Shown piece after piece: positions 1 through 35,083 of a stretch of 35,083 nucleotides of DNA. Source of the DNA: Bacteroidales bacterium Phil12 (GTDB taxonomy: Bacteria > Bacteroidota > Bacteroidia > Bacteroidales > P3); NCBI GenBank assembly GCA_002633275.1, contig NWBO01000167.1, forward strand, positions 1 through 35,083, in the 5' to 3' direction. The notes under the pieces were generated by a model, which was not told the origin of the DNA, did not search any database, and saw nothing but the letters and a program-made list of their open reading frames with translations. Within the stretch, counting starts at the first letter, position 1; every line of letters begins with the position of its first letter. The translations under genes and the position numbers were made by a program.

Positions 1-3000
1 CCAGTTTATTGTTGATTCAGTTTTATCTGAGTCTTCAAAATCAGGAATAGCTATAGCTTCTTCGTTATCACGAATGAGTCTTCTTACAGAAATGTATGAT
101 TCACTGTCGGTTCTGATATTCCCAAACAAATTGATAGCATCAACATTCTGTTCCAACCATTTCTGCATTTCGTTGGGAAGCTTTTCTTCGTCATTAAGTA
201 AAGATTGCTCTGCAAATACTTGGGTTTCTGAATCAAAATCAGAAATCTTGAAATACTCATCAAACCCTCTATACTGGTTAGTCTTAATCATTGTCAAAGC
301 CTCGCTAAGACTCTCTTCTTTACCTATTGCAAGATTGTAATAATCAGGCTCATCATTAAGTGAATAGTCAAGACAGAAGCGGAGTTGTTCTATTGTGAGA
401 TGTTTATCTTTTATCTCGTCATAGATTTCTTTGCAAGAAACGTTCTCCTTCTTGTCTCCATAAAATTGTTCCTTAAACCACTCTGTATCATTATCTGAAG
501 GAAGACAATCCAGGAATGAATCAATATGTTCATTCTCTTCTTGATAATCACCATTTAAGGCATACAGACTATACTCATGATCATAAGCAATGAAAACACT
601 ATCCTTTATTGTCTCTGGAAGTCCTTCATTATTATGTCTGATACAATTAAATATGATTTTTCTAAATTCATTCTCTTCAGTATCACGTGACACAGCAAAT
701 TTAATAATCTGCCAACGAATATCAGAATCTGTAATCTTATGGTCGATAGATATTATAGACAACGAATTGATATAATGTTCCACAACAGCAGAGTTACAAT
801 TTCTGATAAGGGGAAATATTAGATTCTTATCTGAAATCTTATCTACAACAGAATTTGCAAAGTCGTCACGAGTGATATTGAAAGCATTTGTATCTGATGG
901 AATAAGAGTTTGTACCTTTTGAGGTATATAGTAAAATCCAATCTCTAACAAAGCATTTCTCAAATCCGTGTCAAGGTCATTAGTATAGTTTTTCCCACCA
1001 TTAAGGGCCTGAACTCTAAAGCTATTATCATTACCTATAACCCTGTATTTAAGCAAGAATCCATCAGATGATATCTTCGACAAAATAGCCAATGTATCAA
1101 AGTCTATAAACTGATTAGGGTCAATCAAATCGTAGACATATAAGGTATTCATCATGAATGGTGCAGAACTCAACACCTTTTCGTACTTATATGGCACAAA
1201 ATTATAATCAGAATATGAAGCTTGAAGTTTTTCATATTCTGCTTCAGATAACTTATCGAAGTTTTCTACATTCTTACATGATTCATCTGTGGGTTTACCA
1301 TCCTTGTCAAGATATAATCTAAGTAATGAACCTGCAACAGATGTTCCACCAGCCTTGTAAGCATTCTGTATATCTCTTAGATATGCATCTGTGTTGTCGC
1401 CCCAGCCATCTTCTTGCTTTATATCATCGAAATGATTTACGATCCAATTCCATAGTGCAGTATTGTCGCCTTGTTTGTCAATAAGCCAATCTCGCTGTTT
1501 AATACATTCAGGTATGCTACCTTTGATGCGGAAATTGTCAAACAAAATAGTCCCGTCCAAACGCTCTTCAAACAGTTCAGAGAATGGCAAATAATCACTA
1601 CGCCAATTCTGAAGAACAGTGATTTCATTTATAATTTCATCTTCGTAATCAGATTCATTTTCAGCAATCATACAGAGCGTTTGACATACTGCATCTCTGC
1701 CCATAGAAGTTTCTCTCAATTCTGCAAGATTTGCTTTTATCTTACCGAAAAGATTTGAATAATCATCTTCATCATATTCCTCACACATAGGTTCTACTAT
1801 ATACTCTTGACCTACAAATATTGGTTGTGTCGTCTGAGCCATATAGTAAACATTGATATCGGACTTCAATTCCCCCCATGAATATAAATTATTCTCATTT
1901 GAACGGAATAATTGTATTGTTTCAATATCTGAGATACAATCAAGACAATTGGTATGGAATAGTCTATATTCCTCCTTAGACATACACTTTATCCATGCGG
2001 ACAATTTTTCCATGTCTGCCATTTGAAGCATCTCAGCAAAACGTAAAACACGAACCTTTTTATCAAAGTGGAAAGAATATTTTTTTCTGCTTTCATTGTC
2101 AATCCAATGTAAATCAGTTATACCAATATCTTTCAATAAAACATTCGTTTCCTTTTCTTCCTCACATACTTGTTCAAAAGGTACGTAAGTACCCTCAGAT
2201 GTATAAGCATATTCATTCAAGAATGGACGAATAACATCATAGAATGCTTTACGGATCTTCTGTTCATCTTCAGAGTTATCTTCTGGGCGTGACGATATCA
2301 AGGACTGATAGATATAATCAAACTTTTCTCTATTTGTAACCAAAAGCGACTTCAATTCATCAACCAAATGTGTATAGGCAAGACGCAATTGATCACAAGT
2401 TTTTTCTGTATCGCTTATACGCTGACGGCTATCATCTACCTCTAAAATCTGGCTGTCCAAAATAAAACCAAATCGATATTTTGTTTGCAGAATAGGCAAT
2501 CCCTTAAAGAAGTTAACCACATTTTTTTCAGCGAATATTGGATTGAAAGCAAAGTGATAATGGAATTTATTCCCTTCTTCTACAAAATCAACAAATAACG
2601 AACTAACAGGATGCTGCTCTACGTCCTTACCCATCACATATATATGTTTAAGTGATTTGCCTACATTACGCTCTTGATCTGCTGTAATAGAAGCAAAACC
2701 ACCTAAACGTGCACGAACATTCTCAAGGTTGTTTTCTTCAATGATCGCATCATACTTACCCTTTCCTAAGGGTATAATTAAAGCCGTTCCCCTAGTCAAG
2801 AACGATTTATTTCTTGGTGGATCAACTAATTCATTGAATGCCTTAATTGCTCTTTGAGCTTCTTCATTGCTAAATCTTTCTAAATCTTGACCTGGTGCTA
2901 TTGGATAATAGCTCATAAGAATTTTGGCAAACAATATATGGTTCTCAACATCGTCTGCTTGAGCAGGAATCCACTCATCATCGTTAATAAGCCAAGCATC

Positions 3001-3540
3001 CAACTGGGACATATTGTGCCAACTAACAAGATATGGTCCTTTTTTGTTATTAATGATGGCATCTTTAAGAAGCTCTTCTGTATTGACGTTATGATTTATA
3101 TCTGCCAAAAGTGTATAAAGCAACTTGGAACCTTGACCATATTTGCCCAATTTGTCATCATCGTTTAACTTCAAGGATTTACCTTTTGCCAAAAAATTAT
3201 ATAACTGACCATCTCTAGGCTCTTCGCCTTCAGGAAGATCAAAAATATTGAGGTCTGTAAAGAACGGTTCTCCGTTATTTAGTACTATCAAGAACTCTTC
3301 ATTAGCATAGAAGAATAAAGAATCTGCACTTGCATCATATGCATTCTGCACAAATTCATAGAACAACTGTTCTTTTGCATTATTTGCAAAACTGGCTGCA
3401 CCTGTTATGAGAGCATCGACTTTTTGTCCCTGCCCACTCATCATATTCAAAAAGTATTCTTTATTCGAACCTACTAGTTCAAGGGTTTCATTACCTTTTG
3501 AAATTGATTTTATATATTGTCTGAGGTCTCTTACTTTCAT
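1..3540 (-). CDS. Large GHKL-ATPase-fold protein, 3' end beyond the left edge (partial)
   Basis: The reading frame is open on the minus strand from an ATG at 3540 to the window edge: 1180 codons with no stop, so the true length is unknown. The N-terminal ~145 residues look like a GHKL (Hsp90/MutL/sacsin-type) ATP-binding domain. There is an E62-x3-N66-x2-D69 helix (N-box), an N-N-G at 88-90 in the place of the usual DxG box, and a glycine-rich lid G-K-Y-G-Q-G at 132-137. The rest is a long, mostly soluble region I do not recognise. It is third in an operon with the ZorB-like and ZorA-like genes, 12 nt after the ZorB-like stop. By analogy with Zorya, whose ZorAB membrane complex works with cytosolic ZorC/D or ZorE, this protein may be the cytosolic partner or effector. 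That is inference. The ATPase fold call is fairly secure; the function is unknown. Confidence 0.75.
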   Translation of the reverse strand, partial: MKVRDLRQYIKSISKGNETLELVGSNKEYFLNMMSGQGQKVDALITGAASFANNAKEQLFYEFVQNAYDASADSLFFYANEEFLIVLNNGEPFFTDLNIFDLPEGEEPRDGQLYNFLAKGKSLKLNDDDKLGKYGQGSKLLYTLLADINHNVNTEELLKDAIINNKKGPYLVSWHNMSQLDAWLINDDEWIPAQADDVENHILFAKILMSYYPIAPGQDLERFSNEEAQRAIKAFNELVDPPRNKSFLTRGTALIIPLGKGKYDAIIEENNLENVRARLGGFASITADQERNVGKSLKHIYVMGKDVEQHPVSSLFVDFVEEGNKFHYHFAFNPIFAEKNVVNFFKGLPILQTKYRFGFILDSQILEVDDSRQRISDTEKTCDQLRLAYTHLVDELKSLLVTNREKFDYIYQSLISSRPEDNSEDEQKIRKAFYDVIRPFLNEYAYTSEGTYVPFEQVCEEEKETNVLLKDIGITDLHWIDNESRKKYSFHFDKKVRVLRFAEMLQMADMEKLSAWIKCMSKEEYRLFHTNCLDCISDIETIQLFRSNENNLYSWGELKSDINVYYMAQTTQPIFVGQEYIVEPMCEEYDEDDYSNLFGKIKANLAELRETSMGRDAVCQTLCMIAENESDYEDEIINEITVLQNWRSDYLPFSELFEERLDGTILFDNFRIKGSIPECIKQRDWLIDKQGDNTALWNWIVNHFDDIKQEDGWGDNTDAYLRDIQNAYKAGGTSVAGSLLRLYLDKDGKPTDESCKNVENFDKLSEAEYEKLQASYSDYNFVPYKYEKVLSSAPFMMNTLYVYDLIDPNQFIDFDTLAILSKISSDGFLLKYRVIGNDNSFRVQALNGGKNYTNDLDTDLRNALLEIGFYYIPQKVQTLIPSDTNAFNITRDDFANSVVDKISDKNLIFPLIRNCNSAVVEHYINSLSIISIDHKITDSDIRWQIIKFAVSRDTEENEFRKIIFNCIRHNNEGLPETIKDSVFIAYDHEYSLYALNGDYQEENEHIDSFLDCLPSDNDTEWFKEQFYGDKKENVSCKEIYDEIKDKHLTIEQLRFCLDYSLNDEPDYYNLAIGKEESLSEALTMIKTNQYRGFDEYFKISDFDSETQVFAEQSLLNDEEKLPNEMQKWLEQNVDAINLFGNIRTDSESYISVRRLIRDNEEAIAIPDFEDSDKTESTINW

Positions 3541-3552
3541 AATTCCTCTACT

Positions 3553-4251
3553 TTATTTGATGTAAGGGATGATTTGAATGATAAATGTTTTGTTGAGTTC
3601 TTCTTGGCCTGGAGTATTGGGATATCTACCTTGACCACCAAAACCCGAACCAGAAATAAACACTTCTCCATTCATTTCTTGAATGGATTTAATTATCCCA
3701 TTTTGATTCCAAAGATTATATAAGCTCAATGCACGTTCATAGCTACGAATTTCCATTGTGTGCCATACAGATCTATCCGCTGCTTCATTTGCTTCCTTGG
3801 AACCTTTGTTCAAATGTCTGGCTGCTCGTCCTTCTATTATGATTTTGAAAGAGATGTTTACAGACTCTTTAAATTTGGACAAAATTTTGTTAACCAACTC
3901 TTTTCCCGCTTCTATAAAAATTTCTTCTTTATCAGCCGGGATATTTGCCAAATTAGGTTCAAACATTATATCTGATTTACACTCAAATCTTTGATATTGC
4001 TCATTATAATGGAAATACTCACTTACCAATGACTTTTGTGCTTCGTTGAACTCTCGAATCATTCTTGATTGTTCAATGGTGACTTTTATACTACCACCAT
4101 CACCACCAATAGCCCCTGTCACCTTAATGTAGCCATACCATGCAACAAGACTGGTTATGATAAACACAACCAGAAACCCTGACATTAAATCTGTATAATT
4201 CTGCCAGAAATTATGCTCGTCACCTTCGTTTTTAAAATTCAACTTACTCAT
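3553..4251 (-). CDS. ZorB-like / MotB-OmpA family membrane protein
   Basis: This 232-aa protein has the MotB/ZorB layout: a short cytoplasmic N-terminus, one membrane segment (about residues 19-43) with an aspartate at its start (D21 in Y-T-D-L-M), and a C-terminal OmpA-like domain (about 110-230). In MotB and ZorB the equivalent Asp is the ion-carrying residue. The OmpA-like part retains an I-I-I-E-G strand, a helix S-Y-E-R-A-L-S-L and a final beta strand, consistent with peptidoglycan binding in the periplasm. Its ATG overlaps the stop of the ZorA-like gene by ATGA, so the two are translationally coupled and probably form one inner-membrane complex. The family (ion-driven stator-like unit) is clear. 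Assignment to Zorya proper is less sure because no ZorC, ZorD or ZorE is seen. Confidence 0.8.
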   Translation of the reverse strand: MSKLNFKNEGDEHNFWQNYTDLMSGFLVVFIITSLVAWYGYIKVTGAIGGDGGSIKVTIEQSRMIREFNEAQKSLVSEYFHYNEQYQRFECKSDIMFEPNLANIPADKEEIFIEAGKELVNKILSKFKESVNISFKIIIEGRAARHLNKGSKEANEAADRSVWHTMEIRSYERALSLYNLWNQNGIIKSIQEMNGEVFISGSGFGGQGRYPNTPGQEELNKTFIIQIIPYIK

Positions 4252-5741
4252 TTGTTGGCGATTCTATTAAGTTGACTTTCAAGTTTCTGAAGAGTCTCAA
4301 TTGTTGTGCTGATTTCATTGATGTGAGAAATCAGGTTCTCTATACGTTCTTGTCTTTCTTCCATTACAGCAATGACTTCATCCACCTTTTCATTTGTGTG
4401 GACAACATGCTTCATGCTATCATTAATGGTCGAAAGCATATTTTCTTGACTCTCATTCATCCTATGAGCATTATTTACGGCATCAATATATGCTTGAGCT
4501 GCACTCTCATAGTTGCCCTTAATATTTCGAACATGATCACTGATGTATGCATAACTCTTTTCTAATGCTTCTACATTTGTGACAATTGCTGAACTGAGGG
4601 CATTAACTTCATCAGTAACAGTCTTCTGCAAGTCCGTTACGAATGTAGAAAGAGAATTGCGTAATTCAGCACTTACTTCACGATTCATAGATGTACTGCT
4701 TTGAAGCATTTTTTGATTTACTTCAGCATAAGCATCCTTCAAATCAACCATCTGTTGCAAGCTGTTTGTACTTTGTTCCTGAATCTTTTCATATTCAGCA
4801 TTAAATTGTGCATTCATCTTTTCAGCGAAATCTGAGTTCTGACTAGCCAATTTTTCTGACAAAGCATTATAGTTTTCAACGATAGAAGTCAATTTTTCAT
4901 CCTGGCTAGAACGTAAATTAGCCAATGCAGAAGTCATTTGAGTACAGAGTGATGTGATTTGTACTGTCACATTGTTAGATACAGACTGTAACTCTGTATT
5001 GGTCCCTGCAATCATTTGCTGGACATTAGTCTTTTGCTCTTCAAGCAGACCTGTAGAGAGTGAAGACATTTTATCTGTCAAAGCCTCAAGAGTATCTGCA
5101 CATTTCTTGAACTGTTCTTCACCAAAGTCCTTAATATTCTGTTCAATCCGGCCATTCATCTCAGTAAAGATATCATCCATTCTCTTTACAAAGTCATTAA
5201 TAAATTGCTCAAGAATCTTACTTTGCTGGCTAATAGTAGTATTGAGTCGTTCATTATATTCTTCATTTTTGGCACTTTGTTCTACAAGTTGCTGTGAAAT
5301 CCTTGATAGAGATTTATTTGTTGTAGTTGACAACAGGGTAAGATTATACAAACACTCTTCAGGTGTTTGTAGGTTAATTTTCTTTTCCAATTTCCGGTCT
5401 TCATATGAATACCATATCTTACATCCAGCTGTTGCGATAAACGCAGAAATAAGACCTGCGATAGAAGATGTAAAGGCAGGTACCAAATTTCGAATTATGG
5501 TATCTATTTCAAGTGAGTCCTGGTTGATGTCGCCTAATGAATTACAGATAGCCACGAATGTTCCCAAGAGACCTAATGAAGTAAATAAGCCTGGTAAGCT
5601 ATTCAGTAATTGTCTGGATCTATTCTTATAGTATATCAATCCAAAAATTACAGTTATCACAACGCTTGCAATAAACACACCCTTACCTGTCAGCATTACG
5701 GCAAGTGGTTCTGTTAAGCATTTGAATTCAATTTCACTCAT
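4248..5741 (-). CDS. ZorA-like / MotA-TolQ-ExbB family protein with coiled-coil tail
   Basis: This 497-aa protein has three predicted membrane helices (about 20-38, 51-69, 86-109). A P-G-L-F-T-S-L-G-L-L-G-T-F stretch at 50-62 is typical of the MotA/TolQ/ExbB channel fold and of ZorA. Residues ~115-497 are a long, Gln/Ser/Asn/Glu-rich heptad-like region, matching the long intracellular tail of ZorA rather than the short loops of MotA or ExbB. It is first in the minus-strand operon and overlaps the ZorB-like gene by 4 nt. In Zorya, ZorA5ZorB2 senses envelope disturbance at phage entry and signals through the tail. A similar role is inferred here. Flagellar MotA is unlikely, because no flagellar genes are present and the tail is wrong for it. 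Confidence 0.82.
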   Translation of the reverse strand: MSEIEFKCLTEPLAVMLTGKGVFIASVVITVIFGLIYYKNRSRQLLNSLPGLFTSLGLLGTFVAICNSLGDINQDSLEIDTIIRNLVPAFTSSIAGLISAFIATAGCKIWYSYEDRKLEKKINLQTPEECLYNLTLLSTTTNKSLSRISQQLVEQSAKNEEYNERLNTTISQQSKILEQFINDFVKRMDDIFTEMNGRIEQNIKDFGEEQFKKCADTLEALTDKMSSLSTGLLEEQKTNVQQMIAGTNTELQSVSNNVTVQITSLCTQMTSALANLRSSQDEKLTSIVENYNALSEKLASQNSDFAEKMNAQFNAEYEKIQEQSTNSLQQMVDLKDAYAEVNQKMLQSSTSMNREVSAELRNSLSTFVTDLQKTVTDEVNALSSAIVTNVEALEKSYAYISDHVRNIKGNYESAAQAYIDAVNNAHRMNESQENMLSTINDSMKHVVHTNEKVDEVIAVMEERQERIENLISHINEISTTIETLQKLESQLNRIANK

Positions 5742-5790
5742 GACTTCTATTATTGTTTCAATTTGTTATTCTTTACTAATTATTATACTG

Positions 5791-5819
5791 CAAATGTAAT
5801 CTATTTTAAGGAGAACAAT
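5791..5819 (-). promoter_or_regulatory. Predicted Bacteroidales promoter for the ZorA-like operon
   Basis: Read on the minus strand, TACATTTG (5798-5791) fits the Bacteroidales -7 consensus TAnnTTTG. An ATTG at 5819-5816, 17 nt further upstream, is a one-mismatch -33 TTTG box. This would start transcription about 40 nt before the ATG at 5741. Call made by motif match only. Confidence 0.5.
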
Positions 5820-5831
5820 ACGAAAACGAAG

Positions 5832-5858
5832 AATAATTTGCATAAAAAGCAAATTATT
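5832..5858. promoter_or_regulatory. Perfect 10-bp inverted repeat, candidate shared operator
   Basis: AATAATTTGC at 5832-5841 and GCAAATTATT at 5849-5858 are perfect inverted repeats around a 7-nt spacer. The repeat sits between the -33 boxes of two divergent predicted promoters. A dimeric Xre-type repressor, such as the product of the next gene, is the natural candidate ligand. It is too AT-rich and lacks the T-tract expected of a terminator. Confidence 0.6.
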
Positions 5859-5866
5859 TGTTGAAT

Positions 5867-5901
5867 TTTCGATGATTATTTTATAATTTCATCTATTTTT
5901 G
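5867..5901 (+). promoter_or_regulatory. Predicted Bacteroidales promoter for the MADS-like operon
   Basis: TATTTTTG at 5894-5901 fits the -7 consensus TAnnTTTG, 21 nt before the ATG at 5923. The -33 element is weak: TTTC at 5867-5870 with a 23-nt spacer. The -7 match and its position are good; the -33 match is poor. Confidence 0.45.
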
Positions 5902-5922
5902 CATTAATAAAACTGAAAAAAC

Positions 5923-6132
5923 ATGGATAATAAAGACATTAACAGAATTAAAGTTGTACTTGTAGAAAAGAAGCGGACTGGAAAATGGTTAGCTGAAGCT
6001 TTAGACAAAGATCCAGCAACAGTTTCCAAGTGGTGTACCAATACAGCACAACCTTCACTTGAAACGTTAAGGCAAATAGCCAAATGTCTTGAAGTTGATG
6101 TAAAAGACTTACTCAACTCACAGAATGAATAG
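5923..6132 (+). CDS. Xre-family helix-turn-helix regulator (MAD1-like)
   Basis: This is a 69-aa, single-domain Cro/CI-type HTH protein. Its core reads W-L-A-E-A-L-D-K-D-P-A-T-V-S-K-W, followed by the usual third and fourth helices (S-L-E-T-L-R-Q-I-A-K). Proteins of this size often sit just upstream of restriction-modification genes in Bacteroidetes as control proteins. It is the first gene of the plus-strand operon, about 110 nt before the methyltransferase, and lies beside a perfect inverted repeat that could be its operator. In the MADS nomenclature as I remember it, the first gene (MAD1) is an HTH protein, which fits. Autoregulation and control of the divergent operon are inferred. Confidence 0.8.
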   Translation: MDNKDINRIKVVLVEKKRTGKWLAEALDKDPATVSKWCTNTAQPSLETLRQIAKCLEVDVKDLLNSQNE

Positions 6133-6240
6133 ATTACCCGCATATCCTATAGTTTTAATTCTAATGCAAAAGTACTCATATAATTGCGAGTTCGGAATAC
6201 ATGGCCGATAGATGGACTAAAATGGATGTGCGTATATAAA

Positions 6241-8295
6241 ATGAACCAATTACTTTTGCAAGTTATGGCAGACCAATTCAACAATGAACAGGCAAACCTC
6301 AGTGAAGTAGTGCTTGGTGAGAATGAAATTATATGCTCTCTTACTAACAGAGTTGTCAAGGCAACAGACAAGGAGCTAACTCTTCAGTCAATGATTAACA
6401 TGATGACTGAAGAATATGACTTTGCCCCTTCTGATATGGAGAGAGACTTCAAAGTTAAGTATGAAGATGTAGATGAGGGTAAGACAAAGAATCAAAAGGT
6501 AGATTTGGCTATCTTTGAGGAAGGACGTGCTCACGATGTGGCTAATTTAGTTAGAGTCATTATCGTAGCCAAAGATGCAAAGGTAAAGCCAGAAGATAAG
6601 AAGAATGGTGTATCAGCATCCCTTGAAGGCATACTATGCTTCACAGATTGTCAATTTGGCTGCTGGACAAATGGAGAAGACTTACAATATCAGTACTCTT
6701 CTGAAGATGCATTTGGTCAGACAACTATTGAATCTATCTCAGACTTTCCTGCTAATGGTCAAACCTTGGAAGACCTCGAAGCACAAGGTGAACGTGCAAT
6801 GCCTCGTAAGCCGGCAAATGAATCTTTGGTAAAGACCTTCAAACGCTGCCATGACTATATCTACGGAAATGAGGGTATGAAGAAGACTGCCTTCTGGGAA
6901 CTTCTTAATCTCATTTTCTGTAAACTTTATGATGAAAAACGTAGATTCTCTGATGCTAAGGCTGGAATAAGCTATCGTCGTCGCTTCTGGGTTGGTGTTA
7001 AAGAGCAAAACACAGAAGAAGGAAGAAAGGCTGTAGCAGAACGAATCAAGGGTATATTCGAAGACCTTAAGGAAAGCAGCGTATTCAAGGATGTATTTGA
7101 TGGCAATGAACAAATTATGCTTTCTGATAGAGGTTTGGCATACGTTGCCAGTGAATTGGCAAAATACTCATTCCTCGATGCTACTGTAGATGTAAAGGGT
7201 ACAGCTTACGAAACCATTGTAAGTAATACTCTTAAGCAAGAGGCTGGTCAGTTCTTCACACCAAGAAACATCATCAAGTGTATGGTTGAAATTCTCGACC
7301 CAGATGAGAATTGCCGTGTTCTTGACCCAGCATGTGGTTCTGGTGGATTCTTGGTTATGGTTCTTGATCATGTAAGACATAAAATCGCCAGAAGAATGTA
7401 TGGCGATTTGGATGATTTGCATCTTGAAGCCAAGCTAAACTCACCTGAGGTTGATGACTGTGTACGTGAGTATGCAGAGAAGATGATATTTGGTTTCGAC
7501 TTTGACCCAGACCTCAAGAAAGCAGCACGTATGAACATGGTGATGGCTGGTGATGGTCATTCAAACATATACAATATCAACTCGCTTGATTATCCTTATG
7601 GTGCTAAACCAGATATACCATTAATTGCAGAAGCAGTGAACAAGAGTATCAAGCAGAGCGCTGATAAAGATTTCAAGTTTACTACAGCAGAAAATAATGC
7701 TCAAGGTAAGTTCGATATGATTTTCACTAACCCACCTTTCGGAGCCAAGGTTGAGGTAGATATTGAAATTGCCAAGCGATATGAGTTGAATAGCAAGGCT
7801 CCTGAAGTTCTCTTCATCGAAGCCTGCTGCAACTTCTTAAAGCCTGGTGGTAAGATGGCAATCGTTCTTCCTGATGGTATCTTGGGCAATCCTAATACAG
7901 AAGAAGTACGTCTGTGGATTCTCAAGCATTTCAAACTGATTGCTAGTGTTGACCTACCAGTAGAAACCTTCTTACCTCAAGTTGGTGTACAGGCATCACT
8001 GCTTTTCCTCCAAAAGAAAACAGATGAAGAAATGTTGATTCCTATTGAGAGTGAGGATTATGATGTATTTATGGCAATCGTTGAACAAGTGGGCAAAGAT
8101 CGTAGAGGTGTTCCTGTCTATGAAAGAGACGAAGACGGGGCTGAAATCTTATTCCCTCATGTAAAACGATGGTTGGCATATAATGAGTTCGGACGTGAGG
8201 TAGTTCGCTCACGCAACGAACGTATAAAGAGATTAGCTGATGACCTACCAAAGGTTACAGAAGAATATAGAAAATTTAGGTTTGATAAATTATGA
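6241..8295 (+). CDS. hsdM: HsdM-like N6-adenine DNA methyltransferase (MAD2-like)
   Basis: This is a type I-style modification subunit of 684 aa from the chosen start. An all-helical N-terminal HsdM domain precedes Q-F-F-T-P-R-N, then SAM-binding motif I D-P-A-C-G-S-G-G (from residue 362) and catalytic motif IV N-P-P-F (from 497), the N6-adenine pattern. The frame is open from about 6184 (TTG) with ATGs at 6223, 6241 and 6265. I chose 6241, but 6265 is almost as likely, and a TACTTTTG box at 6251-6258 could even be a promoter. The stop overlaps the HsdS start by ATGA, so the M and S subunits are coupled. No HsdR helicase/nuclease is present. In context it should make the self-methylation mark of a MADS-like system. 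Confidence 0.9.
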   Translation: MNQLLLQVMADQFNNEQANLSEVVLGENEIICSLTNRVVKATDKELTLQSMINMMTEEYDFAPSDMERDFKVKYEDVDEGKTKNQKVDLAIFEEGRAHDVANLVRVIIVAKDAKVKPEDKKNGVSASLEGILCFTDCQFGCWTNGEDLQYQYSSEDAFGQTTIESISDFPANGQTLEDLEAQGERAMPRKPANESLVKTFKRCHDYIYGNEGMKKTAFWELLNLIFCKLYDEKRRFSDAKAGISYRRRFWVGVKEQNTEEGRKAVAERIKGIFEDLKESSVFKDVFDGNEQIMLSDRGLAYVASELAKYSFLDATVDVKGTAYETIVSNTLKQEAGQFFTPRNIIKCMVEILDPDENCRVLDPACGSGGFLVMVLDHVRHKIARRMYGDLDDLHLEAKLNSPEVDDCVREYAEKMIFGFDFDPDLKKAARMNMVMAGDGHSNIYNINSLDYPYGAKPDIPLIAEAVNKSIKQSADKDFKFTTAENNAQGKFDMIFTNPPFGAKVEVDIEIAKRYELNSKAPEVLFIEACCNFLKPGGKMAIVLPDGILGNPNTEEVRLWILKHFKLIASVDLPVETFLPQVGVQASLLFLQKKTDEEMLIPIESEDYDVFMAIVEQVGKDRRGVPVYERDEDGAEILFPHVKRWLAYNEFGREVVRSRNERIKRLADDLPKVTEEYRKFRFDKL

Positions 8296-9695
8296 AATGT
8301 CGAGTTATAAATAGCCAAGAAGTCCTTTTAAGCAAAAGGTTTGACGGAAGCTATCATAATGCAGAAGTAAATATATACTCTTCTGTTATTGAAAGACATT
8401 CTTCGTTCAAGCTTAAAGACTATTGCACTGAAATATTCACTTCTGGCAGAAATAAACGTGTATATACAACAAAGGAATTTGGTTATCCATTTCTAAGCAA
8501 TTCAGACGTAGTTGCAGCAGCCCCTCTAGCGTCATGTAAATACAGTTCTAAAAAATACGGTTTTGATGAGAAAGCTATTCTTAGAAAGGGAATGATTCTT
8601 ACAGGAAGAGTTGGCGCGATAGGTCAAACCGCTTTTGTTCCAGGGTATTTAGAGGCATATAATGCAATGGGATCTGATAATATCATACGTATCTGTGTTA
8701 AGCCTGAAGAACGTAATGGATTCATTTATGCTTATCTTGCATCAAAGATAGGCAACTTATCGTTTTGGAAGCACGCTACAGGAGGCGTACAGCCATTTAT
8801 AACGGATGCAATGGTTGGAGAATTACCAATACCAGATTTCCCTGAAGCTTTCCAAAAGGAAGTTGATGATTTGATTCAAGAATCAGCTCGCCTAAGAGAA
8901 GAAGCAACAGAAGCACTTGAAGATGCATCGAAATTATTAAAACATTACGCTTCGTTATCAGATTTAACAGAAGCAGATTATGATTATTATGGTCCTCGTT
9001 CATATGAACGGCAAGTTTCATGTTTTGTAAAGAGTCGTAAGGATATTGATTCTACAACAATAAACGCATTTAATCATTCTGAAAGAATAAAAAATACAAA
9101 GGATAAGATTACATGTCTCACAAGACCATTAAAAGATTTAATTATTAATGGTGATGTATTCTCCACAGGTTCGTTTCCTAGGATAGAAGTAAAAGAAGAT
9201 AAAGGCATCATGCTTATCAACCAGTCTGACATATTTGATACAATTATCAGAGGAAAGCACATTTCTAAACGCAATGTAAAGTTATCGAATCTTGTAGAAT
9301 ATGGAGAGGTATTAATTGCTGGCGTAGGTACATTAGGAGAAAATGAAACTTTCTGCAGGTGCATATATGCTAATGAAGATTTGGTTAATCAACTTGTATC
9401 TGGTGAATTTATCAGAATGAAAACTATAGAAGAAATACCTTCGGGTTATCTTTATACATGGCTATCATCTGATTATGGATTTAGATTCATAAGAAATCTT
9501 CAAACAGGTACGAAATTATGTCGTCCTATTCCTCGATTACTTTTAGAAATACCTGTGCCTATTATAGAGTCTAATAAGATGAAAGAAATTCATGATATAG
9601 TAACCGATGCTCATACCAAAAGATACAAAGCAAATTGCTTAGTTAAACAGGCTATAGGAATGATTGAGAATGAAATTGAACATTGGAATAAGTAA
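8292..9695 (+). CDS. hsdS: HsdS-like specificity subunit (MAD5-like)
   Basis: This 467-aa protein has the two-half HsdS layout. There is a first target-recognition domain (about 35-185, containing G-M-I-L-T-G-R-V-G-A and ending G-E-L-P-I-P), a central helical spacer rich in Glu/Ala (about 190-225), a second recognition domain (about 265-430, with G-E-V-L-I-A-G-V-G-T and L-E-I-P-V-P), and a C-terminal helix. Two unlike recognition domains predict a bipartite, asymmetric methylation site. Its ATG overlaps the HsdM stop. It should dock HsdM on DNA and possibly guide the downstream ATPases. The target sequence cannot be read from the protein. Confidence 0.9.
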   Translation: MKCRVINSQEVLLSKRFDGSYHNAEVNIYSSVIERHSSFKLKDYCTEIFTSGRNKRVYTTKEFGYPFLSNSDVVAAAPLASCKYSSKKYGFDEKAILRKGMILTGRVGAIGQTAFVPGYLEAYNAMGSDNIIRICVKPEERNGFIYAYLASKIGNLSFWKHATGGVQPFITDAMVGELPIPDFPEAFQKEVDDLIQESARLREEATEALEDASKLLKHYASLSDLTEADYDYYGPRSYERQVSCFVKSRKDIDSTTINAFNHSERIKNTKDKITCLTRPLKDLIINGDVFSTGSFPRIEVKEDKGIMLINQSDIFDTIIRGKHISKRNVKLSNLVEYGEVLIAGVGTLGENETFCRCIYANEDLVNQLVSGEFIRMKTIEEIPSGYLYTWLSSDYGFRFIRNLQTGTKLCRPIPRLLLEIPVPIIESNKMKEIHDIVTDAHTKRYKANCLVKQAIGMIENEIEHWNK

Positions 9696-9717
9696 TTTAA
9701 TGTAGATAAAGCCGTAT

Positions 9718-11724
9718 ATGGATAAAGTTCTAAGTACTATATATCTCAAAGTGAAATCAGAGACGCAAACTCTGACAAAGAGTGCTATTGCTCAAATTTT
9801 AGTTAAGATTATATACTCAAGTGAAAAACGAATGTCACTTAAGGATATAATAGCTTCATATAAGGCATTTACAAACCGTAAATGTGTAGATGAGCAAATA
9901 ATCACAGAGCTTATTGAAAACCTTTGTAAAAACTCTGAGATACAAATTAGTTCAAAGAACGAGTATTATTTATCACCTTCAAGACGAAAACAGATATGCA
10001 AATGTTGTGAGGATTCTGCTAATCGGACTAACGCAATTCTTGCACGATATTTCTTTGAAGTACACACAGAAAAAGAAGTAATAAGACAATGGTTTCAAGA
10101 TGTAACGCTTCACTTCTTTCAGTTCTTTTCTGACGAATGGATTTCAGACTTATTGAAAACCAAAGATGCTGTAATTCATAGTAAGGACAGCATAAAAGAT
10201 ATGGTTGAAAGAAGAACAAGAAATATTAAGGGTGTTGACAAAAAAGATTATGAAATTCTTCCTAAACTATTCTTTAAGTTTCTTGGCTCTAAAGATTCTG
10301 ATGTAACAGCCTATCTATGGGAATATGGCACGTCTGCATTTTCCGCAAAATTGATAAGTAACACAACAGGAATAGATGCACTTACTTTAGATGTGTTCAA
10401 AGGCTCGAAATGTCTATTGGATACCAACATTCTTATGTTCATTAAGTTAGATGCGAGTAAATTTCATAATGCACTAATTTCTCTAGAAAATACTTTCAGT
10501 ACTCTGAGAATTAAGTTAGGAGTTTTATACATTACTAAGCAAGAATTCCAGCACAAAATTGAACATCAAAGATGTTTAACACTCAATAATCTTGAAAAGT
10601 TTGGATTAGATTTGACATCTAATGCCAATGATGATTTTACTCAAAGTGCTATAGCTCTACATTGTAGAACTAGTGAAGATTTCGTTAGATACTTTGATTG
10701 TTTACGAGAACTTCCAGAACATCTAAACGAGACTCTAAAGATAGCTGAAATTGATGATAGCAAGACATTATTAGAAGCGATAGAAAAGGCTCAAAAATCA
10801 GAGCATAAAATAGCAGAGTTAAACAACGTTTATAAATCCGCAACAGGACGTGATAAAAGGACTTCTGCGCTAACGCATGATGTTGGTTTAATTGCAGGAG
10901 CTGAATTCTTAAGAAACGATGACAAATGGTTTATTTTATCGGAAGAGATTTCAGTAAATAACTATTCAAAAAATAAACCAACTGTAAGTGGATTACCATT
11001 AGCCTTAAGGGTTGAAACACTGATTAACGTCTTAGCTCTTAATAATGGTGGAGACTCTTTTGATGCAGATGATTATATGCCTTTATTTGCGTCAATAATC
11101 CAGAACGGTTTTCAGCCTCTGAAAGACACTTTTGTTCAGGAGGATCTATACGCAATATATGAAATGAATCAGCAAATTGCGTTACTCCCTGAAGAACAAA
11201 AGAAAGTGATTGTACAAGAAATCAATTCTAAGAGACTTAAAGGAGAATCTGAAGATAAATTGAAAGTAGAACTTGAAAGAGCAATAACAAGAGGTAAGCT
11301 ACAAGTTCATGATGACTTAAATGAAGCTAAAGAGCAACTTTCAGCATCAAAGAAAGAAACACAAAGACAAAAAAATAGAGGAGACGCCACATATAAGGTG
11401 TTACGTAAAACTATAGAAACTCAAGTAATTTCTAAATACAGAAAACGTTTTTGGGGAAGAATTGCTTTATTTATTGGTGGGATAATATCCATAGGTGTCA
11501 TGTTTTTCTTAATCTATTCCTGGATAAAGAATAATTTCGAGGACACTAACAGCCAATCTATTGCTTTTCTAATTAGCATTGTTACAAGCCTTGCTATTGA
11601 ATTAGCCTTGGGTTTCTTTGGATTTTTCAACGTTAAAGGAATATTCAAAAACAAGAAAAAATATATAAGAGAGCAAACTGAAATTGAATTAAATAAAGCT
11701 CTAGAAAATGATGAATTAAATTAG
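9718..11724 (+). CDS. PIN-domain protein with two C-terminal membrane helices
   Basis: This 668-aa protein has a central PIN-like nuclease domain (about 230-410). Its acidic residues are D235 in L-L-D-T-N-I, E276 in I-T-K-Q-E-F and D388 in T-H-D-V-G, followed by a strand at W404-S408. PIN domains are metal-dependent RNases of the VapC class. The N-terminal ~220 residues are helical and unrecognised. Residues ~470-575 are charged and helical. Two membrane helices follow at ~582-602 and ~615-637, so the nuclease would be tethered at the inner membrane. It starts 22 nt after hsdS and lies 11 nt before the CpXC gene, so it is cotranscribed. A toxic or effector RNase role is inferred. The PIN call rests on motif spacing and should be tested by structure prediction. 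Confidence 0.62.
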   Translation: MDKVLSTIYLKVKSETQTLTKSAIAQILVKIIYSSEKRMSLKDIIASYKAFTNRKCVDEQIITELIENLCKNSEIQISSKNEYYLSPSRRKQICKCCEDSANRTNAILARYFFEVHTEKEVIRQWFQDVTLHFFQFFSDEWISDLLKTKDAVIHSKDSIKDMVERRTRNIKGVDKKDYEILPKLFFKFLGSKDSDVTAYLWEYGTSAFSAKLISNTTGIDALTLDVFKGSKCLLDTNILMFIKLDASKFHNALISLENTFSTLRIKLGVLYITKQEFQHKIEHQRCLTLNNLEKFGLDLTSNANDDFTQSAIALHCRTSEDFVRYFDCLRELPEHLNETLKIAEIDDSKTLLEAIEKAQKSEHKIAELNNVYKSATGRDKRTSALTHDVGLIAGAEFLRNDDKWFILSEEISVNNYSKNKPTVSGLPLALRVETLINVLALNNGGDSFDADDYMPLFASIIQNGFQPLKDTFVQEDLYAIYEMNQQIALLPEEQKKVIVQEINSKRLKGESEDKLKVELERAITRGKLQVHDDLNEAKEQLSASKKETQRQKNRGDATYKVLRKTIETQVISKYRKRFWGRIALFIGGIISIGVMFFLIYSWIKNNFEDTNSQSIAFLISIVTSLAIELALGFFGFFNVKGIFKNKKKYIREQTEIELNKALENDELN

Positions 11725-11735
11725 AACATACTTCT

Positions 11736-12407
11736 ATGTCACAAGTAAAGAGAGAAACTATAGAATGTCCAAACTGCCACCGCAAAGGTGAATTTGAGAT
11801 TTGGGACAGTGTAAATGTGGATTTGGATCCAGAACTCAGAGAAAAGATTTTCAATGAGGAACTATTCATGTATCACTGCCCTCATTGTGAGCATGTGACA
11901 GGCATTCCTTTGGACACTCTTTACCATGACATGAAGAATCAATTCATGTTGTTCTTCAGTTTCTTCAAAGAAGACGATTTCGATTATAAACTTATGGATA
12001 TGGAAGTACCAAAGTCTATGATGAAAGGTGACTATACGTTCCGTATGGTTTTCGGCTTGATGCAACTCAAGGAGAAAATTGTCATTCTTGAACATGGTCT
12101 AAATGATGTTGCCATTGAACGTCAAAAGTATATGATTAGCCATGTCATAATGCCTGAGATAGCTCAAAATGGATATGAACTTTACTTTGCAAAGGTTGAT
12201 GAACCAAGCGAAGGATTTGAACATGGTGCTATCTACTACTTTTATGAGGACAAAGAAACTGAAGAGCTAATGACTGTACGCTTTGCCATGGACAACTACT
12301 ATGAGCATTGCCTTGCTTGTGAAATTGACCCAAGAATGAAGGTCGAAGGATGTGCTTGTGTAGATCGAGATTGGATGGCTCAACAATTTAAAAAGAATAA
12401 TGTATGA
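11736..12407 (+). CDS. CpXC-domain zinc protein
   Basis: This 223-aa protein has two C-P-x-C motifs, C11-P-N-C14 and C48-P-H-C51, the signature of the CpXC domain, which is expected to bind one zinc ion. The remainder is acidic and contains no membrane segment. Proteins of this family are known mainly from genome context and have no firm biochemical role. Its stop overlaps the WG-repeat gene by ATGA, so the two are translationally coupled and may form a complex. It sits between the HsdS gene and the kinase fusion, where I would not expect it in a standard MADS locus. Confidence 0.78.
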   Translation: MSQVKRETIECPNCHRKGEFEIWDSVNVDLDPELREKIFNEELFMYHCPHCEHVTGIPLDTLYHDMKNQFMLFFSFFKEDDFDYKLMDMEVPKSMMKGDYTFRMVFGLMQLKEKIVILEHGLNDVAIERQKYMISHVIMPEIAQNGYELYFAKVDEPSEGFEHGAIYYFYEDKETEELMTVRFAMDNYYEHCLACEIDPRMKVEGCACVDRDWMAQQFKKNNV

Positions 12408-15139
12408 GCGAGGAAAAGAAAACATATAATGGCAGAGTCCAGTTCTGGGAACATGGATATGTTGGAGTAAAAGACTATGACGATAATGTTGTAATCTCTC
12501 CTTCCTTGCAATACGAGGAGATTCGTGAAAGAGAAGGTGAAGAAGTTGCCATAGTACTTAAAGGTGGCAAATGGGCTTTAACAAATCTAGATGGTGTAGC
12601 AATTTGTCCATTCATATATGACCGCATATCGTATATAGGAGCACATCTTTACAAAGCAGGTATCTATGTATCTGAAGATTATCTTAACACAAGAGTCGAA
12701 TATGCAGATACAAGAATGACATATGCAATTCTTGATGCGAATGGTAATATCTTATGCGATAGAAACAAAGGGTACAACTACATTTCTGAGGTGCATGAAG
12801 GTGAAGCTACAGCTGCCATCAATGGCCGTTGTGGCATCATTGATTTACATGGTAATGTACTAATGGATTTCCAACACAAGTATATCCAACCAATGGGCGA
12901 AGGTCATTACCTAGTTTCGTATCACAATGAAGATGATAATTATTACGCTACCATTATCAACAGAAAAGGCGATATCCTAATTTCCTCAAGCATGCAATAT
13001 CGTAGCATTTATGCTTTTCACAACAATGTTGCAGTTGCTCACCAAAATGGGAAGTGGGGATTGATTGATGACAATGGAAACCATATTGGCGAATTTAACT
13101 ATTCGTTTGTTGAAGAATGGGGCGAAGGATATTACAAGGCAGAACAAGGTGCCCAAAAGAACATACTCCGTCCAGATGGCTCTGTTGTGCTTGAACAATG
13201 GTATAACGATGTGTTCAAGGTACAACATGGCTTTTTCATTTTTGGCAACACCATCCGTAAGTCCAAGACCAACCCTAAAACAAGATACATACAAGGTGTC
13301 GCTCATGTATCAGGCATCATTGTGTTCCCAATGATATTTGAAAGAACTCAATGGTGTGAAGATGGTCTAGGCATATATGCAGAGATAGATGAAAAGCCAT
13401 ATATACTTACATTAGACGGAAGTATTTATGACCCAGCTCATTCACATTTGCCTCTGAGAAAGAAGATCAATTGGCCAGACCTTTTTGAAAAATTCGCAAA
13501 CTGGACATTGCCAGGTCTTCAGTTCTACTACAGAGATACTGATGCTCGTGTAATAATAGAAACTACTTATCATGTAGGAGATGTCTTGCGTGCCGGATTC
13601 CTATTGGACGCAACAACCCAATTATGGAAACCAGCTCACAGGACTCGTTTTATAATAGCAAGTGCACATGCTGCACATTTCTTTGAAATTGAGGATTTGG
13701 TAAAAGCTAATCCTAATGTAAAGGAATGGAATTTATGTACTTTCCCCTTCAATAGCTACTTCAAGGTGATGGATGTTTACGAGAAGGATGGATATAGACA
13801 AGTCTTTCTCTTGCATATTCCACCAGCTGCTGCACTCTTCCTTGGACGAGATGAAACGGCAATCAACTTCATCAATGAAGCAACAGGTCAAGAAGGTTCA
13901 CTTATTGAAATGGCACGAAAGAGTCTTGACGGAAAACTAAAGATGGATATTCACCCACGCTCTTTAGATCAAGACTTTGTAAATCGTATGCACCATCCGA
14001 TAGGTTTAGACCCAGACTTCTGGCCAGTGTCACCATATCCTATGGAAGAACCAGTCGATGGAGAACTAGCTTTCATCTGCAATATTGTACATAAGTTATC
14101 CGACGACAAGGATATAAAGGATTTTATAGTTGAAGAGGATAACTTCCCATTTACAGGAATCGTAGGCAGAGTATGTGAGGATTGCATCTATGCCAAAGGC
14201 ATCTGTGGTAATGGTGAAGGTTGTGGACGTTTGTTCATCAATTCGTTCAGAAACAGATACCTCAAGGGTAATTGCGAATATCACAAAACAGATCTTTACG
14301 AACCATCTCGTTACGAAGAATTAGAAAGCTTCAGAAAGAAGAAAGAAAAAGAGACAAAGGAGAAAACAGCAGACACTTTTGCTGTTGGATTGCTGAATGA
14401 TTTCATTAAGGAAAAACTTGATGGAAATATAGACAATCTTCGCACTTATGATTTGTCTAAACTCAGAGATGATTCTAAATATGGTGACTGTTCTATAGAA
14501 AGAGCTCCTATTGTGAGAGCGATTATGGCGTTGGCATTTGCTGACACGTGGCCTAATCTATCTGTCAATGCAATAGAAAAGTATGAATATTGGTGCAGTC
14601 CTATAAATCACTATCAAAGATTGTTTGGTGCAAATATACTTGACCAATACTTTAAGGGGTTACAGAACTTCTCCCCTACTGTAGAGCAACATGAAAGAGC
14701 TTTGAATGTGGCTCATCTCATATATTCAATCGGTAATATGTGGGTACTTCCTAACAAGGCTTCATTCAGCAGTTATCTGGATGATTCAAAATACAAAGGA
14801 TATGTGGATAAATTCCTTAAATCAATGTATGATGTCTTTGTTGGAGTATCCAAAGTAGACCTTAATATGAAAGGAATACTCTTCAAGAACCGTAAGATGA
14901 TGACTGAATATGAAGGTTTGAATGGCTGGAGAAAGTTCATAAAAATGATGATGTTGGAGGACTATACGAATGGTGCGATGGAACCAAAACCAATCTTCAA
15001 TCAGGTGTGGTGCTCAATGAAAGGTATAACGAGAGAAGATTATTTTGAAGCATTCGATAAATACTGTTCATTCTGCGAGGAAGCTATTCCCAAAAGAAGT
15101 GAACAGATTATAGAGAAATTAAAAGAAATCCTGAATTAA
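12404..15139 (+). CDS. WG-repeat protein with a Cys/His cluster
   Basis: This 911-aa protein has WG (KWG/Leptospira-type) beta repeats in its N-terminal ~350 residues, for example G-K-W-A-L-T-N-L-D-G, G-I-I-D-L-H-G-N and G-K-W-G-L-I-D-D-N-G. These usually form a binding platform. A Cys/His cluster follows at 591-627 (C591, C594, C601, C607, C624, H627), a likely zinc site. The C-terminal ~250 residues are helical and unrecognised. No catalytic motif or membrane segment is seen. It is coupled to the CpXC gene by a 4-nt overlap and ends 16 nt before the kinase gene. A phage-component sensor or scaffold role is possible but is inference only. Confidence 0.78.
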   Translation: MSEEKKTYNGRVQFWEHGYVGVKDYDDNVVISPSLQYEEIREREGEEVAIVLKGGKWALTNLDGVAICPFIYDRISYIGAHLYKAGIYVSEDYLNTRVEYADTRMTYAILDANGNILCDRNKGYNYISEVHEGEATAAINGRCGIIDLHGNVLMDFQHKYIQPMGEGHYLVSYHNEDDNYYATIINRKGDILISSSMQYRSIYAFHNNVAVAHQNGKWGLIDDNGNHIGEFNYSFVEEWGEGYYKAEQGAQKNILRPDGSVVLEQWYNDVFKVQHGFFIFGNTIRKSKTNPKTRYIQGVAHVSGIIVFPMIFERTQWCEDGLGIYAEIDEKPYILTLDGSIYDPAHSHLPLRKKINWPDLFEKFANWTLPGLQFYYRDTDARVIIETTYHVGDVLRAGFLLDATTQLWKPAHRTRFIIASAHAAHFFEIEDLVKANPNVKEWNLCTFPFNSYFKVMDVYEKDGYRQVFLLHIPPAAALFLGRDETAINFINEATGQEGSLIEMARKSLDGKLKMDIHPRSLDQDFVNRMHHPIGLDPDFWPVSPYPMEEPVDGELAFICNIVHKLSDDKDIKDFIVEEDNFPFTGIVGRVCEDCIYAKGICGNGEGCGRLFINSFRNRYLKGNCEYHKTDLYEPSRYEELESFRKKKEKETKEKTADTFAVGLLNDFIKEKLDGNIDNLRTYDLSKLRDDSKYGDCSIERAPIVRAIMALAFADTWPNLSVNAIEKYEYWCSPINHYQRLFGANILDQYFKGLQNFSPTVEQHERALNVAHLIYSIGNMWVLPNKASFSSYLDDSKYKGYVDKFLKSMYDVFVGVSKVDLNMKGILFKNRKMMTEYEGLNGWRKFIKMMMLEDYTNGAMEPKPIFNQVWCSMKGITREDYFEAFDKYCSFCEEAIPKRSEQIIEKLKEILN

Positions 15140-15155
15140 AATTAAACCTATATAT

Positions 15156-18100
15156 ATGGCTAAGATTAAATGTCCACTTCACGACGATGGTCCGGTAAAT
15201 GCAGGTGAACAGCGTTTACTTGATTATTTAAGCTTAAAGCTGCCAGAAAACTATTACATTGTCCCGAATGTAAATTTACCCATTTCAGGACCGAACAATG
15301 TGATGAAATATTGGGAGTACGATTGTATCGTAATAGCTCCTCATGCCATATTCCACATAGAGAATAAGGATTGGGGTGGTAATCTTGAAGGTGATGATTT
15401 TGCTTGGTTCCGTAGTGGACAAGAGGTGGCAAACCCTCATAAAACTGCCGGACTTAAGACACGTATATTGGCATCAAAGATTAAGAATGCTCATCCAGAT
15501 TGGAGATTCGGCCAAATATTTACTTTAATTACCTTAAGTAACCCACAACAGTCTAAGTTTGGTTTAGATCCACAGTGTGAATGTTACAAGCAAACATATA
15601 CACTTGGAAATGAATTGATAGACTTCTTGACTAACTATGACATGTTAGGCAGAAGACAATATCAAATTTCAGATGTTCAGGAGAAGGTTGCAGACTATTT
15701 AACAGGTCAATCAGTTGCTGGCATAAGAGCTGCACGCACAGAGCTATTCAATTATAAGATTATTGAAAAGCTACAAGAAACCGAAGAGTTTACAGAATTC
15801 TTGTGCGAGCCAAAACTGATTGCAACAGCAAAATATAAGATTCGTGAATATCCATTGGATGTTGCTGGCAAGAGTCCAACCGAACTTAACAAGCTCAGAC
15901 TTCAGGTTCAGAATGCCGCTATCGCTCAACAGAAGATTGGTATTTCTCCATATATCGTTCAAACAGACTGTCGTTTGAACGAAGAGCAAACGTACTATTA
16001 TGAGATTAGTAGATATCAAGATGAAAGTACGCTCCGTTCTAAACTGCGATTAAAGACATTCAAGCAGACTGATAAGATAAACATTATCCTTGATGTTGCT
16101 AAAGCCTTAAAAGAGGCCCACAAAGAAAGTGTTTACCATAGAGATGTATGCCCAGAGAACATCTACGTGTACGAAGGAGGCAAGGCTGCACTTGCCAACT
16201 TTGGTATGGCGTGGTTCATTGAACATACAGATCTAAGTTTTACAGTTAACAGAAATTCCGATAATACTTCACCATATACAGCTCCTGAAGTTATTGATGG
16301 AGATGTTTGTTCAAGCAGTGATATATTCTCACTTGGTGTCATTTTCTATGAGTTAATGACTGGCAAACTCCCATTCGATAGTGCAATGACATTTACTCTT
16401 GGCATGAGTGGCAAACTCCCTGAAGATTCATTGCCTTGCAAGGTAGCTAAGGATTTGCCAAAGTGGATGGACGAAGTCGTCAAGAAGACTATTGTTGGAG
16501 AATTGGACGAGCGATGGGATTCTGTAGATGATGTTATCAACTTCATTACCACTGAACTTGAGAAAGAACAGGCGGCTTATCATACTATTTCTCATTTGTC
16601 AAGTACTCCAGACTCTGAACAGACTTTATATCTCAAGGATATGAAGCCGGGAATGAAAGTGTCACCAAGTATGACGCTTCATGACATATTGGGCCGTGGT
16701 GGTTTTGGTCGTGTCTTTAAGGTTTGGCACGATATGCAGAAACAGTACCTTGCCATTAAGATATTTGAGAAAGACGCTTCCATAGATAACGCATTAAATG
16801 AGTTCAATGCTCTAAAAGAATTGTCTCATCCCAATATTGTTGAGTTCAAACACAACGATAGAACTATGCCTGGTGGCTTATTCTATACATTGATGGAACT
16901 GCTTGAGGGAGACAATCTGCATAACTATATAAGTGGAGATTTGCGTTTGCCTATAGATGAGATATACAAAATGACAACGCAGATATTGAGTGCTCTTGTA
17001 TATATGCAAAAGAAGGATCCACCAGTATACCATAGAGATATTAAGCCAAGCAACATTATGTGGCATAAACGCCAGTTGTACAAGCTTATAGACTTTAATA
17101 TCTCCACTACAACTGATGATCATTCATTTGGAGGCACTTTGCCATATATGGCTCCTGACTTGGTTGTTTCAGGAAATAAGATTGATTGGGACTGTTCTGC
17201 CGATACATTTGCATTGGGTGTAACACTGTACCAACTGTTGACACATGCTTATCCATGGCCAGGTTCTCAGCTACGTCCAAACATACATATGGAGCCTACT
17301 CCTATCCAACAGTACAATGAAAAGTTGACGGATGAGTTTGCGGAATTTGTAATGAAGTCCATCATTACAGATAAGACAAAGCGTTTCGGAACAGCTAAAG
17401 AAATGTTAGCCGCACTTGAGAAGATAGGATTAGACGGAATACTTAAGGATACAACAAAGGTTATTATTCTTGATGACCCAAACAATATTGATAATCCTGT
17501 TGACTATATCAATTCGCTGTACAGTCAAAGCCGTCATGGAAACAGAGGTACCCGTGCTGGTTCTCATTCCCATGTATTCGACGCTTTGACCTATACAGAG
17601 ACGAAGTTAGATAAGGAACTACTTTCGGATATCAGACAACTCAAGTATAAACTTATTATCATTACTGGTAATGCTGGTGATGGTAAAACTGCCTTTATTC
17701 ATCGAATTGAGAATATCGGTGAGAACAAGGTCACGTTCGAATCTAACAATGGTTCATCATTTGATATTTCAGGCGTAAAATTCCAAACCAATTACGATGG
17801 TTCTCAGGATGAAGATGAAAAGGCAAACGATGATGTTTTGACAGATTTCCTTAGTCCGTTCTTTGGCCTTGAGAATTACAATAATGCAACAGAAGGACGT
17901 GTTATTGCAATCAACGAAGGCCGATTGGTTGACTTCTTGACAACACGACCAGAATTGCGTAAACTTCAGGATAATATTGAAGAGTATTTCTACAAAGAGG
18001 GACATACAGAACTGATGCCTGGATTGCTTGTTATCAATCTTAATCTCCGTTCTGTTACGGCTAGAGGTGATAATAACAGTCCAAGTTTGTTGGCTCAGCA

Positions 18101-19283
18101 AGTTAAGAAACTTACAAGACCCGAACTGTGGACTAAATGTGAAGGATGTCCGATTGCAGACAGATGTTTCATCAAATATAACGTAGATACATTCCAAGAT
18201 TCCAGTGCTGGAGAAGAGGTTATCAATCGTCTAGAATGGTTGATCCGCACTATCATATACAAACGTGAACTTCATATTACGATGAGAGACTTGCGTTCTA
18301 TGATAGCTTGGATGCTCACAAGGGATTACTCATGTAACGAAGTAAAGCAATTGGTTGAGTACGTACAGTCTGAGAATATATCTGAATTCTTATGGCAGTA
18401 CTATTACTTTAACCTTACTGCACCAGAAATCTGGCCAGCAAAAGAGTCGTTTAATCTGCCATCTCTTGAGTCTTCTGATAGATTGATTAAGATGCTTAGA
18501 GAAACTGATGTTGCTGGTGTCGCCCTCCCTGCGTTTGATAGAGACTTATATTATACCACTAAAAAGCCAGAATCATACCTTATTTTCAGTGATAGAAAAC
18601 GTTCGCTCCTCAAAGATTTCAATGAGGCGAATGTGATTATCCCTGCTTATGAAATAAAGGGTGAAGACATTAGAATGCAAGTGACTACTCGTCATAAATC
18701 ATACATCCGTCACCAGTATTTCGAAGGTATGTTTGAGTTTAAGCGTAGATTGCCATATCGTTTTGCTAGCGAGTTTGAAGAGAAACTAAGAAACGAGAGT
18801 AACCTTGAAGAAACCATGCAGGAGTTAGCAATTGCTATCTCAGCAAGTGAAGGATGTACCAACAAACAACTTGTAGATGGATATCTGTTATTGTCCAGCT
18901 CGAATGTTGCTGACCCGATATCGAAAAGCTATAGAAGATTCTCATTAGATGAATTTAAGTTATTTGTAAACAAGACAGATCACCTTACCAAATACATAGA
19001 ATACGAGAGTGATAGCCTCATATTCCGTCATAAGACCGATAAATTCATTCAATTGACAGTAAGTTTGGATTTGTTCGAGATGTTGCGTTATATACACCAA
19101 GGTTATAGTCCTTCTATTAATGACTTACGAGGTCGTTTCATTGAGTTGCAAATATTTAAGAACCTGCTCGAAGCAAAAACTTACACAGAAGTTCTTGTAA
19201 CCAAGAATAATCGTAAATTCACGATTATTCGTATTGATGAGAATAAGCGAATTGTTATTGAACCACTTAAATTAACAGAATAA
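15156..19283 (+). CDS. NERD-pseudokinase-Ser/Thr kinase-NTPase fusion (MAD6/PglW-like)
   Basis: This 1375-aa protein has four parts. (1) An N-terminal NERD nuclease-like domain with D56, E69 and K71 in the PD-(D/E)XK spacing. (2) A first kinase fold (about 230-475) with H328-R-D330 but N-F-G at 348-350 instead of D-F-G, so probably a pseudokinase. (3) A second kinase fold (about 508-770) with G-loop G513-R-G-G-F-G518, A-I-K535, H626-R-D628-I-K-P-S-N, D646-F-N and A-P-D668, so metal and ATP ligands are kept. (4) A C-terminal P-loop NTPase with Walker A G838-N-A-G-D-G-K844-T and a cysteine cluster C995, C998, C1004. NERD-kinase proteins are known as PglW in BREX type 2, and a kinase is part of MADS. 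Only 4 nt separate it from the next gene. It probably transmits the activation signal by phosphorylation, with the downstream PP2C as its opponent. Confidence 0.88.
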   Translation: MAKIKCPLHDDGPVNAGEQRLLDYLSLKLPENYYIVPNVNLPISGPNNVMKYWEYDCIVIAPHAIFHIENKDWGGNLEGDDFAWFRSGQEVANPHKTAGLKTRILASKIKNAHPDWRFGQIFTLITLSNPQQSKFGLDPQCECYKQTYTLGNELIDFLTNYDMLGRRQYQISDVQEKVADYLTGQSVAGIRAARTELFNYKIIEKLQETEEFTEFLCEPKLIATAKYKIREYPLDVAGKSPTELNKLRLQVQNAAIAQQKIGISPYIVQTDCRLNEEQTYYYEISRYQDESTLRSKLRLKTFKQTDKINIILDVAKALKEAHKESVYHRDVCPENIYVYEGGKAALANFGMAWFIEHTDLSFTVNRNSDNTSPYTAPEVIDGDVCSSSDIFSLGVIFYELMTGKLPFDSAMTFTLGMSGKLPEDSLPCKVAKDLPKWMDEVVKKTIVGELDERWDSVDDVINFITTELEKEQAAYHTISHLSSTPDSEQTLYLKDMKPGMKVSPSMTLHDILGRGGFGRVFKVWHDMQKQYLAIKIFEKDASIDNALNEFNALKELSHPNIVEFKHNDRTMPGGLFYTLMELLEGDNLHNYISGDLRLPIDEIYKMTTQILSALVYMQKKDPPVYHRDIKPSNIMWHKRQLYKLIDFNISTTTDDHSFGGTLPYMAPDLVVSGNKIDWDCSADTFALGVTLYQLLTHAYPWPGSQLRPNIHMEPTPIQQYNEKLTDEFAEFVMKSIITDKTKRFGTAKEMLAALEKIGLDGILKDTTKVIILDDPNNIDNPVDYINSLYSQSRHGNRGTRAGSHSHVFDALTYTETKLDKELLSDIRQLKYKLIIITGNAGDGKTAFIHRIENIGENKVTFESNNGSSFDISGVKFQTNYDGSQDEDEKANDDVLTDFLSPFFGLENYNNATEGRVIAINEGRLVDFLTTRPELRKLQDNIEEYFYKEGHTELMPGLLVINLNLRSVTARGDNNSPSLLAQQVKKLTRPELWTKCEGCPIADRCFIKYNVDTFQDSSAGEEVINRLEWLIRTIIYKRELHITMRDLRSMIAWMLTRDYSCNEVKQLVEYVQSENISEFLWQYYYFNLTAPEIWPAKESFNLPSLESSDRLIKMLRETDVAGVALPAFDRDLYYTTKKPESYLIFSDRKRSLLKDFNEANVIIPAYEIKGEDIRMQVTTRHKSYIRHQYFEGMFEFKRRLPYRFASEFEEKLRNESNLEETMQELAIAISASEGCTNKQLVDGYLLLSSSNVADPISKSYRRFSLDEFKLFVNKTDHLTKYIEYESDSLIFRHKTDKFIQLTVSLDLFEMLRYIHQGYSPSINDLRGRFIELQIFKNLLEAKTYTEVLVTKNNRKFTIIRIDENKRIVIEPLKLTE

Positions 19284-19287
19284 AGGT

Positions 19288-20850
19288 ATGATACTCAAAT
19301 TAAAAAAAGAAGCTGGTATACCTGCGTTCTTTAATAAAGATATACTTTTCATTGACTTTAAGACAGTCAAGTTGGACCGTGTTCTAACCAATCTATTCAT
19401 AAAGATGTATGCAGATGGCTACTCTGTAACATCGGCATTCAAAAAGGAGTTTACAATGAATTCTCTGAAACAGATTTTAGCTGAATTGGAGAAGCAGAAT
19501 GAAGTAATTGGTGCCACTGATAACCCCGAAGGTGTAGAAGATTGGTTACGTAGTTCATTATTGGAATTTGCCAATAGAGGAAATGTCATCAAGGAGCACG
19601 TTTCTTCACTTAAGCCTTTGCATCTATTGAGTTTCAGAGTACTTAATAGCAAATATTGTCGTGATTATCGTACATCAGACCAATTATATTTGATGCTCAG
19701 ACATAATCCTGAAATCATGGAAGGATTAAGTAAATTCCTTAGCAAAGGCTTTGACAAGCATTCTGGTGAATTGGTTATTGGCGAAGAACTGGATGTTGAC
19801 ACTACAGGTATATTGCGTATTACACGTCCGCTTAAGGAACGAAAAAATCTTAATCGTGAGGTGGTTGAAATTCCTAAGCCATTCCTTGTGAAACAGGCGG
19901 AGTTGTTCAATGACGACATTAAAAGACTTCTTCTTTACAAGAATAAGATTCCAAGAACTGTATTCATAGACTATCTGAGAATACTTTGTGGATTCCATTT
20001 GGCGATATATACAATGAAGGTTGTATATCTTCTTCCAAAGATGGTGGAAGCTGGTACTCGTGATATAAATGACGACTGGTCAATGGTTGTTGATTTAACA
20101 GAGAACTTGGATAGCCCTGTCTCATACTATGCTTGTAAGGACATTGAACGTATTGAGAATGCTGTAAACAAGTACATCCGTTCTACATTCATGCTTCATG
20201 CAGTACAGCAATACAAGAGATGTAACATCGATGAAGCTTTGAGAGTATTGAAAGAGGAGAACAATAATTCTGATGCATACTATAGAGTAAAACTGGAGGT
20301 TATAGAAAATACATTACCAGGAAAGGATGAGAAGGAATTTGATAAATTGGATTTTGCTGAGATGCTTTCTCTTTTCCCTGAGGAGGATTACTTCAATAAA
20401 CTGATTCATATATATGAGAAGTCTATTGTAGCAAATCGTGTATACAAATATTTCCCAGCGTTTATTGACTGCGTGTCAATGAAAAATTCGCCTTCGATGT
20501 TGCTTGCTGACAGTAGAAGTCGCAGACATCCTCGTAGAGGTGTACTCGGTTCTAAATTGTTGGAAACATTAGTACAGTTGCTTGTATTGAGACAGAAGGA
20601 AGATGGAAGTTATGAAACTCATTCTTTGTCTATAGAAGATTTGGCTTCAGAAATTAGTAACAGATATGGTCTGATCATTAATGGCGTACATGAAAAACGA
20701 TTTGCCGATGCTGATGTGGAAATGAATGCCGCATTCAAGGTAAACATGGATGCCTTCAAGAATAAGCTCAGACAGATCGGTTTCTACACAGATATGAGTG
20801 ATGCTTGCATTTTACAGAAAATCAGACCACGTTATAAATTGGATGAATAA
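19288..20850 (+). CDS. Unrecognised 520-aa protein, MAD7-like (DptG-sized partner)
   Basis: I recognise no catalytic motif. The protein is soluble, largely helical and acidic, with a short basic patch rich in Arg/His/Ser at about 409-418. After that patch, residues ~425-515 look like a winged-helix DNA-binding domain, with a helix pair around L-S-I-E-D-L-A-S-E-I and a following strand turn. It lies between an NTPase (4 nt upstream) and the HerA-like protein (stop and start overlap by one base, TAATG), so it is surely expressed with them. The order NTPase, ~500-aa unknown, ~1800-aa HerA protein resembles dptF-dptG-dptH, and the position corresponds to MAD7 as I remember that system. Both comparisons are by order and size, not by alignment. 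Confidence 0.7.
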   Translation: MILKLKKEAGIPAFFNKDILFIDFKTVKLDRVLTNLFIKMYADGYSVTSAFKKEFTMNSLKQILAELEKQNEVIGATDNPEGVEDWLRSSLLEFANRGNVIKEHVSSLKPLHLLSFRVLNSKYCRDYRTSDQLYLMLRHNPEIMEGLSKFLSKGFDKHSGELVIGEELDVDTTGILRITRPLKERKNLNREVVEIPKPFLVKQAELFNDDIKRLLLYKNKIPRTVFIDYLRILCGFHLAIYTMKVVYLLPKMVEAGTRDINDDWSMVVDLTENLDSPVSYYACKDIERIENAVNKYIRSTFMLHAVQQYKRCNIDEALRVLKEENNNSDAYYRVKLEVIENTLPGKDEKEFDKLDFAEMLSLFPEEDYFNKLIHIYEKSIVANRVYKYFPAFIDCVSMKNSPSMLLADSRSRRHPRRGVLGSKLLETLVQLLVLRQKEDGSYETHSLSIEDLASEISNRYGLIINGVHEKRFADADVEMNAAFKVNMDAFKNKLRQIGFYTDMSDACILQKIRPRYKLDE

Positions 20851-23800
20851 TGGAAAACATTAAATCTTTATATTTCGAGCAGTTCCTGCAACATGTGATT
20901 GAGAGTTATCGCAAAACAATTATGCAGGCAAAGCCGGGACACTGTATGAAAATTACAGGTCTTGCGATGAAAGAACTACGATCTTTATTGCCATTACTTC
21001 GGACAATAAACGATGTGGTTAAAGTCTTCATTCTTTCAGAGACGGAGAAGGGTGATGAGTATATCCATGCAACAAAGTTGATTGAGTTACGCAACAACCC
21101 GAACTATGCTGTACTCATTTTAGTTCCTTCTAATAGTAGAACGTCAGCTGAAGATTCATATGGTGATGCAACATTCCAGAATCTCTCAACGATTGATTTG
21201 CAAGCATCTTTCTTGTACAAGTTGATTGAGGATATTCCGAATGATAAAGCATATTTATGGAAGCAGATTTTTGAGTTACTCAAAGAGGTGCGTCTTTCAT
21301 ATACGACTTTGATCAACTACATATTGTATTTGGAACTGAACCACTATTCAGATGAAAGCTGGGGAAATGGTTTGTATATTTTCGGTTTATTGCCCGATAG
21401 AGAACTAATTAAAGAGGATGCTTCTATCAGACGAAGATTCCTTATCAATCTTGAGAAGGTGTCTGCTGTTATTTCTGATTTTACGATGACAGCTGCTGAT
21501 AGAGTAATTAGTCTTCCTATCGAAAAGAATACTATTCAAAAGGACCTAATGGACTTTCTTTTAAGAGAAATCTCATTAGAGGATAAGTATGCTCTATTTG
21601 AGTGTATACACAACGATCATCCAGAGTTTAACTATGCCTCTATACCATGGATAATATCGGATAGTGGCCCAGTTAAGATTGAAGTTAACCTAGTTTCTGA
21701 AAAGGAAGCCAAAAAAGGAATCGTTAAAGACAATGAAGGTAATTGGGTTCTTAATACCATTAAAGATAAAAAGAGCAAGATACCATTTACCACAACAACA
21801 GACCCTTCTCCTAAGGACAATCCAAGCATATATGCTTTTGAGATTGCTCTCATAAACATTGAAGATTTCTCAGAAGTTGGAGTTATCAAGAAGGCTCTTG
21901 TTGGAACAAATAAAAAAGCTCATAGAAAGCTATCTGTAAACATCCAATCAGAAATGTTTGATGAAGGTGTTTACATGTTGCGTGTACGTGCTCTAGATGA
22001 GAATGGAATATTGTTGGACTCGAAGAAAGAGTTCAAAGAAGAAAGAGTTCAAGCAGCATGGCTGGATGCGAAAGAAAAAGACCCTAATCTTCAGATAGAG
22101 CAATACCGTTTGGAAAACCATGTTGCCTACTGTAATGAAAGTGAAGCCTTTACAATTACTGAAGATGACGATGATACAACAGACACCGCACCAGATAAAC
22201 GAGCAAAAGTGAACAGTTTTACACAAGCAGTAATTCATTATCGCTCTGTACATTTGGCGAAGAATGAGTCTTTAGACTTTGACATTAGCACAGATAGAAA
22301 TAAATGGGAAGAAGGAACATTAAACAATACATATCAGTTTGATTTTGGAGCTGCTTATGCTTATCAAATTCAGTTGCCCAAGAAACTTATTCAGTTGGAA
22401 CAGGTATTCTTGAACAAAGGCAATCGTTTAGGATATGCAGAAGCTTTGCTTAGTGCAAATCCTACTGATACTAAATTGTTAAACCCTCGTGATACTGCTA
22501 TCGAAAGTCCTAATTTCGTAGTAGCATCTAATCTTGCGATTTCTGAAGAGTTATTGTTATTACGTCAGAATCTATTCAATGTTATTAAGGAATCAGCATT
22601 GGGTGATACCGGTTTAACATGCACATTGGATTTTTCAAGCAATATCAAACTGGTCAAAGACTATCTCTTTGAATATGATAATTGGTTGAGAGCATTACTG
22701 GAAAGTGAACTGGACGAGAATGATGTATTGACCATTCAGAATTTGGATACAGTTCTGTTGACAGTTGAGATGCCTGATGGCAACACTACCAATATCAGAC
22801 TTATTACACCATTACATCCATTACGCCTTTCGTGGATGATGAACCAGTACGAGCTTTACAAGGATTGGGAAGAAAAGACTGAAGCCAATCCTAAATATCG
22901 TAAAGCATGGTACAGAAAATTAGACAAACTTTTCCAAGGTCAGCTTCCTATGGATATAGCTCCTCTGGTGTTGTGTGAAAATTCAATGGCAGAAGCATAT
23001 CAATACATAGGTGAACTTACCTTTGGTTGGGGTGTGTATGCTCAACCTCACTTTGAAGATGAGGAAGCATTCACTTCTAGTTATCGTCAATTGAAGTCAT
23101 ATGCAGCCATGTTGCTTAATATCACTAAGGATAAACGTATTGACAGCGATGTGAATTTGGAGTTAGTGACCCGACATCTAATCAACTATGGACTTTCTCA
23201 TCCATATACTGATAAATTGGTTATTAATTTGTTCAATGCTGGTGATGCGTCAGTGTTTGCAAAGGCACTTACACTATTGGAGAAACATGGTATTGGAAAT
23301 AATCTGACCTATGAAGTAAGATTATTTACAGACAATAATATGTTGCAGTCGGGAGAAGCTTTAAAAGAATTGCTCGATCCTGAAGCGTCTGTCGTTGCCA
23401 CAGAAGCAGAAATCTTTGCTCAAGCTTCTTCGAATAGATTGTTCCCTAAGTTAAGATTCTCACTGAATAGAATAAGTGATTTCATTAACAACCACAATAA
23501 GTACCAGGCACACATATCGTTCCTTGTAAATCCATTTGCTGTTCATACAGAATTAGTGCGTCCTGATGAGTTGAATCGTTCATTCCACTTAAACGGAACT
23601 ATCTGTAGAAACCTTGTCAGAGCAAGTGAAGAAGGTAAGTCATTTGTGTGGAATAGATATTATTCAAACAAGACATTACCAAATCCTGTGTCTGAAGCTG
23701 CGAATATTGAGGTTAGCATCTTTGCCAGACTACAAGAAGTTATTGGTAGAATGTTGTCATCTACATTGGAAGAATCGGTTCCAGCCACAACGTTAAGGCT

Positions 23801-26300
23801 CAAGGATAACGACATGATGTTATTGTCATTTATTCACGATACTAGTGACTGGGTAGTAACTTTTGACAAAAATATGGGACCAGAGTTTTACGACCTTCCA
23901 TGTGTAGGTGAAAATGATGTTCCTTACCTTCTAGACTACATTCCGAATGACGAAGCAACAGGTATATCATCATATCTTACTACAAAGCCAACCAGTGAGA
24001 TAGGTGCAATCATGATACCGTTGTTCAAAGAGTATGGAATAGATATTGAGAATAAAAAGAATTACAATAAGATCCTTGAAGATGTACGTTCTGTGAGCAG
24101 TTCACTGATTATGCAAGCTAATACTACATCCAGAAAGGGCTTTGAGGTTATTGGAACTACTTTGACCAAACGTTTCCTTGATAAAAAGGGAATAATGAAA
24201 GAGTCCTTCCTAATACCGATTGACCTTCACAAGGATTTATTTGCTGACGAGGATGCTCTAAATAAAGAGCGTGCCGATAATTTGGTTGCAAAAATCGATG
24301 TCAAGAACAAGGAAATTCTATTTAGCGTAGTTGAAATCAAATGTAGAAATGCATACTATAACGAAGATGAACTGCATGAGAAAATCGTACGTCAGATAGA
24401 AAATACTATAATTGCATTAAGACGCCATTTTGAAATTGCAGTTGATGGTCATGACCGTCTCGATAGAGAATTAAAGACACTAGAGTTTAAGTCATTCCTT
24501 GAGTTCTATATTCGTCGCTCAATGAGATATGGTCAGCTTGATCCTATTGTTGCACATGAATATTTATTATTCTTGAGCAAACTTTCAGAGGGTTATACTA
24601 TTAGGTTCAAGCAATTAGGTGTAATTTTCAATTTCCTACAGACAGAAAGACAGAAAAAGGATTTCTATGGAGATGCTGTGATTTATACTATGGGACAAAC
24701 TGTTATTGAGGATATTCTCGACGAGAATGCAACTCTCAATACACAGAAACTCGAAAATATGGATCACGATGAGTTTGCAAACTTCTTTGAGCCTACTTTG
24801 AATCTCTTTGGAAAACCACACGTAAAGAGTGAGCTACTTCAGGACGAAGTTATCCAAAATGAAGACAACGACTCTCATGATGAAGAAATAGAACAGGTTC
24901 AAGAAACAGATGATAATGAAGTCATAGAAATCCCTTCAGTTTCATTTGAAAATTCTCAAAATTCAGACGCAGAACAACCAGCATCCGATAATGACGAAAA
25001 TTCAAATGAAGCATCTGTGGTAGAAATTGAGATCGAAGAGCCTGAAGAATCCAATGCTCAAGAGGTTGATGTAGATCCTAATTATGAAGAGCCAAAATGT
25101 GATGTTACCATAGGTAAAAATAGTGATTCATTACAGTTTGGTATTTTGGGTAAAGCACTAAGCAATAATAGAAAGATTGCTATTGACCTAAACGAGTGTA
25201 ATACTATCAGTTTATTTGGAGTACAAGGTGCAGGTAAGAGTTATACTATCGGTTCTATCACAGAAATGGTAGTTAAGCAGTTCTCTAAAGTCAACCTACT
25301 TCCAGCTCCTATGGCTAGCATCATTTTCCATTATAGTGATAGTATGGACTATGCACCGGAGTTCACATCTATGGTTTATCCAAATGACGATGCTGGTCAG
25401 TTAGCAAAACTCAAAGCAGAATATGGAGCAGAGGCATCATCGGTAAATGATGTCGTACTTCTTGCACCAGCAAGCCAAGTTGAAATTCGCAAGAGTGAGT
25501 ACCCAAGTATAGATGTCCATCCTATTGGTTTCGATTCATCTGAGTTGGCCGTTAGAGATTGGATGTTCTTATTAGGTGCTATGGGTAATGACTCTACATA
25601 TATTAAGGAGCTTAAACAAATCATGAAAGCTTGCAGATATGATATGTCATTGGTCAATATTCGCAAAGGCGTTGCTGAGAGCTCACATATGTCTTCTTCT
25701 CAAAGGTCATTAGCTGAGCAGAAATTAGATTTTGCTAGTGAGTATATTACAGATGGCAATAAGTTGCAACAATATTTACGACCTGGACGTTTGATTATAG
25801 TCGATCTTCGAGACGAGTTCATTGAGAAGGATGAAGCTCTAGGTTTATTTGTTGTTATGCTCAACGTATTCTCAAGTGTAATGAAAGTTGATGGTCGAGC
25901 TTTCAATAAATTCATTGTATTCGATGAAGCACATAAATACATGAATAACAGGGAACTTGTCGGTTCAATTACCACAGCCATCAGAGAGATGCGTCACAAA
26001 GGCGTTTCTGTTATGATTGCAAGCCAAGATCCAATGAGTTTGCCAACTGAGATTATTGAGTTGAGTTCTATTGTTGTTATGCATAGATTTAGCTCTCCTG
26101 CATGGGTTAAACATGTTCAGAAGGCTATTACGCCTTTACAGACATTGACACCAACGGAGATGGCTTCATTAGGTTCTGGAGAAGCTTATATTTGGGCAAA
26201 CAAAGCAACTGACAAGGCCATAACTCAACGACCTATAAAAATCAGTATTAGACCTCGTGTTACAAAACATGGTGGTGATACAATACAAGCGATTAAGTAA
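20850..26300 (+). CDS. HerA-type ATPase with PD-(D/E)XK-like motif (MAD8/DptH-like)
   Basis: This is an 1816-aa protein. Residues 1-1100 are unrecognised. At about 1140-1200 there is a nuclease-like signature D1150-x11-E1162-I-K1164 within a predicted strand pattern, consistent with PD-(D/E)XK. Residues 1331-1415 are an acidic linker containing no Lys or Arg. Residues ~1425-1800 are a HerA/FtsK-type ATPase: Walker A G1457-V-Q-G-A-G-K1463-S, Walker B F1691-D1692-E1693-A-H, then S-Q-D-P as a sensor-like segment. The size and C-terminal HerA domain resemble DptH, the putative DNA-translocating component of phosphorothioate-dependent restriction, and the ATP-binding MAD8 of MADS. It likely translocates on and cuts DNA lacking the self methylation mark. 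It shares one base with both neighbouring genes. Confidence 0.87.
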   Translation: MENIKSLYFEQFLQHVIESYRKTIMQAKPGHCMKITGLAMKELRSLLPLLRTINDVVKVFILSETEKGDEYIHATKLIELRNNPNYAVLILVPSNSRTSAEDSYGDATFQNLSTIDLQASFLYKLIEDIPNDKAYLWKQIFELLKEVRLSYTTLINYILYLELNHYSDESWGNGLYIFGLLPDRELIKEDASIRRRFLINLEKVSAVISDFTMTAADRVISLPIEKNTIQKDLMDFLLREISLEDKYALFECIHNDHPEFNYASIPWIISDSGPVKIEVNLVSEKEAKKGIVKDNEGNWVLNTIKDKKSKIPFTTTTDPSPKDNPSIYAFEIALINIEDFSEVGVIKKALVGTNKKAHRKLSVNIQSEMFDEGVYMLRVRALDENGILLDSKKEFKEERVQAAWLDAKEKDPNLQIEQYRLENHVAYCNESEAFTITEDDDDTTDTAPDKRAKVNSFTQAVIHYRSVHLAKNESLDFDISTDRNKWEEGTLNNTYQFDFGAAYAYQIQLPKKLIQLEQVFLNKGNRLGYAEALLSANPTDTKLLNPRDTAIESPNFVVASNLAISEELLLLRQNLFNVIKESALGDTGLTCTLDFSSNIKLVKDYLFEYDNWLRALLESELDENDVLTIQNLDTVLLTVEMPDGNTTNIRLITPLHPLRLSWMMNQYELYKDWEEKTEANPKYRKAWYRKLDKLFQGQLPMDIAPLVLCENSMAEAYQYIGELTFGWGVYAQPHFEDEEAFTSSYRQLKSYAAMLLNITKDKRIDSDVNLELVTRHLINYGLSHPYTDKLVINLFNAGDASVFAKALTLLEKHGIGNNLTYEVRLFTDNNMLQSGEALKELLDPEASVVATEAEIFAQASSNRLFPKLRFSLNRISDFINNHNKYQAHISFLVNPFAVHTELVRPDELNRSFHLNGTICRNLVRASEEGKSFVWNRYYSNKTLPNPVSEAANIEVSIFARLQEVIGRMLSSTLEESVPATTLRLKDNDMMLLSFIHDTSDWVVTFDKNMGPEFYDLPCVGENDVPYLLDYIPNDEATGISSYLTTKPTSEIGAIMIPLFKEYGIDIENKKNYNKILEDVRSVSSSLIMQANTTSRKGFEVIGTTLTKRFLDKKGIMKESFLIPIDLHKDLFADEDALNKERADNLVAKIDVKNKEILFSVVEIKCRNAYYNEDELHEKIVRQIENTIIALRRHFEIAVDGHDRLDRELKTLEFKSFLEFYIRRSMRYGQLDPIVAHEYLLFLSKLSEGYTIRFKQLGVIFNFLQTERQKKDFYGDAVIYTMGQTVIEDILDENATLNTQKLENMDHDEFANFFEPTLNLFGKPHVKSELLQDEVIQNEDNDSHDEEIEQVQETDDNEVIEIPSVSFENSQNSDAEQPASDNDENSNEASVVEIEIEEPEESNAQEVDVDPNYEEPKCDVTIGKNSDSLQFGILGKALSNNRKIAIDLNECNTISLFGVQGAGKSYTIGSITEMVVKQFSKVNLLPAPMASIIFHYSDSMDYAPEFTSMVYPNDDAGQLAKLKAEYGAEASSVNDVVLLAPASQVEIRKSEYPSIDVHPIGFDSSELAVRDWMFLLGAMGNDSTYIKELKQIMKACRYDMSLVNIRKGVAESSHMSSSQRSLAEQKLDFASEYITDGNKLQQYLRPGRLIIVDLRDEFIEKDEALGLFVVMLNVFSSVMKVDGRAFNKFIVFDEAHKYMNNRELVGSITTAIREMRHKGVSVMIASQDPMSLPTEIIELSSIVVMHRFSSPAWVKHVQKAITPLQTLTPTEMASLGSGEAYIWANKATDKAITQRPIKISIRPRVTKHGGDTIQAIK

Positions 26301-26986
26301 TGATAATATACGAATATAGCAATAAAGGATGCAGAGTAGAGAACCAAGACTATATCAGTCATGGTTCCCTACCTGATGATGGATATGTTTGCATTCTAAC
26401 AGATGGTATGGGCGGATATTCTGCCGGAGATGAAGCAGCAAAAACAGTAGCAGAATCAATTCGGGCATATATACAAAACAATTATACCCAAACAAATATA
26501 CCAAATATCATCAATGAAGCTATTACTTATTCTAACGACGAACTAATGTTAAAGCGTTTGAGTATTGGAGCCCAAAGAATGGGCTGTGTGCTAGCATTAT
26601 TGGTTGTTACTAAAGAATATGCGTATATAGATTGGTTGGGTGATAGCAGAGTCTATATGTTTAGAAACGGTAAAGAAGTTTACAGAACAGAGGACCATTC
26701 TATGATAAATGAAATGGCTAGGTCCAATACCATTACAGCGGATAATATTAGAAAGTATTCATCTGTTGTCACAAGATCTATCATGGGAGAAGATAACCTT
26801 AAGTTAGAATCTATCGTAAAGATTAAAATCAAGCCCAATGATGTTTTTATCTTATGTTCAGACGGTGTACATAGACAATTAAATATTGAAAAACTTATTG
26901 GCTATACTGATGGTCTGAAAGAGGATTACGACATTAAATCAAGTGATATGAGTGATAATTATTCGTTTATCAAATTGGTAATTTAA
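26300..26986 (+). CDS. PP2C-family Ser/Thr phosphatase
   Basis: This 228-aa, single-domain PPM/PP2C phosphatase keeps all the metal-binding acidic residues: D17 in R-V-E-N-Q-D, D35 in L-T-D-G-M-G-G, D188 in C-S-D-G, and D219 in S-D-N near the C-terminus, plus G-D-S-R in the middle. Length is normal for a free-standing bacterial PP2C. There is no membrane segment or sensor domain. Its ATG overlaps the stop of the HerA-like gene by one base (TAATGA), so it is coupled to it. The obvious substrate is a phospho-protein made by the NERD-kinase fusion encoded upstream; that pairing is inferred from operon context. It may keep the system off or reset it. Confidence 0.9.
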   Translation: MIIYEYSNKGCRVENQDYISHGSLPDDGYVCILTDGMGGYSAGDEAAKTVAESIRAYIQNNYTQTNIPNIINEAITYSNDELMLKRLSIGAQRMGCVLALLVVTKEYAYIDWLGDSRVYMFRNGKEVYRTEDHSMINEMARSNTITADNIRKYSSVVTRSIMGEDNLKLESIVKIKIKPNDVFILCSDGVHRQLNIEKLIGYTDGLKEDYDIKSSDMSDNYSFIKLVI

Positions 26987-26987
26987 T

Positions 26988-27523
26988 ATGGTTTTCAGTG
27001 AAGATATAAGCAATAAGGCTGGTCTGTTACTTGACAGAGCAGGTGATTTTGAATCACTGTCATCAAATGTTTATAAGGAAACTGGACGTACAATAGGCAT
27101 TACAACTTTAAAACGCCTATTTAATTATATTCAAGATGATAGAAAAGCCAGTGAATATACCCTAAATACAATTGCAATCTATTTAGGTTTTGATAATTGG
27201 GAAACCTATCTAAAAGCAAAAAATATAGATAGTGAATGGGGGGCTGTTCAGATTTTATTTATCCTCAAGAACTTGATTTAGATGATATTGTTGAAATTAA
27301 ATATTTGAATAGAATAATAGAGTTTAGGGTTGTGGAATTTGAAGAAAGCAAAGCTATGAAAGTTTCTAAAGCCATAAATAGTAGCCTCTTAATTGGAGAT
27401 GTTGTATTTGTTCATCATCTTAAAGTCGGGGAAAAACTTATAGCAGATAAAGTATATCGTAATGGCCTGATAGGTAATTATAAGAAAAATGGTGAACTAT
27501 CATCTGTAGAAGTTAACCCATAA
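26988..27523 (+). pseudogene. Bacteroidetes HTH-type gene split by a frameshift at a G6 run
   Basis: Two overlapping frames look like halves of one protein. The first (26988-27281) starts with a helical domain of a Bacteroidetes type, G-I-T-T-L-K-R-L-F-N-Y-I then Y-T-L-N-T-I-A-I-Y-L-G, probably DNA binding. It goes out of frame after D-S-E-W at a run of six G (27238-27243). The second (27236-27523) continues in another frame with G-G-C-S-D-F and a beta-rich domain, V-G-E-K-L-I-A-D then S-S-V-E-V. Seven G would join them as D-S-E-W-G-G-C-S-D-F, about 178 aa. It lies 1 nt after the PP2C gene and is the last gene before the operon terminator. It could be a true frameshift, a sequencing error, or slippage-controlled expression. 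Function unknown; a regulator is likely. Confidence 0.72.
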
Positions 27524-27527
27524 TTAT

Positions 27528-27560
27528 GAAGAAGACTCCCCAATTTGAGGAGTCTTCTTC
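27528..27560 (+). terminator. Hairpin terminator of the defence operon
   Basis: GAAGAAGACTCC (27528-27539) and GGAGTCTTCTTC (27549-27560) form a perfect 12-bp stem with a 9-nt loop, 4 nt after the last stop codon. The following tract (TATTTC) is only modestly T-rich. Position at the operon end makes termination the best reading. Confidence 0.75.
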
Positions 27561-27931
27561 TATTTCATAATGGGACTCTGCACAAGAAATTCAAGTATGG
27601 CATTCCGATTATATTGACCTTACAAGTCAGCATTGTTTTATACTTACTTTAAGTAGTTAAGTCTATATCACTCCCGCGAATGATATTAGGCTTTTTTATT
27701 AGAGTAGGATTTCAGAAGTAACATACTCAAGATGACCTGCGAAAATATCATCAACAGAGAGCTGATTGAGAACTGATGATATATTTGTTACTATCAGTTT
27801 TTACTTTTGACTACTTTGTGAATTTACGAGATCCTTGATTACGGTTGTTTGATTGTTACCTCAATTTGCATGGCTTCACTGAGATTTGGCACAACTTCGG
27901 ACGGTATTTAAATTAATAGCTCCACAAATGG
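27561..27931. other. Non-coding gap between the defence operon and the mobilisation genes
   Basis: I see no gene, tRNA or complete promoter in these 371 nt. There is a weak AT-rich hairpin, ATATCA (27665-27670) with TGATAT (27681-27686), followed by a T-run near 27691, which may be a minor terminator. A longer inverted repeat is listed separately. The gap marks the border between cargo operon and element backbone, with the two gene sets converging here. Confidence 0.5.
27745..27782. repeat. 9-bp inverted repeat with 20-nt spacer
   Basis: ATATCATCA (27745-27753) and TGATGATAT (27774-27782) are perfect inverted repeats. They lie between two convergent operons, about 150 nt downstream of the membrane mobilisation gene. 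This could be a protein site or a weak hairpin; the stem is AT-rich and no T-tract follows on the minus strand. Confidence 0.4.
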
Positions 27932-28585
27932 TTATTCTGTATTTCTTTTTAGCTCTATTCCTGCTTTTTCTAATAAGTACTGATGCTGCTCTTTCACAGC
28001 CCGATACATCGAATAATAAGCAAAGGCTTCTTCTCTATGCTTCATGCTACTAACCGACGCTGCAACAGCCCACGTAACAATAATAACAATAAAGGCTACA
28101 ACATATCGAAGTTTTATATGACGCCCACGTATAAACATCCTATTGATATTGGGTGGAATAACCGTTACTGGAATTTTCAACTCATTGATTTTGGAAAATA
28201 TTTCATCCTGCCGTTTTAATATGCAGTCGGTATTTGCTTCAATAGTCATACGATTAAGATTATAATCACAAACGTGCCGATAAAGATATTCAAGAAATTT
28301 AGACTTCTGCTTGAATAATTCAATGAGTTTCGGGAACCATAGCGAAAACGGCAATGTGTCCGATTGTTGTTTCCAGACATGTTGCTTTACCACAGAAAAG
28401 GCTTCGTTCCAGCAAGTACAGAAACTTTTGGCGACTCCATTATAAATGGTCTTTTCGTCAAAGTTCACTTTTACAGATTGATCTAGTTTGGGAACTGTAG
28501 TATTCTGTTTTTCAATACATTCTTTTAGCTCGTTGATACTTTGGCGCAAATTTGCAAGATTTGCAGCTACTACATCTTCTTTCAT
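27932..28585 (-). CDS. Membrane-anchored mobilisation accessory protein
   Basis: This 217-aa protein has a helical, partly coiled-coil N-terminus (N-L-A-N-L-R-Q-S-I-N-E-L-K-E), a middle helical region and one membrane helix at about 160-182 (V-V-A-F-I-V-I-I-V-T-W-A-V-A-A). It starts on the last base of the relaxase stop, so it is coupled to it. Genes of this size and shape commonly follow the relaxase in Bacteroidales mobilizable elements. It may tether the relaxosome to the membrane or coupling protein. No catalytic motif is seen, and the role is inferred from position. Confidence 0.65.
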   Translation of the reverse strand: MKEDVVAANLANLRQSINELKECIEKQNTTVPKLDQSVKVNFDEKTIYNGVAKSFCTCWNEAFSVVKQHVWKQQSDTLPFSLWFPKLIELFKQKSKFLEYLYRHVCDYNLNRMTIEANTDCILKRQDEIFSKINELKIPVTVIPPNINRMFIRGRHIKLRYVVAFIVIIVTWAVAASVSSMKHREEAFAYYSMYRAVKEQHQYLLEKAGIELKRNTE

Positions 28586-29478
28586 TATCTTCTACGTTTT
28601 GAGGGTTTATAAAAAGGTTCGTTTCTTTGGTTATCTTTGTCGTCTCGCCATCCTTGTTCATTACTTGTTCCTCCACCTCCACCGGAGGTTATGGCTTGAT
28701 GAGGTTGAATAATCAGTTCCGATGCCACATTGCCCAACGTAACGCAAAGGTTGTTAAAGCTCAAATCACGGTCAAGTTTAGAACCGGCTATACTATACTC
28801 ATTTTGACAGAATGATATGCCACGAATTTTATCAGAGTTATCTGTACGATTAAAGCGCATATCTATACCCTGACCTTTGAGAATGCCAAGAAAATCATTC
28901 CATGAACAAGATACAGCCAGTGCATCAAGAGTTGCAGAACGTAGATTATACTTCCGTAATTGATAAGGGCGCAAACGACTCTTGTTTCTGGCTTTGCTAT
29001 TTTTAGGAGCAAAGTACAGTCCATATTCTTTCGTCAAAGCCCGGCATACTTTAGTATTACGTATTCTTTCATTGCTGTCAGAGATAAGATTGCCATCATT
29101 GTCTATCCGATTGAACACCAAATGACAATGAGGATGTTTCGTGTCGTGATGTCGGGCTATGATATATTGCGTATTACGAATCCCCATTTGCTCCATCCAT
29201 TTCTTGGCAATCTCAACCATAAGCGCATCTCCTTCTTCGTTATCGGGAAAACGGCTAATGTCTTGCGAAGAGAAAGCAAGTGATACGTGCTTCACCGGAC
29301 TTTTTACTTTCGGGCGCATGGACGCTTGTATCTGAAAAGAATCGGCTATGGTTTTATTGCTGATGGCACAGACACCTTCGTGTGCTAAAAGTGTGGCACA
29401 CTTCTTCTTGTTCTTTTGGTCATTGGCGTAATTCACTATTCCTCCAAAATCTGCTCTTGTTTTAATCTTTGCTATCAT
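28585..29478 (-). CDS. Relaxase (MobA/VirD2-like, MOBP type)
   Basis: This 297-aa relaxase nicks oriT and stays attached to the 5' end for transfer. The histidine triad motif is clear: H110-H-D112-T-K-H115-P-H117-C-H119 with L-V-F-N after it. The probable catalytic tyrosine is Y17 in G-G-I-V-N-Y. The C-terminal part (about 200-297) is basic, with a Gly-rich stretch, and probably binds DNA. Length is normal for the small relaxases of Bacteroides mobilizable transposons. Its ATG lies inside the 3' end of mobC (17-nt overlap). Confidence 0.88.
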   Translation of the reverse strand: MIAKIKTRADFGGIVNYANDQKNKKKCATLLAHEGVCAISNKTIADSFQIQASMRPKVKSPVKHVSLAFSSQDISRFPDNEEGDALMVEIAKKWMEQMGIRNTQYIIARHHDTKHPHCHLVFNRIDNDGNLISDSNERIRNTKVCRALTKEYGLYFAPKNSKARNKSRLRPYQLRKYNLRSATLDALAVSCSWNDFLGILKGQGIDMRFNRTDNSDKIRGISFCQNEYSIAGSKLDRDLSFNNLCVTLGNVASELIIQPHQAITSGGGGGTSNEQGWRDDKDNQRNEPFYKPSKRRR

Positions 29479-29848
29479 GGCTATTGTTCTTTACTTGGTT
29501 GATAATTCTACTGACTTCTGATATGATTGAAAAGCATTGTTGTTTGACTGCTTCCAAACCATAAGTGTGCATCTGATGGGCAATCTGATTGACATTGTTG
29601 GCGATGCTGGAAAGGTCGCGAATTGCCGATGCCATTTCCGGACTGATGCGCTGACAGACCTGACAATCCATTGCCGCCTGATGGCAAAATTCATTGACAG
29701 ACAATCCTGCTTGTTCCGCTTTGGATTGGATATAAATGTAGTCGTTCTCGGTAAACATTACCCGAAAACATTTGGTACGTTTCTGATAGTTCGCCAACTT
29801 AGGGCGACCACCAAGTTTCTTCTCCTTCATATTTATCTTAACTTTCAA
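29462..29848 (-). CDS. mobC: MobC-like relaxosome protein
   Basis: This 128-aa basic protein begins with a K-L-G-G-R-P-K element followed by a ribbon-helix-helix-like segment (R-V-M-F-T-E-N-D-Y). It ends with the MobC signature region I-R-D-L-S-S-I-A-N-N-V-N-Q-I-A. MobC proteins bind oriT and help the relaxase melt and nick DNA. It is the first of three coupled mob genes and follows a region of nested inverted repeats that could be its target. The start at 29848 gives M-K-V-K-I-N-M; a second ATG six codons in is also possible. Confidence 0.85.
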   Translation of the reverse strand: MKVKINMKEKKLGGRPKLANYQKRTKCFRVMFTENDYIYIQSKAEQAGLSVNEFCHQAAMDCQVCQRISPEMASAIRDLSSIANNVNQIAHQMHTYGLEAVKQQCFSIISEVSRIINQVKNNSHDSKD

Positions 29849-29860
29849 TGTTCATGAATT

Positions 29861-29941
29861 GATTTTTTGAGAGTGGCAGTTTATCCGCTTGCCGCATAGG
29901 TTTTAGTGGCACTAAAACACAAACTTGCCACTCAAAAAATC
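29861..29941. repeat. Nested inverted repeats upstream of mobC, candidate oriT
   Basis: An imperfect ~20-bp inverted repeat has arms at 29861-29882 and 29921-29941 (TTTTTTGAG...TGGCA). It encloses a perfect 8-bp hairpin TTTTAGTG-G-CACTAAAA at 29901-29917. GTGGCA or its complement occurs three times. The right arm covers the stop codon of the upstream gene (29932-29934). Such structure just before mobC is where oriT usually lies. It could instead act as a terminator for the primase gene. Confidence 0.45.
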
Positions 29942-31740
29942 TTCCTATATTTCCCCTGCTCTATTCGGCATAGCTTACCATCTTTGATAAAGGCTTCTAT
30001 CCACTTGTTTGCAGTACTTCCATTTTCACCCAAAGATGAAACCTGTACATCATAATCCTTCTTCGTGAAAGTATCGGGTAACATATTATAAAGGGTATTC
30101 CTTCGTGCATAAACGCCAGTTTCTTGCGAAGCGGAATTGAATCGTTTGGACTGATTTCCTGACAAATTCTGATAAATGAATACGGCATGATAAAGTAAGG
30201 TTTCGCAAATATTCATGGCTGTAGAATAGTCATACTCATGGCAGACCAGTTGCTCTGTCTTGTCATGTGAGGAAGAATTGCGATGTACATTCTCCAAATG
30301 CCGGACAGCTGTCAGCACCATCATTATACGATAAGCAATCAGTCCCATCCGTCTGACTACTCCTTGCATCTTGTTATCCACTTCGTCACAACACTCTTCA
30401 TTCACACGACTGAGGTATTCTATAAAGTGTTCCTGTAAATCGGAGGGAAGGGAGAATGAATAATTTCCCTGTCGTACAAATTCCTCATGCAGATGGCAGA
30501 ATTTATCTCCCAATAGTTTGAACTTGGCATTTTTGGATTGGGAAATGTCGCTTGTGGCAAACACATTTCTTATACCTCGCTTGAAGCGAATGATATAGAA
30601 ACAAAAGCGACTCATCAATCCGTTTTCCGCATCAGGTATCAATCTTCTTACTTGTTCGGGAGTTCCAGCCAAAGCTACTGACACTCTTGGATTAGCTACT
30701 TCACAATACTCCCTATCCTTGCGACGGCTCAAACTTACCAACTCATGATGAAATGCCTTTCGCAACACATCGGAATAATTACCATAGTCCGACTTCAATG
30801 TTTGGCTTAACGTGTCGCCCTCCGATTCAAACAACAGTCCGATTCCGTCATTATCTCCCAGTATCTTCAAGAAAGAGCTTGCGCTGCTATTGGCAGGAAT
30901 GACAAGCATACGCATGGGCGGCTCGGCTGGCATAGTCATTCCACTATCTTTCTTACCTTTGATATAAGCATTCATCGCTTCTTTATATTCCTGTTCCAAT
31001 CGTTTTGAGAGTTCATGCAAATTGCGGTTAATGGGTACTACCAGTTCTCTGCATAGGGTTAACGCCCCCTTTCCCATACCTGCATCTGCCACAACAAACA
31101 GATAAAGATTCGGAAAAACAATGCGCTCATCGTACACACCACAAACATTATGAAAGCATACCGACAAACACACAATAGTTCCTATCAATATCGTATCACG
31201 GTCATCCACCGAAATGGAATTGTTGACAATCTCATGTAGAAAAGGAGGAAGATGCTCAAACACACATTCAGGAAATGCAGGAAGTTCTTCCTCTGACTTT
31301 ATCCATTTGCCCGTTTTACCATTTTGGATATTTGGCAAAATGGATAAATGTTCTTTGTTGGATGGAGCCAATGAGATTCCGGCTTGATTTGCCAAATGGA
31401 AGAAAGAACGGATAGTAATACCTTGCCCTTTGGATTGCAGACAATGCGTATATTGTTTGTCTGTTTCTTCCCTTTGATAGGTAGGGTAAAACCTGCTGAT
31501 GCGATGATAATACTCCCGTCCGTTCTCTCCCAATCCGTCCACAAGCGCGAAACCCAACTCCATCCAATCTTTATAATTGGGTGCTATATCAATGCCACGT
31601 TGTTCTATCACCCGAACACCACTTTCCACATCGTCTTTAACCTTATTATATATAGGAGCAACATCAGGCGTATGTGTTTGCAGTATTTCAGAAGGGACAT
31701 TCTCCCAATCTTGGGCGGAAAATATTTTCTTCGACATCAT
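29932..31740 (-). CDS. DUF3987-type primase/helicase-like protein
   Basis: This protein is 602 aa from the chosen start (M-M-S-K-K-I-F). A longer in-frame start at 31806 exists, but its extra 22 residues look non-protein-like and overlap the previous gene more. An N-terminal region with D-W-M-E-L-G-F-A-L resembles a small PriCT-type domain. The centre carries a P-loop-like A-D-A-G-M-G-K224-G, typical of DUF3987 proteins, and no membrane segment is present. These proteins pair with VirE-N/BT4734-like genes in Bacteroidales mobile elements and are thought to act in element replication. It overlaps the upstream gene by 53 nt and ends inside the candidate oriT. Confidence 0.8.
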   Translation of the reverse strand: MMSKKIFSAQDWENVPSEILQTHTPDVAPIYNKVKDDVESGVRVIEQRGIDIAPNYKDWMELGFALVDGLGENGREYYHRISRFYPTYQREETDKQYTHCLQSKGQGITIRSFFHLANQAGISLAPSNKEHLSILPNIQNGKTGKWIKSEEELPAFPECVFEHLPPFLHEIVNNSISVDDRDTILIGTIVCLSVCFHNVCGVYDERIVFPNLYLFVVADAGMGKGALTLCRELVVPINRNLHELSKRLEQEYKEAMNAYIKGKKDSGMTMPAEPPMRMLVIPANSSASSFLKILGDNDGIGLLFESEGDTLSQTLKSDYGNYSDVLRKAFHHELVSLSRRKDREYCEVANPRVSVALAGTPEQVRRLIPDAENGLMSRFCFYIIRFKRGIRNVFATSDISQSKNAKFKLLGDKFCHLHEEFVRQGNYSFSLPSDLQEHFIEYLSRVNEECCDEVDNKMQGVVRRMGLIAYRIMMVLTAVRHLENVHRNSSSHDKTEQLVCHEYDYSTAMNICETLLYHAVFIYQNLSGNQSKRFNSASQETGVYARRNTLYNMLPDTFTKKDYDVQVSSLGENGSTANKWIEAFIKDGKLCRIEQGKYRKIF

Positions 31741-32287
31741 CTTTGTATTTAGGGTTAATATATGCTTGTGGGTCGTATGGCAGGAAGCAAGAACGAGCCA
31801 CATCACTGCCGGACATATCCACTGATGGCAAACCTGTTGCTTTGATACAGTTGGTGACAGCCTTGAAGTACCGGGAATGTTCCCATCCTTTCAAGTCAAC
31901 AGGTATTATCCACTTCAATCCATTACCGGATGGGCTGACAAATAACAGTTCCGTATCGAAATACTCATGATTGAGTAATTGCTGTTTTAGCTCCACGATA
32001 TTCTCCACATGGTCGAAATCCAAACACATCAATCCTGAATGCATAATCAGTTCCTTTTCATTCCGTTTGTGGAATAATCCCGAAAAAGTACAATAGTCGA
32101 AATGGGTGGCTTTGTATCTTTTAGCTTCTGGAGAAGATAGCATCAAACGCAGGGCTTCGGTTTGTGGTTGGGCATAATGCCCGATGATATAACGATACAC
32201 ATCCACAATGCCTACCGCCCTTATCGGTTCAATGTTTTGAATGGGCTTGCGAAAGAACGAAAAGCAATAATCTGTTGTTCCCATCAT
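31688..32287 (-). CDS. VirE N-terminal / BT4734-like protein
   Basis: This 199-aa protein matches the VirE-N/BT4734-like family, whose fold is related to archaeo-eukaryotic primases. Recognisable parts are G-L-M-C-L-D-F-D-H in the middle, S-P-S-G-N-G-L-K-W after it and a D-V-A-R-S-C-F-L-P segment near the C-terminus. The D-F-D motif is a likely metal site. It is encoded just before the DUF3987-type gene with overlapping ends; in some elements the two are one polypeptide. Its ATG overlaps the HTH gene stop by 4 nt. Role in element replication is inferred. Confidence 0.8.
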   Translation of the reverse strand: MMGTTDYCFSFFRKPIQNIEPIRAVGIVDVYRYIIGHYAQPQTEALRLMLSSPEAKRYKATHFDYCTFSGLFHKRNEKELIMHSGLMCLDFDHVENIVELKQQLLNHEYFDTELLFVSPSGNGLKWIIPVDLKGWEHSRYFKAVTNCIKATGLPSVDMSGSDVARSCFLPYDPQAYINPKYKDDVEENIFRPRLGECPF

Positions 32288-32637
32288 CTGATAATCTTTT
32301 TAGATTCGACAAATCGTCTGGCTTCTTCCATTAAGTCATCTTGGGTCTTGTGCGATTTGTTCTTCAACCAATCGTCAATCTCCGATTGTAGGAAAGCCAA
32401 AGCTTTATTTATTTTATGTACGGGAATCTGTTTGGTAGATACCCATCCATAAACTGTCTGTTTGGCTGGATGTGATGGCAGATAAGCACAAAGCTCGTCT
32501 ATATCCATCCACTTGGGTGAATTACTTGCCTGCTTATGTTGCAAGGCATTTACTTTGGATTGTAGTACTTCTACGGACTCAATCAGGTAGGACAACGCAT
32601 TTGGCATTTCCTCCAATGAATTTACTTTATAAGCCAT
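32284..32637 (-). CDS. Excisionase-like helix-turn-helix protein
   Basis: This 117-aa protein has a MerR/HTH_17-type DNA-binding segment. M-D-I-D-E-L-C-A-Y-L leads into K-Q-T-V-Y-G-W-V, then K-I-P-V-H-K style strand residues and a short helix L-Q-S-E-I-D-D-W-L. An N-terminal coiled helix precedes it. It is the first gene of the primase/mob operon, with a promoter and three phased repeats just upstream that could be its binding sites. It is probably a regulator or directionality factor. Confidence 0.75.
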   Translation of the reverse strand: MAYKVNSLEEMPNALSYLIESVEVLQSKVNALQHKQASNSPKWMDIDELCAYLPSHPAKQTVYGWVSTKQIPVHKINKALAFLQSEIDDWLKNKSHKTQDDLMEEARRFVESKKIIR

Positions 32638-32664
32638 TTTTTCTTCGTATTAAAGTTGATGCCG

Positions 32665-32695
32665 CAAAAGTATAGGGATGTTTATGAGTGCTAAA
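32665..32695 (-). promoter_or_regulatory. Predicted Bacteroidales promoter for the primase/mob operon
   Basis: On the minus strand TACTTTTG (32672-32665) matches the -7 box TAnnTTTG. TTTA (32695-32692) lies 19 nt upstream, one mismatch from the -33 TTTG. The -7 box ends 27 nt before the ATG at 32637. This is the best promoter match in the window. Confidence 0.6.
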
Positions 32696-32708
32696 TAGGT
32701 GCTTGAAA

Positions 32709-32741
32709 GCCACCAATTAGCCACTTATTTGCCACCGATAG
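32709..32741. repeat. Three GCCAC-type repeats phased at 11 bp
   Basis: GCCACCAATTA, GCCACTTATTT and GCCACCGATAG follow each other at 32709, 32720 and 32731, one per helical turn, just upstream of the predicted promoter. They could be operators for the adjacent HTH protein or iterons for element replication. The same GTGGC core occurs in the candidate oriT. Confidence 0.55.
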
Positions 32742-32848
32742 ATTTAGTTTTCATTAACACAATGATTTACTGAAAGAGATAATAAAATAGGGATAAACCA
32801 CTATTAGGACTAATACCCTCTTCACAGAGAACATCTATACAACAAAAT

Positions 32849-32880
32849 CCCCCTCAAAAAGCCGATGCTTCATGAGGGGA
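32849..32880 (-). terminator. Integrase terminator
   Basis: CCCCTCA (32850-32856) pairs with TGAGGGG (32873-32879), with an inner AAGC/GCTT stem. Read on the minus strand, the stem is followed by the T-rich GATTTTGTTG. It lies about 70 nt after the integrase stop. Confidence 0.7.
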
Positions 32881-32951
32881 ATACGGTGGTAAGTGTGTCG
32901 TTGATATTATATAAGTCGTTGTTGCTCAATGGTGGAAGTTTCCACTACCAG

Positions 32952-34214
32952 CTATAAGTCCAAATTTTCTATATGTAGCGTATTGGCGGCTTTCTCTTTT
33001 TGTTCGTTTACGATATGCGTATAAATCTGCGTGGTTTTGACATTTGTATGTCCCATTAAAGACTTGATAGTGTATATGTCAACACCATTTTCCAACAATA
33101 GCGAAGCGTAGCTATGCCTTCCGCAATGGAAGGTGATATGTTTCTTGATGCCGGATGCTTCTATCCAAGCTTTCAAAGGACGGGAAATCCAAGAGGCATC
33201 TGTCAATCCCTCAAAAACGAGTGCTTCATCATTACTTGGACGTTTACCACATAATTGAAGGGCTTGTTGAATGACAGGCTTATAATCGGGTCGTTTTGTT
33301 TTTTGCTGAATCACGACCGCTTGCCATGTACCTTTGCTTGTCTGTTGAATCTGCTGCCATTTCAATGCCTGAATATCGCTATGTCGCAATCCTGTAAGGA
33401 TAGAAAACAAGAACGCACGTTTCAAAACATCATCTTTGCAAGGAGTATCAACCAACATTTGCACTTCATTCATGGTAAGTGCAACACGAGGTGTCTCTAT
33501 GTTTGTTATTCCTTTTACTTTTGCGCTGATGTCAACCGTCAGATATTCATCAACGAACGCCTGCTTCAATCCGGCTTTGAGGATGGAGAAATAGGTGGAT
33601 GCCGTATTCTGTGAGATAGTTCCTTTCTTATTACCTCCCATCGGGGCACGTAACAGGAACATCTTGATGTCTTCAAGTAGTTTTACGGAAATCGTCTTAA
33701 ACGGAATCGGGTTGCCTTGCGAATAGATTTTCAATAATTCTCCCACACGGGTCCAGTTGACTATGATTGAATTAGAGCTATTGGGATGCCGTTTGCTGAT
33801 GATGCTATTGAAGTACTTGATAAAGTCCTGTTCGCTTCGTTCATTTTGTGCCGCGATTTCGTTTTCCTTATCAGTGTAGAGGACTGCACTGTCATATTCG
33901 TGTTGGCGTAACTTACGCACATTGTCGGCATAGATACAAGCCTCTTGGTCTATCGTTGAACGGCATTGGATGATTCCATTCAAATCACGCTTAGGCTTAT
34001 AGTTGAATGTTCCATCCGGCAAGATACGTGCAATGGACGACTTGTCCCAAACAGGTGTGGATATAGTCCGGTTAATAGATTCCACCACACGGCTTGCCCG
34101 TTTAGAACCTCTCTTGTAAACCGGGTACGACTCTATAATCAGATACCACTCTTCTTTGTAATTCGACCTTCTGAGCTTGACGGTCACTTTGGTATTAGGT
34201 AATGCTTTCTTCAT
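32952..34214 (-). CDS. int: Tyrosine recombinase (element integrase)
   Basis: This 420-aa phage-integrase-family site-specific recombinase has all catalytic residues visible: R277 in T-G-L-R-H-S-D, H363-x2-R366 in F-H-C-G-R-H-S, H389 in M-G-H-T-N, and nucleophile Y398 in Q-I-Y-T-H. The N-terminal ~110 residues carry the Arm-type DNA-binding domain common in Bacteroidetes integrases, followed by a SAM-like core-binding domain (about 125-225). Length is normal. Its ATG overlaps the stop of the upstream HTH gene (ATGA), and a terminator follows. It should integrate and excise the element, probably at a site near the dnaK 3' end. Confidence 0.95.
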   Translation of the reverse strand: MKKALPNTKVTVKLRRSNYKEEWYLIIESYPVYKRGSKRASRVVESINRTISTPVWDKSSIARILPDGTFNYKPKRDLNGIIQCRSTIDQEACIYADNVRKLRQHEYDSAVLYTDKENEIAAQNERSEQDFIKYFNSIISKRHPNSSNSIIVNWTRVGELLKIYSQGNPIPFKTISVKLLEDIKMFLLRAPMGGNKKGTISQNTASTYFSILKAGLKQAFVDEYLTVDISAKVKGITNIETPRVALTMNEVQMLVDTPCKDDVLKRAFLFSILTGLRHSDIQALKWQQIQQTSKGTWQAVVIQQKTKRPDYKPVIQQALQLCGKRPSNDEALVFEGLTDASWISRPLKAWIEASGIKKHITFHCGRHSYASLLLENGVDIYTIKSLMGHTNVKTTQIYTHIVNEQKEKAANTLHIENLDL

Positions 34215-34756
34215 AACGACTTATATAATTTATCAATTTCAGATTTGGGAACATAAACATAATTACCAATTTGGCGTGTAGGAATAGAATGACGGCGTAT
34301 GTGCTTAAAGACACTGCTGTCATTGATATGGAACTTTTTGGCAATCTCTCCGATAGTGTAACAGTCTTTGGGTTCAAAGGACAATGCTTCCTTTTTTCTC
34401 TTTCTACTGCCAGCCTTTGTTTTGAAGTGTTCATCCATATACTGCCGACTAAGGCGTGTCAGACGCTGACCAAAATTGTATGATGGTATCAAGCCCTGCC
34501 GTATCATACGATAAAGTACATCTTTACTAATGCCGTAAATCAGCACAGACTCTTTAACTGTCAGATACCCCTTGTTGGATGGTATTCGCCTGACTAATGC
34601 TTGACGTATCGCCTCTTTCTCCTTTGCGATTTGCCTTTTCTTGTACGCCCTTTTGGAACAAGTTGGACAACAATACTTTGACATCAATGTGGGAGGAGTA
34701 AAGATTTTACCGCACTCCTCGCAACTTCTTTGAATAGTATAATTTCCTCTTGGCAT
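34211..34756 (-). CDS. Zinc-finger and double helix-turn-helix protein, Xis/regulator-like
   Basis: This 181-aa protein has an N-terminal C-E-E-C / C-C-P-T-C zinc-ribbon-like segment (about residues 13-33). Two MerR/excisionase-type helix-turn-helix segments follow, L-T-V-K-E-S-V-L-I-Y-G-I (about 65-110) and Y-T-I-G-E-I-A-K-K-F-H-I (about 133-180). A basic linker rich in Lys/Arg joins them. It is translationally coupled to the integrase and lies closest to the element end, consistent with a recombination directionality factor or integrase regulator. Two HTH units could bind the paired repeats just upstream. Confidence 0.8.
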   Translation of the reverse strand: MPRGNYTIQRSCEECGKIFTPPTLMSKYCCPTCSKRAYKKRQIAKEKEAIRQALVRRIPSNKGYLTVKESVLIYGISKDVLYRMIRQGLIPSYNFGQRLTRLSRQYMDEHFKTKAGSRKRKKEALSFEPKDCYTIGEIAKKFHINDSSVFKHIRRHSIPTRQIGNYVYVPKSEIDKLYKSL

Positions 34757-34807
34757 ATTCTTCTCGTTTTAAATGGTTTATATCAATTTAAGTTGTACCT
34801 TATCACC

Positions 34808-34842
34808 AAATAAGACGTGTCGCAAACATGTCGCAAATAAGA
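34808..34842. repeat. Short direct repeats near the element end
   Basis: TGTCGCAAA occurs at 34818-34826 and again at 34829-34837, 11 bp apart. AAATAAGA occurs at 34808-34815 and 34835-34842. The spacing suggests arm-type binding sites for the integrase or the two-HTH protein close to the attachment site. No core att sequence can be fixed without the other element end. Confidence 0.45.
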
Positions 34843-34890
34843 GATAAAAAAGCCCATAGAAAACGCATAGCAACCATGAACCCTATAAAC

Positions 34891-34928
34891 GCAAAAAGCG
34901 TGCAACTCATTGAGCTGCACGCTTTTGC
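34891..34928 (-). terminator. dnaK terminator
   Basis: GCAAAA(A)GCGTGCA-x-CTCA at 34891-34909 is inverted at 34911-34928, a strong GC-rich stem. On the minus strand it lies about 30-70 nt after the dnaK stop and includes a T5 run. It probably marks host sequence outside the element. Confidence 0.75.
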
Positions 34929-34959
34929 TTATTGTTTGTTATCTGTTTCCTTATCGGAA

Positions 34960-35083
34960 TCATTTGACTTCCTCAAAATCAGCATCCTGCACATTATCGC
35001 CATGCTTTGTATTATCCTGAGCACCGCCTTGTTGACCTGCATTCATATCAGGACCAGCCTGTGCACCACCCTGAGCACCGCTC
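34960..35083 (-). CDS. dnaK: Chaperone DnaK, C-terminal end (partial)
   Basis: Only the last ~40 codons are inside the window. The sequence is a Gly/Ala/Gln-rich tail (G-A-Q-G-G-A-Q-A-G, then Q-Q-G-G-A-Q) ending in D-A-D-F-E-E-V-K and a TGA at 34962-34960. This is the disordered lid tail and conserved acidic C-terminus of bacterial DnaK (Hsp70). The start lies beyond the right edge. It is a host housekeeping gene and anchors the element location. Confidence 0.9.

Follow-up and report, generated by a model that had tools for sequence, protein, structure and literature searches.

The stretch of DNA analyzed here (the window, 35,083 bases, which is the entire contig C167 of a genome assembled in 174 contigs) probably carries an independent, Zorya-like anti-phage operon of four genes in the order ZorA, ZorB, GHKL ATPase/nuclease and SNF2 helicase. 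This operon occurs in Bacteroidales and near kin, and here it lies divergently beside a MADS operon in one mobilizable element. The evidence lies in the order and linkage of the genes, in fold matches and in conserved residues, and our confidence is held slightly lower because a key reference structure (8vvn) is assigned to Zorya by us and is not named as such in its entry. Coordinates are collected in Table 1.

Table 1. Features of the window, of contig C9 of the same genome and of the flanks of related loci
Feature	Location	Strand	Remarks
GHKL-ATPase protein, PADLOC TmtA-type, N-terminal 1180 residues	1..3540	-	gene truncated by contig end
ZorB-like stator subunit	3553..4251	-	232 aa; Asp21 within its single hydrophobic segment; putative OmpA-like part in the periplasm
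ZorA-like stator subunit	4248..5741	-	497 aa; MotA/ExbB domain and long coiled-coil-like tail
Divergent intergenic region, 181 nt	5742..5922	.	between ZorA gene and MADS-side HTH gene
Perfect 10-bp inverted repeat, 7-bp spacer	5832..5858	.	possible operator
HTH regulator, 69 aa	5923..6132	+	first gene of MADS side; homologues ahead of MADS elsewhere
MADS-like operon: mad2, mad5, three further genes, mad6, mad7, mad8, PP2C	6184..26986	+	PADLOC matches for the mad genes
Mobilizable-element genes: relaxase, DUF3987/primase, integrase, HTH	27932..34756	-	adjoin both systems
GHKL C-terminus with PD-(D/E)XK-type domain	contig C9, L044:1-1209
SNF2 helicase, 949 aa	contig C9, L044:1211-4060
Type III RM	flank of L034/L050		PADLOC
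AbiE	flanks of L051 and L144/L056		PADLOC
DruE	flank of L052		PADLOC
GajB-like helicases	flanks of L054, L061		PADLOC
Retron-type RT	flank of L059		PADLOC
ShosA	flank of L060		PADLOC
ZorD1-type protein, 406 bits	L055, just downstream of module		PADLOC

The ZorA-like and ZorB-like genes named in a preliminary description of the window are indeed real. The 497-aa open reading frame matches the Pfam family MotA_ExbB (E = 1.8e-5) and the ZorA models of PADLOC (best, ZorA2, 4.6e-14), and the 232-aa frame, which shares a 4-nt overlap with it, matches the ZorB models (best, ZorB1, 7.5e-10). Together the two proteins have the hallmarks of a Zorya stator, namely a MotA/ExbB channel with a long tail in ZorA, and a transmembrane segment with an aspartate followed by a periplasmic domain in ZorB. 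The aspartate, Asp21, is invariant in 14 of 14 ZorBs of the four-gene module. An OmpA match among these ZorBs was obtained for the L034 homologue only (0.0012, short of its cut-off). When profiles of the two proteins were compared with the PDB, the top matches were chains 8vvn_C for ZorA (1.1e-9) and 8vvn_B for ZorB (5e-5). Arg173 of the window ZorB aligns with the arginine of an LSTDRA motif in 8vvn_B, and the other candidate peptidoglycan-binding residues were read by eye. The labels in 8vvn speak of MotA/TolQ/ExbB and MotB-related proteins only; we infer that this entry is the Shewanella Zorya ZorAB treated in the accessible part of PMC11890865, because its ZorA chain has 696 residues.

It is very unlikely that the pair is instead a cell envelope motor of the TolQR, ExbBD or GldLM kind that merely sits beside defense genes. 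The modest Pfam match would be consistent with such a motor, as would the occurrence of ZorAB-like pairs in cassettes with tubulin-like genes, which are not necessarily defensive. Set against this are the strict linkage to GHKL and SNF2 genes described below and the rarity of the ZorB, which exceeds 400 bits in only 2 of 393 genomes of the order. Moreover, up to E = 1 the only stator-type chains matched in the PDB belong to 8vvn, 8qyd and 8qyh, of which 8qyh is named Zor and all three are taken to be Zor proteins.

The preliminary description had also stated that ZorC, ZorD and ZorE are missing, a statement that covers the window only. The apparent lack of a ZorD is partly an effect of the contig edge, because the GHKL gene continues on contig C9, where an SNF2 gene follows it; an edge of this kind can create an apparent composite system. 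A TmtA profile search of the genome returned exactly two matches, C167:1-3540 (profile positions 1-1242) and C9:166-1110 (profile positions 1285-1544). The window part of the GHKL protein stops at residue 1186 of its homologue in genome G138, and a 402-aa frame that starts at base 1 of C9 aligns with residues 1245-1648 of the same homologue. The SNF2 gene begins one base past this frame, and its product is 60% identical to that of the gene at the same position in G138. The join of C167 to C9 rests on homology, because no overlap was found between the two contig ends; the expected gap between base 1 of C167 and base 1 of C9 is about 175 bases.

The GHKL protein scores 979 bits (window part) and 182 bits (C9 fragment) with the PADLOC TmtA model PDLC03970. 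Its ATPase part has a Bergerat fold with the N, G1 and G2 motifs present, and its C-terminal domain has a PD-(D/E)XK core fold with the E, D and (D/E)xK residues, Glu263 and Lys302 of the C9 fragment among them; a sequence search of the PDB with the GHKL part gave no match at E = 0.1. The SNF2 protein scores 622 bits with DrmD (PDLC02619) and, over the helicase part, 109 bits with ZorD1, and a PDB search shows it to be RapA-like (1.9e-38). Our best reading is that the GHKL ATPase resembles MORC and Hsp90 and carries a PD-(D/E)XK-type domain at its C-terminus, and that the SNF2 protein is a translocase of the RapA/DrmD kind.

A scan of a genome collection by means of two short patterns taken from a GHKL protein pair, in which no ZorA, ZorB or SNF2 sequence was used, yielded 13 confirmed loci when identical contigs were counted once (L050 is L034, from G138; L056 is L144, from G914). 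Ten come from Bacteroidales or taxa placed there, two from "Bacteroidia" and one from Candidatus Cacconaster. ZorA and ZorB homologues lie immediately upstream of the GHKL gene in all 13, and an SNF2 gene lies downstream in 9 of the 9 loci that extend that far, a count that omits L053, L058, L061 and L062, which end inside, or about 70 bases beyond, a partial GHKL frame. At L052, one Schlafen-type open reading frame stands between the GHKL and SNF2 genes. The overlap of ZorA with ZorB measures 4 nt at 11 of the 13 loci (L050 has a gap of 2 nt and L062 an overlap of 1 nt), and the spacing from ZorB to the GHKL gene ranges from -4 to 9 nt.

Ten systems are complete, namely nine loci and the window once its C9 parts are added. 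When sequence identities among the ten are tabulated separately for ZorA, ZorB, SNF2 and each end of the GHKL protein, the resulting matrices correlate pairwise with r of 0.91 to 0.98, and at most one of 5000 permutations reaches the observed value. Such correlations are expected of any jointly inherited gene set. In a tree of 42 ZorB rows, from which matches of <190 or >300 aa were excluded, the 14 module ZorBs form one clade with support 100/100 relative to 28 relatives from other contexts; the tree cannot place this clade relative to Zorya types I to III because it includes no typed Zorya ZorB.

With the A5 profile, strong ZorB matches (>300 bits) occur in 1 of 395 genomes of the phylum, the window's own, and in 2 of 190 genomes of the family, the second being on the L056 contig. 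The TmtA profile finds matches in 43 of 393 genomes of the order; 32 of these were not counted as members, having short stretches only and nothing better than 1e-30. Among the other 11, G138 and the window are alone in having ZorA and ZorB matches next to this gene, the contigs in G226 and G130 being too short to tell. A search for GHKL relatives in 101 genomes returned only the window's own, and no relative turned up when plasmids, phages and viral contigs were searched with the GHKL protein alone. No ZorB relative was found in viral contigs, and one distant relative was found among plasmids.

The earlier observation of a divergent MADS-like operon is borne out by PADLOC, whose models match mad2, mad5, mad6 and mad7 as well as mad8 (117.6 bits). 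Between mad5 and mad6 lie genes of 668, 223 and 911 aa that have no counterpart there in five other MADS loci. These five are L104, L121 (Phocaeicola massiliensis, in which mad2 appears as two open reading frames), L122 (Bacteroides finegoldii), L123 (Hymenobacter) and L124 (Piscinibacter).

Given the divergent layout, it had been proposed that ZorAB and MADS might form one composite system, with the reservation that finding the two operons mostly apart would speak against it. This is what was found. Within the stretches examined, no MADS operon flanks any of the 13 module loci, where the sequence upstream of ZorA covers 7.7 to 7.9 kb in 11 loci and <0.7 kb in L057 and L058. A blastp comparison (E = 0.1) of the window's ten MADS-side proteins with these loci gave one match, that of the WG-repeat protein, in L062. 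Conversely, matches to ZorA, ZorB, GHKL or SNF2 at E = 0.001 occur near MADS in none of the five MADS loci, again within the stretches examined (3 kb upstream for L104). The comparison used the window's own proteins, and a very distant ZorAB beside MADS could escape it.

Searches of the order for ZorB and mad8 pointed the same way. A mad8 match at E = 0.001 is present in 32 of 393 order genomes and is full-length only in G000, G355 and G357. Among the 393 order genomes searched for each, two have ZorB above 400 bits and three have full-length mad8, and both are found together only in the window's genome. In G357, MADS and a distant ZorB lie on separate contigs; this genome stands outside the five MADS loci because its MADS contig stops at mad5. 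At L122, the MADS operon has the same HTH gene and adjoins genes for an integrase, a DUF3987 protein and a relaxase, without ZorAB.

A composite system, with ZorAB as the detector of infection that drives MADS by way of a common control region, is therefore extremely unlikely, and we rejected it. The layout itself speaks for this arrangement, in that a 181-nt gap contains one inverted repeat which might serve both sides. A further point in its favor is a mad3-like ATPase gene at L056 (L056:946-3795, 277 bits), whose end is separated from ZorA, downstream of it, by about 3.9 kb; L056 has none of the mad genes present in the window. The repeat occurs once in the window, and its pattern, with up to three mismatches, is found in 0 of 100 shuffles, while, when the intergenic region is base-shuffled, 15 of 500 copies contain some inverted repeat of at least 10 bp. 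However, a search ahead of the MADS HTH gene in L121 and L122 did not find the repeat, and the five four-gene loci that were examined showed no 10-bp repeat of any kind upstream of ZorA. Of the control region originally described as common to both arms, the gap stands, but it borders a 69-aa HTH gene that had gone unnamed, and a common operator was sought and not found. This HTH gene belongs to MADS and not to the ZorAB module, because copies precede MADS in L121 (76.6% identical) and L122 (79.7%).

MADS thus looks like a separate neighbor rather than a partner of ZorAB, in agreement with the other option first offered, that of two adjacent systems. The notion that a membrane sensor driven by ions is linked to machinery acting on DNA also stands, except that the machinery appears to be the module's own GHKL and SNF2 proteins and not MADS. 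The whole stretch has the look of a cargo-bearing mobilizable element, because relaxase, DUF3987/primase and integrase genes lie at its right end. We consider it unlikely that the two independent systems gain functional synergy from proximity while having no parts in common. There is precedent in the E. coli array of Zorya II, Druantia III and ARMADA, which the accessible parts of PMC12458937 and PMC13192584 describe as conserved and synergistic. However, the MADS-ZorAB pairing was found once only, so no selection is visible. The module's defense neighbors elsewhere differ, as judged by PADLOC on chosen flank proteins (Table 1), with 4 of 10 proteins in one set and 6 of 10 in another giving no match.

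For the independent four-gene operon, we infer roles in defense, sensing, coupling and DNA cutting. ZorAB would be an ion-driven stator in the inner membrane, whose periplasmic domain might detect the cell-wall disturbance that accompanies injection of phage DNA. Ion flow along Asp21 of ZorB could then shift the long ZorA tail, which would license the cytoplasmic GHKL and SNF2 pair. The GHKL protein may act as an ATP-dependent clamp that closes on incoming DNA for cutting by its C-terminal PD-(D/E)XK domain, with the SNF2 translocase moving or stripping the DNA. This scheme would parallel that of Zorya I, although there the effector pair is another one, ZorC and ZorD. Somewhat unlikely is an abortive infection mechanism in which the nuclease acts on host rather than entering phage DNA; damage to host DNA is discussed for Zorya in the part of PMC11890865 available.

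Distant Bacteroidota relatives of the ZorB occur in other gene sets. The stator may be a reusable sensor, a suggestion that arises because ZorAB-like pairs also accompany DarT genes, together with an antidote-like gene, in three loci (L105, L125 and L147). The ZorBs of these loci occupy three separate positions in the tree, although the count of tree labels against the four-gene group is compatible with a single origin, since unlabeled rows were left out of that count. We give slightly less than an even chance to the broader proposal that in Bacteroidota stators of the ZorAB type serve as a general and exchangeable motor for sensing infection, coupled to unrelated effectors such as the GHKL clamp-nuclease with SNF2 and, on what appears to be more than one occasion, an ADP-ribosyltransferase of the DarT type along with its antidote. 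If so, one mechanical sensor would feed either DNA cutting or DNA modification. With interchangeable effectors, how ZorAB signals would become directly testable, with the same trigger and different effectors on one stator.

Several known systems resemble parts of this locus. DISARM consists of DrmA, DrmB and DrmC with a methyltransferase. The SNF2 helicase has DrmD as its best match, but this DrmD-type helicase is alone in the operon, with no other DISARM gene. Tiamat is a one-gene system. The GHKL protein matches its TmtA, but as the product of the third of four genes, with ZorAB upstream in 13 of 13 loci and SNF2 downstream in 9 of 9; two proteins that score above it on the TmtA model (L032 and L033) have no ZorAB match beside them. 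The divergent neighbor resembles MADS in having mad2, mad5, mad6, mad7 and mad8 in order.

The closest likeness is to Zorya. In the proteins scanned, none of the effector sets of types I, II and III (ZorC with ZorD, ZorE, and ZorF with ZorG) was found beside ZorAB, and ZorC, ZorE, ZorF and ZorG are absent from the PADLOC matches listed for 13 window, 3 C9 and 5 L034 proteins, although at L055 the module is followed by a ZorD1-type protein (Table 1). No description of ZorAB with GHKL/TmtA and SNF2, or with DarT, was found in the literature covered, largely papers available without subscription and in part (PMC11890865, PMC12904381, PMC12458937, PMC8565338, PMC12505986, PMC7159879); the accessible part of PMC11890865 names genera other than gut Bacteroidales for Zorya types I to III. 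The four-gene module differs from Zorya in that its helicase is DrmD-like rather than ZorD-like and in that a nuclease-type domain is carried on the GHKL protein. It shares with Zorya the ZorA/ZorB-type stator, the long cytoplasmic tail, the conserved ZorB aspartate and an operon with cytoplasmic DNA-acting genes, among which Zorya type I likewise includes an SNF2 helicase with a nuclease part. We call the module a new variant of Zorya, in which the ZorAB motor is paired with a distinct effector set in gut Bacteroidales.

Several MADS operons carry a kinase-phosphatase pair; the one in the window lies beside the Zorya-like four-gene module (ZorA, ZorB, GHKL and SNF2 helicase genes). The PP2C phosphatase gene that follows mad8 in the window occupies the same place in L103, L104, L121 and L122, and no match to it was found in the MADS loci L123 and L124. 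The three genes between mad5 and mad6 have no counterparts at that position in any of the five other MADS loci read. The candidate operator in the divergent intergenic region, a perfect inverted repeat, was not found at the corresponding site of those related loci that were inspected.

The four-gene module of L055 has its own SNF2 helicase, and the ZorD1-matching protein encoded downstream is an additional one. At L034, about 8.4 kb separates the partial TmtA-type gene start from the GHKL gene of the module.

Features and their coordinates in the window and in loci (L) of other genomes.
Feature	Position	Strand	Remarks
1175-aa SNF2 protein	L055:18151-21678		matches ZorD1 (406 bits) and DUF3670
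Second TmtA-type gene start, partial	L034:2-502		genome G138
GHKL gene of complete four-gene module	L034:8937-13895		genome G138
Recurrent Bacteroidota cassette with MotA-like and ZorB-like genes	L106:9031-19060	-	
Perfect 10-bp inverted repeat, candidate operator	window 5832-5858		divergent intergenic region
668-aa, CpXC (223 aa) and WG-repeat (911 aa) genes	window 9718-15139		between mad5 and mad6
PP2C phosphatase gene	window 26300-26986		immediately 3' of mad8
ZorAB-like pair and DarT-type ADP-ribosyltransferase	L105:6317-11422	-	adjoining genes
ZorAB-like pair and DarT-type ADP-ribosyltransferase	L125:4505-8627	+	adjoining genes
ZorAB-like pair and DarT-type ADP-ribosyltransferase	L147:9616-13769	-	adjoining genes

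ZorB-like genes also belong to a recurrent Bacteroidota cassette, wherein genes for proteins of about 420, 150, 480 and about 1100 aa precede a MotA-like gene, assigned by position, and the ZorB-like gene. A size order similar to that of L106, whose cassette additionally includes an aspartyl protease gene, recurs in L107, L108, L113, L117, L119, L120, L146, L150, L152, L154, L155 and L157-L160. The 480-aa protein gave a weak tubulin/FtsZ match, below the cut-off, in the three loci checked (L106, L150 and L157), and in L106 and L157 the protein of about 1100 aa weakly matched actin-fold proteins.

In L105 the ZorAB-like pair and its DarT-type gene are accompanied by an ADP-ribosylglycohydrolase gene; in L125 and L147 the accompanying gene is DUF6939/NADAR-like. 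Possibly, these three loci represent a DNA ADP-ribosylation system tied to a stator.
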